NCBI RefSeq assembly: GCF_022669015.1
Contig: NZ_JAKKSL010000007.1
Span: 186,001 to 250,000, forward strand
From: Colwellia maritima
Lineage (GTDB): Bacteria; Pseudomonadota; Gammaproteobacteria; Enterobacterales; Alteromonadaceae
Length of the DNA stretch: 64,000 nucleotides
Reading direction: 5' to 3'
Made by a program: the position numbers and the translations under genes. This document shows, in pieces, positions 1 through 64,000 of the stretch. How positions within the stretch are numbered: position 1 is the first letter of the stretch; each line of letters begins with the position of its first letter. Below the pieces are notes generated by a model, which made no database searches, had not been told where the DNA came from, and was given only the letters and a program-made list of their open reading frames with translations.

Positions 1-272
1 GTGTTCAACATATCCAAGAAATTAGCACCGAAATACAACAGAAAAATACTCTCGATTCGACTCAGGACTCTACTCAGAATCCTAAATCCTCAGAGAAAAA
101 AGAGACAACTAGCGAAGAAAATGAGAGTGAAAACAACAATGAAAAATCTACTCAACAAGAGTACTTATTACTTGGCTTAATTATTGGCATTTTATTGTTA
201 GTGTTAGCCGGATATTGCCGTTCTCGTCGTCAACTACCAAAACCACCGCTAATGCCAAGAAAGGAAGGTTAA
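1..272 (+). CDS. cobN: C-terminal end of a CobN-type cobaltochelatase large subunit (partial)
   Basis: An open frame enters from the left edge and stops at TAA 270-272. The visible 89 residues are a low-complexity Ser/Thr/Glu/Asn/Gln-rich linker, one strong membrane segment (LLLGLIIGILLLVLAGYC, about residues 55-74) and a short basic tail. This matches the C-terminal anchor found on some CobN-like chelatase subunits encoded just before TolQ/ExbB-like and DUF2149 genes. The stop is 1 nt before the next ATG, so the genes are one operon. The catalytic part is outside the window, so the identity rests on context (TolQ-like, DUF2149, CobO, BluB); a different anchored protein is possible. Confidence 0.55.
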   Translation, partial: VQHIQEISTEIQQKNTLDSTQDSTQNPKSSEKKETTSEENESENNNEKSTQQEYLLLGLIIGILLLVLAGYCRSRRQLPKPPLMPRKEG

Positions 273-273
273 T

Positions 274-777
274 ATGTTATATGGTTTCTCTTTAGATTTA
301 ATGCACTTAATCACCTCATGGTTATTACAACCGGTAATTTGGGGCTTATTGTTTTTTACCGCATTAGCCGTGTATGAATTTGGATTGGCTATTGGTGAAC
401 GCTTTTCTGTTATTCCTGCTTTAATTGCGGCAAAACAAAAGCAGCAGTTAATAGAACAAGGTAAGAAGCGCATTGAACGCGCTGACTTTATTACACGTAT
501 TGCGCCTATGTTAGGTTTAATGGGGACATTAATCCCCTTAGGTCCGGGTTTGTCAGCCTTAGGAACAGGTGATATTAGTATTTTAACGACCGCAATGACC
601 GTAGCCTTTGATACCACCATTATAGGTCTACTCGGCATTATGGGCTTCGTTTTAGGGCGAATGCGTAGACGTTGGTATGACAATGCGATGCAACGTTTAG
701 ACGACATTGTGATAGAAATAGAGTCAGCAGTAGCTATAAAACTTTCTGATGAAATCGTTTTAGCTAAAAGTGCTTAA
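274..777 (+). CDS. MotA/TolQ/ExbB-like proton channel protein
   Basis: A 167-aa inner-membrane protein. Three hydrophobic stretches are visible, near residues 13-35, 85-107 and 110-130. The central part (IAPMLGLMGTLIPLGPGLSAL, then TAMTVAFDTTIIGLLG) is the typical TolQ/ExbB/MotA core with the conserved Gly/Pro and Thr residues. Members of this family use the proton gradient to drive a partner protein. It lies between the anchored cobN-like gene and the DUF2149 gene with very short spacing. I infer that it energises or scaffolds the chelatase or cobalt uptake; that role is not proven by the sequence. Confidence 0.8.
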   Translation: MLYGFSLDLMHLITSWLLQPVIWGLLFFTALAVYEFGLAIGERFSVIPALIAAKQKQQLIEQGKKRIERADFITRIAPMLGLMGTLIPLGPGLSALGTGDISILTTAMTVAFDTTIIGLLGIMGFVLGRMRRRWYDNAMQRLDDIVIEIESAVAIKLSDEIVLAKSA

Positions 778-791
778 GGTAAGTCCATAAT

Positions 792-1133
792 ATGAATGAT
801 GCATGGCGAAGTAGCCAATTTGATAGTCAAGAACAAGAGCCACTTGGTCCTCTTGCTAACTTGATTGATATCATGCTTGTTTTTGCTTGTGGTTTAATTG
901 CCGCATTAGTGGCGCTTAGTCCTGAATTAGAGGAGCACTTTCAAGTAAGCAAAGAAGTAAATAAACAACAAAGTGCCGCGCAAATCCAACCAGTAAATAC
1001 AGTAGGTAAAGAATTATCCTCAGCACCAAAAACATTGATGAATAAACTGGAGAGTCAGGATGGTTATCAGTCAATGGGCCAAGTATATAAAGATCCTAAA
1101 ACTGGTAAGTTGATCCTGATTAGTAATGAATAG
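792..1133 (+). CDS. DUF2149-like small membrane protein of the cobalt/B12 operon
   Basis: A 113-aa protein. Its N-terminal PLGPLANLIDIMLVFACGLI stretch forms one membrane helix, followed by a soluble C-terminal tail ending in a YKDPKTGKLILI motif. The layout resembles ExbD/TolR-type partners (short cytoplasmic N-terminus containing a membrane Asp, periplasmic tail) and the DUF2149 proteins found with cobN-like and TolQ-like genes. It starts 14 nt after the TolQ-like stop and precedes cobO. It probably pairs with the upstream channel protein; biochemical function unknown. Confidence 0.65.
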   Translation: MNDAWRSSQFDSQEQEPLGPLANLIDIMLVFACGLIAALVALSPELEEHFQVSKEVNKQQSAAQIQPVNTVGKELSSAPKTLMNKLESQDGYQSMGQVYKDPKTGKLILISNE

Positions 1134-1171
1134 TCAGCTACGAAAAATAAGTAATAAATAGTGAGAAAAAC

Positions 1172-1812
1172 ATGAGCGATATTATTAAGAAGAGTGCATC
1201 CGAAGAAGATAAAGCACAGTTAAAAGAGAATAAACATATTGAACGACAGAAGAAAATTAAAAAAGCTGTTGATGAACGTGTTGCCAACGCAACAGAAGAA
1301 CGTGGTGTTTTTGTAGTTATAACAGGTAATGGTAAAGGTAAAAGTACATCAGGCTTTGGCACGGTATTACGGGCTATTGGTCACGGTCAAAAGGCGGCAT
1401 TGTTCAATTTATCAAAGGCTCTAAATGGGAATGCGGTGAAATGAATATTTTAAAACAATTTTCAATTCAACATCATGTTATGGGGACTGGCTTTACTTGG
1501 GAAACACAAAGTACCGACACAGACATCGCCGCGGCGACAGTTGCATGGCAAAAAAGTAAAGAGATGCTGAGCGATGAAACCCTTGATATTGTATTGCTTG
1601 ATGAAATGACTTACATGGTTAAGTATGGCTACATTGAACTAGATGATATTATCGAAGCTTTAAATAATCGACCTAAAATGCAACACGTATTAATTACTGG
1701 GCGAGCATGTCACCGACGATTAATCGAATTGGCGGATACAGTGTCAGAAGTTCAGCCAATAAAGCATGCTTTTAAAGCGGGTGTAAAAGCTCAAAAAGGT
1801 CTGGATTGGTAA
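1172..1812 (+). CDS. cobO: Corrinoid (cob(I)alamin) adenosyltransferase, CobO/BtuR type, frameshifted
   Basis: CobO/BtuR transfers the 5'-deoxyadenosyl group of ATP to reduced corrinoids. The N-terminal part has the P-loop TGNGKGKSTSGFG (about residues 50-62). The C-terminal part has HVMGTGFTWETQ and the VLLDEM and ITGR blocks typical of the family. The two halves are in different frames. Adding one A to AAAA at 1389-1392 joins them into a single 213-aa protein (normal family length) reading through QFIKG and WECGEMN. I therefore treat it as one gene with a probable sequence error. It is the last gene before the IS insertion. Confidence 0.85.
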
Positions 1813-1880
1813 CTGCTAGATTACTAAAAAATCAATAGGCTTCTATATCTATTGAGGAGCGAAACCGCCTTAGACTAAAC

Positions 1881-1904
1881 AACCACCGTCTAAAGACGGG
1901 GGTT
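1881..1904. other. Imperfect hairpin downstream of cobO
   Basis: Arms AACCACCGTC (1881-1890) and GACGGGGGTT (1895-1904) pair with one mismatch around a TAAA loop. There is no following T-run, so a terminator is doubtful. Similar hairpins occur at the ends of IS200/IS605-type elements, so this may be an IS scar in the 1813-2022 gap, where I see no gene. Confidence 0.35.
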
Positions 1905-2022
1905 TAAACCAATTCCTGCGGACGAATTAATACTCTAATTTCATGCGCATCAAGGACAATACTAATGTCCGCTTTTTAGATTAGATACATAATTGAACGC
2001 AAAATTTCGAGTTAATATTTTA

Positions 2023-2028
2023 TTCTAA
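2023..2028. repeat. Left target-site duplication of the IS1634-family element (TTCTAA)
   Basis: TTCTAA directly precedes the left inverted repeat and recurs at 23634-23639 directly after the right inverted repeat. This fits a 6-bp duplication made when the IS inserted between cobO and the bluB riboswitch. Confidence 0.65.
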
Positions 2029-2342
2029 CTGTCTTTCCGCACCTAAAAACATAATAAAAAAGCTTGACGCAGATCGCCATATTTGATCTATTACTTATCT
2101 TTGGGTGATGGAAAAATAATGGCGTCATATTCAACAAAAGGTCTTGATCATTTAGGTTTGGTTGCCGGCATGAACAAAGAGCTTGGTATTGCCAAGTTAA
2201 TTGATAAATCTCTTCCAGAGCAAAGTGATGATAAACTTATTTCTTATGGTCAGCTTGTTGAAGCGATGATTTTAAACGGGCTTGGTTTTGTTGGTCGTAC
2301 CTTGCACATGTATCCGCAATACATCAAAGAACGCCCTGTTGA
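2029..2342 (+). mobile_element. IS1634-family element, left part (split by the Tn7-like transposon)
   Basis: The element begins with CTGTCTTTCCGCACC (2029-2043), which matches the complement of the right end (23619-23633) at 12 of 15 positions. With the transposon removed the IS is about 1.72 kb, a normal size for the family. The right part is 22227-23633. Confidence 0.75.
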
Positions 2343-2370
2343 TGTGAATTACAACCCTTCTAACGACTAA
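2119..2370 (+). pseudogene. IS1634-family transposase, N-terminal fragment
   Basis: The protein starts MASYSTKGLDHLGLVAGM, the DUF4277-like N-terminal domain of IS1634-family transposases, and runs normally to KERPV. There the Tn7-like transposon interrupts it (position 2343), and the last codons to the stop at 2370 are transposon sequence. Joining GTTGA 2338-2342 to base 22232 restores ERPVERLIGEG in frame, which shows the gene was continuous before insertion. The ATG at 2119 fits the family start better than the upstream alternative at 2083. Confidence 0.85.
2338..2342. repeat. Left 5-bp target-site duplication of the Tn7-like transposon (GTTGA)
   Basis: GTTGA occurs immediately outside the left terminus and again at 22227-22231 immediately outside the right terminus. 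A 5-bp duplication is the hallmark of Tn7/Tn5053-type transposition. Confidence 0.9.
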
Positions 2371-2406
2371 ACAACGATATTTTGTACTACATCATTATTT
2401 TGTACT
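2343..2406. repeat. Left transposon end with terminal repeat and internal TnsB-site-like repeats
   Basis: After the 13-bp terminal repeat, ATTTTGTACT occurs twice at 18-bp spacing (2379-2388 and 2397-2406). The complementary core AGTACAA also lies near the right end (22201-22207). Repeated sites near both ends are what TnsB-type transposases bind; the assignment is inferred from position and repetition only. Confidence 0.5.
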
Positions 2407-2422
2407 GGGAACTTATCAAATA

Positions 2423-4167
2423 ATGGCGGGAATATTCCAAGGATTAAGGAATTTCCGGCCGATGATCGCTATTGGAGAATAGACTGGTTTGGTGCTATCG
2501 AGCGAAATCCACATATACCTTCAGAGCCCTTCGTTCAAATCGTAATAAGCCCGCTTTTTCAAAACGAGGACATACACTCCTCTGCTAAGAAACTCACCTC
2601 TACTCATGTTACAGACTATAAAGAGCAATGCGTTATAAAGATAGGTGTAGGCCAATTGCCATTGGTCAGTATAGGCTCAATCTGGCTAAATGGTTACTGC
2701 CAGACTGTCAAAGCAGGTAAGCAGGAACGCTTTTACAATCTCATAATAAACAACAAAAGTATTCGAACGCTTCCAAGCAACCACAAGGAAGAAGACAAAA
2801 ACCTAATACCCTACGACGGCTATCGAACTGGAAAAGGTTTTATGGCCAATTTAGTAGCTGTTGAGAGAGATAATGATCCCTTCGGACTACTGATTCCGGC
2901 AATGGAATTAATTCGTTTTTATTACGCTGTATCAACAGACATGGCGCATGTTATTTTTTCAGGTGACCTGAAGCACCAACCAAATAATGTTCTCAATCCT
3001 GAAAAGTGTGGTTTTTTAGAAGAAGAGAATCGATGCATACTACACTTACGACAACATCTTTCAAATGAAGATGGTTTGGTGATCGGCAGGATACTCTCTA
3101 GCGATGAAGCTTGGCAGGGGGCAACGCTTCCTCATGACGCTATGATGCGCGACTCTCTGAACTCCAAATTTTCGCATCCTGAAAGTGGGTTTCCTTTCTT
3201 CGGCATTACCAATCTAAAAGTTAGAGGGAAATACATAAAAGCTCAAGATAGTCATTCTAAAAGCGGTTGGCGTTATTTGGTACTGAGTATAGAACATTGC
3301 TCAGCCCCGTTTCCATTTGAAAATCTCACCGCAGGAAGAGACAACGACGCAGGCCAATCAGAAGGTGAAGATGAACTTAGCGATAAAGAAAAGGCAACAG
3401 CATTTCCAGTGTCGAGGCATAAAACATCTGACGGTAAAAAATCATTTCAAAATACAGATGAACCAGATCAAGCAAAAACCAATGAGCACATTCCTCTACC
3501 CACCGACAGGTTTGGCGCTATTACAGGGAAAAAAGTCGATAGACCGGAAAAAGAACAGTGTCGCTATATTAGCAGACTACGTAACGCTCCAAAGAAAGAT
3601 GAACCAAAAAACCTAGGAACTGGGCAAGGAAACTCTGATGGTTCAGAAACTGGTCGAGGCCACGTAGATCAAACCCGAACACGCCGAAAAGCTCTCCCTG
3701 CAAGCTTTGAAGCCTTCAAAGAGGCCATAGAGCTGCTAAACCAGATTGAAGGAATTCAGGCCTGTATACGTCCAGAAGAAGAAGCTATCGAGTATATCCC
3801 GCTGACAACACCGGCCAATAAAAGACAATGGTCGTATCTTGACTCAAGCACACGAACCAGACGACAGGTAATTATTGCAGATATCTATTTTCAACATAGG
3901 TGGTATTCGTTAATTGAATTTGAATTACGGAAAAGTGACAAATGTAAAGTAGCATTGATATCTAACAGTAATGGGGAATATTACTCTAACTATCAAATAA
4001 ATTACCTGCTATTTCAGCTCGCAAATGAAAAAGGTATTTGGAAAAATTGCCGCATATTTGCAGGAAAAGCTATTAATATTATTACTATGAAGCATACATG
4101 GCCATCAGAAGTCCAATTCTGTAAAGCTATCTATTCTAAGGTAAATTTTAACAGTGTAAGTACTTAA
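2423..4167 (+). CDS. TnsE-like transposition target-selection protein
   Basis: A protein of about 581 aa if one G is added to GGG at 2428-2430, which gives an ATG start at 2423. Without that base the long frame opens after a stop at 2370 and has no canonical start before TTG 2656, although the peptide upstream (RYWRIDWFG, FVQIVISPLF) looks like real coding. The order resembles TnsE of Tn7 (538 aa): N-terminal beta-rich domain, a PAMELIRFYY helix near the middle, a long low-complexity hydrophilic linker (about residues 300-400) and a C-terminal domain with IADIYFQHRWYSLIEFE. TnsE directs Tn7 to replicating and mobile DNA. It lies at the opposite end from tnsABC. Homology is judged by layout and short motifs only. 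Confidence 0.5.
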
Positions 4168-4200
4168 TATTTCTCTTACTCAACAAAGGTACAAATTGAC

Positions 4201-5274
4201 TCATTCATCAATTTCTGGCAACTCAACTAGTGGTCTAAATATACGAGGTAAATATTTACTTTCACAATACAACTCTTGATCCAAAGCTCGATTGTGGCAA
4301 CGTTCGATGATTATTGAGCTAATCGGCTGTTTATATTGTATATTTTTTTGACCTTCCTTCTCAAAGATTCGGTGGTATGGATGCCCTTGAGTACTAACAT
4401 CATCAAGCATATCTACATAAATTGAGGATAGCTTAAGTTGATGAATATTTTTTTGTAGTGATTCAAATATAGAAAGACCTGCTTTATCTAGATCTCCCCA
4501 AAAAATAACCAAAGACTTGATCAATATTGCTTTCAAATCCGGTTGAGGCTGATTATCTGTTGGGCAAGCAATTATTGAGTTACTTGTGATTTTATCAGCA
4601 AAGTTCTCTAATGTAAGTCCGTAGCCATATGACGATATTATTAGAGTATTGTATTTATGAGCGTACGGTTTCAGATAATTAAACACTCGAGGGTTCTCTA
4701 CAAATAAAACCTGTGAAGAAGTAGGCTGACCTGCTGTTAATATATAATAAGTAGATTCGTCATGAGGCAGCGAAATACCTAATTCTTTTGTTAACCGTGA
4801 AATGTTATCTAGAGCTTTTGAACTACCAAGTAAATGACGAGCACTAAAAATATACCTGTCATGGCTATGCATCACTCCCGATCCTTTAATTGCCAACAAA
4901 CCTTTTAAAATTTTCGCTATATCCTGTTCATTAAAGCCATCAAAATATTTATGATGCTTTATAAATATATTACGGATTTGTTGGTCATTCGTTACTTCAT
5001 CAACCACACTCTCAACTAGTTTTCGGCTTTCGGAAACAGGCTGATGTCTGATATCTGTCCAAGCAACTTTTTTTACAGGAATGCCACGAACGTTTATTCC
5101 AGTAATAAGTCCTGCTTTTGATAACTGTAATAATGCTTGTTGCACATCTATTGAGCTTAAACTCGTTTTATCTATTAGTCGCTTAATTAAAGTTCCTGGG
5201 TTAAGTTGTTTGGTACCAGGCTCGCCAATGAACTTGATTAACTCAATTTTAATTATGTCTATAGCTTCAGGCAT
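4201..5274 (-). CDS. jetD: Wadjet JetD-like Toprim nuclease subunit (DUF3322/DUF2220 type)
   Basis: A 357-aa protein. The N-terminal half is helical with winged-helix character. The C-terminal half carries the Toprim-like signature: a glutamate in VLFVENPRVF (about residue 188), an aspartate pair in FWGDLDKAGLSIFESL (about residue 260), and a late ALDQE motif equivalent to the LEQE seen in JetD proteins. In Wadjet, JetD cleaves circular plasmid DNA extruded by the JetABC motor. The start (ATG 5272-5274) overlaps the repaired end of jetC (stop 5267-5269), which indicates translational coupling. It is the last gene of the operon. Confidence 0.8.
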   Translation of the reverse strand: MPEAIDIIKIELIKFIGEPGTKQLNPGTLIKRLIDKTSLSSIDVQQALLQLSKAGLITGINVRGIPVKKVAWTDIRHQPVSESRKLVESVVDEVTNDQQIRNIFIKHHKYFDGFNEQDIAKILKGLLAIKGSGVMHSHDRYIFSARHLLGSSKALDNISRLTKELGISLPHDESTYYILTAGQPTSSQVLFVENPRVFNYLKPYAHKYNTLIISSYGYGLTLENFADKITSNSIIACPTDNQPQPDLKAILIKSLVIFWGDLDKAGLSIFESLQKNIHQLKLSSIYVDMLDDVSTQGHPYHRIFEKEGQKNIQYKQPISSIIIERCHNRALDQELYCESKYLPRIFRPLVELPEIDE

Positions 5275-8200
5275 CACATTCTTCCGACTCTAATTGCAAT
5301 GTCATTGATGCCATTTGAGTACTTTCATCAGGTTTTATTTGACTGGCATGTAATAATACACCTTTTCGATTTCTTTGGAGATATATTGTAAAAACGAGGG
5401 AATATATCAAAGTTGTTCTTGTAATATGGGTTATGTAACCATCCTATAATCTGGAATTCATCCTTAATATTCATCACAGTTTCCAACGAATCGTTAATCA
5501 TTTTTCTATCTGATAAATTGGAAAATAATCCATCAATAAGCACAACTTTATCTGCAATAGGGCTACGTTTTACACGATTTAAAGTCTTTGGTGTTGTTTA
5601 CTCGTTCTGAGTTAAATGCTGCAAGTTTTACTAATAGCAACAAACCAATCGCAGCTTTTTGACCAACAGAAAACATTTCAGATAATGGAACTAACCTATC
5701 TGCTGTTAGTCTAGGATGAATGACTTTAATCGAAGGAAGGTTGTTATTTTTATCGTCACTACCCACAAAAACTGAACGATTGAATTCTAGTTTCAGTTTT
5801 TCTTGTAACTGTGCAATATGCTGACTTTCAGTTTTGCTGACTAACCTATCGGCATTTATTAAATCACTTTGAAAGCGCTCTTCCTCAATTCTCACTGAGG
5901 TTATCATTTTGTCTATTTGATCTTGTATTTGCTCATCAGAGATAACGTTTGAGTCAAGGATAAACCCGGCTTGACCGCTTCCTTTACCTAAAGAAGATTT
6001 CATTAACTTTAAGTTTTCCTTCAATGTATTAGTAAGCAATACCATATTATTTGCTAAGGTTTGCTTTTGGTTTCTAACATCTTCCGCTGTCCGCTCTACT
6101 ATTTTTTCCTTATCAATGGCTGTTTGTTCGATATGTGGCTTTAACTTGTTTACTGCTAATACAATACGGCTAATGTCGCCATGAATTAATTCCTGACGCT
6201 CAGCTTCACGAATGACTTTATCTGTTTCAAGATTTCTTTTGATAGTTCCTACTATATCGTTTTGTTTACTATTCATGGTTTTAGTGAGAGCTGATATTTC
6301 TTCATGTGCAACTTCCAAGCCTAAGCCTTCAATTGCATCAAAAAGATTAAGGTATAATTCCGCAGTTTGATTAAGATCTCTTTTCTGATCTTCTCTAATC
6401 TCAGCTTCAATATTGATGGCATACTTAGTGAACGAGTTTAACTCTGTTGCTTCAAATGTTATTTCAAGTTCTGTTTGTAGGTAGGACGTTAATTCTGAGG
6501 CCAGATGATACATACGCATGAATTTCACATATTCCTCTTGATATTCCTTAGCCTTGAAAGCTTTATCTGGAATTTTCTCCTGATTATTCTCTATATCATC
6601 AGTTATCTTTTGTATAAGTTCATCGTTATTTATAATAGTTTCATTAATAGACTGAATTTTGCTAATTAATGTAGTGTTGTAATTTTCATCACCTTTTATA
6701 TCAACGTATGCCTGCGCTTGTTCAAAGTTGAATTTTAATTTACGTTCTAATAGACGTTTTTCTTCAATTAACTTAGATTTCTCACTTGTATAAGATTGAT
6801 CAAATACTGGGCCGGCCTCTTTCACAAACAAAGCGGCCTGTATTAATGGTGTTTTCCACTCTGAGTATTTACCATTAGCCCGAGTGTAGTTTTCGGATAA
6901 ATCTAATACATTTTGAGAAAGCTTCCTGCATTCTATTCCTTCATTCTCTACATGTTGACTAAGTGATTTTATTTTGGGTTTAATTTCGGCTAACTTTCTA
7001 CCTAGAGTGTTTATTACAGATAGCCCCCCTCATGAACGAACAACTGAGCACTAGCTAAACGAGCATAACACTGTATTTCTTTATTATTGAGTACGACAAC
7101 TTCAGCATTGAGTTGCTCTTGCTTCAACTCAATGTCGTTTAAATCGGTTTCAAGTTGCTTTAACTTATCTACACCTCCTAAAGCAATAAACCTTATAGAA
7201 TTTTGAAAACGTACTATGTTTTTGTCAGTTAAAACACTATTTAACTCATCTCTCTCCACAGCTAACCCTATTAACAAGGTTTCAGTATTAATCAGTTGTT
7301 CAATAGTCGAATTTAATTTCTCGTCACCACCTATTTGATCATAGTACTGTGCAACTTTAATTAAAAGAAACTCTCTAGAGGCTTTTACACTACTTAAACG
7401 CTTATATTCCTTAGCTGTTTCATCTACACGCTCACTACAGGCAATAAGTTTCCTCGGTGTATCTTGGCGAAATGCTTGCTTTACACGTTGTAGCCATACA
7501 TATTGTTCACTTTCTGGCGAGATTGCTTGTATTTCAATTTCAGTATCATTTATTTCTTGTTTTAATTCGCTTATTTGTACTTCTAAGCGCAACAACAGCT
7601 CAGGCAGGTAATTACTATCTTTCAGAACCTTTACATGAAGAGATTCATACGATAATAACGCAGAAGTGTTGTTACTATCTTTGCAATATGCAATGAGTTT
7701 TTCACGATAAAACACAGGATAATCCATCCCTACTTCAATAAGATGCTCTAACATTTCAGTAGCTTGTAGATTTGTTTCAACAACAGGTGCATGAAGAACA
7801 CTAGAGAACTCAGCAAGACACCTGGCTAATTGTTTTTCCGATAGACCCATTCCAGATATCACTTGATGCACAGTTTCTCCTGAAAATTCCAGTTCAGAGA
7901 GGATCTCATTCACAAGGTTGCTTGGTGTCAATTCACCGTTTTGTTTCAAATCTTTGGTATTGCGTATTAACTGATATCAGCTCTTGCCTTTTTCGCCCTA
8001 AAATTGCAGATTTGTTTCCGTATTCAGTATTTATCTGAGTAATTACCGAGTCAATATCCTTGTCATATTTACTTTCAAATTGTTCGATAGCAGATAGTAA
8101 CTCAAACTGTTCGCTCCATTCTTTATCTAGTTCAAACAATTGAGCTTTGGCCTCACTCAACTTCTTCTCAATACAGTTTTCAATATCACCTAAATCTACC

Positions 8201-10477
8201 TCTGAAAATAGGTTACCAAAGTAATTCTCAACAACCCCAAAAGAGTTACTCGCTGCCGGCAACCTTTTGAATTCTTCATCAAGTTGCGCCTTAACTGTTT
8301 CGTGTTTGCTTATTTGTGCGGTCAGCTCATTTTTTCTTGTTTGCTTATTGGTTAAAAATTGTTGTGGGTTGTCACAATTGAATTTACTAGTCACAAAATG
8401 ATAATCGTCTACAACTAATTCTAACTGTTCATGTTTGTTAGCAAGAGTTTGAGAAAATTGTTTTGCAGCGTCCAATTCTTGACTTTTTGCATCCACCTCT
8501 TTTTTAAGGTTCTTCTGGAGGTTTTCGGTAGTAGCAAGTTCGCCATCCGTATAATGATCTTTAACAGCATTGTAATCATTTTGTTTAGAGATCATCTCGT
8601 TTAATTTCACTTGCTGACTTTCAGCCTCTTGACCGAGGTTAGTTAAAGTCCTCCTATCTGTATCAAGCTGCTCACTCCTATCATTTAACTCTTTTTCTAA
8701 CTCTTCTTTTTTAGCCTTTAATTCAGTTGATTTTTTTTCTAACTCTTCAAGCTGAGAGGAGTAATCTTCTAACTCCCCGAACATACTTTTTGCACAATTA
8801 TAGTGCTCCCGAAACGGTGACAATGCAGCGTTTCGGTCATGAAGCGCTTCATATCGAGCATCATTAGCATTTTTACTTTTTTCGATGATTACAAGCGTTT
8901 CTCTAGGCGTTTCAAGCTCCTCCTTTGTAAAGTCAGGTGATTCACACATTGCGATATAAGCTTGTTCATTTAACTCATATTTTTCAATACTGTCTTGAAG
9001 TGCTTTTCGCTGTACTCCAAGTTGCTTATTTTCTTCCTGAAATTCTTTCTGCTCTAGTTTTTGCTTCTCAATATGATATTTAAACTGACATAGCTCGTCG
9101 TATATAGGATTAGGAGATGGGAGTTTATTTCTAATATCAAAGCCATAATTTATACAACGCAACAAATGCTCTTTTCCACCTTCGACAACCACTCGGTTAT
9201 CCCCGATATAACTCAGCAATGTAACTGCTTCCTCGATAGTGAAATAGTGATTACGATGCCCCCCCGTATTTTTTACACAAGCAAGATCCATAGATATTCC
9301 AATAACTTGTGATGATTTTATTTTTTTGGAAGGAATAGATTTAGATAAACATGTTTCATTTACACGAGAAACGGACATATTCAGATATTTTGCTAAAACC
9401 ATATCACTAATCAGCCATTGTCCTTCGTGAAAAGAAAGTCTGGTTGGCAATCGAGTTTTTGCTTACTTGGTTATCTTCTAATAATTCTTCATCAATTTGA
9501 GCAACCAGTCTTTCAAGAGGTTCTTTGCAAGTAATGCGATTAATCATCGCTAATTGATGGTTAAGCAGGTTTACTTGTTTATGAAGCAGAGCTTTATCAT
9601 CTTGGTAATCTTCGATCAATGTATTAGCTTCAGACAGCCAATCAAATAAATCGTTGTAAGCATCTCTATCTTGCTCAGCCTTTTCCTGCTTGATTTCAAC
9701 GGCTATAACTTTGCGAGAAGACTTAACCAATGTATCAACAAAGTGTTTTTCATCTTCTTCAGCAAAGCTACCCATAACATCCATCAATAAGTGTGGTGCT
9801 ATGTGCTCATAAAAAAAAGATGTGCTGAAATCTTCTCCTTTAGGGTGAGAATTTTGCAGTGAAAAGAAATTTCCAGTGCCATCTCCCCCTCCTGATTTTT
9901 GATAATTCAATTGCTGTTGAAGAAAGCCCATGTCGAACAACAAACTTATTGCTTCAATGTACTCACTACGATTACGATTTTGGTAACCTTTTTGATTTTT
10001 AAGCACCTCTTTGAATTGCTTATCTGTAACTAATTCGATTTGTTTACTTTCATCTTCATTTCGAACAAAGGCAACAGGACAATCAGACAGCCTTCCCTGA
10101 TAGAGGTAAAATGTAATGTCTTTGTCATAACATCCGTATAACCCCATCACATAATGTTCAACACCGCTTTCGAAAAGCTCTCTTCCTGTTGTTATTTGTT
10201 GTTTTACTTCAATACGAATATGACTAGAGATCCCCTTTTTCGATGGTGCAAGCAGTCTCTTAGTTTCTGCATGTAGGGTTCTATCTCTTGTTAATATGGT
10301 AAATATTGCATTACATAGGCGTGTTTTTCCTCGCCCATTATCAACGCGTCCTATTGCATTTTCACCATCAAAATCTAAGCATAGGTGTGGCCAATGTGCT
10401 TTCCATGCAGGATCCCAAGGATCTACTCGTTCAGTATTAAGAAAGTTAGATACTTCTACCTGAGTGATTAATGCCAT
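5267..10477 (-). CDS. jetC: Wadjet JetC-like SMC/MukB-type ATPase, very long, with several frameshifts
   Basis: The DNA-loop-extruding motor subunit. The N-terminal head has the P-loop GRVDNGRGKTRL (about residues 42-53). The middle is long heptad-rich coiled coil (about 9300-7000 and 7000-5900). The C-terminal head has an ABC-signature-like FSVGQKAAIGLLLLVKLA and Walker B/D-loop VVLIDGLFSNLSD. Five frame breaks lie at about 9452-9456 (A5), 7940-7945 (A-run), 7023-7028 (C6 on the plus strand), 5555-5560 (A-run) and 5400-5412 (CCC). Single-base corrections at each give one frame of exactly 1736 codons. JetC proteins are usually shorter (about 1100-1500 aa). The start is 3 nt after jetB. Confidence 0.75.
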
Positions 10478-10480
10478 TAG

Positions 10481-11263
10481 TTACTCCGAAAATGATTTAA
10501 TATTATTGGTACTGGGCAAGGTAAGTACCAATGAGGCATTACGATAAAAGTTTCTAGCTATATCAACAGCCGACCAAAGTGTTTGGGTATATATGTACTT
10601 TTCCGACTCTTGAAAATTAAACCCTGCTTCTTTAGCTGTTAGCTTTTCTAAAACGTTAAAGCGCTCCATTGCAGAGAAAAAACGAGATACGCGCTTACTA
10701 ATATCAGTTACTTTGGCATCAGTAAGTACATCAGCTATAGTTTTCTGCTCATCACCAGAAGATTCTTCATTCCTCATTCCTTCAATCCCTTCAATTACAC
10801 GTGTTGTGAAATCATCCTCCGAAATCCATGTGTCTTTGAAAGTACTAATTGCTTGGATCGGTCGATTTTCTTGAGTATATAGCGCATACAAAAGATGAAG
10901 ATAAAGATAAGATGTCCATACCACTGAAATGTATTTATTTTCATTACGTGCGCCATCTTTAACGGCATCCCACAATTCTTTAGTACGAAGATGAGTTGGA
11001 AGTATTTCAGTATCAGAGTGGCTAGGTATTAATACAAAAGCATTACCCTGATCACCTAAGTTATATGCTTGAGCATCTAATATTTCTAATTTAAGCTGTT
11101 GTGAATAAAGAAAAGATTGAAGATCTGATATTGAATCAATATTTCTCTCCAATAATGCTCCAATATATCTTTCATCACTTCCAATATTTTTGGCTTTGTA
11201 ACTTCTAGCAATCCGTTTTTTAAGTAGAAAACTATAAGTGTGTCCAATTTCTTCCAGTGTCAT
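10481..11263 (-). CDS. jetB: Wadjet JetB-like (MukE/kleisin-associated) subunit
   Basis: An intact 260-aa, mainly helical acidic protein between jetA and jetC. Size and position fit the JetB/MukE-like winged-helix partner that binds the JetA kleisin and the JetC heads. I see no diagnostic catalytic motif, as expected. Its ATG overlaps the jetA stop by 4 nt (ATGA type), and its own stop is 3 nt from the jetC start, so the four genes form one tight operon. Assigned mainly from operon order and size. Confidence 0.65.
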   Translation of the reverse strand: MTLEEIGHTYSFLLKKRIARSYKAKNIGSDERYIGALLERNIDSISDLQSFLYSQQLKLEILDAQAYNLGDQGNAFVLIPSHSDTEILPTHLRTKELWDAVKDGARNENKYISVVWTSYLYLHLLYALYTQENRPIQAISTFKDTWISEDDFTTRVIEGIEGMRNEESSGDEQKTIADVLTDAKVTDISKRVSRFFSAMERFNVLEKLTAKEAGFNFQESEKYIYTQTLWSAVDIARNFYRNASLVLTLPSTNNIKSFSE

Positions 11264-12620
11264 ATCATATTCCTTATAGATAGCATAACTTCAGATAGCA
11301 ATATCTTGCTGCCATTGACCAGTGTCAACGAGTGCTGACTGTCACTATTAACCCGAACGGTGATATCTTCAATTAGCTTCTGTTCATCGAAGCTTGTAGT
11401 AAATAGATCATAAATATCATCCATTTCTGACAAATTCTGCTCTTGATTAAAATGATTAATAAGCCAATGTAATTGTTTTGGCCCTGATTCCAGGTGTGTT
11501 AATAACTCTTTGCGATTCTGCTCAACCCAAGTGAATATCGGGTCGTTACCATCGTCAAAATCTACAGAGATAACTTTTGGTGTATCGTCTTTATTAGGAA
11601 GCACTAGTGCACCTGAAAAATCGATAACAGAATGGATATGAAGCGGTAGCTGCCACCGAAATGAGAGTTTGTCCAGTCCAATAATACTTCTTCACTAATT
11701 GTTGATTTAGCGAAATCATCAGCCTGACTGCTAAAATCAATAACTCCTAATCGATAATCGCGTGGTTTTTGCAGGATATTAATTAGTTGGCTAAAATTTC
11801 GACTAAGTGCTTCAATCGCTGCAATTAGTTCGTTTATATGCGCGAGCAAACGCCTGGTTGTAATGTCTGCCTCTGGGTTTGTGTTTCGTAAGTGATCTAT
11901 ATCTGCTCTAACTTCATCGCTTGATAGCATAAGTATGGCAGTTCTTGCTGCTTCTTGTGATAAGGAAAGCGTTTCTTGATAAACATGCCTACGATTCAAA
12001 TAGGATTCGGTAAGTTCATCATAGTCAGATGACTCGTACATTCGTGTTATTTCTTCGTTTAGTGAACGAAACATCACAATATTGCTTTCTACTAATGAAG
12101 GTATTCGATGAAATTCTCCCGTTTTTATTGCTCTAGCAATCTTTTCTACTTCTTTATCTTCAAACATCCAATCTTTGAAGTTACTCGTGACTCGATAAAG
12201 AAGCCTTGAGGCAGTTGTTAACCTAACCCTGTCAGAACGGATCTGATAATCTAACAGCTTGGTAAGTTTGCGTGTTGAATTCGTCTGGCCATTATCAATG
12301 TCATAAAAAAACTCACCATCTTGAGCTAAAAACTTAGCTGTTAATTTTAACTCATCAATATCAATTGAATTGTGATTAGCGTTTAACTGCTGACATATTA
12401 ACGCAAGGCTTATATATCCTGTATCCCCAGACACCGCTCTATCTGCCAAAGATTCCAGTAACTTTTGAGCAATGTAAATATACTTACCATTGAGTTGCTT
12501 AGTAGTAATTGGCTGAAGCACGCCAGAATGTTTCGTATAGCTAGTACTTTGCAATTGCACTATTCTTGACGTTGCCGCACAAATTGCAATGAATGGGTTG
12601 TCGGTATCAAAATTTAACAT
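11260..12620 (-). CDS. jetA: Wadjet JetA-like kleisin subunit (MukF-like), frameshifted
   Basis: First gene of the operon. The reading frame breaks near 11616-11620, a run of five A on the plus strand (T5 in the coding strand). Adding one T joins the 338-aa and 114-aa parts through SIFSGALVLPNK into a 453-aa protein. The N-terminal half looks like a winged-helix region and the middle is a long helical bundle (about residues 200-290), fitting a MukF/JetA-type kleisin. The ATG is 4 nt from the first of two palindromic repeats, so expression is likely controlled from the shared promoter region with the WYL regulator. Confidence 0.65.
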
Positions 12621-12624
12621 TATA

Positions 12625-12642
12625 CGTAGTATTTTACTATGG
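12625..12642. promoter_or_regulatory. Probable operator copy 1 for the WYL regulator
   Basis: CGTAGTATTTTACTATGG contains a perfect palindrome, TAGTA-TTT-TACTA. It lies just upstream of the jetA ATG in the region shared by two divergent genes and recurs 60 bp away with one change. This is what a BrxR/CapW-type dimeric repressor would recognise. Confidence 0.6.
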
Positions 12643-12684
12643 GTGTAAAAATTGTACGATCTTAAAACCTATCTGTAAAGACCC

Positions 12685-12702
12685 CGTAGCATTTTACTAT
12701 GG
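12685..12702. promoter_or_regulatory. Probable operator copy 2 for the WYL regulator
   Basis: CGTAGCATTTTACTATGG differs from copy 1 by one base (TAGCA-TTT-TACTA). It is followed by TATAATG-like sequence at 12710-12717 that could be the -10 of the regulator gene. Position between the divergent starts suggests it controls both directions. Confidence 0.55.
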
Positions 12703-12748
12703 ATAATGTTTATAATGTCGCGTAATCATTTAATTTGATATCTAAAAT

Positions 12749-13619
12749 ATGCCTGACAAAAAACAAATATACCTTTTACCAAACAAGATAGAGTTTAATG
12801 ATCTTATTAATGAATTAGATGAGCCTTTTATTCGAAAAGAAAGACTCCGTTTTATTGATGCACATTTGTTTTGGACAGGTAGATTACGTAGGGAAGATAT
12901 CTGCAAACAGTTTGATTTGCATGAAACAAACGCCAGTAAAGATATATCTATTTACATCAAATTGAGAGAGAACAATGTCCTGTATGATCGTAAAGAAAAA
13001 ATGTATAAGGCAACCCCTCTGTTTCAACCTGTAGGAAGAAAGCAATCACTCAATACGTTACTATCCTATAGCTCTCTCAATATGCAATGGAGTGGCAATG
13101 CTCCCGATTACCTATACACTCCTCCAGTGATAGATCGACAGCCTGACTTATCAACAATCCGTAATCTTGTGATTTGTGCTGAACAAAAACTTGGTATTCA
13201 AATTAAATATCACAGCATGAAAAATCCAGAAGGAAATACTAGAATTATTTTCCCACAATACTTGATTTTTGATGGTCTTCGTTGGCATACAAGGGCATTT
13301 TGCATGTTAAGAAAAGGTTACAGAGATTTTGTAGTCTCACGCATGGCGTTAAAGAAAAACCTAACGACCAACACTGATTTACCAAATGACGAACTTTGGG
13401 AAAATATCATTGAATTAAAGATACAGCCTCATAGAAAACTAACACCAAAGACAACAAAAATTAGTAAGTATGGATTTCAATATGAGCAATGGTCAGTTAA
13501 ACATAAAAATGCGACAACCGTTAGCTTATTACATTGTTAGAAATCTATATTTAGATTCAGATTTAGAGCCGCCAAGACAGTTAATTGAATGCCCTAATTG
13601 GCAAGATGTTTTGTTATGA
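12749..13619 (+). CDS. WYL-domain winged-helix transcription regulator (BrxR/CapW-like), frameshifted near its end
   Basis: A 289-aa protein after removing one A from AAAAA at 13504-13508; as read, it stops at 13540. The N-terminal winged helix is about residues 25-85 (RREDICKQFDLHETNASKDI). The WYL domain is about 130-200 (IKYHSM, FPQYLIFDGLRWHTRAFC, FVVSRM). The repaired C-terminus reads PLAYYIVRNLYLDSDL, as in the WCX region of BrxR/CapW proteins. These regulators repress many phage-defence loci and are thought to respond to nucleic-acid signals. It is divergent from jetA, with paired palindromes between them, so I infer it represses the Wadjet operon and itself. Confidence 0.8.
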
Positions 13620-13677
13620 CATAAAAATAACATTTGATTATAAATTTATATTATCAATAATGAAAAAGAAGAGTTTT

Positions 13678-15197
13678 ATGGCAAATAAAAAAGATGGATT
13701 TATGATAAATATTAATGAGTTAAAAGATCTAGACTCACATTTATCAGGTCAGCTCTCACTCAGTGAAATGCTCAATAAAGAAATAAAACAATTCATGTTC
13801 CCCACATTTAATGATTATATAAATCAACATGAATCAAATATGGATAAAATACTAGGACACAATGCAATATCATCAATCAATAATATTGAAGGTATAACAG
13901 GCTCAATAGCGTTAGAAATGGCTGACTTAACAAATAGTTTTGGTAAGGATTCTTTTCAAAATATAGCTGAAAGTACACTAGAAGAATATGAAAGATATTC
14001 AAACTTATTTTCAACGCACCCGACTAGTGAGTTAAATGATTACTTTAATAACTTAATCTCTAATACCTTAGGTAATGTATGTATTGATGAATTTTCATCA
14101 ATTAACGAGCAAATAAGACTGCTTAATAAAGACTCAGTCTTATCGTCTTTGGAAGCTGAATTAAATCTAACAGAACACCACCAACATTTATTTTCTAATT
14201 TATTTGAAACTCCAAGCTGTTAAATCAAGTTCAATCACTCAATAATAGCTTAAAACAAGCACAGTCAATGATTGAACCGTACCATGACTTACATGAGTCG
14301 GTATCTTCTATAATTATGAAAAATGTGGAAACTGAGGCAGAACAGTTATTAAAAAGTATAGAGGGAACATATAACCCAACGGCTTTTGAATTACTTGAGC
14401 AGCAAGCAGCAAGCATTGGAGAAATTTTTAATGATACCGTTATTGAAACTGCTAAAAAAGAAGGTGAAAAACTACAAAAGTTATTTGACAGTACTTTAAA
14501 TAGTTTCGGCTTAATGAAAGATGTTTCACTAAATACCTTAATTAATAGCTCCATTTTGGGTATTTCAGAAATTAAAAGCAGTCAATTACAAGAAGTACTA
14601 GATCTGGAAAGCATAGCCGGTGTTCATGGTTTAGAAGAAATGTTGAAACTTGCTACTTCTAACGCATTTGATATTGCCTCAAGCTACTTTGCAGAATATG
14701 CTGACAATTCACACACTAGCGAAGAAACTTTAAATGAATTTGAAGAGTTAATTAACAAGCCAAAGACTAATTTAACCTCTGAAAATTACATATTTTTCTA
14801 TATTTCAACTATCTTATCTCTTTTAATGTTTGTGTATTCTATACACTCTAGTAAGCAAAGTGATAAAGAGCGACAAGCTAGCATCAATGCACTTGAAACA
14901 ACGGTAATAAGTCAATTCATGATTCTTAATAGTAATACTGTTGAGATTAATAAAAAATTAAAGAAACAAACTATCGATAGCAAACCTACAGAGTACGTAG
15001 TAGAAAGAACTGTAAACCTCAGAACTAAAAATAGTACAAGCAAAGAGTCCATAATAATAACAAGCCTATATCCAAATCAAAAAGTTGAATTGTTAAAACG
15101 AGAAGGTAAATGGATTTATATTTGTTATTTTGATCATATCGAACAAGTACCAATAACTGGTCGGGTTTATAAAAAATATTTAAAGATGCTGAAGTAA
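13678..15197 (+). CDS. Unrecognised membrane-anchored helical protein with C-terminal SH3b domain (gene A of a two-gene unit)
   Basis: About 506 aa once one base is restored near 14215; as read, the frame stops at 14221 and resumes before 14268 with LLNQVQSLNNSLK. Residues 1 to about 365 are acidic, Asn/Ser/Glu/Leu-rich helices with coiled-coil character. A membrane segment follows (FFYISTILSLLMFVYSI), then a short charged helix and a bacterial SH3-like domain (VERTVNLRTK ... VELLKREGKWIYICYF ... VYKKYLK). Possible starts are 13660 or 13678. It ends 6 nt before the nuclease gene and follows the WYL regulator by about 60 nt. I do not recognise the family; a membrane sensor or effector for the nuclease is only a guess. 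Confidence 0.6.
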
Positions 15198-15203
15198 AAA
15201 ATA

Positions 15204-17282
15204 ATGCATGAACTTTTCGAAACGCTTAGCCGACCAAATCTAGACTGGTCTTTAGATTTCAATACAAAAAAAGACTTTCAAGAAGTAAAGTCGATAGAAC
15301 CCGAAATTCCTAGAGATATAAACACTGTTAATAGACTACAAGATTATCTACAGAATAGGATAAAAGATATCCTGACTGGTTCTAGTTGTACTGATAAACA
15401 ATATGAAGAAGTATCAAACCAAATTTCGTTACTCTATTTCTGTGACGGCAAACATTTTCATCTGTTTAAGTTTGTTGCCAAGCTACGAAGCTTTTTAAAT
15501 CATCTACCATCATATAGCACTGATTTAGTAAACTGGAAAAGTGCGCATAGGTTTATTCAGCTTTATTTATATACATGGAATTACCGTTTAAATTCTCTTG
15601 ATTTATACAAAGAAAATGAAACTATCGCAAAAGCAGTAAAAAAGCTTCGAAAAAAACATTTTAAAGTAACCATTCATGATGGAGAGGCACAATTAGATGA
15701 AAAAAGCTTTCAAAGGTTGCTTGACGGGATAGAATATAGAAAAGAGCAGTTAGGTTCACTATTAAACGATGCTGTACTCAACATAGCTGATACGACTTTT
15801 AATAATAGGACTGGTCGTTATTATCTACGAAAGGAAATCAATATTGGTGAGGTTGAACCACAAACACCGTTAGGCTACTTATATAATTTATCACTCACCA
15901 ATTTAAAAAATGTCAAGCGTAGCAATAAATCTAAAGCACAGCTTAAAGAAATTATAGAACTATCTAGAGACTTAATGACAATAGGTAGATTCCAAAGGCT
16001 CAATTATTTTGAAAGTATATTTTCTTCAGAAAATAATATTTTAACTTACTTAAGAAAAAACCTTATATATGATCAAGCTTTTACAATCCCTCAAATAAGC
16101 AACAAAAATGCTAATAAGATAATATATGGGTTATTCAACAACAAAATAATCAAAAATCTGGAAGTTGACTTATCAATTTATTTGGATATTTATAATGAAT
16201 TTTATAGCCGTAATGCCATGTCTAAATTATTATTTACGCCGAATGAAATTTATCTATCTTTACTTCCCCAATATACTAAAAAGTCAGTTGAAGCAGCCGT
16301 TAATACCCTAACTTTCGATGAAAAAACTATTAACAGAGACTACATAGACCCTTTTAAAACTCAAAGTATTAACTATTTTAATAAACCTTTCATTAAATCT
16401 TTTGAAAACTATTTTTATCTCAACCCAAACTTCCATGTTACTGGTTTTATAACGACCATATATGAAAAACTAATAAATACTCTTAAAAAGCAAAAACGCA
16501 AACCTAAAGAAATAGCTCAGATATATGGAGATTTATCCGAGTTATTTGTTGCAAACCTGTTTAAACAAAGAAATATAGAATACAGGCAAGGGCTAGAATA
16601 TAAACTGCAAAAGGGAGAGTTATCAGAGATTAATCATCAAGCTACAGGAGGAGAATGCGACTTCATTATAGAAACACCTGATAAAATAATATTAATTGAG
16701 CAAAAGACACAAACACTTACGTCTAAATCAAGAGAAGGAGATGTTGTAACAGGCCTTTTAAACCTAGCTCGCTCTCTGCTTAGTTCATTAGAGCAAGCAG
16801 GTCGACATGAATATATTCTCAGAACCAAAGGTTTTCTTAAATTTACCGACGGTAGCATCCTTGAATTAAAAGGTAGAAAAATTGAAAAAGTAGCTTTAAC
16901 ACTATTTGATTTTCTTAGCTTATCAGACGTTAGTAGTATTCGAGGAATTTTGATGTTTTTGATGAATAAAGAAATATCGTATTCAGGTGATAGTAGAGGT
17001 GTTACAGCCTCAGTAAAAGAAATTAACTCAACAATGGAGAAAATTAGAAACCAATATCGAAGTCAAGTATTTAGAAATGAATATCTAATGGATAATAACT
17101 TCCTTGTAACTCAGGATAACTTATTTCTAAGTGCTAATCAGCTGATTACTTTATTAGATGCATGTAAAAATAACCAAGATTTCTCCAATTTATTGGGGAG
17201 AACTAAATGCATAGCCAATAATACCCAAGATTGGTTTGTGATTTTTGACAAGTTAATCATGCGCTTCCATGAACAAAGCTAA
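15204..17282 (+). CDS. Large protein with C-terminal PD-(D/E)XK nuclease fold (gene B of a two-gene unit)
   Basis: An intact 692-aa protein. The first about 430 residues are helical and unlike any family I recognise. The C-terminal part has a PD-(D/E)XK arrangement: helix glutamate in YGDLSELFVANLF (about residue 440), aspartate in GGECDFII (about 486) and E-x-K in LIEQKTQT (about 499), followed by a long helical tail. The family includes restriction and anti-phage nucleases. It is tightly coupled to the SH3/membrane gene and lies in transposon cargo next to Wadjet, so a defence role is likely but inferred. Confidence 0.65.
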   Translation: MHELFETLSRPNLDWSLDFNTKKDFQEVKSIEPEIPRDINTVNRLQDYLQNRIKDILTGSSCTDKQYEEVSNQISLLYFCDGKHFHLFKFVAKLRSFLNHLPSYSTDLVNWKSAHRFIQLYLYTWNYRLNSLDLYKENETIAKAVKKLRKKHFKVTIHDGEAQLDEKSFQRLLDGIEYRKEQLGSLLNDAVLNIADTTFNNRTGRYYLRKEINIGEVEPQTPLGYLYNLSLTNLKNVKRSNKSKAQLKEIIELSRDLMTIGRFQRLNYFESIFSSENNILTYLRKNLIYDQAFTIPQISNKNANKIIYGLFNNKIIKNLEVDLSIYLDIYNEFYSRNAMSKLLFTPNEIYLSLLPQYTKKSVEAAVNTLTFDEKTINRDYIDPFKTQSINYFNKPFIKSFENYFYLNPNFHVTGFITTIYEKLINTLKKQKRKPKEIAQIYGDLSELFVANLFKQRNIEYRQGLEYKLQKGELSEINHQATGGECDFIIETPDKIILIEQKTQTLTSKSREGDVVTGLLNLARSLLSSLEQAGRHEYILRTKGFLKFTDGSILELKGRKIEKVALTLFDFLSLSDVSSIRGILMFLMNKEISYSGDSRGVTASVKEINSTMEKIRNQYRSQVFRNEYLMDNNFLVTQDNLFLSANQLITLLDACKNNQDFSNLLGRTKCIANNTQDWFVIFDKLIMRFHEQS

Positions 17283-17385
17283 ATATATGTTCATTAAAAT
17301 TCTATTGCTCAGTCATCTTTAAAGCTAACATTAATAAAGCAGCCACAGAGAGCACAACAACGGTTTTTATAAAAAAAACATGGAT

Positions 17386-18352
17386 TTAGGTGTCCACCAC
17401 CTTGAAATCATTTATTAACACCGGTTCTGATGAATCCCTATACAAATAATTACTTTTAACAACTTTTTTATTTATAGATTCCTCTAACTTTCTTGGCGTG
17501 TTACCAATTAACCACCAAGCAAGTTTTAAAATATAATGACGTTCATTAACGTCATATTGTTCAAAATATCGATTATCAGTAATGATACGATATAACAGAT
17601 TCGATTTGTCACATATATAGCGTTGAATATCAGGATTAAAGCGCTTAGATGAGATAATTTTGCATAACTGATGCAACAAAATTAATCGGTCGTAATTTAC
17701 AGGCCCTGAATTAACAAAACCTCTTTGAATAGCTCCTAGCACTCTATTCCATAGACTAAAAATAGCTTTAGGTTCAAGCTCAAGTAACTCTGCTGATGGT
17801 TCGCTTAATTTATTACCACATTGCCAAGCATTCATCGAGTGCAGCTACATCAATAATGTTAACTTTACCAAGTTCAATTCGATGAAAATTGACGCTTGCC
17901 CCACACTCGCAACGATCTTTCATCATTACCTTATGAATGGGGCAAAAAGTAAATAAGGAAAGACGCCAAGCAATGCGAAAATGCGGTTCTTTATCTTCAG
18001 ATAAACATATCGGACAATACTGCATACCATAAGCCGTATGCTTTCTATGATGCAGCACTAAGGGATTGATCCATCTTAATATTCCCGATGGTTTTATTTT
18101 TGGAAATAGACGATTTACATATAGGTTCAGGGTTGTTTTAGCAGCTAACTTTAGTGATATACCTGAACGCTTAGCCATAGTTTGCAAAACAAAGTTTGGC
18201 GCTAATTTATCAATATCTCTATTCCAAATCTGATTGTGTTTACCAAACGATAAATCGGAAAATGTTTGAACTTTTAAACCATTATGATGAGCTGTTCTTA
18301 CTATCCATGAAGATAAGCACTCTCCTGAATATGGGTGAGGATGAGTGGCCAT
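17386..18352 (-). CDS. tniQ: TniQ-family target-site selection protein, frameshifted
   Basis: About 321 aa after a one-base correction near 17820-17835; as read, the parts end ...ECLAMW and restart NAWQCGNK. The N-terminus (PHPYSGECLSSWIVRTAHHNG) is the classic TniQ opening. Zinc-binding cysteine/histidine pairs follow (YCPICL, then FCPIHKVMMKDRCECG, about residues 112-150). TniQ/TnsD proteins link the AAA+ TnsC/TniB to a target. At this length it is closer to TniQ of Tn5053-like elements than to full TnsD. Last gene of the transposition operon, converging on the nuclease gene. Confidence 0.85.
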
Positions 18353-18370
18353 AACTCACCTGATAACATT

Positions 18371-19266
18371 TTACATTGCTCGGTCTAGTTGTCGCTTCCG
18401 CTGCGAAGGAGTGATCCAATCAATTTTATCTAATACAGATGGTGTAATGACCTCAATGTTATTTTTAACGGCGTATACAGCCGCATCGTTTAGCAATCGC
18501 GATAATTCGCCAATATAGCCCTCACTCATTGAAAAAAGGCGCATGGCTAAGCTTTTAGCGTGTAAATTAGAGGGGTGCTTTAACGGTAACATACGCTCAA
18601 AGCTAACCAGTAACCTTAAAAAGTCCTGATTAAATTCCCAACGAGGCAGTAAAACAGGTTCAAACCGATTAGACAGTTGTGGATCAGATTGCAAAGCACG
18701 AAACGCATCTTTAGTTCCAACACCTACAATTGAAATTTGTAATTCGTTTCCTAAGTATTTAAGCACATTAAGAAAAGCACGTTGTCGATTTAGATTTCGG
18801 CTAAAATGTGGTGAATTTCATCAATAACTAATATTTTAGTCCCTATATATCTCAATAACTTTATTACCTGAAATTGCTTTTTATCAACCCGTTCACTTGG
18901 TCTATAGGGTGCGAATAATAGTTCTAGAATAGCATTATAAAAACGTCCCTCATCTGGCACTGGTGGTGCTTGAACAAGTAAAACAGGAGCAATAATGCCA
19001 TCACCATCAGGATTATCTTCTGCGGGATATTGTTTTAAGAATCGCTTTGTTAACATCGTTTTACCGTTGTTGGTATCCCCAACGATTAACATATTTGGCA
19101 TACGTTCTGTACGAGGGTAAGACAGTAAATCATCTAATTTAGTTAAAACAGTTTTAGCTTTTGGGTAACCAATCCAACGATCAGAACGAATTTTCTCAAT
19201 TCTATCCTTATCATTAAGTAATAATTGTTCAATAGCTTGTTCATTTAAATGTTTATAGCTACTCAT
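18371..19266 (-). CDS. tniB: TniB/TnsC-type AAA+ ATPase transposition regulator, frameshifted
   Basis: A 298-aa protein if one G is added in LAG at about 18795; as read, it stops at 18790. Walker A is GDTNNGKTML (about residues 63-72). Walker B is KILVIDEIHHILA (about 145-157). Sensor/arginine-finger-like IVGVGTKDAFRAL ... LSNRFEPVLLPRW follows, all typical of TniB. It forms filaments that connect the transposase with the TniQ/TnsE selectors. Its ATG (19264-19266) overlaps the tnsB stop by ATGA coupling. Confidence 0.85.
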
Positions 19267-21128
19267 GACCAATCATCCATTTCTTCAAACGGTTCAATAT
19301 CAAATTCGGCAATATCATCATCAAGTTGAACTTCATTGATTGTAGAGGGAGCCGGTATTGGTTTTTCCACTTTTCCATGTACCTTTCTTCGTTGCACTGA
19401 GCGACGAGCAGCCTTAGTCTTATGCACTGATTCCTGCTCAATTTCCCTCATTTTTTCGTAAGCTTCAAAAATCACATGCTCATTTAATGTTTTTTTACCC
19501 TCGGCTTCTGCTCTAGCAATCGCTTCTCTTAGTTCCCATATACTAATTGGGTGTGAGGTGTCTCTATATGGGATAGCAAAGTGAGTATGTAATTCAGGAT
19601 CATAAAACCATATTTGGCTTATATCACGTGGGTCTCTTCTGAAAATAAATTTACGTTTCTTTCTTGAGTCACTTTGATCTGGTGCATTAATCCATGGACG
19701 TAATACATCGTGATAATAATGAACCTTATCAATGACAACACCATAGTCTTGTATTGAACGAAGCTCATACGGCATAAAATCAAATTTTAAGCGTTCCTCA
19801 TCTTTAATTTTTGCAGGTAAGCCACAGCCTGGGTTGTGCTCATCACCTAAAATACCTTGCTTATATTTGGCTAGTGGTGTCATACCGATCATTGAATGGA
19901 TTTTTTGGTGATATACATTAACAACATAATTAGCTAGCCAATGTTCGAATTCAGTTAACGTCAGAGAGGCTTTTGACTCTGAATCATAATCACCTTTTTC
20001 TGTAATATTGGCAAAAGTTGAACCTGGCAGTGCGTGTATTTCTTTTGAAAAAGTACCGAGCACACGTTCTACGTGAGCACCAAAATTTGGTCTAGCAACA
20101 GGTCTCCACTCAATATCGATATTGTACTGCTCACATGCTTTTTGAAGCATATTGCCTCGAAATTCTTTAGCATTGTCCACATGAACTTTAGCCGGTAGCC
20201 CCCAAAGCGGCCATTCACCATTAATATCGTACTTAGCCAACCACCTCTCTTTAGGTAAAATTGAATGAATTAGACATAAGCCTGTAGTCATTGCACTAGG
20301 AGGATCGAAAGAAACGTAAAAACCAGTAACCATTCGACTATAAACATCAAAAGCTAAAGTGATCCAAGGTCTACCAATCGCTTTACGGTAATGGTCATCA
20401 ACTAAAATAATATCTAGCTTAGTATGGTCGATTTGAACTGCTGCTAATGGCCAATCTGCCCCTGGAAATTTACCTTTAATTGGTCGGTAGGTATTGTCAG
20501 AAACTTTACGCCCTTGTCTACGGGAAGCAAATAACTCTGGCGATAACGCCTTTATTCTATTCCTAATGGTATTATCGTGAGGTGGTGTTAAGTTTTGCTT
20601 TCTGCATAACTTTTTAACTTCATCAATCACCATTCGTTGTAATTTTTTTTGCTTAGTTAGATATTCAGTTGCGATCGCTTGTTTAATTAATTCTTCAATT
20701 TCATCATCAAACTTAGTAGAGCCACGATCTCGCCTAACCTTTGGTAACAAAGATGATAATAAGCCAGATGATTCGTATAACTTTAACCATCCATATAATG
20801 TATTAGTATGCATATTATTTTCAGCTGCGACTTTTGCAACATCAGCTCGACTACGCTTATCTAAATTCAATAGCGGTTTTATGGCTTGTAAACGTGATTT
20901 AGCAATAGCCCATGATTCATCGGTTATATTTAATAGTTCTTCAGAAGGAGCCAATATTTCAGTTTTATCGAGTTCAATATCTGCAATCGATACATTGTGT
21001 GAATCACCAGTGACTTCATCCACTATTACAACTTGAGACAAATCAAGAAGCTCAGCAACTCGATAATTCGTTCCTTTATATGAAATTTTTTTACCTGGTT
21101 CTATTTTAACTAACGTTGCAGATTCCAT
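19263..21128 (-). CDS. tnsB: TniA/TnsB-type DDE transposase
   Basis: An intact 621-aa protein. N-terminal helix-turn-helix domains bind the transposon ends (about residues 75-215). The RNase-H-like catalytic core has the first Asp in VQIDHTKLD (about 232), the second Asp in VHVDNAKEF (about 314) and the Glu in GAHVERVLG (about 350). A Mu-transposase-like beta barrel follows, with an acidic C-terminal tail that probably contacts the AAA+ regulator. It joins the 3' ends of the element to target DNA, making the 5-bp duplication seen here. It is 5 nt from tnsA. Confidence 0.92.
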   Translation of the reverse strand: MESATLVKIEPGKKISYKGTNYRVAELLDLSQVVIVDEVTGDSHNVSIADIELDKTEILAPSEELLNITDESWAIAKSRLQAIKPLLNLDKRSRADVAKVAAENNMHTNTLYGWLKLYESSGLLSSLLPKVRRDRGSTKFDDEIEELIKQAIATEYLTKQKKLQRMVIDEVKKLCRKQNLTPPHDNTIRNRIKALSPELFASRRQGRKVSDNTYRPIKGKFPGADWPLAAVQIDHTKLDIILVDDHYRKAIGRPWITLAFDVYSRMVTGFYVSFDPPSAMTTGLCLIHSILPKERWLAKYDINGEWPLWGLPAKVHVDNAKEFRGNMLQKACEQYNIDIEWRPVARPNFGAHVERVLGTFSKEIHALPGSTFANITEKGDYDSESKASLTLTEFEHWLANYVVNVYHQKIHSMIGMTPLAKYKQGILGDEHNPGCGLPAKIKDEERLKFDFMPYELRSIQDYGVVIDKVHYYHDVLRPWINAPDQSDSRKKRKFIFRRDPRDISQIWFYDPELHTHFAIPYRDTSHPISIWELREAIARAEAEGKKTLNEHVIFEAYEKMREIEQESVHKTKAARRSVQRRKVHGKVEKPIPAPSTINEVQLDDDIAEFDIEPFEEMDDWS

Positions 21129-21133
21129 ATAAA

Positions 21134-21778
21134 TTATCTCTTCCAGATTTTACTAGTCATGGTGATTTTTGAAGCTAAATCAATTTGAATTTGCCTAGTA
21201 CCGATTAAATACCATAACGTTGGTAACAGTGCTGCTTGGTTCCATTCATCATTGTAAATTGATGCTAAAATCGCTTTAGGTGAAGTAGTGCCTAACTCTA
21301 AAATTTTATCGTCTAAGATCATCATATCATTTTCGTTAGCAGCACCTTGTCGAACAAACGGCAACAAGAACTTCACTGACTCTAGGTATGTAGATCTGAT
21401 TTCAGTTTCAGTTATTAATTTAAACTTCCAGTTATTTTCTTTGCAGAAGCGAATGGCGGCTTTAAATTTCGGCTTCAATACACTCCAATTTTTATTAATA
21501 TCGTCTCGATACTTAACTTCAAAGAGTGTTGTAAATTTCTTACCTTTACCGTAATAAACTAATACATCCGGAGTGTATGAACGAGGCTTACCTAATTCAT
21601 TCATCCATTCCAGTTTAATTGGCTGAACTTCAAAGCGTTCAACATTTCTGTCAAATTCTAAGAGCATTAAAAAATCGCGTTCTAAGGTTGACTCAAACAT
21701 AGCTTGGCCATCCGCTTTTGAATGCGCGGCAATGCCCGTTACATTGCTATAATTTTTGGGGATCTTTCTGATAGGCAT
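21134..21778 (-). CDS. tnsA: TnsA-type endonuclease for 5'-end cleavage
   Basis: A 214-aa restriction-endonuclease-fold protein. Catalytic residues appear as Glu in MFESTLERDFL, Asp in SYTPDVLVYY and the E-x-K pair in LFEVKYRD. The C-terminal part is the TnsC-interacting winged-helix region. TnsA cuts the non-transferred strands so that transposition is cut-and-paste. The start MPIRKIPKNYSN (ATG 21776-21778) is preferred because the longer start at 21814 would overlap the upstream gene. Confidence 0.88.
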   Translation of the reverse strand: MPIRKIPKNYSNVTGIAAHSKADGQAMFESTLERDFLMLLEFDRNVERFEVQPIKLEWMNELGKPRSYTPDVLVYYGKGKKFTTLFEVKYRDDINKNWSVLKPKFKAAIRFCKENNWKFKLITETEIRSTYLESVKFLLPFVRQGAANENDMMILDDKILELGTTSPKAILASIYNDEWNQAALLPTLWYLIGTRQIQIDLASKITMTSKIWKR

Positions 21779-21785
21779 AATAAAC

Positions 21786-22070
21786 TTACTTATATGGACT
21801 ATCTGGTGAACCAATCTCTAATCCTACAGGACCACCTAGTTCACCTTGTAGTTTCCTTTTTCGGCACCAGGCGATCGCTATTTTATCGAAGGTTTCAGCC
21901 GGAATAGCAACGGTAAGCTGTTCACTAGACTCAGTTTTTGCAATGCTAAATTCTTCAGGATTATTCGATTGAATAACGGCGGGGTTGTTGTTGTCATCAT
22001 CAAACGTTATTTCTTGATAACAGCCTATATCAGGATTATCTTGTTCGTAAATCCACTCTTTTGTGCTCAT
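21786..22070 (-). CDS. Small acidic protein of unknown function leading the tns operon
   Basis: 94 aa. The N-terminal half is acidic (EQDNPDIG, FDDDNNN). The C-terminal half is basic and Gly/Pro-rich (AWCRKRKLQGELGGPVGLEI). It is the first gene after the right transposon end and stops 7 nt before tnsA, so it is almost certainly cotranscribed with the transposition genes. I do not recognise a family. Position suggests a transposition accessory or regulator, but nothing in the sequence proves it. Confidence 0.6.
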   Translation of the reverse strand: MSTKEWIYEQDNPDIGCYQEITFDDDNNNPAVIQSNNPEEFSIAKTESSEQLTVAIPAETFDKIAIAWCRKRKLQGELGGPVGLEIGSPDSPYK

Positions 22071-22144
22071 GACGTATCCCTATAAATAAAATCAACATTC
22101 AATCCAGTGCATTTTATTGATGTAATTGGTTATAAAATTTAATA

Positions 22145-22173
22145 ATCACTTTATGTCAGTAGCCTAAAGTGAT
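22145..22173. promoter_or_regulatory. Inverted repeat in the tns promoter region
   Basis: ATCACTTTA (22145-22153) and TAAAGTGAT (22165-22173) are perfect 9-bp arms around 11 nt, between the right transposon end and the first tns gene. It could be an operator for tns expression or part of the transposase-binding end. There is no T-run, so it is probably not a terminator. Confidence 0.45.
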
Positions 22174-22200
22174 GTAAAAATGAATGTAAATATTAATTAT

Positions 22201-22226
22201 AGTACAACAGAACGTTGTAATTCACA
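22201..22226. repeat. Right end of the Tn7-like transposon
   Basis: GTTGTAATTCACA (22214-22226) is the exact complement of the left terminus 2343-2355. AGTACAA at 22201-22207 matches the core of the repeats near the left end. The flank GTTGA (22227-22231) duplicates 2338-2342. Confidence 0.85.
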
Positions 22227-23614
22227 GTTGAACGCCTTATAGGTGAAGGGATCAAGGCTGAATACATTAATGATGATGCCTTGGGACGTTGTCTAGACCA
22301 ACTGTATGAAGCAGGCGTGTCAGGTATTTATCAAACGTTATCCGCGAGTGTTGTTAAACACCTAAAACTCCTTTGCGAAGGCGTTAATTTAGACTCAACC
22401 AACATTCATGTTGATGGCAATTATGAGCATGACATCGACAGTAAAGCCGTTAAGTTGGTGCGAGGGTACAGTCGTGACCATCGCCCGGAATTGAATCAAG
22501 TTGTGCTTAACCTGATCACTGAAAACAAGGCAGGTATCCCCGTTTACATGCAGGCCGCCAGTGGTAACATTAACGACAATGAAGGTTTCAAAAATATTGT
22601 TAAACACCATATTAGCAGTTTGAAAGCGGCTCAAGATAGCCAATACTTTATTGCCGATGCCCTCTTTATACAGCAGAAACCATTCAATCCCTTGACGAAC
22701 AAAAACAGTTATTTATTTCTCGTGCCCCACAAAAATTAAAGCAAGTAAAAGAAGCCATAGCCCAGAAAAACACGTTAGATTTTAAATCGCTTGATAATGG
22801 CTACAGCGCCGCATGGCTCGAATCTGACTATGGCGAAGTAAAACAACGTTGGCTATTAATAGAGAGCGAACAAGCGAAAAGACGTGAGCAACATACCCTA
22901 GATAAACGTATGGAAAAAGAGTCTGATGCAGCCCTGAAATCGTTCAAAAAGCTGAGTCGCCAACGTTTTTCTTGCTCTCTAGATGCAGAGAAAGCATTAA
23001 AGTTATGGTTAAAATCACATCCAGAGCTTGCTATAAGTGATAGTGAAACACTCAAGCTAGCTGTATTCAAGCAAAGTGGCCGCCCTAAGCTAAATCAACA
23101 ACCTGATAGTTATGAGTACCAAATAACAGGTCAACTGTATTGGTCACTGAAAAATCGAGCACAACGGTTGCAGGAAAAAGGTATGTTTATGTTAGCGACC
23201 AATGATGTAAGCGACACCTTAACGATGGGGAAAATGCTTGAGCTATACAAGTCACAACAAAGTGTAGAAAAAGGTTTTCGTTTTCTAAAAAGCCCTGATT
23301 TTTTAACCTCATCACTATATTTGAAAAAGCCAGAAAGAATTGAGGCACTACTGATGGTAATGACGTGCTGTTTAATGGTTTACGCAACATTAGAGCATAA
23401 AATTAGAAGAGAGTTAAAGGCTCAATCGGTATATTTCCCAAACTTAAAATACAAACCGTGCCAAAATCCAACAGCTCGTTGGGTATTCTTTTACTTTCAA
23501 GGTATTGACGTCTTAACAATTAGTGATAAACAGCAGCTAGTACTAAATATTGAGGATAGGCACAAAGTTATTATTGATTGTATGGGCAATATTTATGATA
23601 AAATTTATTCCTAA
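22227..23614 (+). pseudogene. IS1634-family transposase, C-terminal part
   Basis: Reads RLIGEGIKAEYINDDALG directly after the transposon, then DSTNIHVDGN and the DDE-type core, and further on the YKSQQSVEKGFRFLKSPDF region containing the conserved Glu and basic residues of IS4/IS1634 superfamily transposases. A one-base shift near 22665-22668 (CCC) breaks the frame again; adding one C restores LYTAETIQSLDEQKQLF. Even without the shift the gene is dead because the 19.9-kb transposon separates it from its N-terminus. Confidence 0.85.
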
Positions 23615-23633
23615 AAGTGGTGCGGAATGTCGG
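22227..23633 (+). mobile_element. IS1634-family element, right part
   Basis: Continuation of the IS split at 2342. It ends with GGTGCGGAATGTCGG (23619-23633), the partner of the left inverted repeat, followed by the TTCTAA duplication at 23634-23639. Confidence 0.75.
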
Positions 23634-24011
23634 TTCTAAATATGTCAAAATATTTAAAATTGGAATGTCAGCAAGGCTCATTGTGACTACTAGATATAGT
23701 GATTTTGGCTCGAATGTTATGACAGTTTACTGCCTCACAGCTGTCGTTAGCATATTTGATGCGCTTATGACTTCAGCTCGTTAAAAGTAGACCTTAACTG
23801 TTTACTTTTTGTTGCGATATTTATATCACATAGATGCTAAAACTTGGTGTTGATAAAAATACGATTGATGTTTAAGACTAAATGGAATTAGGCCGTGAGT
23901 CTGAGTTGGATGCTTGAGCTGATAATGAAGATTAGTTTTGTTGTTTAAGTGATTTTTCAATGCTAAAGTCTCGCCGATTAATTAATATAAAATTGATTAA
24001 ATAACAATTTT

Positions 24012-24211
24012 TCAGGTGCCTCATATAAAAAGTGAGGAGAATAGGGAAATCGGTGAAAGTCCGATACGTGCCCAACGCTGTAATGGTGCTCAACTCGAAT
24101 AATATATTCATTTATTGTGAATTCAACCACTGGCTTTTCAATAAGCTTCGGGAAGGTATCGAGTCTATAGTGATTTAATTGCTATGAACCAAAGTCAGAA
24201 GACCTGCCTGA
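24012..24211 (+). promoter_or_regulatory. Cobalamin (B12) riboswitch upstream of bluB
   Basis: The leader shows the conserved order: GGTGCC near 24016, GGGAAATCGGTGAAAGTCCG (24044-24063), GCCCAACGCTGTAATGG, and a B12 box AGTCAGAAGACCTGCC (about 24193-24208). Binding of adenosylcobalamin normally lowers expression of the downstream gene. The rest of the gap from 23640 shows no gene. Confidence 0.92.
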
Positions 24212-24218
24212 AAAAGAA

Positions 24219-24247
24219 TAAAGAGCGAAAGGCCGAGCGCTTTTTTA
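24219..24247 (+). terminator. Candidate expression-platform terminator of the riboswitch
   Basis: AAAGAGCG can pair with CGCTTTTTT (one wobble) across a loop containing AAAGGCCGAG, ending in a T6 run, 25 nt before the bluB ATG. It could be the switching terminator; pairing is short. Confidence 0.45.
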
Positions 24248-24271
24248 TTCATTATCATTAAGGGGAATACC

Positions 24272-25027
24272 ATGGAATCAAAACAACTAGATTCAGAGAT
24301 CATCCAAAAGAACGAAGCAGCATTTAGTGAACAGGAACGTCATGGCTTTTATAAAACTTTATTTAATCGTCGGGATGTAAGAGGGCAGTTTTTACCGAAA
24401 CAAATTCCTGATGATGTCCTAAGTCGCATATTATATGCTGCGCATCATGCACCATCGGTAGGCTTCATGCAGCCTTGGAACTTTATGGTGATCCGTTCAC
24501 CAGAAATCAAACAAAAAGTTCAGCAAGATTTTGCTCTTGCGCACCAAGAAGCTGAATTGATGTTTGAAGAAGAAAAACGTGACACCTATAAGAGCCTAAA
24601 GTTAGAAGGTATTTTAGAGTCACCCATCAATATTTGTATTACCTGTGATAGAGAACGTACCGGACCAACGGTGATTGGCCGTACTCATATGAAAGAAATG
24701 GATCTTTATAGCTCGGTATGTGCAGTGCAAAATTTTTGGTTAGCAGCAAGAGCTGAAGGACTAGGAGTCGGTTGGGTTTCTATTCTTCACCACCAAACAT
24801 TACGTGAAACATTAAAATTACCCGCTAATGTAGTACCAATTGCCTACCTTTGCTTAGGTTATGTGAGCAAATTTTTTAAAAAACCAGAGCCGGAAACTGC
24901 CAATTGGTTACCAAGAACTCCTTTAGAAGAACTGGTGAGTTTTGACTCTTGGGGGAGTGATGAGCATGGAGATGATCCTCTTATTGCGCAAATTAAAAAA
25001 GATAAAAATTTTCCTCGCGCTTTTTAA
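24272..25027 (+). CDS. bluB: 5,6-dimethylbenzimidazole synthase BluB
   Basis: An intact 251-aa flavin-destructase that converts reduced FMN plus oxygen into 5,6-dimethylbenzimidazole, the lower ligand of cobalamin. Family motifs visible: NRRDVRGQF near the N-terminus, HHAPSVGFMQPWNFMVI, CAVQNFWLAARAEGLGVGWVS and the PIAYLCLGYV block of nitroreductase-fold enzymes. AAGGGGAA lies about 8 nt before the ATG. It is controlled by the adjacent B12 riboswitch and belongs functionally with cobO and the cobN-like gene, now 22 kb away because of the nested insertions. Confidence 0.93.
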   Translation: MESKQLDSEIIQKNEAAFSEQERHGFYKTLFNRRDVRGQFLPKQIPDDVLSRILYAAHHAPSVGFMQPWNFMVIRSPEIKQKVQQDFALAHQEAELMFEEEKRDTYKSLKLEGILESPINICITCDRERTGPTVIGRTHMKEMDLYSSVCAVQNFWLAARAEGLGVGWVSILHHQTLRETLKLPANVVPIAYLCLGYVSKFFKKPEPETANWLPRTPLEELVSFDSWGSDEHGDDPLIAQIKKDKNFPRAF

Positions 25028-25070
25028 GGGAAAAGCGGTGGGGTGTTAATGAGGGGGTCGGCTTTTGCCA

Positions 25071-25241
25071 CAGGCTGTGTGAAAACTACTGGATTTTACT
25101 AGGCTGCGGGATGGCAACACACTTAATGGTTAAAAAGCACATATTGTTACTAATTCAATCTCCACTTTAGTCGTGGATTGAGTGGTTTATGATGTATTTA
25201 ACCCCACTACTTTCAATCAAAAAGAGTTTTTACACAGCCTG
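25071..25241. mobile_element. 171-bp MITE-like element
   Basis: Terminal inverted repeats CAGGCTGTGTGAAAACT (25071-25087) and AGTTTTTACACAGCCTG (25225-25241) differ at one position. They are flanked by GCCA at 25067-25070 and 25242-25245. No coding capacity. The ends resemble those of transposases that recognise GGCTGTGTAAAAAC termini; the parent IS is not in this window. Confidence 0.75.
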
Positions 25242-25316
25242 GCCACAAAGCGGAAGTTAGCATGAGAAGGATAAAAGCTGATTAGGATTAGATTTTGTAT
25301 CGGTAACCGCCGCATT

Positions 25317-25385
25317 AAGCGGACTAAAATTGTTGGTTATAATGTGAAGCGAAGCGGAACCTAACCAACTGTTTTAGTTCCGTTT
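25317..25385. repeat. Long imperfect inverted repeat
   Basis: Arms 25317-25339 (AAGCGGACTAAAATTGTTGG...) and 25362-25385 (...CCAACTGTTTTAGTTCCG) pair over about 22 bp with few mismatches around a 22-nt GC-richer loop. It lies just beyond the 3' end of the minus-strand gene at 25393. It could be a bidirectional terminator or a mobile-repeat remnant. Confidence 0.5.
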
Positions 25386-25392
25386 AAATACC

Positions 25393-25939
25393 TTAAATTT
25401 CTAGCATATGGTTTGCACCATTACCTGATCTACCATTATTTAAAGTCACTAAACCAGAACCATCATTGAATGCGTAAAATACTGAATACTTTTGTAAAAT
25501 TTCTTTTAGCTCTTCTAACTCGCTAGGGATAGTGGGCGCAACTACCCTTATTGATGCTTTTATATAAGCAGGATCTGTTCTGTTTATGGTACAGCAATAA
25601 GTAAAGTCGGCTAGTTTATCAATTAGTGGACGAAACCCACCGATTTTTATGTTTCTATTTGCGATCTGTGCTTCAAAAGAAACTACCATTGCCATTTTAG
25701 AATAATCAAGATCATTTATGTCAATATCATCAGAGTTTGAATAACTAACTTTATATTGCCCATCTGGAAAGTTATCTGGCGCAGTTTCCATGACATGTGA
25801 CAAAGCCTGAGGAGTTGGAAACTTAAACTCCATATTTTGAGCTGCCCCTATTAATGCGACAGATGTAAGAACCACACCTGACCGTATTTTTTGCCCACTT
25901 TTTAAGTTTATCTTTTGTGGTAAACGTTTTAGTTTGCAT
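25393..25939 (-). CDS. Hypothetical single-membrane-segment protein, frameshifted
   Basis: 181 aa after removing one T from T6 at 25887-25892; otherwise the frame opens only at GTG 25875. The ATG at 25937-25939 is preferred because GGAG lies 7 nt upstream. Lys-rich N-terminus (MQTKTFTTKDKLKKWAK), then a hydrophobic segment SGVVLTSVALIGAAQN (signal anchor or signal peptide), then a soluble alpha/beta domain with a central CC pair (FTYCCTINRT) and a Gly/Asn-rich tail. I do not recognise the family. It is isolated among mobile elements. Confidence 0.5.
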
Positions 25940-26266
25940 GAGATGCTCCAAAATTGAGGGAAATTTAACGCTTTGCTAAGCGGCTATAATAGCGAGGAAC
26001 GTATATGGACTCCTCTTGCATAGCAAGCCGTTTATAATAAATATCAAATGTATGTAGCAAGTTCACGTATATTCGGTTTCTGATGGGGAGCTACCCCGAA
26101 CCTTAATGGCTTAATCCACTGACAAAGCTCCTTAACGAGTACAAGGTATTAAATTACCGTCGTTCCTCACAGGTTTTGCTTTGCGTGCGTTGATACACTT
26201 TACATTATTATTTTACGATTGCTTATACTCGGTTAACTTGGTTACTTTTTCAAGGTTTATCAAACA

Positions 26267-27229
26267 CTACTGAGCTAAAGGTGTTCGATAATCTTCGCCA
26301 CTCTTCAAAATAGCCCATGCCATTCTGACGAGCTTATTGGCGTAAGCAACCGCAGTTTTGTTTAAATGATTCTTTGATAATTGCTCTCTTATCCAAAGAA
26401 CTTAATCCATCTTGCTTATCTTTAATTCTACTAACAACTGAACGTGCTCCATGAACAAGTAAGGAGCGTAAACACCTATCACCTCGTTTCGTTATCCCTA
26501 ATAACTTATTATTTCCACCTGTTCCTGAATGGGCAGGCACCACACCAACGCTTGCGCCGGCATCACGCCCACATTTATAGGCTGAGCCATCTCCCAATCT
26601 TGCGCAAAGTGCACTGGCAATTATCCAAGCAACACCAGGTAACGCTATCAATCGAGTACAAACAGGTACCTCCTTAGCTCGAGAAACTAACCTATTCGTT
26701 GCCTCTTCAACCTGACCATCTAGCAACAGAAGCTGGTCTAGTAAATTTCTTAGGATAAATCGGCTTGATGTTGTCAATTAATTCTCGGCATCTTCAAGAA
26801 AACAAGGTAAATGTTTACGTATCTTAGCAATACCTTGAGGGATTTTAACACCATATTCGAGACCTAAACCTCTTACTCTGTTCGCTGTTTGAGTACGTTG
26901 TTTTACATAACCCTGTCGTAGTTTTAGTAAACTCGCTAGGTCTTTCGGTCAAGGTTTTTTACTTGAACAAAATAAGTCTTAGGTCGCTTTATTGACTCAT
27001 AGATAGCGAGAGCATCGTTAGCATCATTTTTATTACCTGTGCGGTATTTAGCTGCAATGTGTGCAGGAACAAGCAATACTTTATGACCAAGCTGTTGAAA
27101 GCGACGCCCCCAATAATGAGCAGTTCCACAAGCTTCCATACAAATTATTGCTTCTGGGTGTTGGGCGATGAACTGAACCATTTTAGCTTGGCTCATTTTA
27201 TTATTAGATTTTAGAACGCCATATTTATT
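26267..27229 (-). pseudogene. IS110-family transposase remnant, N-terminus removed by an IS4-family insertion
   Basis: Two recognisable parts. A DEDD-type N-terminal piece (27196-26936; CMEACGTAHYWGRRFQ, KNDANDALAI) and the C-terminal transposase_20-type domain (LIALPGVAWIIASAL, CGRDAGASVGVVPAHSGTGG, LLGITKRGDRCLRSLLVHGAR) are joined by frame-shifted sequence at about 26780-26935. A further shift near 26355 leads into the true C-terminus (NKLVRMAWAILKSGEDY, stop 26267). The first residues are missing where the next IS begins at 27230. About 26000-26266 downstream has no gene. Confidence 0.85.
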
Positions 27230-28881
27230 AACTCAAGTTTCGGGATTCAAAACGACCAATAAAAACCAAGTAACTTGATGATTTTGAAGAGGTTGATGTC
27301 TCATTGTGGTAAAATACTTGTTGTCTAGACAAAATACAAAACAACAAGAGACATCGAATGAATTCTGCCATAAACACTTTGAAATCACCATCATTAACGG
27401 CTGATTTTCTGAATCAAGCAAACCTTAATATTGACAATACGTTTAATTCAACATGGAAGAGTCTTGGCTTTAATGCCATGTTACGTCAAGCTAAGTTTTC
27501 TAAGCGCTCAGGTACACCTGCCAGTTGTGTTGTCTACCTCTTAATGCTTTGGGTTTGGCTAAAAGTAGACTCGGTTGCCATGTTTTCAAGGGATGCTTTG
27601 TTAAGTTTTTCTGCGGCCAAAAAGAATGCATTATATGACCTACTTAACCGAGAAGATTTAGATTGGCGAAAGCTACAGCTATTGACGGCTAAAAAAGTAC
27701 TCAAGGCTAACAATAAAAATAAACTCAGCGCCTTTGTTGTTGATGACTCAGTAAAAACAAGGCGTGGTAAAAAGATGCCTGGTGTATCGAGTCATTTTGA
27801 TCATTTAACAGCTCTCTGCGTTATGGGACAGCAAATAGTAACACTAGGTGTTGCCAATGATGAGCTGTTTGTCCCTGTAGACAATGAAATATTTATCAGT
27901 AAACGCAAAGAGCAAGCATTGGATAACAAGTTCAATGATGGTCGCAGTATTGCCGCCAAACGGTACCAAAAATCAAAGCTGCAAACTAAGCCAGAAATGG
28001 TGTGTGACATGATAGGGCGAGCGATTCGCGGCGGCATTAATGCCGATTATTTTTTAGCAGATGCATGGTTTGCCACCAAACACATGCTTAGAATGACAAT
28101 AACCCAATCACTTATTGCCATTGTAAGAATGAAAAAGAATAAGATGAAATATCGCTTAAGCGTAGACGGTGTTAGCCACTTACTCTGTGCCACAGAGTTA
28201 TTCAAGCAGCATGTCAAAGGACAGTGGCAAACACTTCACAATCTACCTTACCAAAGTAAGTCTATTGTTGTTGAGTTAAATCTTACTAGCTCAGATAAAG
28301 AGCCCGCCCAATGGGTCAAAGTTAAATTACTGTTTGTACGCTCAGTAAATGAAGCCAAGCAACAAGCAAGCAAACATGACTGGGCGTTATTTTTAACGAC
28401 AGATAGTCAACTTGAAGATGAAAAAATACTTGAGGTCTATGCACTGAGATGGGGAATTGAAGTATATTTCAAAGAAGCCAAACAAAAACTCGGATTTTTA
28501 AAAGAGCAAAGCCGTCATTACAGTGCTTATATTGCATCAATACACCTGACAAGTTTAAGGTTTTGCTTGTTGCTGTTTGCCAAACAAGAAGAAGGAGCGG
28601 CACGGCTTAGTGAGGTAAGAAATGATTTTGAAGAAAGTTTGAGTTGCCTGAACTTTGCCAGTAAATTGTGGGGATTATTTAAAGCTCTGATCGGTGCTGT
28701 GCATGAGGTCGTCAATTTGACTGCTCAAGATAAATCCAATGTAATGGAGAAAATAGAACAGAGCGTGGTTGATTTTTTTACACAAGTCATGCAAATGGAT
28801 AGTTTCACCTTACGGCAAGAAGCGATAGAATGAGGAAACGTTCACTTTTACTGGCTAAAAATGAACTCCGAAACTTGAGTT
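27230..28881 (+). mobile_element. IS4-family insertion sequence, apparently intact
   Basis: Perfect 14-bp terminal inverted repeats AACTCAAGTTTCGG (27230-27243) and CCGAAACTTGAGTT (28868-28881) flank one intact transposase gene. No clear target duplication is visible, and the expected IS110 N-terminus is not found beyond 28881, which suggests a deletion after insertion. Confidence 0.88.
27358..28833 (+). CDS. IS4-family DDE transposase
   Basis: An intact 491-aa protein. DDE residues are seen in AFVVDDSVKTRRGK (first Asp), DYFLADAWFATK (second Asp) and RWGIEVYFKEAKQKLG (Glu in the Y-x2-R-x3-E-x6-K signature of the IS4 family). It lies inside perfect terminal repeats, so the element may still be mobile. 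This 1.5-kb gene has no frameshift. Confidence 0.92.
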   Translation: MNSAINTLKSPSLTADFLNQANLNIDNTFNSTWKSLGFNAMLRQAKFSKRSGTPASCVVYLLMLWVWLKVDSVAMFSRDALLSFSAAKKNALYDLLNREDLDWRKLQLLTAKKVLKANNKNKLSAFVVDDSVKTRRGKKMPGVSSHFDHLTALCVMGQQIVTLGVANDELFVPVDNEIFISKRKEQALDNKFNDGRSIAAKRYQKSKLQTKPEMVCDMIGRAIRGGINADYFLADAWFATKHMLRMTITQSLIAIVRMKKNKMKYRLSVDGVSHLLCATELFKQHVKGQWQTLHNLPYQSKSIVVELNLTSSDKEPAQWVKVKLLFVRSVNEAKQQASKHDWALFLTTDSQLEDEKILEVYALRWGIEVYFKEAKQKLGFLKEQSRHYSAYIASIHLTSLRFCLLLFAKQEEGAARLSEVRNDFEESLSCLNFASKLWGLFKALIGAVHEVVNLTAQDKSNVMEKIEQSVVDFFTQVMQMDSFTLRQEAIE

Positions 28882-29233
28882 ATAATAGAAATAAAATTAC
28901 CTTTATATTATCAGTATATCAAGTGTTTATTGACTTCTTTTAATGCACTTTTGGAGAAAGCGTGTTTTTATTTCATTTGCTCTGGTGAAAGCGTGCAAAA
29001 AAGCATTAGAAAATATATAGCAAAATTTTTATTACTAACGTCCGTTTAGCGCACTGAAAAGCCGTTAGGGTATTTTTATAAATATTGAGTTTCTAAAGTT
29101 AAACTCAAAGTTCATGCACTGAACTGCTCTAAGGGCAGTAGCTGCCACTTTGCTGTCCTTAGCTTGAATACAGTGATACTTGTTTTACATTAGATTTAGT
29201 ATTGAAAGATCACCATAGTCTCTTGTTAGCAGT

Positions 29234-30067
29234 TTACGGGAAATTCTTAATTACCTTATATGTAATGCTGCTGTTATCAGCTTTAATTACTTCTATAGAC
29301 GCTCCTTTATAACCGATTAAATTTGATGAAGATAAATCATATTCCACATCATTATTAAATGCAGGTCTTGCGCTATTGTTACTAAACTCCCTATAACCTA
29401 CATTAATTTTAGGGGTTTGAAGTCCAACGGTAGTAACCAAGTCTACATCGGTTTTAGCTAATTTTTCAGTTAGCTTTTTCCCAATGTATCCTTTATCCGC
29501 ATAAAGTTTTCCGCTGAGATTTTTACATAATTCTGGTATTGGCGTTCTATCATTAGTGTTGCCAGGTGTAATCTTCAAGGAAATGATTTCACCAACGTGA
29601 TTAATCAATAAATGTAATTTAAAGCCGTAAGACCAACCTATTGTTCCTTTTCCTCGTTTTGCAACACCATCAAACACTCGGTTACGTGGGATACGAATGT
29701 TAGGGCACACTTTAAGGCTTGTAGAGTCGACAAAAGCAATTCCCGTAGGCTTTCCTTTAACGGTTTGAAAGTAAGCACACATAGGAACAAGTAGAACATA
29801 CATTTTATGTAAGAAACGCGTATAACTCAATAAGTTTGGGAAATATTCTCGCCAATACTTTTGAACTAAACCAATGTAGAAGTTCTTGAAATCTCGATGA
29901 TTATATTGATGAAAAGCAATTACAATAGTCATGCACTCGCTTGTAGACATCTTTGATTGACGTCTTCGTTTTTTAGTACCGTTAGCGATCAGTTCAGCTT
30001 CCCATACAGGTAAAAACTTATAACAAAAATCATCGACATCGCAAAATATATCTATTAACTTATTCAT
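29234..30067 (-). pseudogene. Chimeric ORF: IS982 transposase N-terminus fused to an unrelated C-terminus
   Basis: A 277-aa open frame. Residues 1 to about 212 are IS982 transposase (SECMTIVIAFHQ, FVDSTSLKVC, GFKLHLLINHVGEI, LYADKGYIGKKL). Instead of the usual C-terminal KNM...LLRKRAIIE...QLKN..EHTRHR block it continues as GLQTPKINVGYREFSNN ... YDLSSSNLIGYKGASIEV, which looks like the tail of a different protein. The catalytic Glu region is therefore lost and the element is dead. Confidence 0.75.
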
Positions 30068-30158
30068 CTGCCCACCTTTATTGCTTTCAAATCGTTTTTA
30101 GTCGAAAGATCTGATCGCAAGGTGGGCAATTAGTTCAATCCTTATCCAGTTTTCAGGT
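29234..30158 (-). mobile_element. IS982-family element, truncated at the transposase 3' side
   Basis: The right end reads ...CTTATCCAGTTTTCAGGT (about 30141-30158), consistent with an IS982 terminus. The opposite end is missing because the transposase switches to unrelated sequence near 29430. A TGCCCACCTT/AAGGTGGGCA inverted pair (30068-30077, 30119-30128) lies in the promoter region. The 28882-29233 stretch beside it shows no gene. Confidence 0.65.
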
Positions 30159-30233
30159 TAAGTATGATAAATTGCTTCTATATTTATTTTGACAAAGGTA
30201 ATATGCCCGAAACGTCAATATTAGTGAAAGATA

Positions 30234-30744
30234 ATGCCAGAAAGTTATGCTAGCCTTGTTTATAGCAACAGAGTACCCGATTGCCTGAAGGATAACGGTA
30301 TTTCTTCGCCGATTCGAGTTTACCCTGATCGTATTGGTGAAGTTCAGAATGAGCCAGACAGAACTTCATTTTCAGTTACAAATCACAGAAAACTAGGATA
30401 CTGTGTTGTTGTCAATATTCATTTTCAGGCAGGTCAGCAGATTGCAAAGCTACCTGAGCTAGAAATATTTTCGAATCATGATTTACATACTGTGCAGTCC
30501 GGTTCAAACCAAAGATATTTATGATCCGTGGTTTGCGGGTTTAATTTCACACTCATGTAATCCTAATATCTACTTTGAACAGTCTGAGCGTGCTTTTTAT
30601 GCTATTGCACCCATCTACCCAGGTGATGTTATAACACAGGACTATGAACTGACAGAAGATGTTCTGTTCAGAGAATTCTATTGTTGTTGCGGACATATTG
30701 GATGCAGAGGGAAGATCAGAGGAAAGCTGTTTTTAAGTCGATGA
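30234..30744 (+). CDS. SET-domain protein, frameshifted
   Basis: A 169-aa protein after removing one base near 30505. The C-terminal part carries the SET signature: FAGLISHSCNPNIYF (equivalent of the NHSC-x-PN S-adenosylmethionine-binding motif), a DVITQDYEL motif with the conserved Tyr, and a post-SET-like cysteine cluster CCCGHIGCRG. SET proteins methylate lysines or, less often, other targets. It sits at the edge of the NRPS/PKS cluster next to the exporter genes, so a tailoring or regulatory role is possible but unproven. Confidence 0.65.
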
Positions 30745-30811
30745 TTCGAAAATGTGAAATATAGAGATAACACAGGTCTATTTTATCGATATCTTAAATC
30801 AAACTCACCGT

Positions 30812-32531
30812 TTAAATAGCTAATGTTACACTACATTTTTCCTCTGTCTTCTTTGGGCGACTTTTTCGTATGATTTTTCCGTCTTCCATTTCGATCAATT
30901 GATCAGCTAAATTGAAATATCGGTCATCGTGGGTGATTACAACAACTGCTTTATCGTCTTTTTTTAGTGGGGTAAAATTAAATTATAAAAAATTGATTTA
31001 AATTCGGGATCCTGATCTGCGGCCCATTCATCAAATAGATATAGTGATCTATTGTCCAGACAGGAAACCAGAAGAGCAAGGCGTTTTCTTTGTCCGTCAG
31101 ATAGAGACAGGGTACTGAATCGATTTTCTGAGATACTAACTTTTTCTGATAAGCCCAAGTTATGTATAAGTGATTCGATTTCACTTAATTCTGTATTTGT
31201 CTCTCCTAGCAATCGATTAAATAGGTAGTAGTCTGAGTAAATGGCTGAAATATATTGCCGGGCGGCACCGAGATTTTTATGGTCAATTCGTTCTTCATCA
31301 AAAAAAACCTCACCGGTTTGTGCTTGATAGTGTAACGTCAGTAATTTTCCTGTAGTGGATTTTCCTGAACCATTTCCACCTACAATAAAGGTAACATCTC
31401 CTTTTTTTATTGAAAAGTTCAGAGGTCCAACTATGAAATTTTTATTATTATCTGACGAATTTAGCTCGGATGGTTTGTACTGAAAGCAAATGTTTTTGAA
31501 GTGAATCGAATCCCATGATGGAAGATGTAAGACATTCCCTTCGTCTTCTTCTGGCAAAAGTTGCAGGGATTCATTTATTCTTTTTAGGGATATTTTTGCT
31601 ATGGCAAGTCGGGGGATGGCATTCATGATTGTGCCTATCGGGCTGCCGATATAAAGTAAAATCATAGTGATGCTAATTAATTCAGTTGTTGTAATCGCAC
31701 TATAATTAACAAAAATAAATGCAACGCAGCCTATCACAAAGAAGATTATCAACTCACCGTAATTATTTGTCGCAATGTGAATTGTTTTAGCTCTTCTGTC
31801 GGCACGAATAACATTGTCTTCACATGCCATCAAGTCTTTGAGCAGAAAATCACTTCTTTTTTTCCAGTCTAGCTTTAGCTCCTTGGCACCATAAATTAAT
31901 CCATGAATATTCCCATATAGCAAGTCGATTTCATTTCTGGATTTACGCATGAATATATTACCGATATGTGCAGGTAACTGATAGGTTATTGTTCCAATAA
32001 CGACAGATATAATAACTAACCAAAAGACATCTATGTTAAGGAAGAATAAAAAAGCTAGTGCACCCGATAATGTGACGGAGTTTATCATCAGATCCGGCAG
32101 TGCTCTGGCTCCCATACTTATATTTCCTATATCCGTTGATAACATTGCAATAATTCGAGTACTGCCAAAATTTTCTATCCGGAAATGGGGGCACTTAATA
32201 TCCGATGATAAATATCTGTTCTTATTTTTTTCGCAATATTTAGAGATATCCGCATGAAGATCACTTGTGAGCAGGTACGCATTATTAAGACACACATACA
32301 TAACAACATAAATGTCGTAGCCATTTTTATGTGTGCAATTTCAATATTCCAAATCATAACCTGGTTACTTGAAACTGTTTCTAAGTTCAACGGATCCGGT
32401 GTATAAACCAGTAATATGAGAGGAATTACAAGAGAATAGGCTAAGCCGGCCCCTAATCCAGTTAGTACTGACAAAAAAATGGAGAGGGGTGAGTACTGGC
32501 CAAATAGCGAAAATAGTGATGTATACTTCAT
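30812..32531 (-). CDS. Cyclic-peptide/siderophore-type ABC exporter (SyrD/PvdE-like), frameshifted
   Basis: A 573-aa fused membrane-plus-ATPase half transporter after two one-base corrections (GG near 32193, CCCC near 30969). Six membrane helices lie in the first about 300 residues. The ATPase has Walker A IVGGNGSGKSTTGKLL, signature LSLSDGQRKRLALL and Walker B YLFDEWAADQDPEF. The repaired end adds the H-loop VVVITHDDRYF. The D-E-W-A-A-DQDP motif is typical of SyrD/PvdE exporters that move NRPS products to the periplasm. It begins 1 nt after the acylase stop, so the two genes form one operon. Confidence 0.85.
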
Positions 32532-32532
32532 T

Positions 32533-34977
32533 TTATCGCTCAGGGTGTAATTGATAATGACTGAGTGTATTTTCTGGTTTGTCTGGCAGACTGTAGTAAC
32601 TGACGGTATTGAATGGTCGGATCATATCATCGTAATGGCGGCTAAAAATATTTCCCGACTGCCCAGTTGAATTCATGTACAGATGTTGAAAATTGTTCGT
32701 CCCGCCCATCATTATTTGACGAAAGCTAGAGCCGAACCTATTGACCGACCCTTCCGATTTTACAAAGATGGATGGAGCGATATTGATACTATGTCCGCCA
32801 CCGCCGTTAGGTATTTTTCGTGTGAAAATTCTGTCTAACAACCTGACTTGGCTAAAGGGCATGTGTTCGTAGGAAGTATGCTGAGCTGCCTCTAAGCTCC
32901 ATTGACCAATGTCTTTTCCCAGTAGTTTATCCGACTTGCTTAATGATATTTCAAAAGATCTATTTAAAATATCTGTACAACCTTCACTGTGAGATGTCGT
33001 TACATTATCACACCAGTCGGCCTGTGTTTCTCCGTGAAGTATCTTTAATGTTAAAGTATAAGGCATCGTCGGGAGCATTGAACGTAACTGCTCTGTTTGC
33101 TTTGCCTGTAGGTAGCTGCGACTGAATTCATCGTCAAATAACATTTTGTTTAACTCGGAAACCCAAACAGCGATAAGCAATGCGGAGACGTTGCCCCGAC
33201 GCATATATCCGTCCCAGTTCTTTAGATCAGATATGAGAATCTGTTGTCTGGGTGTGCTCGTTTCGACAAGGCTAAGTATATCTTTCAGTGCGTATAAACT
33301 GGCATCGTATTGATCAGACTGAATTGTTTTATGAAGTTGCATATCAGTAGTCCCCTGTGTATGCAAAGCAACAGTAAGAAGGGATTTAATTCTTTGTGCT
33401 CTGAGTGGTAATGCCCATTCATTTGAAATGTAATACGGATAATCCTTTGGGCCTGGGTCATTATTAGCTGAAATAATCATGCCAGAAGAAGGATTATATT
33501 CTTGCGGCATATCTTTTGGAGGGATATATCCTTTCCAATGGTATAGGGGGTCCCATCCGGGACTAGGCATTGCGCCATTGCCTCTCTTACGGACAGGAAC
33601 CATTCCCGCTCCGATATAGCCGATATTTTTCCTATCGGCGTAAAGCAAATTTAAAACCGGTGATCTTAATTCTGAAGCTGCCGATTTAAACTGATCCCAA
33701 TCTTTAGCATGTGTTATAGAAAAAAAGGCTTCGTAGGTTGTATCTTTGGGCAGTAAAGCTGTCCATTTAAAGCTTAATGTTGTCTTGAGTGTTTCATCAA
33801 AATCACTAATGATTGGTCCATTTTCTGTATAGCGAATATCGATAGATACTGGTTTTAGTGGCTCTCTCAAAATCGCCGGGAATCTAGCTTTCACTTTGAT
33901 TTTTTTAGTGATGATTTTGATTTTCTTCCATGAACCATCATGGGATAAATATAGATTTGGATTTTGAGGGTTAATCTTTTCAATATACAAATCCTGAATA
34001 TCAGCCGGCATATTCGTTCCTCCCCAAAGGATATCTGTGTTTCTTCCGAATATAACTAAAGGCAGTCCGACCATACTCATTCCTGAGGCCTGAAATTTTG
34101 GCGATGATTGATGAACGACGTACCACAAAGATGGAATTTGTAGACCCAAATGAGGATCATTTGCTAAAATAGGAAAACCTGATCGAGATAGCTTACCTGA
34201 TATTGCCCGGCTGTTACTGCCGACATTCATGCCTCCATTCTTTAAAATGGATTCATTGAACCACTTTAAAGAAAGAAATGATGGAAATAATTTAGCGATA
34301 TCCTGGCTTTCTAAATAGGCATTAGAAGAGTCAAAAGATTCAGGATATATGTCATTAAAGTTGGCGTCTGGAAGCATGAGTTTAGTAGCCGCACGGGTCA
34401 ATTCACTAAACATATTCCCCGATAGATTGAGGGCAAACATTTTACCCCATGCTAGAGAATCAATAGGAGTCCAGGGATCAGGCGTAATTGACAACGCTGC
34501 AAACTCTATAGGTAATTGTTTCTGACTAGATAACCATGCATTGATTCCTGCACTGTAAGCTGTCAATGAAGCTTGTGCATCGTTAGACAGGGCCGTCCAT
34601 GCACTCTCAGCGGATTTTTCAAGATCTAGTGTTTTCATCCATATATCCTGGCGGAGAAATTCACTTCCGAAGATTTCACTGAGCTGTCCTTTGACGAGCC
34701 GACGTTGCATTTCCAGTTGCCACAAACGATCTGAAGCATGGGCGAAACCCATTGCAAAATAAATATCCTGCTCAGACATAGCTTTAATGTAGGCAACACC
34801 ATGTTCATCACGCTTGATGTCGACATCGCCTAGCAAAGCCGGAAAAGAAAGTGTGGCTTCCATTTGGGGTAAACTGCGAGTCAACTTTAAGTAGAAAGCA
34901 GTACTGACAATAACCAGAGGAAGGATAAGAAAGACAATGATTTTGGAGCTGATGGGAAAGCGATGAAATAACTTCAT
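32533..34977 (-). CDS. Periplasmic penicillin-acylase/PvdQ-family Ntn-hydrolase
   Basis: An intact 814-aa precursor. The N-terminal signal anchor is SSKIIVFLILPLVIVSTAFYL, followed by the alpha-subunit region (VDIKRDEHGVAYIKA, GFAHASDRLWQLEMQRR). The autocatalytic processing site is GMNVGSNSRAISG, with Ser254 as the predicted N-terminal nucleophile of the beta subunit (GSN motif). The beta part has ANDPHLGLQIPSLWYVVH, LPLVIFGRNTDILWGGTN and YIGAGMVPVR. This family removes acyl groups from lipopeptides (PvdQ in pyoverdine) or AHLs. Position before the exporter suggests it trims the fatty acyl group from the exported product. Confidence 0.88.
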   Translation of the reverse strand: MKLFHRFPISSKIIVFLILPLVIVSTAFYLKLTRSLPQMEATLSFPALLGDVDIKRDEHGVAYIKAMSEQDIYFAMGFAHASDRLWQLEMQRRLVKGQLSEIFGSEFLRQDIWMKTLDLEKSAESAWTALSNDAQASLTAYSAGINAWLSSQKQLPIEFAALSITPDPWTPIDSLAWGKMFALNLSGNMFSELTRAATKLMLPDANFNDIYPESFDSSNAYLESQDIAKLFPSFLSLKWFNESILKNGGMNVGSNSRAISGKLSRSGFPILANDPHLGLQIPSLWYVVHQSSPKFQASGMSMVGLPLVIFGRNTDILWGGTNMPADIQDLYIEKINPQNPNLYLSHDGSWKKIKIITKKIKVKARFPAILREPLKPVSIDIRYTENGPIISDFDETLKTTLSFKWTALLPKDTTYEAFFSITHAKDWDQFKSAASELRSPVLNLLYADRKNIGYIGAGMVPVRKRGNGAMPSPGWDPLYHWKGYIPPKDMPQEYNPSSGMIISANNDPGPKDYPYYISNEWALPLRAQRIKSLLTVALHTQGTTDMQLHKTIQSDQYDASLYALKDILSLVETSTPRQQILISDLKNWDGYMRRGNVSALLIAVWVSELNKMLFDDEFSRSYLQAKQTEQLRSMLPTMPYTLTLKILHGETQADWCDNVTTSHSEGCTDILNRSFEISLSKSDKLLGKDIGQWSLEAAQHTSYEHMPFSQVRLLDRIFTRKIPNGGGGHSINIAPSIFVKSEGSVNRFGSSFRQIMMGGTNNFQHLYMNSTGQSGNIFSRHYDDMIRPFNTVSYYSLPDKPENTLSHYQLHPER

Positions 34978-35228
34978 GACGATTGCTGAACCTCTGCATT
35001 GCGATCTGAATAAAGATTCATCATAATGGTATTTTACACCAAAGAGAATGCATTATCGTTCATTTTATTGAGTTTTTATTGTAACATGAACAAAAGATCC
35101 TTAAAATATTTTCAATACACCTTAACATTCAGAGGCAAATTATAAGGAAGCATAATAAGTTTAATTGTACTTTTATTTATAGATATTTATCAGTTAAGTA
35201 GCGCTTGTACGGTTAAATAAACAGGTTT

Positions 35229-35257
35229 TTGGACCGTTTCATATAATGTTGATAATT
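35229..35257 (+). promoter_or_regulatory. Candidate sigma-70 promoter for the plus-strand biosynthetic genes
   Basis: TTGGAC (35229-35234), 17-nt spacer, ATAATT (35252-35257), 40 nt before the stand-alone condensation gene. It lies in the 320-bp gap between divergent operons (34978-35297), which has no gene. Weak match by eye only. Confidence 0.3.
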
Positions 35258-35297
35258 TTTTATTAAACATACACTCTCTATTTTTAGTTGGTGGGCT

Positions 35298-36768
35298 ATG
35301 AAGAATATAAATGAAAGGATTGCGAAGCTGCCACCAGAAAAAAGAGCGCTTTTTGAACAAAAAATGAAGGCCGGTGGAATCGAATTTGACTTTATGCCTA
35401 TTCCCCGCTGCGATAACAACGATTCGAATCTCCTGTCTTATGGTCAACAACGTATTTGGTATCAGCAGCAATTGGCTCCGGCAAGTAACTATTACAATGA
35501 GCCGACACTGGCGATAAATATTGAAAATGAGTTATCTATTTCAATATTGCGTCAGGCCATCGAATGTATTGTTGAACGACACGAGGTTTTACGAACTGGC
35601 TTCCCATCGATTGCCGGCCAACCGATAACCGTTGTAAACCCTGTAGAACCCATACCTTTCAAAGTAAGGGACCTCTCTCATTTGTCAGAGTCGATGCAGG
35701 AAGATGTTATTCAGGATATCCTACAAGAAGAAGAGTCCCGTATGTTTGATCTGTCACAAGGAACGTTCCTTTTTACCACCCTGATTCGTCGTTCGCGCCA
35801 ACAATATTTACTGCCGGTTTCTACTCATCATATTGTTTTTGATGGTCGGGTCGCTAAGGGTTTTCTTGAACGAGTTACAGACGATTTATGTCAATCTTAT
35901 TCAGAAAGGCACTGCCGGTATGCAACCACTCCTGATTCAATACAGCGATTATACCCAATGGCAACATGCTCGTCTGACGGGTAAATATCTTGAGCGGTTG
36001 ACGACTTATTGGACGACTACAATCAGGAATACGGAGCCGGCTGACAAAAATGCCAGATTGCCAACTAAATATTCAGGATGCTCTCTTAAATTTTCTTTGA
36101 ATGTCGAGATGACCGAACGGATACAATTCATGTGCCGGAAAGAAAACTGCACGCTCTTTATGTTGCTTCATGCAGTTTTCAGCCTGTTTATCTATCGTCG
36201 CTTCAATATATCCAGTTTTAATATCGGTATTCCCGTTTCAGGAAGGAACCATCCAGATATTGAAGGCTTGATAGGTTTTTTCGTAAACACACTGGTTATT
36301 GGGCATTCCATCGATAGTAGTATGAGTTTTCGCTTGTTGCTTGAAGTGGTCCGTCAACGAATTTTGCAAGCCTTCGAACATGATGAACTTCCTTTTGATC
36401 TCTTGGTTCGGGCTCTGAAAGTTGAGCGATTACCTGGGGGAAGGCAACCACTGTTTCGTTTTATGCATGTGCATCACAATTATCGTCATGGTCATTATCA
36501 GCAGCACCAGAAACCGGCAAGTATCAATAGCTTAGAAATGTCAGGAGATGACAAATTTCCGATAATGAAGCGGATGGATTTACCGAGCACCCAAGCAAAG
36601 TTCGAGCTAACTTTTATTAGTGATGATTCATCTACCGAGGAGTTCCTACTGGAATTTAATTATGATAGGAGCCTTTTTCAGCATGATGAAGTAAAGGAAA
36701 TGAAAGACAGTTTTATGGAAATTTTGCTTCAGGCTCTGGTCTTTCCAGAAAAAACATTAATGATATAA
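35298..36768 (+). CDS. Stand-alone NRPS condensation domain protein, frameshifted
   Basis: A 489-aa protein after removing one G from GGG at 35848-35850. Starts MKNINERIAKLPPEKR, then a complete condensation domain: LSYGQQRIWYQQQL (C1), RHEVLRTGF (C2), the catalytic HHIVFDG (C3), FNIGIPVSGRNHPDIEGLIGFFVNTLV (C5) and HDELPFDLLV (C6). No adenylation or carrier domain follows. It may act in trans, for example for the A-MT-T protein at 58214, which lacks its own N-terminal C domain. Confidence 0.82.
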
Positions 36769-36856
36769 TTGTTTTTTAAGTAATAAATTAAGAAACCGTC
36801 ATTACTATTTCGGGGCGGGCTTATTATCAGGACAGTGTAAAAATGGAGGAAGGATT

Positions 36857-38470
36857 ATGACAAAAGCTTTATTAATGGTTCCACATTTTTGGGATCCTGT
36901 TTGTGTTCCTCTTGGTGTCTCTTCATTAAAGGCCTGGGCTGAATTGTATGGCCATACGGTTGATCTGTTTGATTTCAATACTGTTGCTAGTGTATTCGAT
37001 GCACAACGCCAGTATTTTGAAGAAGGAAAGCGACAATTCCCCGAATGGAACCTGTGGAATATAGAGCGTAATGGCACCGAAATGCTTGCCCAAGATCAGA
37101 TGGTCTATCTATTCGCCCGGCATCGTAATAACTATCAGGAGCTTGTTGCCGAAGTGGTGAACTTGAGTGGTTTACCCCTTACTGATGTATTGGACCGCCT
37201 GAATACGGAGCGTTTTGACCATATCTTCGCCAAACTATACAGTCGTGTCAGAAAAATTGTTGAAATATTGATGACAAAATCGAAGCCGCAAGTGGTCGGG
37301 TGCTCTCTGTATAATTCTACTTGGCCTGCTACTCTATTTATTTTGCGGGCTATCAAGGAGATCTCTCCCGAGACGCGAACAGTTGTCGGTGGTCCTGGCC
37401 CTTTAATGGGGATTACAGCTGTGAAAACTGAAGTCGTTGATTTTGTAAACGCTAATTATTTTATCGATTATTTCATCATCGGTGAAGGCGAAGCTGCTTT
37501 TACACATTTATTGGATAACCCTGATTTACCGTATGGGATCATTGTTTCTAAAGACCTGACGAGTGGGGATAAACCTATAAAAATGGCTGAACTCCCTCTA
37601 CCAGATTATTCGGGATTGAGTGTTGATAAATATTTGCAATTATCTGTTGCTAGTTCGCGAGGGTGTCCTTTTGAGTGCTCATTCTGCGCAGAAACTATTT
37701 TCTGGGACAAATTCAGGCCTGCAGATAGCTCGTTGCTGACAGAACAAATTCTGACTCTAAAAGCAAAATATGGAAGAGATTCGTTTTATTTATGTGACTC
37801 GCTTGCCAATCCCATAATCACTGGATTAACAGCGGAGCTCAGCCGTCTTGGAGAAAGTGTTCGACTCGATAGCTATTTGCGTGCTGATAATAGTTGCACT
37901 AGCTTCCGGCGGACCCGAAAATGGCGTGAAGGTGGACTGATTCGGGCCAGGTTGGGAATGGAGTCAGCCAGTCAGAGGCTACTCGATCAGATGGTTAAAA
38001 TGACAAATGTTGATCAGATGGCTGCAAGTCTGCGGTCGCTGTCTGCCGATATTATGACTAGTACTTTATGGATTGTCGGATATCCGAGCGAGACTGACGA
38101 AGAATTCGATATGACGCTAAAGTTCATCCATGAAAACCGAAATTATATCTATCAATCGGATGCCTGGTTGTTTCAATATCACCCTGAAGGTCTGGCAGGC
38201 TCCGAACAATTCCAACAAAAGAGCAAAAAAAAATATCGTTTTAGTGATGAACTTAATCAGTTATTTGCAGTATCACCTTATCAGTTAGAGCAAGGGCTTT
38301 CTTTAGGGGAAAAATTTGACCGTTTGGAAAGATTTGTTAGGGCGATGGAAAATAGTAAAATCCCCAACCCGTATACTATGCATGAGTGGCATTTCGCTAG
38401 CAATCGCCGGGAAACTTTACCGAAAGGTAGGAAATGGGCAAGTAAAAATATCGCAAGCTTTAATACTTAA
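36857..38470 (+). CDS. Cobalamin-binding-domain radical SAM protein (class B methyltransferase-like)
   Basis: An intact 537-aa protein. The N-terminal B12-binding-like Rossmann domain is about residues 1-235 (PLGVSSLKAWAELYGHTVDLFDFN, VVGCSLYNSTWPATLF, VVGGPGPLMG, YFIIGEGEAAF). The radical SAM core follows with SSRGCPFECSFCAETIFW (CxxxCxxC, about residue 270), then RLGMESASQRLLDQMVK. Such enzymes methylate unactivated carbons or do other radical tailoring with cobalamin and SAM. GGAGG lies 10 nt before the ATG. The host encodes B12 lower-ligand synthesis in this same window. Confidence 0.87.
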   Translation: MTKALLMVPHFWDPVCVPLGVSSLKAWAELYGHTVDLFDFNTVASVFDAQRQYFEEGKRQFPEWNLWNIERNGTEMLAQDQMVYLFARHRNNYQELVAEVVNLSGLPLTDVLDRLNTERFDHIFAKLYSRVRKIVEILMTKSKPQVVGCSLYNSTWPATLFILRAIKEISPETRTVVGGPGPLMGITAVKTEVVDFVNANYFIDYFIIGEGEAAFTHLLDNPDLPYGIIVSKDLTSGDKPIKMAELPLPDYSGLSVDKYLQLSVASSRGCPFECSFCAETIFWDKFRPADSSLLTEQILTLKAKYGRDSFYLCDSLANPIITGLTAELSRLGESVRLDSYLRADNSCTSFRRTRKWREGGLIRARLGMESASQRLLDQMVKMTNVDQMAASLRSLSADIMTSTLWIVGYPSETDEEFDMTLKFIHENRNYIYQSDAWLFQYHPEGLAGSEQFQQKSKKKYRFSDELNQLFAVSPYQLEQGLSLGEKFDRLERFVRAMENSKIPNPYTMHEWHFASNRRETLPKGRKWASKNIASFNT

Positions 38471-38568
38471 CTATTCAGAACTGTGGTCAGCAATAAATCC
38501 AAATATTTTCTTGCGTAAGGTTGACTACATTATCAGCGCTCAATTAACTAATTTTTCTGAGGATTTAT

Positions 38569-41500
38569 ATGTTCTATCCAGATACTGATCATCTCCCGAC
38601 TCTTTTGCAGCGTCTTATCTGCCATGCTGAGGAGCGCCCGACTCAAATTGCGTATCGCTTTTTATCGGAAAAAGGAGAAGAAGCAGGACATCTGACATAT
38701 GCCTCCCTGCTACGTCAGGCGATGGATTCAGCCTGGTTGATTCACCAATTTAGTGAGCCGGGGGATCGGATACTGTTACTGCTGCCCACCGGACGGGATT
38801 ATATCGTGTCGCTGTGGGCATGTGTTTTTGCCGGAGTTACGGCTGTGCCTTTATATCGTCCGACGGGAAAACGTATGCTTCACCGTTTAAAAAACATTGC
38901 AGCAGATACCCGGCCAAGCCTGATTTTATCAGAAGAGAAATGGTCACAGAGTTTGTTTGAATTAAGTCAGCAAAGTCCAAAGAATAGCGTTAGCACGTAG
39001 GATTACCACCGAGCAGTTGAAAGCTCACTGCGAAGAACAACAAACTGACAGTCCCCAGAGGGATTATATGGGGCACCTTCCCGAAATATCTACGGATATG
39101 CCGGCGATTATTCAATATAGTTCGGGAACAACCGGAGTTGAAAAAGGGGTTGTTTTGACGCATCGGAATATTGCTGTCAATCAGTACCAGATCTTCCAGA
39201 ACTTTAGAATTTCGCCAAAAGAAAAGATAGTTTCTTGGTTGCCGTTACATCACGACATGGGTCTAATGGGATGTGTTTTTCAGTCTTTGTATGCCGGAGC
39301 TACCTGTATTCTGCTCTCTCCGGAAAGCTTCAGTAAGCGACCAAGACTCTGGTTGCAGGTGATTTCTGATTTTCAGGCTTCAATTTCAGGCGCGCCGGAT
39401 TTTGCCTATCGGTTGTGTCTTTCATTGCAGGCAGCACAAATAGAAAAGCTTGATCTATCAAGCCGGCGAATTGCATTTAATGGTGCGGAACCTGTACGTC
39501 ACGATACGCTGACCCTATTTTCCCAGTATTTTGCTCCCCAAGGTTTTCAACAGACGGCATTCGCCCCCTGTTATGGATTGGCTGAAGCAACTTTATTGGT
39601 CTCAATTGATGTCTCCGAAGGTGGATTTCACACATTACAAGTTGATAGAGCGGCGTTGCAGCAGAATCAGGTCATTATTCGTCGCAATGAAAATATGCAT
39701 GGGAACAGGGGCGTTTCACCGCAGAATATCGATGATAATAGTTGCTCTGAGCACTACGATATCGGCTATGACGAGGAAATCGCATTTAATGATATTGTAA
39801 GTTGCGGAGCGATATGTGAACAACTGGATCTTCAGATAGTAGTACCGGGAACCTTAATATCGTGTAGGGAATTTGAAGTTGGAGAGGTTTTAATTCCGGG
39901 AATAATGTGACCGGGGGATATTGGGGAGATAAATACACCGGGCTGAAGAGTATTTCTCATAATAGAGATAATGAAAAGATATACCTCAGAACTGGTGATC
40001 TGGGATTTGTTTATCCGGAGAACTGTATATTACCGGGAGGGTGAAAGATCTAATAATCATTCGCGGGCAAAATTACTATCCGGTAGACATAGAGTACACA
40101 TTAACTCAACAAATTGTTTCGGTTGTGAAAGCGGCTGTCTGGTGCGAGTCTTCGATCACAGATAGAGGGGGTGATGTATCGATACGACCGTGCAGTGACT
40201 ACGATGCATTGACTGTACTTATAGAATCTCCCCGGAAACACGCTCATACCGATGAGTTGTTTTCACAGGTGAAGCGTGTTATTGGTATGCAGTATGAGCT
40301 CAATGTAGCAAGAGTAATTCTTGTCCGCAAAGGAGGGATCCCGATGACAACCCGGTAAAGTTAAACGCCGGCAATGTCGTGAATGGCTTGCTCAGGAGCG
40401 CTTTAAAGTTATCGCAGATAGCCGAGATAGTTTATCCGTACTTCTCCCTTCTGAGATAAAGGCAGAGCAGGCCGCATCAATGGACTTTATTGATCAGGCT
40501 GTAAATGAGGTGCTGCAACATATACTTGAGACATCTTCGATTGATAGTGAGCAACATTTCTTTGAGATGGGCGGAACATCGCTAAAAGCTTCGATGGTTG
40601 CTGCGGCATTGGAAAAAAAACTAGATCAGACCATTCATGCCGAATGGCTCATCAGTAGTGGCTCAATTCAGGATTTTGTTGCAAAAGTCAGACAGCACAG
40701 GCAGACATCTTCTTATCAGGCTTTCCGTATAACTGATGTGGCCCAGAGTCACTCTGCTGATGAGGATGCGAAGAAGCGTTATCCGTTATCGCTTGCACAA
40801 AAACGAATGTGGGTATTGGAACAGCTTTATCCTGGAAATCCATTCTACATTATGGCGACAGAAACCACACTTAACCAACCGCTACACTATCACAGTTTTC
40901 GTCAGGCGGGACAAATATTGCTGCAAAGACACGAAATTTTGAGAGCAAGATTTTACGATGAACCAGATTGCCTGAGCGGCATTGCAAACCAGTCGTTTTC
41001 AATCCATGCAGAATTTGATTGTTCGCTAATCAGATTAGATAGTTGTCACCAGGATGTCCAGGCAGAGGCCCTAGAGATGATTGTCAAGTCTAAGGTATTG
41101 AAACCTTTTGACTTTTTGCACGAAGAAGCTTTTCGCGCTGTAGTTGTCATGCTTGCAGAAGAGCATTACATGATTTATCTGGTTACTCATCATATGGTGT
41201 GTGACGGATATGCTCTAGGACTTATATTTCAGGAACTTAGGTTTTGGTATCAGAAACTTGTTGATACCAAAGTGGAGACGGAAAAATTAGGGGTGACCGA
41301 AAATGACTCGCATGACAGCTCTGAACTACTACCTGAAATTGTACCGTCGCCGATTCAGTACCGTAACTATGTTCAGTGGCAACAGCTTGAGATGCAGCGG
41401 GAAGAGTTTCTCTCGGAGCATGAAAAGTACTGGCATGCCTGTTATGAGCGACCTCTACCTGAGCCGAACAGCATTGCAGACTTCCCATTATCAGAAAGTG

Positions 41501-44433
41501 AACGAATTCAGGCAGGGCCATTTTCTCCAGGAAAAGAATTCACCATTATGTTACCCGAACATTTAAGCAAAAGTTTAAGCGTGTTTGCCCGTGAGCGTAA
41601 GGTCAGCTTATTCACTCTCATGTTGACTGCCTTGCAAGTGCTTGTTCATCAACGTACTGGGCAGCAGGATTTTGTTATCGGTACGGCTGTTTCCGGTCGG
41701 GATCAGGCTGAGTTGTCAGAGCTAATAGGGTGTTTTATCAATTTTCTTCCGTTCCGAAGTAACCTGAGTCCGACAGATACATGGGATGAACTTCTTAATA
41801 AAGTCAACGCGACAGTGGGCGATGGTATCAAGCATCAGGCATATCCTTACGAAAAGTTGAACGAATATATCCGGCAGAATAATTATGGTATGTACAGCCA
41901 GGGGGAGGTTTGCCTGTTTATCGAGTCGGGCTGTGGTTTCATGATTATTTAATCCGACCACTGTTCCGTGATAGTCAGTCGAGACTTATTTCGACTGACT
42001 CGGCGAGCCTGGATTTAAGAGTCATCGTAATTGATAGCGGAAAAGGCATAGATCTGACATTCGAATATATTCCTAGTATGTTTAAAAAACATACAGTGGA
42101 AACTTTATCTGCAACATATATTGAATTGCTGAGAAAACTCATTCATCAGCCGTATCAACCTTTTAATGAGTCTGCACAAGATAATTTGACTCCTAGCGTT
42201 GCAGATAAACAGCCGGCCGGGAGGACGATACATCTTTTTTCCGGCTTTAATGCAACACCTATAGGTAAAATATTACCCTATATTTTTAGTCAAATACGGC
42301 CGGATGTAGGGGTAAAATTACATCCTTCTCCATTTTTGTTTGATCAGATTTTGAATCATCGCCATTCATTGGTTCAGAAAACCGGAGATATCAACGTTTT
42401 CCTGTTTAGGCCAGAAGATTGGCTTGATGGACAACAGGTTAAGGAGTTGGATGTATCTACCCTAATTGAACAGTCGGAAGTAATGACGGGACAATTTATC
42501 TCTGCATTGACTGCGTTTGCCGAAACGGTTCCAACACCAGTTTATGTCGGTCTAGGCCAACCAGTCATTCCGTCACTGGTACAGCATGTCCAGTGGCAGC
42601 GATACATCCGTAGGGTTCGGACACAACTGATGAATAACTCTGGCTTGAATCTCCTTCCGCTTCATGTAGTCAAGGAGGAGAACATTGCCGATGAAATAGA
42701 TTACGCAGAAGCGTCTGATGAGACCGGGTTACCGTTATTTCCTTATGTGAACAGACACTATGCTGATATCAGTAAAGTGATCGCCCGAAACATTTATACA
42801 GTGTTTAAATCGTCGCGTAAAGTCATTGTAGTTGATTGCGACAATACATTATGGGATGGCAATTGTGCTGAAGATGGGTGGGAGAATATCCAAATCACCC
42901 CGGACAGAGTACGGATACAAACGTTTCTCCTCGAGATGAAACAGCGTGGTTATTTGCTAGCCATTTGCAGCCATAACTTGTTCGATGATGTCAAACGAGT
43001 GTTTGAACGTCGTCATGAGATGCGACTGTCTTGCCGGAATGATTTTGTTTCAACCCGGATTGACTGGCAGCCAAAATCATCAGGTCTGCTTTCTCTGGCA
43101 GACGAATTAAATTTGGGAATAGATACTTTTATTTTGATTGACGACTCTCCGGTGAATTGTGCCCTGGTCCGAGAGCGGTGCCAGGAAGTATTTGTTCTCG
43201 AATTGCCGGAAGAAGGGCATCAGGCAGCAGATTTACTACTTGGCTCCTGGGAGTTTGATAACGCAGACAGGCTTGGAGAAAATGACTCTCGTCGAACGCA
43301 GCAATATCGTGAAAATAGGAAGCGGGTCACACTAAAAGATCAGACTGCAACATTAGATGATTTTTTGAACAGGATAGAGCAATGTATTGACATTTCTGAG
43401 GTCGATGATCTGCATCGTCCGCATCAGCTCACTTTGCGAGTGAATCAGTTTAATGCAAGTTATCAACGGTTTTCGATCAGTCAGTTACAGGCGATGGCTG
43501 CATCTCCTCATTATATCTTGAAAAAAGTCAGTGTTTCTGATCGGTTTGGAGATTTGGGCGAAGTTGGTTTCTGGCTTGCCAAGAAACAAGAAAGGCAACT
43601 TATTATCGAATCCTTTTTGCTGAGTTGCCGGGCTTTGGGAAGAGCGGTTGAAGTCGCTATCTTTGGAAGATTTACTGGAGATCGCCACGGTACGAGGTGT
43701 AGAAACATTGACATTGCGACTGGCCGTGAAAGCGCGAAATGAACCGACCAGAACATTCGCAGCATCCTATTTCGGATTGAATGAAACTATGGTTTCTGCC
43801 TCACAGGGTGAAGGTGAACCACTAATCGAGCTCACTCGGACGCTCAGACAGATTCGTACAAGTTTGACCAAAGCAGCACTCGCCGAGCCCGCAACCGAAT
43901 CATATGGACAGAATCAGCGAACAGACCACGCACATATATATAATTCACATACGTCTCCGATAGGACTAGGACCAATTAAAGCACCAGAGGTTTTGCCACA
44001 ACTGACTGAAGCTACACAGTTATTTACCGCCAGATACCGATCTTCCCACGAGCTTGTTGAAGATGTTTTCGGGCAGGCTGCAACACTTCCTGATTCGGGA
44101 CGGGCGACATACGTTCCACCTCAGACGGAAGTTGAAAAAATGCTCGCTGATATCTGGCAGGATGCTCTGGGATGTGAGTCTCCCGGCGTTCAGGATAATT
44201 TTTTTGCAGCAGGGTATAACTCTTTGGAAGCAACCCAAGTTATCGCCCTGATCAGAAAACAGACCTGTATTGTCATTAATCTGGCTGATCTTTTGGAATA
44301 TCCTACTATATCTATACTTGCGCAACATATTGAGAAAAAATTAGAACAGTGGGCTGCCGGTGCTTCACACCGGCAGCTGCTCGAACAGGCAGCTTTATTG
44401 AGCGACGATGATCTTGAAACCCTTTTACGTTAG
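38569..44433 (+). CDS. Starter NRPS: FAAL - T - C - FkbH-like glyceryl loading domain - T (several frameshifts)
   Basis: Nearly 1955 residues. FAAL (38569-40480): IIQYSSGTTGVEKGVVLTHRN, WLPLHHDMGLMG, APCYGLAEATLLV, YLRTGDLGF. T domain: FFEMGGTSLKAS (Ser about 40579). C domain: YPLSLAQKRMWVLEQL and HHMVCDG (about 41190). FkbH-like HAD domain: VVDCDNTLWDGNCAEDG (about 42836), LIDDSPVNC, NQFNASYQRF. Final T domain: NFFAAGYNSLEATQ. Frame breaks near 38990, 39885 (TT), 40020, 40352 (CCC), 41903 (G5) and 43690. FAAL activates a free fatty acid; FkbH domains load a three-carbon glycerol unit from 1,3-bisphosphoglycerate. The C domain could join them as an ester. Confidence 0.85.
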
Positions 44434-44444
44434 GATGGCTAATT

Positions 44445-47400
44445 ATGACTAGAGAAAATGATAAGTTGAGCCGCTTTAGCGAACAGCAGCGTGCTTTGTT
44501 AACCCTGAAATTACAACAGAAATTACAGCAGCAGATAGCTGTTGATACAGAGCCGGCAGCCTGTAACGATATTCCTGTGAATCGCAAATCGAGTACAGCT
44601 ACACCCGCAGAACTTGGACTATGGCTTCAGGAAAGAATAGCTTCGGATTCAGCATATAATGAGTCGGTGACACTTGAGTTACATGGTGAATTAAATCACG
44701 AAGCGCTTCAATGGGCATTGGATCAAGTGGTTGCCGGACAACCGGCTCTGAGAAGCAGATATGAGTCTTCGATCGATGAACAGGGCGATATTTTCGTTAC
44801 GCAACATATTGAACCACAATTGCATGTTTCTTTACCTGTAACTGCATTAAGTCCGGGGGATGTTCCTGATCAGCTTGCAAAACAACAGGCACGTCGAGGG
44901 TTTCAACTCGATCAGGCTCCGTTGTGGCGGGTGCAATTGCTCCATTTGGAAAATGGCTTGCACTGGCTGAATATAACAGTCCACCACATTATTTTTGATG
45001 GCTTCTCACAGTCGATTTTTCTTCATGAGTTGGGAACTTATTACAATGCTTATTTAGCCGGACAGCATTCAGAGGCTCCGGTTCGTGATCGCGCGTATCT
45101 ATTACTGAGAGAAAAGCAGAACCGTGCAGCCGACGCAGACAATTTAGAGCTCGAACAGGCATATTGGTCAAAAAGGTTGAAAGATGTGCCTCCCCAAAGC
45201 CTGCCGCTCAATCCTGATCAACGGATGAAAAGTAGTTTCCGCGCTTCTGTACGTCATATTAATTTTGACCGGCAGTTTGCTGAAAAATTAACTGCATTTG
45301 CCCGTGCCCAAAATACCACAGTCTATACGATATTACTGTCTGCATATTATCTGCTGCTCTTTCATTATACCCGGCAACAGGATATTGCGGTCGGTATCGA
45401 TGTGGCAAACCGAGAGCAGGAAGGGAGTGACGTTTTCATCGGGTGTTTTGTTAATCAGTTAGTGGTTCGTCATGAACTGACTCCAGAAGATGACTTTACA
45501 ACATTTCTGCGTAAGGTTCAACATCACCTTACAGAAGCCTACCGCTATCAGGCGTTACCTTATGAGAGTCTGGTGAGATTGCTTTCCTGCCAAGATTCTC
45601 ACTATCAAACGCCTTTATTCCGTAGTAAATTTATGATGTATCATAAACCGGATATTGCCTCTAAAATGGTTGGTCTCGATGTCGCATTAAAGACGTATCA
45701 TCCCGGTTACTGTCCATTTGATCTGGCTTTTAGTTTCGAAGATGATAAGGGCGGGATCAGCGGGAGTGTTGAATATAGCAATGATATATTCTCAGCGCAG
45801 TCTATCGAACAACTGATAAATCACTACCATTTTTTACTTGAGAAAATCGTCGATGCTCCGGGAAAAGCATTGGCTGATTATCAGCTATTGACAACGACAG
45901 AAAGGCAACACTTGCTCATTGAATATAATCGTACTCAGGTTGATATTGGTCCGCCGCTGCCTGTGAATTGGTTGTTTGAAAAATATGCTAAAGAACAACC
46001 TGAGCAGGCAGCTATCGTAACCAAAGATACGCAGCTCAGTTATGGTGAACTTAATGCCAGAGCCAACCAGTTAAGTCATTATCTTCTTTCTTTGGGAGTG
46101 CAAAAAGATATTACGGTCGGGATTTACCTTGAACGGGGAAGCGATTTTATTGTTTGTATTCTGGCTGTTTTAAAAGCGGGAGGGGCATATGTTCCGATCG
46201 ATACTGGCTTACCGGAGAAGAGAATTAAACGTTTGCTTGACAGTTCCGAAACCCATCTGGTGATTTCATCCCCTCAATGGTCGCATCAATTACCGGCGGG
46301 ATTGCTGTTTTGTATAGATTTTGACGAAGATGGAGCTGAAATAGCGGACTACCCGACGACAACGCCGGATATACAGATTTCTCCCAATGATTTGGCATAT
46401 GTCATCTATACATCCGGAACGACAGGCGAACCGAAAGGGGTTATGATCGAACATCGCAATTTGTACCATCTTGCCTGCCGGCAGCAGCGATATTTTTCGG
46501 TCGGGGCGGGGGCTCATATTTCACAAATGTCTTCGATCAGTTTTGACGGTTCGGTTGGTGAAATTTGTATGGCACTATTCCACGGTGCCACACTCTTTAT
46601 GATGGATTGGGGACAGTTGAGTGGTTCAGCACTTTTAGCGGCAGTGAAGGAATATGAAATTGACGTAATGGTCACGGTACCGTCTCTTTTAGCTAACCTT
46701 TCGCCGGAAGATATCTGCGGACATTCAGGGTTGTCAATTGTCTGTGTCGGGGAAGTCTGCTCAACCCATCTGGCGAAACAGTGGGGCGATAAGGTTCGTT
46801 TTATTAATGCCTACGGGCCGACAGAATATACAGTTTATTCCCATCTGTTTGAATACCCCCCCACCGCCCATCATCCACAGAAATGACCCGAGTTCCTATT
46901 GGCAGGGCGATTGATAATACGCAAACTTATATTCTTGATGAGCAGTTACGTCCGCTTCCTGAAGAAGTTGTCGGAGAACTGTATATTGCCGGACATGGTA
47001 TTGCCCGGGGATATCTGAATGATCCGGATCAAACCGAGCAGCGTTTTCTGGAGAATCCATTTCTTGTCAGAGACAGAGAGCGGGAAAACCATTTTGAAGA
47101 ACCACTTATGAAAAGGGCTGCTGCCTTTCCGGAGGGCAAAATGTATCGCACGGGGGATTTGGCCTACTATCAGAGAGATGGGCAGGTTCAAATTGTCGGA
47201 CGCGTCGATCATCAGGTGAAGTTCAAAGGTTTTAGGGTGGATTTGTCGGAAATAGAACAGTCACTTAAACAACACGCCGAAGTACGGAACTGTGCTGTCT
47301 TTGCTGAAAAAAGCACCGGACAGATCGTGTCGCGTTTGATATCCATCGTACAGTTGAAGGCTGAAAGTCTCCTCGTCGGTAAAGCAAACACAGGTGACGT

Positions 47401-50400
47401 TTTTCGGGGTTTCTTGAAGCTCGGCTCCCGCATTTTATGGTACCGCAAATCTTCATTGAAGTTGAACAGCTCCCTCTGATGGCCAGTGGTAAAATCGATA
47501 GAACCCGGCCGGAAAGCCAGTTTAGTGGATATTTAACAGAATCAAGATCATGTCTTTCTAATAAGATCATATTCGAGTCTGAACAGGAAGCATTGATGGC
47601 GGACATCTGGCAAGAGGTTCTGAAGGTAAATCATATTCGCCGCAATGATAATTTCTTCAAGGTCGGAGGCGATTCTATCCGTACGTTGCAGGTCATTGCT
47701 AGCTTGCAAAAACATAATATTACCTTACAGGCAGAAGATTTCTTTGAATATCCGACGATTGCTGAACTTGTCACGAAGATAATATCTACGCAGGTGCAGA
47801 CGAGCGATTTGGTCTTTGTTGACAGCGGGCCAGTCGGCCCGGCTCAAGCGTGGTTTTTGTATCAAAATCTACCACAGGAAAATATTTATTACTGGGAAGT
47901 AACACTGAATCTGACGCAACAGCTTGAGACCAAGCATCTTCCGGCTGTGGTAGAAGCATTGTGTAAACGGCATGCTGCACTAGCGACGGCTTTTCGTTGT
48001 GAAAATGGTAGGCGGAAACAGTATCCGCAGACAGCAACTGAAATCGACGGTGACGATGAAAAGAACGTTCACCTGATAAGTTGCTCAGTGGAAGAGTGGT
48101 ATGAGAATAAACAGGTGCGGATGCAGCCAATCGTAGCCAATCTCGATATCAGGCAGGGTCGTCTGCTACAACTGGCCGTCGTTGGTGAGCTCGGGAGTGC
48201 CGGACAGTTGGTTTTTATCATTCATCACCTGGCTGTTGATCTGCTTTCAATCGATATTTTATTGCAAGATTTTACCCGGATATACCCGAAGAGATATGTC
48301 CGGTTATTCGCCGTACAAGCATTTAGAAGCATCAGCAGACTTTGAACGGTTGGCTTACCGGCCTGGTCGCAGAAACTGGCTGATAAAAGCAGAGCTGAAG
48401 GCCGGTCAGAATCCGCAGATGACGAATACGCAATGCAAAGAGCAGATATGGCGTCAGTCCCCGGGCAGGAGCAGCTAACATGGACTGTTGATTTACCGGC
48501 CGGCAGGCACGTCAATGTCAGCTTTGTCAAAAGATTATCAGGCATCCGGACAGGCATTGATCAGCTGCATTTTGATTGGCGCATTGCAAGATAGCCTCCT
48601 TTTAGGATCGATGTTCAAAGTGCATGTTGAACAGCACGGCCGGTATGGCGACACGACAGAAATCGAGACAAGCCGTGCGGTTGGTGGTTTACTCGGTTAC
48701 AAACTTTATCTGTTGAGCAGGATAAGCATGTGAGTTTGAAAATGCTGAAACAGTGGCTTGGCCGGATGGTTGACAGACAGGATGAACAATCACTTGCTCA
48801 GATATTAATTAATTACATGGGAGAACCGGATCGTCTTATATCGACCAATCCTTTATTTGACATTGCGTCGTCGTCACTGCATCTGGTCAGCAGCACATTA
48901 CAGCCGCTACCATATTTACTGGCGTTTGACTGTTATGTGCAGGCAGATAAGCTAGAGATTTTGGTTAAATACAGCGGAACGCAGCTAAATCGACAGAAAC
49001 TTGGTGTACTGGAACAGGCGATCCACAATAGATTCGCGGAATTGATCCGGCAGGAAGAATCGACATTACCGATGATGGCTGAAGATTTCCCCTTGGCTGC
49101 TGCCGTTATAAAACAGCAACCGGCAGACTTTTTGCCACAATTACGGCGGCAGATAGGGCGGATAGATGACCTTTATCCCCTGTCACCCATGCAAAGCGGG
49201 ATTCTGTTCCAATCGCTGCTTATGCCGGGATCCGGTATATACATCAATCAGGTAGGCCGGAAGGTTGAAGGGCAGTTGTCACCTGAGCACTTTATTCGAG
49301 TGTGGCAGATGGTGATGTCTGAATTCGCGAATTTGCATAATGGCTTTGTCTGGGAAGCTCTCAGTCAGCCTCTTCAGTTTAACTCGGGAATACGCGATGT
49401 TCCCTACACGGTGAAAGACTGGCGTAATTTCACACCGAACCGGCAACGTGAGCTGCCGGAAGAATCTGCTGCAGCTGTTCGAAGTCAAGGATTTGATTTG
49501 TCACAGCCACCGTTGCAGCACCTTTTGATTGCACGTTTATGTGAGAATACCTACCAATTTTTATGGAGTATTCATCACTTGCTAGTGGATGGTGGTCAAC
49601 CTCAATCTTGATTGACAAAGTCCTCGGGCGTATTGGTAGCCGGACTGGAGAAGATTTACAGCGTGACGATTCTGACTTATTTGAAGCCAATCCAGAGATA
49701 CCGGGATATGCGGCATTCATCGAGCAGGTGATCCAAAACCAAAATAACGCACAATCTCCGAATTTTTGGCGTACATACCTTACAAAACCTTTGCAGCCTA
49801 ACCGGCTGCTCGTTTCGTCGTCCGCCCGGAACCGTTCTTGGCGAGCCTCGCAATGGCAACGTAAGACACTCCGGCTTTCAGATAAACTGACCAACTCTCT
49901 TATTCAATTCGCAAAATGTCAGCATGTTACGCTTAATACGGTGATTCAGGCTGCTTGGGGAATTTTGTCAGGTCGTAGGAACCATACCGATGACGTGGTT
50001 TTTGGGCAGGTATTTTCCGGGAGAAGTCGCATGTCCGGTCAGATTCATCAGGCTGTTGGTTTGTTTATCAATATGCTGCCTGTCCGGATCTCAGTGGACA
50101 AGACTCAGATGATAACTTCGTACCTGCAACAGGTTTACTCGGCAACGTGCCGGCTACAACGATATGAAACAGATTCATTGCATGATATTCAGCGATGGGC
50201 CGAAGTGGGACAGATCAGTGACCTGTTTGATGCTGTTCTGGTTTTTGAGAATTACCCGGTCTGTGATGTATTGGGTCAGACTCGGGATACAGCAAGGTTA
50301 TTTGACATCGAAGTTCGTGAGCAGACCAATTATCCTTTGACTGTGATGGTGAATCTGGCGGAAGAGTCCCATAGCCAGTATTTGACCTTCGATTTTATCT

Positions 50401-52532
50401 ATAACGCCGATTTGTTTTCCAATCAGGATATGGCCGGAGAAGCAGTGAAGCAGTTGAGTCGGGATTTTGAACAGATTTTGACAGATCTGCCGGAGCCCAG
50501 TGATTGCCTGTCAAAATTTTTCCGGATGAATTGTCTTCAACTAACACCTTATTACAGCTTTCTCAAAGCCCAGAACCGTATGATACAGACGACAACCATT
50601 CCATGGACCTGATCGGACTGTTCGAGACTCAGGTCAGGAAGACGCCATCTGCAGTGGCACTGAAAAGTGCACTTGGCCAAATGAGTTTTTCACAATTAGA
50701 CCATTACGCATGTCTCCGGCGAATTACCTGCTTTGGATTCTGGTGTCACACCCGGAGAGGTTGTTGCCGTCATCATGCCGGGTTCAATGGAAGCTGTTGT
50801 CAGTATTCTTGCGATACTGAAAGCCGGTTGTACCTATCTGCCTCTTGAAAGCAGTACGCCGGCAGAGCGGAAATACTACATTCTTGATAACGCCGGATGT
50901 CACTGTATGCTTCACTGCGATTCTTCAGATTCGCATGAAAATCACCGACTTCTCGATAAAATGAACTGTATTTCATACAGTGAATTCGAGCAGATGCTGC
51001 AAAAAAATGAAGAAAGAGACGGGGCTGAAGCCGGCGTGATTTTGCAGAAAAAGGTTATTTCTCGCAGTGAGATTGCCTGTTTAACATACACGTCAGGCTC
51101 GCAAGGGGTTCCTAAAGGGGTATTGTTGCCTCATTCGGCAATTGTCAATCGCCTGAAATGGATGTGGTGCCGGTTCCCGTATTCGGAGCAAGATATCTGC
51201 TGTCAGAAAACCTCACTTAGCTTTGTTGATTCGGTTTGTGAGCTGTTCAGCCCATTATTACAAGGGATTCCACTGTTTATTTTCACCGAAGAGCAGATAA
51301 AAAATCCTTATCTGATGATAAGCATACTGCAACGAGAGAAGATTACACATATTGTTCTGGTGCCATCTTTGCTAAAGATTTTCGTTGACCAGGCGCCTGA
51401 GCAGGTTCAGCAGCTTAAGCATCTGATCTGCCGGACAGTCAGCGGCGAAGTTTTTCCTGCAATGTTATACCGTCGGTTGAAACAATTGTTGCCTGATGTC
51501 ACCGTCCTCAATTTGTACGGCTGTACCGAAGTTATGGCGGATGTATGCTGTTTCGAAGCCTCTGGAGAAGAAATCCTGACAGACAGTGTTCCCATTGGCC
51601 GGGCGATTTCCGGTAATGAAGTTTATCTACTGGATGAGAATCTGTATCATACGGCCATTGGTGAAACAGGAGAAATTTATGTTGCAGGTGAAAATCTCGC
51701 CAGAGGTTATCTTCATAATTCATCACTAACCGAACAGGCATTTATCGAAAATCCATTTATCGGTAGGGCGGGTGCAAATATTTCGGTTAGGGGGAAGTGG
51801 CAGAAAATGTATCGCACAGGTGATATTGCACGTAGATTGCCGAACGGAGAGCTAGAATTCATCGGTCGTTGCGATCGGCAGCTCAAGCTACGCGGACAGC
51901 GGTTCGAACCGGAAGAGATAGAAACGATTCTGTTTACTGACAGCCGTATCAGCCAGGTGGCCTTAATGCCCAGAGAGTATATGGAATATCCCGATTTGGT
52001 AGCTTTTTATCAATCGACACATCACGAACCGCTCTCCGAGTCTGTATTCCAGTCACAGTTAAAGGATAAGCTAGCTCGTTCCATGTGGCCGACCGTGTGG
52101 ATTTACCTGAACGAATGGCCTGTTTTAGCCGCCGGTAAGACCGACTATCTGGCGTTGAAACGTGAATTGGACATCAGGCAGCCTGATGTAGCAGGTAACG
52201 AACGACAAAATGATGTTTTCGCTCGGGTGAAACAATTGTGGCAACAGGTGTTGCAAAAAGAGATTTCAGATGTCGATAAAACATTCTTTGAACTTGGGGG
52301 AAACTCATTGTCACTTATCCAGTTACATGGTTTGCTGAAGCAGAATATCACGCAAGATGTTCAGCCGGCAGATCTGTTGCAGTATCCGAGCATTCGCTAT
52401 TTTTCTGATTACTTGGCAGGTCCCCCACGCTTGGATGGTAATGTCGGAGACAGTAAAAATCCTCGTAACAGGGGAGAGAGCAGACGCAAGGCTGCACACC
52501 GGAAATACCGGCAGACACGTCGGGTTAAATAA
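44445..52532 (+). CDS. Bimodular NRPS: C-A-T-E-C-A-T (several frameshifts)
   Basis: About 2690 residues if repaired. C1 (about 44590-45900) has HHIIFDG. A1 (about 45950-47520) has VIYTSGTTGEPKGV and FDGSVGEICM, with selectivity residues D-G-G-V-V-V-A-V-Y, which I cannot assign. T1 has FFKVGGDSIRTLQ. The E domain (about 47810-49060) has GPAQAWFLYQ and HHLAVDLLS, where Gly of HHxxxDG is Leu. C2 (about 49150-50500) begins YPLSPMQSGILFQSLL, typical after an E domain, with HHLLVDG. A2 (about 50600-52160) has FVDSVCE and residues V-D-C-V-T-S-L-A-D-K. T2 has FFELGGNSLSLIQ. Breaks include 46867-46873 (C7), 47411-47415 (T5), about 48340, 48550, 48730, 49598, 50510 and 50720. Confidence 0.85.
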
Positions 52533-52593
52533 CCGAAAATGTGGCTTTCAGTGCGTAATAAAAGCCAGAGATAAATGATTAAGGATAGTTTTG

Positions 52594-55500
52594 ATGGATG
52601 TGGGTACAAATAACGGCAAGACTGAAGACAAAAGCGATATTGCGATTATTGGTCTGGGATTGAAATTCCCCGGTGCTGACAGTGAACAGGTATTTTGGGA
52701 TAACTTGGTGTCGGCCAGAGAGTCGATCAAGCGATATGATCTGAGTATGTCGGAGAATAACCTTTTTGAGCATGCCAGAAACCATACGCAGGACCGAGTG
52801 GGTGCTGCTTTGGAGTGATTGAAGATATTGCATATTTCGATGCGGATTTTTTCGGTTATAGCAATAAAGATGCCGAACTGTCAGATCCCAGCAGAGACTG
52901 ATCTTTGGAACTGGCTTGGCAGACTCTGGAAAATTCAGGATACTGTGCAGAAAAATATCCGGGTCGCACCGGTATCTATATCGGAGCGGCCAACAATACA
53001 TATAGTTATTATCTGCAAAGCCGGCTTTCCAAGCTTCCGGATATAGGTCTTTGGCTTGACTAGGGGTATTGAATAATACTGACTATATCAGTAGTCAGAT
53101 TTCTTACCAGATGAATCTTAAGGGGCCTTCTTATACCATCAGAACAGCTTGTTCATCATCACTTGCTGCGGTTCATTTAGCTTGTCAGGCATTATGGAAT
53201 TATGAGTGTGATATGGCATTGTTTGGTGGAGTGACGATTCGTGTTCCCAAAGAGACTTCATATCAATATGTCGATTCGGGTATTTTGTCTAAGGATGGTC
53301 ATTGTAAGGCGTTCAGTGCGCAGGCTACTGGTACGGTTTTTAGTAATGGTGCCGGTCTTATCGCTATTAAAAGATTGAATGATGCGGTAAATGATGGCGA
53401 TCAGATTCTTGCGGTGATTAAAGGCACGGCCTGTAATAATGATGGTGGTATAAAAGGTTCATTTACTGCTCCTTCGGTTGAAGGACAGGTTGCGGTAATA
53501 GAGGAAGCTTTGGCACATGCCGAAGTATCACCAGATGATATTGACTATATTGAAGCCCACGGAACGGGAACCGATTTGGGAGACATGATCGAACTGACCG
53601 CACTAGAAAAAGTGTTTACCCGGCGGAAGAGGAATAGACAACCGCTTTTGATTGGTTCGGTAAAATCTAATATCGGTCATCTGGATGCAGCTTCTGGAAT
53701 TGCGGGTCTGATTAAAACCGTTTTGGCTCTGAAAAATTGTCAGCTTCCGGCAAATCTTCATGCAGAATCTCCACGGGAAGAATTCGGACAGCACGATTAT
53801 CCCCTCAGGCTGAATCGGTCTCTTACACCATGGCCTCACCAATTTGACGGTGTGCGTTGTGCAGGAGTCAGCTCTTTTGGTGTCGGCGGAACCAATGTAC
53901 ATATTGTATTGCAGCAAGCACCTGAATCTATGCCGTTAAGGATGCCTGATAGTGGATACAGTCCGGCAGACGATGATTTTTATACTTTCCGGTTGTCAGC
54001 AAGAAACTGGCGGGATCTGGACGGAGTGGTCGGGCAATTGGAAAACTTTCTCCTTGAAAAGAAACAGGATTTTGAACGACAAGATACCCCCCTTCAGTAT
54101 CAAGGAACTGTCGGTAGCGATACGGCACCACTGGTTCTGACAGACCTTTCTGGTACGCTTGAACAGGGCAGACGGGACTTTTCTCACCGTTTGGGGATTG
54201 TTTGTGATAGCTACGATGCTCTCATTCGAGGTTTGCAGAAAAGCCGCAATTTGATTGCACAGGCGTCAGCCGGACGTCATTCCTCTCAGACCGAAGGACA
54301 TAAAGATACGTTACCCTCGGATGATTGCCTCTTGTTTTTGGACCAGGTGCCGGATCAACCTCGTTTATTGCTTCTGTTTCCGGGCTATCATCAGGACTCG
54401 ATCGCCTGTGTCCGTAGTTTTTACGTCTCTGATTTGCAATTCCGGGAAGAAATTGACCATTGTTTCAAGGTAGCACACAGTGTGTATGACGGCTTTCCAG
54501 AATCAAGCAGTATACTGAATATGGTGGATATAAGTGTGGGCGGAGATGGCAATCAGAAGCCTGACGGGGATTTATCTGCGGCTGAAAGGCTGTGTACATT
54601 TATCGCCGAATATGTTTTTGCCCGGATCCTGAACCGGCAAAATATCCATCCGTGTGGCAGTTTCGGTTCAGGTATCGGTATACTGGCAGCAGCCTGCATT
54701 AGTGAAGTTATTGATGTTACTGATGCATGCCGCCTGCTAGCAGTCTGGGAAAAGAAGGACTTGCTATTTACAATACTTCAGAATATGCCTTTCAGAGCGA
54801 CACTTTATCCCGGTTTCGAACGGGACCGGATCTTGGCAAACGGCTGAAGAGACGTTATCAGCGGCATATTGGTTCACTCAATTGACTGGTCAGACTGACT
54901 TCCGGGCATGCACCAGTTTATTGTCAGACTATGAGGTTGCAGATGTCGTTGAAGCCGGACATGAGCAGAAACTGAGCCGCGCCTGTTTCATCAACCGAAC
55001 CTGCCGGAAGTACAAACGGAGCACATGATCACCGGATCCAGTTATCAATACTGGCGGAAATCTCTGCTTCGGTTATGGACAAGAAGACCTGCCACATCTT
55101 TACCTGGTCACTATACTTTCCGGCGTATCATGCTGCCGACCTATCCGTTTCATCGTCAGAAGTACTGGTTATCCGATCCAAAGAGCGCTCCCTCAGACAG
55201 GGATGCATCAACGACAAACCGAGAGCAGCCCGATTGACAAAATATATAATTACAGTCAGTGGTTTTTTACGCCTGGCCGGATGCGTGATTATCAGCAGAT
55301 GCATTGTCACCAGGGTAAAGTGACAAAAGGGAGTCATGTATGGTTGCTGCCGGGGGCCAACGAAAAACAGTGCGAGGTGTGGAAACATGCGCTGACGTGC
55401 AAAGGTATCCGGATGGTCACAGTATTCCCTGCTGAGGAATATTGCTGCTACCGGAACGATCATTACTCGATCAATCTGACCAGGCAAGCTGATTTTCAGC

Positions 55501-57225
55501 AGTTATTCTCGCAGCTGTCTTCAGCCGGACTTGAGCCGCACAATGTGATTCATCTGCTGAATCAGGGGAGGTTTAATTCCCGACCAACCAGTGAGGTATA
55601 CAATTCATTCTATAGTGTGATATGGCTTGCTGCGGCACAGGCTGATAATTCTGCAAATCCGAGAGGATTCTTTATTGTTTCAAATAATACCCATATGGTT
55701 CTAGGGACTGAGCAGATGGCTGCGGAACGTGCAATGCTAATGGCCTGCATCAGGGTTATTCCACAGGAATATCCTCAAATTTATTGTAAAAATATCGACA
55801 TCGACGATAGTGAACAGGATACCTTGAAGCAGGAAACATTTGAACTATTCTATACAGAAATCAACCGGGAAACAGATGAGCGGATGATAGCTTATCGGAA
55901 TGGAATGCGCCGGAAACCCACATATCAGCGAATGACTCACTCTATGGAGCAAAGATCGCTGTTGCCAAAACAAGGTGGGGTTTATCTTGTCCGGGAGGAC
56001 TGGGCAGCTTTGGTCTAATGACCGCCGCCTACCTTGCCAGAAAAGGAGCAGCAACGGTCGTACTGGTTCACCGAAGTACGTTTCCCGGCCGCGAACAGTG
56101 GGACGAATTATTAGCAACACTTGCTCATGATGAATTAACGATAATGAAAATTCGTCAGCTAAAGGCTATTGAAAAAACAGGGTGTCGGCTGAAGTTGGTT
56201 CAGGCGGAGCTTGGTACCAATTACTTATCGTTATTTCAGATTTTTGAGGATTTGGTCAAACAGTATAATCATATTACCGGCGTGATCCATACAGCCGGAA
56301 TTACCGGACCTGAAACCCATTTTTCTGCAGAACAGGTGAGCATTGAATTAAGCGAAAAGATTTTTACCAGTAAAGTTGATGGCGTGAGGCACTTAATGCA
56401 GGCTATTGAGCATTTTAGCCCTGTTTTTTGTCTGCTGACATCATCACTTTCTCCTTTTCTCGGTGGTCTAGGGCTTTCAGCCTATACCGCTGCTCACTGT
56501 TTCATGGACATGACCGTTGCCCAGAATCATCTGAAACAGCATCTCTCATTTCAAAAGTCTCAGGCAGACTACTTGCCAACAGACGATAGCTTGTCAGAGC
56601 CGAAGCAGTCGACAATCGTGCGGACGATAAACTGGGAAGGTCGGGCACCGATGGATTCTGCTCTGTCAGACAATGCGACCGGTAATTCGGTCAGTCGCTT
56701 TTGGATGTCCGAAGAGGAAGTGGGGACATGCTTGGAGCAGGTTTTGAAAGAGCATCAACCTCATCAGGTAATTGTTGCAACAGGTGATATTGAATCCAGA
56801 ATGAGACAATGGCAAAACTTTTCAAGAAATTTCAGGAAAAACCTATTGGATCACACCTCAAGTTTACGGTCGGAAACTACGGTGGAGACTGCTGAGGGCC
56901 AAAATAATGATGTCGAACACTCTAGTTATTCTTTGGATAACATTAGTGAAACATTAAGGGGTTTGGCCATTGAATTATTAGGGGTTCAATCACTAAAAGA
57001 TACCGACAGTTTCTTTAATTTCGGGGGAACATCACTGACTGCATTACAATTCCGGGACGAATTCAAGAAATATTTCAGCAGCGAGTATCGATTGAGAGTT
57101 TTTATAACAGTCCTACCATTCTGGAATTGGCTCAGATCATCTATTACCAGATGGATAAAAACAAACTAAAACAAATTGAAAGTATACTTGAAGAAATTGA
57201 AGACTTGGATGATGAGGAATATTAA
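52594..57225 (+). CDS. PKS module: KS - degenerate AT - KR - ACP (several frameshifts)
   Basis: About 1540 residues. AAGGA lies 8 nt before ATG 52594. KS (52630-53930): IAIIGLGLKFPGA, active-site TACSSSLAAVHLACQAL (Cys about 53150), EAHGTGT, SNIGHLDAASG; all three catalytic residues are kept. The AT-like region (54350-55150) lacks the GQGxQ and GHSxGE motifs (it reads FPGYHQDS and GSFGSGIG) and is far too short. The post-AT linker LPTYPFHRQKYWL is present. KR (55200-56800): GGLGSFG after a frame break at about 56000, then SSLSPFLGGLG and YTAAHCFMD (His in place of the usual Asn). ACP: FFNFGGTSLTALQFRD. One T missing from T5 at about 57100 restores an acidic tail ending at 57225. Confidence 0.85.
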
Positions 57226-57226
57226 G

Positions 57227-58159
57227 ATGAAGAAGAAAATTATTATATTGAGTTTGTTTTTACCGCAATGGAATCCGTTTCAGATTTTCCCTCTATTACC
57301 TATGTTTAAGGGTTATCTTACACACCATGATTTCAACGTTAAAACTGTAGATGCGAATATTAAGTTTTACCACTGGCTTCTATCTGAAGATTTTCTGCAG
57401 CTATTGGAGCTCCATATCAGTAGTTATGTGAAAGAAAACCCAGTGACTGGGCAGTGCCGTGAGGCTATAGAACATCTACAATCTGTGATAAGCGAGCCTA
57501 AGCAGATATTTGATCTTATTAACAGCATACGTAAAAAAGAAGTGTTTGATGATGAGCGGCAACGTAATCATATATTGAATACCTGGGAAAAATATTTGTC
57601 TTCAATCTCGACACTTTTTTCGCCAATGCAGCTCAGTTATCGCGGACTTAAATTTGATTTGCCGAAACATCCACAAGCTATCATAGATTATTGTCAGTCG
57701 GAAAAAGGAAGTCTATTCCGGCTTTTCTACTCCCACGTATTGTTTGATCAGATTGCTGATTTGGCGCCGGATGTAATAACAATCTTTATTATATCCAATG
57801 AGCAATTATTGCCTAGTTTGATTTTTTGCCACCTGATTAAACGTTTTTTTCCACAGATTCATTTATGTGTTGGTGCTCCATTACTGGTGGAGCACTTTAA
57901 AACAGCCCCCGGATTTGAACAGCTTTTGCCACAGGAGATCGATTCGCCGGTTATCGGTTATCACTTTGAACCTTTTCTTGAATTGCTACAGGCACTGGAG
58001 CATCACCGGCCGATACCGGATCACCCTTATTTGCTGCGCAATATTGATCAAGAAAAGCATAAATTAATGGCACGGGAAGCGACTTTCCCTGAAAAGGGAT
58101 ATCCGAAGGATTATTCGGATCTCGAACCTGCTGATTATTTCCACAATTCATCGATTTAA
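57227..58159 (+). CDS. B12-binding-domain protein lacking a radical SAM core
   Basis: 310 aa from ATG 57227 (1 nt after the PKS stop); an upstream in-frame start at 57176 would lie inside the PKS gene. The fold elements match the N-terminal cobalamin-binding domain of B12-radical SAM enzymes: IIILSLFLPQWNPFQIFPLL, then a helical insert, PDVITIFIISNEQLLPSLIF, PQIHLCVGAPLLVEHF. The protein ends right after YPKDYSDLEPADYFHNSSI, the linker that normally precedes the CxxxCxxC segment. No cysteine motif occurs in any frame before the next gene. Truncated enzyme or stand-alone corrinoid-binding partner. Confidence 0.7.
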   Translation: MKKKIIILSLFLPQWNPFQIFPLLPMFKGYLTHHDFNVKTVDANIKFYHWLLSEDFLQLLELHISSYVKENPVTGQCREAIEHLQSVISEPKQIFDLINSIRKKEVFDDERQRNHILNTWEKYLSSISTLFSPMQLSYRGLKFDLPKHPQAIIDYCQSEKGSLFRLFYSHVLFDQIADLAPDVITIFIISNEQLLPSLIFCHLIKRFFPQIHLCVGAPLLVEHFKTAPGFEQLLPQEIDSPVIGYHFEPFLELLQALEHHRPIPDHPYLLRNIDQEKHKLMAREATFPEKGYPKDYSDLEPADYFHNSSI

Positions 58160-58213
58160 GCCGTGAATAACCGCTCATAGTTTTATTTGATTATTAAAAA
58201 AGAAAATACCGTT

Positions 58214-61200
58214 GTGAAAAAAATATATCCCGGATACCGGATCGAATTGAAACATTAATAAGTCGCAATGCCCAAAATCATGCAGAACATGTAGCATTGA
58301 TTGCGAATGATGAAAAGCTGACCTACGGAATGCTTGAGCGTCTTTCAGATAACCTGTGTCAGGAAATCATTCAGCACCAGGCAGATATTGACCATCCGAT
58401 TGCTGTCTGTCTTCCTCCTTCACCTGAATTATTCGTGAGCTTGCCGGCGATACTGAAATCAAATCATATTTTTATGTATTTGCCGCCGAATAACACGTCG
58501 CTACAGAAACACTATTCTACATTGGCTGAGCCGAGCCTGATTATAGGAGAGCAAGAATTTCTAACTGAACCTTGTCTAGATTTGCCTGTAATATCCTGTG
58601 ATTTGGCAAGGCTAGGTGATTCATTTCCCGAGATGCATTCAACGTGTATATGCCCTGATGCATCTGACCGAAAATCTCCCGCAGCGATTCTATTTACTTC
58701 GGGAACAACAGGCTCATCTAAAGGGGTTCTTTATGATCACCGAGGACTTTTGAACCTGATCCGGCTAACGTTGGGTAATCAGGAATTAACTATATTACAG
58801 CTAACATCGCCGCTGTTCGATGCTTTCTGGGTCGAATCACTAAATGCTTTATTGAACTGCGGGACGCTTATCCTCCCTGACAGGGATAACCTTCAGCCAC
58901 AATATATTTTCAATCTGATCAGAAACTACCATGTTAATTTTATGGTGATAGTAACCTCTTTCCTGCGTACTTTTCCCGTCCGGCCAGATTGGGTGGATCC
59001 AGGGCTGACAATATATTGTGTAGGAGAGTCCTGTTCTCCTGAGCTTGCGAATCAGTGGTCGAAGCTATGCTGTTTCTACCATGCTTATGGTGTAACGGAA
59101 GCCGGGATTTGTTCGCACCATTATCGGGTGGATGCCACAACTCCTTCGCATAACTCTGTGCCGGTGGGCAAACAGGTCGAAAATATATATTGCTATCTGC
59201 TCAATGAAAATATGGAACTATGTGGTGTCGATAATGTAGGGGAAATATATATCGGCGGAGATTGCATTGCATTAGGGTATTATCGACAACCGAATTTAAC
59301 CGAAGAGTGCTTTGTTGCCGATCCCTTTGTAAATAGTACAAGTACAATACAGGGGCATCGTCAGAGAAAAATGTTCCGGACTGGTGATTTGGGGCGTTAT
59401 GATCATAATGGCAATTTAGTTATTGTAGGGCGTCGGGATGAACAAATAAAAATTAGAGGCATCCGAATAAATTGTGACTTGCTAGAGCAGCAGCTCATTG
59501 ATATGCCCGGTGTCGAAAATGCTGCGATTGTTCCCTTAAATAATAAAACAGATATAGCCGCATTTATTTCGATTCAACACGATTTTATCTTTGAAGAAGC
59601 CGAACAGAAATATATTGATAGCCGGCAACAACTGGCAGATAACCTCGACTATCATCAGGAATATGACGATGAATTTAATATCGCCGGTTGGCATTGCAGT
59701 TACCGTAATAAGCCTATTCCTGATGTTGAAATGCAGGAACAGGTTCATCTGGCGGTAGAACGAATTTTACGGCTGAAGCCTGGTAATGTTCTGGATATCG
59801 GTTGTGGCACTGGCCTGCTTTTGTATAAAATTTCTCCTTTCTGCGAAGGATACTGGGCTTCTGATATCAGTGGTCAGGCTATCGATCAGATTTGCAAACG
59901 CTTGTCGGTGCCGCCTTGGATTGAAAATGTTACAACTTTGCATCAGCTGACCTACGATTTTTCAATTTTCGATTCGCAGGTATTTGACACCATCATAATA
60001 AATTCAACTGTACAGTATTTTCCGAATATCGGTTATTTGACTCGACTGCTTGAAAGACTGTGCAAGTCAGTTGGGCAGGGACAGATTTTTATTGGAGATG
60101 TTAAACATAACCAATTACAATCTATCTTTCAATTCGACAGAATGAAACGAGACAATTCATATCATGAAATACAAGTCAGTCAGATATTTGAAGAAATAGA
60201 AATAGACCAACCGACAGAGCAGCGAACTGTCGATAGCACCGGAATATTTTCACAGGCTCGGACAGATGATTGATTTAATAAATCATGTGCAGGTTATGCC
60301 AAAAACAGGTAACTACGATAACGAACTCAACAATTTTCGGTATGACGTAGTTCTTCATATTCAGACACCCGAAAAGCAAGCAAAGCAGATGGAGTTTTTG
60401 CAGTGGGGCAAGGATATCGTTTCTTTGGAGCAGCTTGAAGCCTTTCTAAAGCGTTATCCCGAGAAAAATATCTGCTTGATGAATGTGCCGGATAAGCGTA
60501 AGTCAGGAGCTTTGGATTTATGGCATTACCTGATAAGCAGGACTGGTAACGAAACGGAAATACTTGCCGAAGCGATTGCATCTTTTGAAGCAGCTGATAG
60601 AAAAAATGCGATACCTATAGAACCTGCGACTCTTATTCATATGGGAGAAGAGCTCGGTTATATTACTGAGCTGAACTGTTTGGGATGTTCGGATGTACAT
60701 CAGTTTGATATTGTTTTCTGGCAACCATCAGACTATGGTAGTCAGTTGGATTTTTCAGCTATCCGGCTGACGGAAAGACAAGATTTATCAATCCCAATAG
60801 GGTTCGTAGATTTGTTCTCTGAACGTTTTGCAAATACTCCGTACTTTACTACTCGGGATTCATTTCTTGTTAGTCAAATGACAGCAAGGGTTGCGGAGCT
60901 GTTCGAGGGACAGTGGATGCCCCTTCAATGGGTAAAAATTATAGGACAGTTACCGCTCGGCTATACCGGAAAAAAAGACCGCAAAGCCCTTGAAAAAAAG
61001 GCTCTTATTACAACAAAAAACAAACCCAAGTATGTAAGACATTTACCGGACGGTCAGCTCTATAATCCGCAAGAAACTGACGCTGAGAAAATTCATTCAG
61101 GCACGAATCTATTGGTAAGTAAAGAGGAGGCCCCTTCAGCACCCATACGGCAGGTTGTGATAGGCATTTGGCAAGAAGTGCTTGGTGAAGAAGTGCTGAA

Positions 61201-64000
61201 TTTAGATGAAAACTTTTTTGTACTTGGCGGACATTCTCTTAAAGCTGTTCAGATTATCAGCAGGCTGAATCAAATTTATCAAAGCGATCTGAAAGTTGTT
61301 GATTTGTTGCAGAATCCTACACTTCAGGCCCTGGTTGGTATTGTTGAACGCCAATATCATCATAGGCATACTATTTTCTCTGAAACATCCCCGTTGAATA
61401 CTACAACATCGGAAATACAGCTATCAGGTGTATCTGATCAAGTTATCACCAGTGATGAACTAACTGATAGTGCAAAACCAACAGTCTCTTATACGCAAAG
61501 ACGTTACTGGTTTTTAGAACAACTAACTCCGGAAAGTTCTGTTTATAATCTGCCTTTACAAATACGTATTCGGGGGGCATTAGATATTTCTTGTCTGAAA
61601 TATTCGCTGAAAGCAATCGGTCAGCGACACCAGGCCTTAAATACACGAATTATCCTGGATGATGATAATGATCTCATTCAACTGACAGAAGGCCCTGTGT
61701 TTGGGGAGTCACTGGAATATCAGAATATCAATCATCTTGATCATCAAAGCCAGGTCAGTTCTATCGATGATACCGTTGAACGTTTCATCAAACAACCATT
61801 TGATTTTGCTGCCGGCCCTTTACACCGCTCGATGCTGATTCGGATTTCTGAAACAGAACATTTGTTGCTGATTACATTGCACCATATTATTGCTGATGGA
61901 TGGTCTTTGAATATTCTGCTTCGAGAGTTCCGGCATTTTTATCAAGCCCGTATGAACGGGGAAGCATGTTTACTGTCCGCACCAAAAAATCATTATATTT
62001 CATATAGTATATGGCAAAACCTCTGGGCCGGAAAACGATGAGGCGAAGCAACAGAAACGTTACTGGCTGCGCAAATTAAACAAAATAAATCCATTTGAAC
62101 TGCCGACTGATTACCCCCGGCCAATTCCGAATAGGCATAGGGGAAAAACCTTATTTACACTTCTGGACAGCCCTAGCCTGACTGCATTAAAGAAGCTTGC
62201 TGTACAGAAGGATTGTACATTGTTTATGGTTTTAATGACTTTATTTAAGGTTTTGTTATGGCGACATGCTGATCTGGATGACCTTTCAATCGGAACACCG
62301 GTTGCCAACCGTCATAGGCTTTCGGATGAACAAATTATTGGCAGTTTTGCTAATACACTTGTTATTCGCAGCCTGCTCAATGAAGACTTGACGTTTGAAC
62401 AAGTACTTGAGCAAGTTCGGACAAATTTGTTAGAAGCCTATCTTTATCAGGATTATCCTTTTGAAAAGCCGGTAGAAGATATTCAGCCTGAGCGGGATTT
62501 GGGTCGTTCTCCTATTATTCAGATCTGGTTCTCCTATTTTAATACCGATCTTGACAAAGTTCTTATCGGCGATCTGGAACTGGAGGAACTGGAGACCGGA
62601 ATTTCTGGAGCTAAGTTTGATTTGTCGTTATCCCTGACAGAATCCGGTAACACACTGAAGTGTGCCTGGGAGTACAATACGGATCTGTATTGTCACGAGA
62701 CTATACAAAGGCTGTCTGAACGCCGGAGTGTTCTCATTCATGGGATTTTGTTGTCACAAACGTTAGCAATCGGTGACTACAGCATGCAATCAACAGAAAC
62801 AAAGAGAATTGAAGGTCTGTTGATGCAGGAGGATGCTATTGTCGGCCATAGCTTTACTTCTGACGATAGCAGTCCTTTTTCTCTACTCCAATGTTTTGAT
62901 AAATGGGCAAGTGTTTCATCATCACGTATATGCTTGATTGATGATACGCACCGACTTACCTATAAGGAAGTCACCCAAGCAGGTTAATAGCATTGCTTCT
63001 GCGCTTATTAACTTGGGCATCGTCCCTGGCATGCGGGTAGCAGTACTTTTGCCCGAAAAAATTGAAACATCTGTTGCTCTTTTATCCATTTTCCGGATCG
63101 GAGCATGCGCTGTTCCTATCAGCTGCGATTATCCCAGTGATCGTATTCAATACATTATTAAAGATGCAGGTATTGATCTGTTGATTTACCATCAGGAGAC
63201 AGCTCAGGATATTCTTGAACAACTATCATCTCATATTTTATTTTCTACATTGCAGTTAAACCGGTCGGACTTACCGGTAGCGGTAGAAGCACTAAGCAGG
63301 ACTCTGTCGAATAGTGCTACGGCCTACATCATGTATACCAGTGGTACCGAAGGGTGGCCCAAAGGCGTAGAGATTACCTATCAATCCGTTAATATTCTGA
63401 TACAGGCACTGGCTGAAAAGTTAAGTTTTACCGACCAGTGTAAACTGCTTTCTTGCTCTTCGGTCGGTTTTGATATTTTCATGCCGGAGTTATTGTTGCC
63501 ACTGTCGGCCGGAGGGGAGCTTTATCTCGTTTCGTCCCGGCAGACACGAGATCCCGGTTGGTTGATCAATATCATGGATGCGGAGCATCCGTCTCACATC
63601 CAGGCAACCCCGTCGTTATATCGAATGCTTGTTAATGAAGACTGGGTGCCTGAGCGTACATTAACACTGCTGTGTGGGGGAGAAATGTTGACAGAACGGT
63701 GGCGGAAGCATTACTTCATGGCGGTGCTCGTCTTTACAATATGTATGGACCGACGGAAACAACAATTTGGTCAACTTCAGCAGAGATTTGTGAGCCACAT
63801 AATGTCACCATTGGTGAACCTGTGCCGGGTACAAATTGCTATGTTCTGGATCGACAGCAACGGCCTTTATGCAGTGGTATTGTAGGTGAACTTTATATCG
63901 GTGGTATGGGCGTTGCGAAAGGATATATCAACCTGCCTGGTCAGAGTGCTGAAAAATTTCTTTCTGATCCTTTCAGCAAACAAACCGGAGCTAGAATGTA
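58214..64000 (+). CDS. NRPS: A - MT - T - C - A(Gly) ..., runs off the window (several frameshifts)
   Basis: The start is probably GTG 58214 with one A missing from A7 directly after it, giving MKKNISRIPDRIETLI. A1 (58240-59560): ILFTSGTTGSSKGV, FDAFWVESL, RTGDLGRYDHNG; selectivity residues D-A-V-V-Y-V-A-I-C, unassigned. A methyltransferase domain is inserted before the last A motif (59560-60900; VLDIGCGTGLLLY), then LPLGYTGKKDRKAL. T: FFVLGGHSLKAVQ. C (61480-62830): YTQRRYWFLEQL, HHIIADGWS. A2 (from about 62880): YIMYTSGTEGWPKGV, FDIFMPELLLPLSAGG, NMYGPTETTIWS after a break near 63715; residues D-I-P-Q-L-G-M-I-W resemble glycine codes. Other breaks near 60262, 62035 and 62960. No C domain precedes A1. 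Confidence 0.85.

Follow-up and report, generated by a model that had tools for sequence, protein, structure and literature searches.

A family of nuclease-like proteins often carried near diverse defence genes: a candidate stand-alone defence nuclease in the cargo of a Tn7-like transposon

Introduction

In a window of 64,000 nucleotides from Colwellia maritima, the whole stretch of DNA analysed here, two closely spaced genes lie among the genes of a mobile element. An initial annotation, made without database searches, read these genes (here gene A and gene B) as a candidate for an undescribed two-gene defence system that pairs a membrane protein ending in an SH3b domain with a protein ending in a PD-(D/E)XK nuclease. 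The locus therefore raises the question of whether A and B belong together and, if they do not, what either gene might do in the company of others. We approached this by following the two families separately through other loci and genomes, by comparing gene B with named families and modelled or solved structures, and by delimiting the element that carries both genes.

Materials and Methods

Sixteen non-redundant gene B loci were counted outside the window (17 with the window included). Left out of this count were L013 (which repeats the context of L010), L038 (with the genes of L001), L005 and L022 (the window's own genome), and additional plasmid records from Alteromonas (three), Xanthomonas (two) and Bradyrhizobium (one), together with L024-L032, L054 and L055, whose match covers the profile only in part. 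Both L059, a fragment that lies at the end of a contig, and L006, where an insertion sequence interrupts the copy, were kept. Eleven members of the gene B family were scanned with Pfam and PADLOC. The Foldseek list obtained with the full-length model of gene B was left out as support, as that model was too poor to interpret (mean pLDDT 52, pTM 0.37).

Results

A complete Tn7-like transposon carries gene A and gene B as cargo (Table 1), which bears out the earlier placement of gene B in mobile-element cargo. The element has genes for TnsA, a TnsB-like protein, TnsC/TniB and TniQ, inverted ends starting with TGT and a 5-bp target duplication, and it interrupts an apparent insertion-sequence transposase gene, with a DDE transposase match to its right. 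The cargo position given for the pair, between Wadjet-type genes (recognised by a JetD_C match) and the TnsA, TnsB-like, TniB and TniQ genes, was likewise confirmed. Gene B as one of JetA-D of Wadjet was considered and rejected: no Jet model matched it, and the Wadjet-type genes form a separate minus-strand block.

Table 1. Coordinates of the transposon, its cargo and the features of genes A and B, as positions in the window.
Feature	Position	Strand	Description
Complete Tn7-like transposon	2343..22226	.	13-bp perfect inverted ends TGTGAATTACAAC; 5-bp duplication GTTGA at 2338-2342 and 22227-22231
Wadjet-type cluster	4201..12620	-	Several broken ORFs; JetD_C match 4201-5277, weak SMC/JetC-like matches 7933-9450, rest by gene order
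WYL-domain regulator	12749..13540	+	Just upstream of gene A; Pfam WYL E 3.9e-8, PADLOC WYL E 6.1e-12
Upstream ORF, probably N-terminal part of gene A	13660..14223	+	187 aa from ATG 13660; 212 aa from TTG 13585
Gene A C-terminal open frame	14208..15197	+	ATG 14268, 309 aa; helical region, membrane segment, SH3b
Gene A predicted membrane segment	14787..14843	+	Hydropathy scan
Gene A SH3b-like domain	15009..15122	+	Pfam SH3_3 stretch, under cut-off in window copy; family conservation continues to ~15191
Gene B	15204..17282	+	692 aa, intact; ~430 helix-rich residues of unknown fold and C-terminal PD-(D/E)XK-like nuclease
Gene B nuclease core	16503..16898	+	~residues 434-565; helix, E446, D486, E499-x-K501, Q531
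Tn7-like transposition genes	17386..21814	-	TniQ (second frame by position only), TniB/TnsC (two frames), TnsB-like, TnsA; Pfam

The 6-nt spacing reported for the two genes is correct when counted from the stop of the C-terminal frame of gene A (15197), on the same strand. Of what was initially described for gene A, the membrane segment and the SH3b domain at the C-terminus exist, but the single reading frame does not. Because the ORF that ends at 14223 overlaps another frame, which is open from 14208 and has its first ATG at 14268, with a change of frame at about 14205-14223, the gene A product is split as assembled. Comparable frame breaks occur at other places in the window, cobO among them. 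The upstream ORF found no match in plasmids and, in eight genomes, only two chance-level matches (E 0.042 and 0.1). Just before it, a WYL-like C-terminus, read by eye, runs to 13619 in a frame other than that of the WYL-domain regulator.

The proposed two-gene unit was not borne out, as homologues of the two genes were not found together. Searched with the gene A profile, none of the 16 other gene B loci yielded an A-like gene, and the gene B profile found nothing in 10 gene A loci (five clear relatives of A and five weaker matches); some of the loci searched have short flanks. Across genome samples of 369, 247 and 378, which overlap, both families were matched only in the window's own genome; both are rare, and this limits the weight of their failure to co-occur. 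On these profile searches of loci and three genome samples, we reject a recurrent two-gene A-B system as the best reading. Nor did an all-against-all comparison of neighbouring frames in the 17 gene B loci reveal a recurrent partner other than IS-type transposases, antisense frames of gene B and, in two of the 17, a WYL gene.

We read gene A as an SH3b protein in its own right, anchored in the membrane and from a family that moves without gene B. Its hydrophobic segment spans residues 194-212 of the open frame (mean hydropathy 1.94). The window copy falls under the Pfam cut-off for SH3_3 (E 0.0011), all four relatives scanned exceed it, and the family profile matches solved SH3b chains (best E 2.2e-5). 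In these respects the family resembles SH3b-domain envelope proteins; unlike them, it combines a membrane segment with a long helical N-terminus that varies and, in some relatives, is repetitive. Relatives with membrane segment and SH3b domain occur away from gene B: one lies, by eye, between hsdS- and hsdR-like genes (L019), one some 225 bp ahead of a pAgo gene that is followed by a DpnII/MboI-type nuclease gene (L062), and one adjoins an Abi_C protein (L018). Viral relatives were not found in a pattern-based or single-protein search. On our best reading, gene A is a neighbour of gene B and at most an optional accessory.

Gene B looks like a nuclease, judging from its conserved motif and a domain model, with catalysis and DNA as the substrate being what these features would predict. 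D486, E499, K501 and Q531 are invariant in all 15 aligned family members. Three of the nuclease residues named initially (D486, E499 and K501) were numbered correctly, but the fourth, given as E440, was not: residue 440 is an isoleucine that varies among homologues, and the conserved glutamate is E446, kept in 14 of the 15 members and replaced by Asp in the copy from L040. In the nuclease-domain model, with core blocks at pLDDT of about 71-95 and one at 57, the elements run helix-strand-strand-strand-helix-strand, so that the conserved D and ExK sit in the alpha-beta core order of the PD-(D/E)XK superfamily. No Foldseek match with the gene B models reached E 0.001. Among the 50 matches listed, of 408 for the domain model, about 40 are PD-(D/E)XK-type nucleases or larger proteins containing one, with many repeats, including R2, SSO0001, SduA, McrC, Can2 and viral cap-snatching endonucleases; at least nine of the 50 are unrelated proteins. 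The gene B sequence found no relative among solved structures beyond one chance-level match (E 0.97).

No named defence system in the libraries searched (Pfam, PADLOC 2023, NCBIfam and PHROGs) has a claim on gene B, whose window copy has weak matches only. Among the 11 members scanned, NERD (PF08378) was weakly matched in five (best E 0.0052), and DpnII (Pfam, E 2.7e-4) and Csx1 (E 6.4e-4) in one each. In PADLOC, Cas4_II gave a weak match in two members, and the window copy matched Cas4 weakly (E 0.0024 over 56 residues). Gene B has the motif order E, D, ExK, Q in common with NERD and Cas4/RecB-type nucleases; it differs from both in its own 430-aa N-terminal region, and its window copy scores 16.8 bits against a NERD gathering score of 22.1. 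The PADLOC candidates PDC-M29B (five of 11, best E 3.4e-4) and HEC-02B (three of 11, best E 1.9e-3) also matched weakly, far more so than the best PADLOC matches for nine of ten tested neighbours (E below 1e-60); a search of the open literature for the term PDC-M29 found no paper.

In Shedu one protein makes up the whole system, and a PD-(D/E)XK nuclease at its C-terminus follows an N-terminal part that varies. Gene B would share this architecture, and an SduA chain ranked eighth among its Foldseek matches, a non-significant one (E 0.24). Unlike Shedu, however, none of the 11 members matched DUF4263 at E 0.1, and no Shedu model appeared among the PADLOC matches; membership of Shedu was rejected on the absence of DUF4263.

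Pattern-based or single-protein searches found no viral relatives of gene B. A DNA-level search of E. coli, of a kind that hardly addresses distant proteins, gave no match, and among the titles and abstract openings listed by keyword searches of the open literature, which cover only part of what is in print, none describes the protein. On sequence evidence, gene B belongs to a coherent, uncatalogued family of nuclease-like bacterial proteins.

Named defence systems, all different, lie within about 3 kb of gene B in 7 of the 16 other loci, a count based on neighbours picked by eye without a matched control. By PADLOC these are Hachiman (L002), Lamassu with Gabija (L004), BilD (L009), Dsr1 (L012) and HmaC of Hma (L065), and, further, type I restriction (L003) and a short pAgo with SIR2 (L056). 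The gap to gene B is about 100 bp after Dsr1, about 240 bp after HamB and about 210 bp ahead of the SIR2 gene, whereas some 2.8 kb that hold other genes separate it from BilD. The other nine loci, with neighbours again chosen by eye, have no recognised named PADLOC system; one of these is a sugar/O-antigen-type cluster (L040) and another has housekeeping surroundings (L001), both as judged by eye.

Discussion

We lean towards gene B as a defence nuclease that acts alone and travels as cargo of the transposon, a reading that we hold to be probable, if only just. Its mode of action would resemble that of Shedu or of a restriction enzyme, although gene B is not a member of Shedu. The C-terminal domain, with E446, D486, E499-x-K501 and Q531, would cleave nucleic acid, most probably DNA that an invading phage or plasmid brings in; the 430 residues of the N-terminus may hold the nuclease inactive, recognise the invader or a partner, or do both; and the upstream WYL regulator would control expression, with gene A contributing as an accessory if at all.

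The neighbourhoods of gene B can also be read in other ways. Conjugative plasmids are frequent among its carriers (10 of 13 records were typed so), which makes a role in plasmid biology possible, and gene B might be a mobile-element nuclease for plasmid maintenance, plasmid-plasmid competition or counter-defence whose defence neighbours just share its cargo spots. Its place in a Tn7-like transposon and the nine loci lacking a recognised system fit such a role, which we regard as rather unlikely; against it stand the seven loci with a named defence system close by, all different, and a tblastn search with the window protein in which 50,697 phage records yielded nothing at E 0.001. Proximity to those systems admits a further interpretation, for in four loci (L002, L004, L012 and L056) gene B is co-directional with, and about 100-490 bp from, different systems, as might be expected of an accessory nuclease that plugs into one system or another and does not act alone. 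Yet no single system recurs, and several copies of gene B, such as those in L001 and L040, have no recognised system beside them, so that we consider this account very improbable.

A genuine two-component system, in which A serves as membrane sensor or anchor for the nuclease, could have gone unseen in the sampled relatives if it were recent or rare. The two genes do follow each other on one strand, 6 nt apart and downstream of the WYL regulator, and A-family genes directly adjoin other defence-type genes in L019, L062 and L018. We nonetheless judge it improbable, given that A and B do not co-occur in 16 other B loci, 10 A loci or the sampled genomes beyond the window's own, and that the frame of gene A is broken as assembled. 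Since the pair does not recur in this sample, a doubtful two-gene system stays out of the catalogues.

Should gene B prove to be a defence nuclease, its family would be a new one for the four libraries, where it is not clearly named, and a single gene would be enough for a clean test of how a nuclease that has a large sensor region of its own separates invader from host. A bolder proposal, which we think unlikely, is that gene B founds an undescribed single-protein immune nuclease, in which a 430-residue sensor of unknown fold would respond to a feature of invading DNA or of infection, spread on conjugative plasmids and here on a Tn7-like transposon, while the gene A family would be a portable membrane SH3b module placed beside different effectors (gene B, a pAgo gene, a type I restriction operon and an Abi_C protein).

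A sister family (L041, L042 and L057) matches part of the gene B profile, including the nuclease region (E 1.7e-5 to 2.2e-13), but differs in its N-terminus; not L041 but L042 and, in a neighbouring frame, L057 have by eye a SEC-C-like C-terminus.

Genes A and B outside the window

The initial annotation had proposed gene A (a membrane protein gene with an SH3b region) and gene B (a PD-(D/E)XK-like nuclease candidate) as one defence unit; outside the window, however, neither profile finds its partner in the loci of the other family. The A-family profile returned no A-like gene in any gene B locus except the window, and the gene B profile no B in ten A loci (the five clear relatives from which the A profile had been built and five weaker matches). 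For A and B alike, samples were of equal size at each taxonomic level and held the same genomes as far as the listings show: A was matched in three and B in three of 247 genomes of the order (one A match being SH3-only, within a 1924-aa frame), A in four and, at E 0.001, B in 11 of 369 genomes of the class (the majority of the B matches being partial), and, at E 1e-5, A in nine (mostly weak) and B in five of 378 genomes of the phylum. These counts include the window's own genome and come from overlapping samples that are not independent; that genome was the only one in which both were matched.

Reading frame and relatives of gene A

The 6-nt spacing between the stop of the C-terminal frame of gene A and the start of gene B was borne out, and gene A, previously described as a single gene, proved to be two overlapping frames in the assembly. 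The upstream ORF found no match in a plasmid search and only two chance-level matches in eight genomes, seven of which carry A-family matches. Elsewhere in the window, cobO is split into two ORFs (profile positions 1–41 and 49–172), TniB is divided into positions 1–133 and 145–188, and two NRPS condensation domains are likewise cut, which suggests widespread indels in the assembly. Because these conserved genes are similarly interrupted, we take the break in gene A to belong to a window-wide pattern and to be probably an assembly indel, decay of the gene being a conceivable, less probable alternative. A large NRPS-type cluster in the window has condensation, adenylation, carrier and FkbH domains.

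Both features ascribed to gene A recur in its family: six of six aligned relatives have one hydrophobic segment (mean hydropathy 1.84–2.28 over 19 residues) and a C-terminal SH3b region, with SH3_3 above cut-off in all four relatives scanned. Lys/Arg counts favour an inside N-terminus in four of the six, a pattern from which the window copy departs. The N-terminus is variable, and by eye is repetitive in L020, L061 and L064, where tandem peptide repeats differ between species; these might form a fast-changing recognition or spacer region. Neighbourhoods differ: an A-family gene adjoins an Abi_C protein gene in L018 and, by eye, lies between hsdS- and hsdR-like genes in L019, sits inside an apparent Mu-like prophage in L061 and has no defence gene seen around it in L037. 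At L062, an A-family SH3b gene is followed after about 225 bp by a pAgo gene and then by a DpnII/MboI-type nuclease gene, possibly a unit of its own.

Gene B as a rare nuclease-like family

Gene B is an intact ORF and its family is rare. Relatives were found on four genome contigs and in 13 plasmid records (15 and 14 with other family members as query), and the 246 further genomes of the order yielded two, one identical to a contig already among the four. The profile was matched over most of its length in one of 368 other genomes of the class and one of 377 of the phylum, the remaining matches covering part of it only. The 15 aligned members all share P222, N377, P395, G442, Y466, D486, E499, K501, G512, Q531 and L539; 14 of the 15 also have E446. 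Three of the four nuclease residues proposed earlier (D486, E499 and K501) are thus among the invariant positions; the fourth, E440, is isoleucine in the window and variable among aligned members. A sister family (L041, L042, L057) has the nuclease region in common with gene B; L042 has a visible SEC-C-like C-terminus, as does L057 in an adjacent frame.

The full-length AlphaFold model (five sequences) was poor (pLDDT 52, pTM 0.37), and that of residues 386–645 (mean pLDDT 65.8, pTM 0.66) was usable in its core, with core blocks at about 71–95 and one at 57. Foldseek returned 408 matches for the nuclease-domain model, the best at E 0.025. We take about 40 of the best 50 to be PD-(D/E)XK-type nucleases, or polymerases or retroelement proteins containing such a domain, and at least nine of the 50 are unrelated proteins; many entries are repeated, and some are large, with the aligned domain unspecified. 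Since no fold match was significant, the predicted membership of gene B among PD-(D/E)XK nucleases rests on motif and topology.

We infer that gene B would act alone, its N-terminal region serving as sensor or target binder and its C-terminal nuclease attacking invading DNA, restrained by regulation and by its own N-terminus. Shedu is presumably the nearest known system in what gene B works like, but gene B is not a member, DUF4263 being matched in none of 11 family members. Other immune operons have been tied to WYL regulators (PMC9122588, PMC9122601). According to PMC13092281, PD-(D/E)XK nucleases were the commonest domain (9%) in that screen's predicted, uncharacterised defence clusters; among 31 further validated systems, 13 contained one. 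Another family of this type is therefore of interest without being startling. The same paper describes tests of 24 transcription units, distantly homologous to known defence proteins but with low model scores and including six PD-(D/E)XK nucleases; only one of the units protected, which shows that a motif by itself is no proof of defence.

Surroundings of gene B relatives

Besides the window, 16 non-redundant gene B loci were considered. PADLOC was run on 20 proteins, 18 of them gene B neighbours picked by eye and two gene A neighbours, and placed named systems near gene B in seven loci (see table); three of the 18 had no match at E 1e-5. L008 held a candidate pair only (PDC-M30) and L010 one protein with a weak candidate match (PDC-S11, E 3.7e-7). 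No named PADLOC system was recognised in L001, L006, L007, L011, L039, L040 or L059, judged from annotations or by-eye ORFs, where misses are possible. Annotated near the gene B relative are a RelE/RelB pair and a caspase-family protein in L006 and, about 3 kb away, an AbiEii/AbiGii-type toxin gene in L007. The surroundings in L040 are by eye a sugar/O-antigen-type cluster, which speaks against a family tied to defence alone. The only recurrent neighbours were IS-type transposases and a WYL gene, the latter in the window and in L009.

Features of the window and PADLOC systems near gene B relatives
Location	Feature	Details	Basis
Window 1172-1812, 18371-19272, 35298-36768, 48730-50612	Split conserved genes	cobO, TniB, NRPS condensation domains	
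Window 2343-22226	Complete Tn7-like transposon		Inverted ends, target duplication
Window 2656-4167	503-aa ORF	Just inside left transposon end	
Window 13585 (TTG) or 13660 (ATG) to 14223	Gene A upstream ORF		ORF reading
Window 14208-15197	Gene A second frame	Open from 14208, first ATG 14268, stop 15197	ORF reading
Window 15204-17282	Gene B	692 aa	
Window about 35000-63900	NRPS-type cluster		
L062 7903-12749	SH3b, pAgo and nuclease genes		
L002	Hachiman	HamA E 2.9e-102, HamB E 0	PADLOC
L003	Type I restriction enzyme	E 7.9e-67	PADLOC
L004	Lamassu and Gabija	One each side of gene B relative	PADLOC
L009	BilD	E 6.5e-175, about 2.8 kb off	PADLOC
L012	Dsr1	E 3.8e-80	PADLOC
L056	pAgo and SIR2 partner		PADLOC
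L065	HmaC	E 6.3e-283, opposite strand	PADLOC

The carrier transposon

In the window, genes A and B are cargo of a Tn7-like transposon, together with a Wadjet-type block (JetD_C E 5e-7; JetC matches weak) and a WYL regulator (E 3.9e-8). The transposon is bounded by perfect 13-bp inverted repeats (TGTGAATTACAAC) and flanked by the 5-bp duplication GTTGA; the transposition genes are TnsA, a TnsB-like transposase, TniB and TniQ. It lies within an apparent insertion-sequence transposase gene, recognised on the right side by a Pfam DDE match and on the left by eye only. Wadjet is among the defence cargo often borne by Tn7-like elements (PMC8649781); a term search of the main text of that paper found neither NERD nor SH3. 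The 503-aa ORF gave no Pfam match at E 0.01 and no NCBIfam match at E 0.1, and may encode a transposition or cargo protein.
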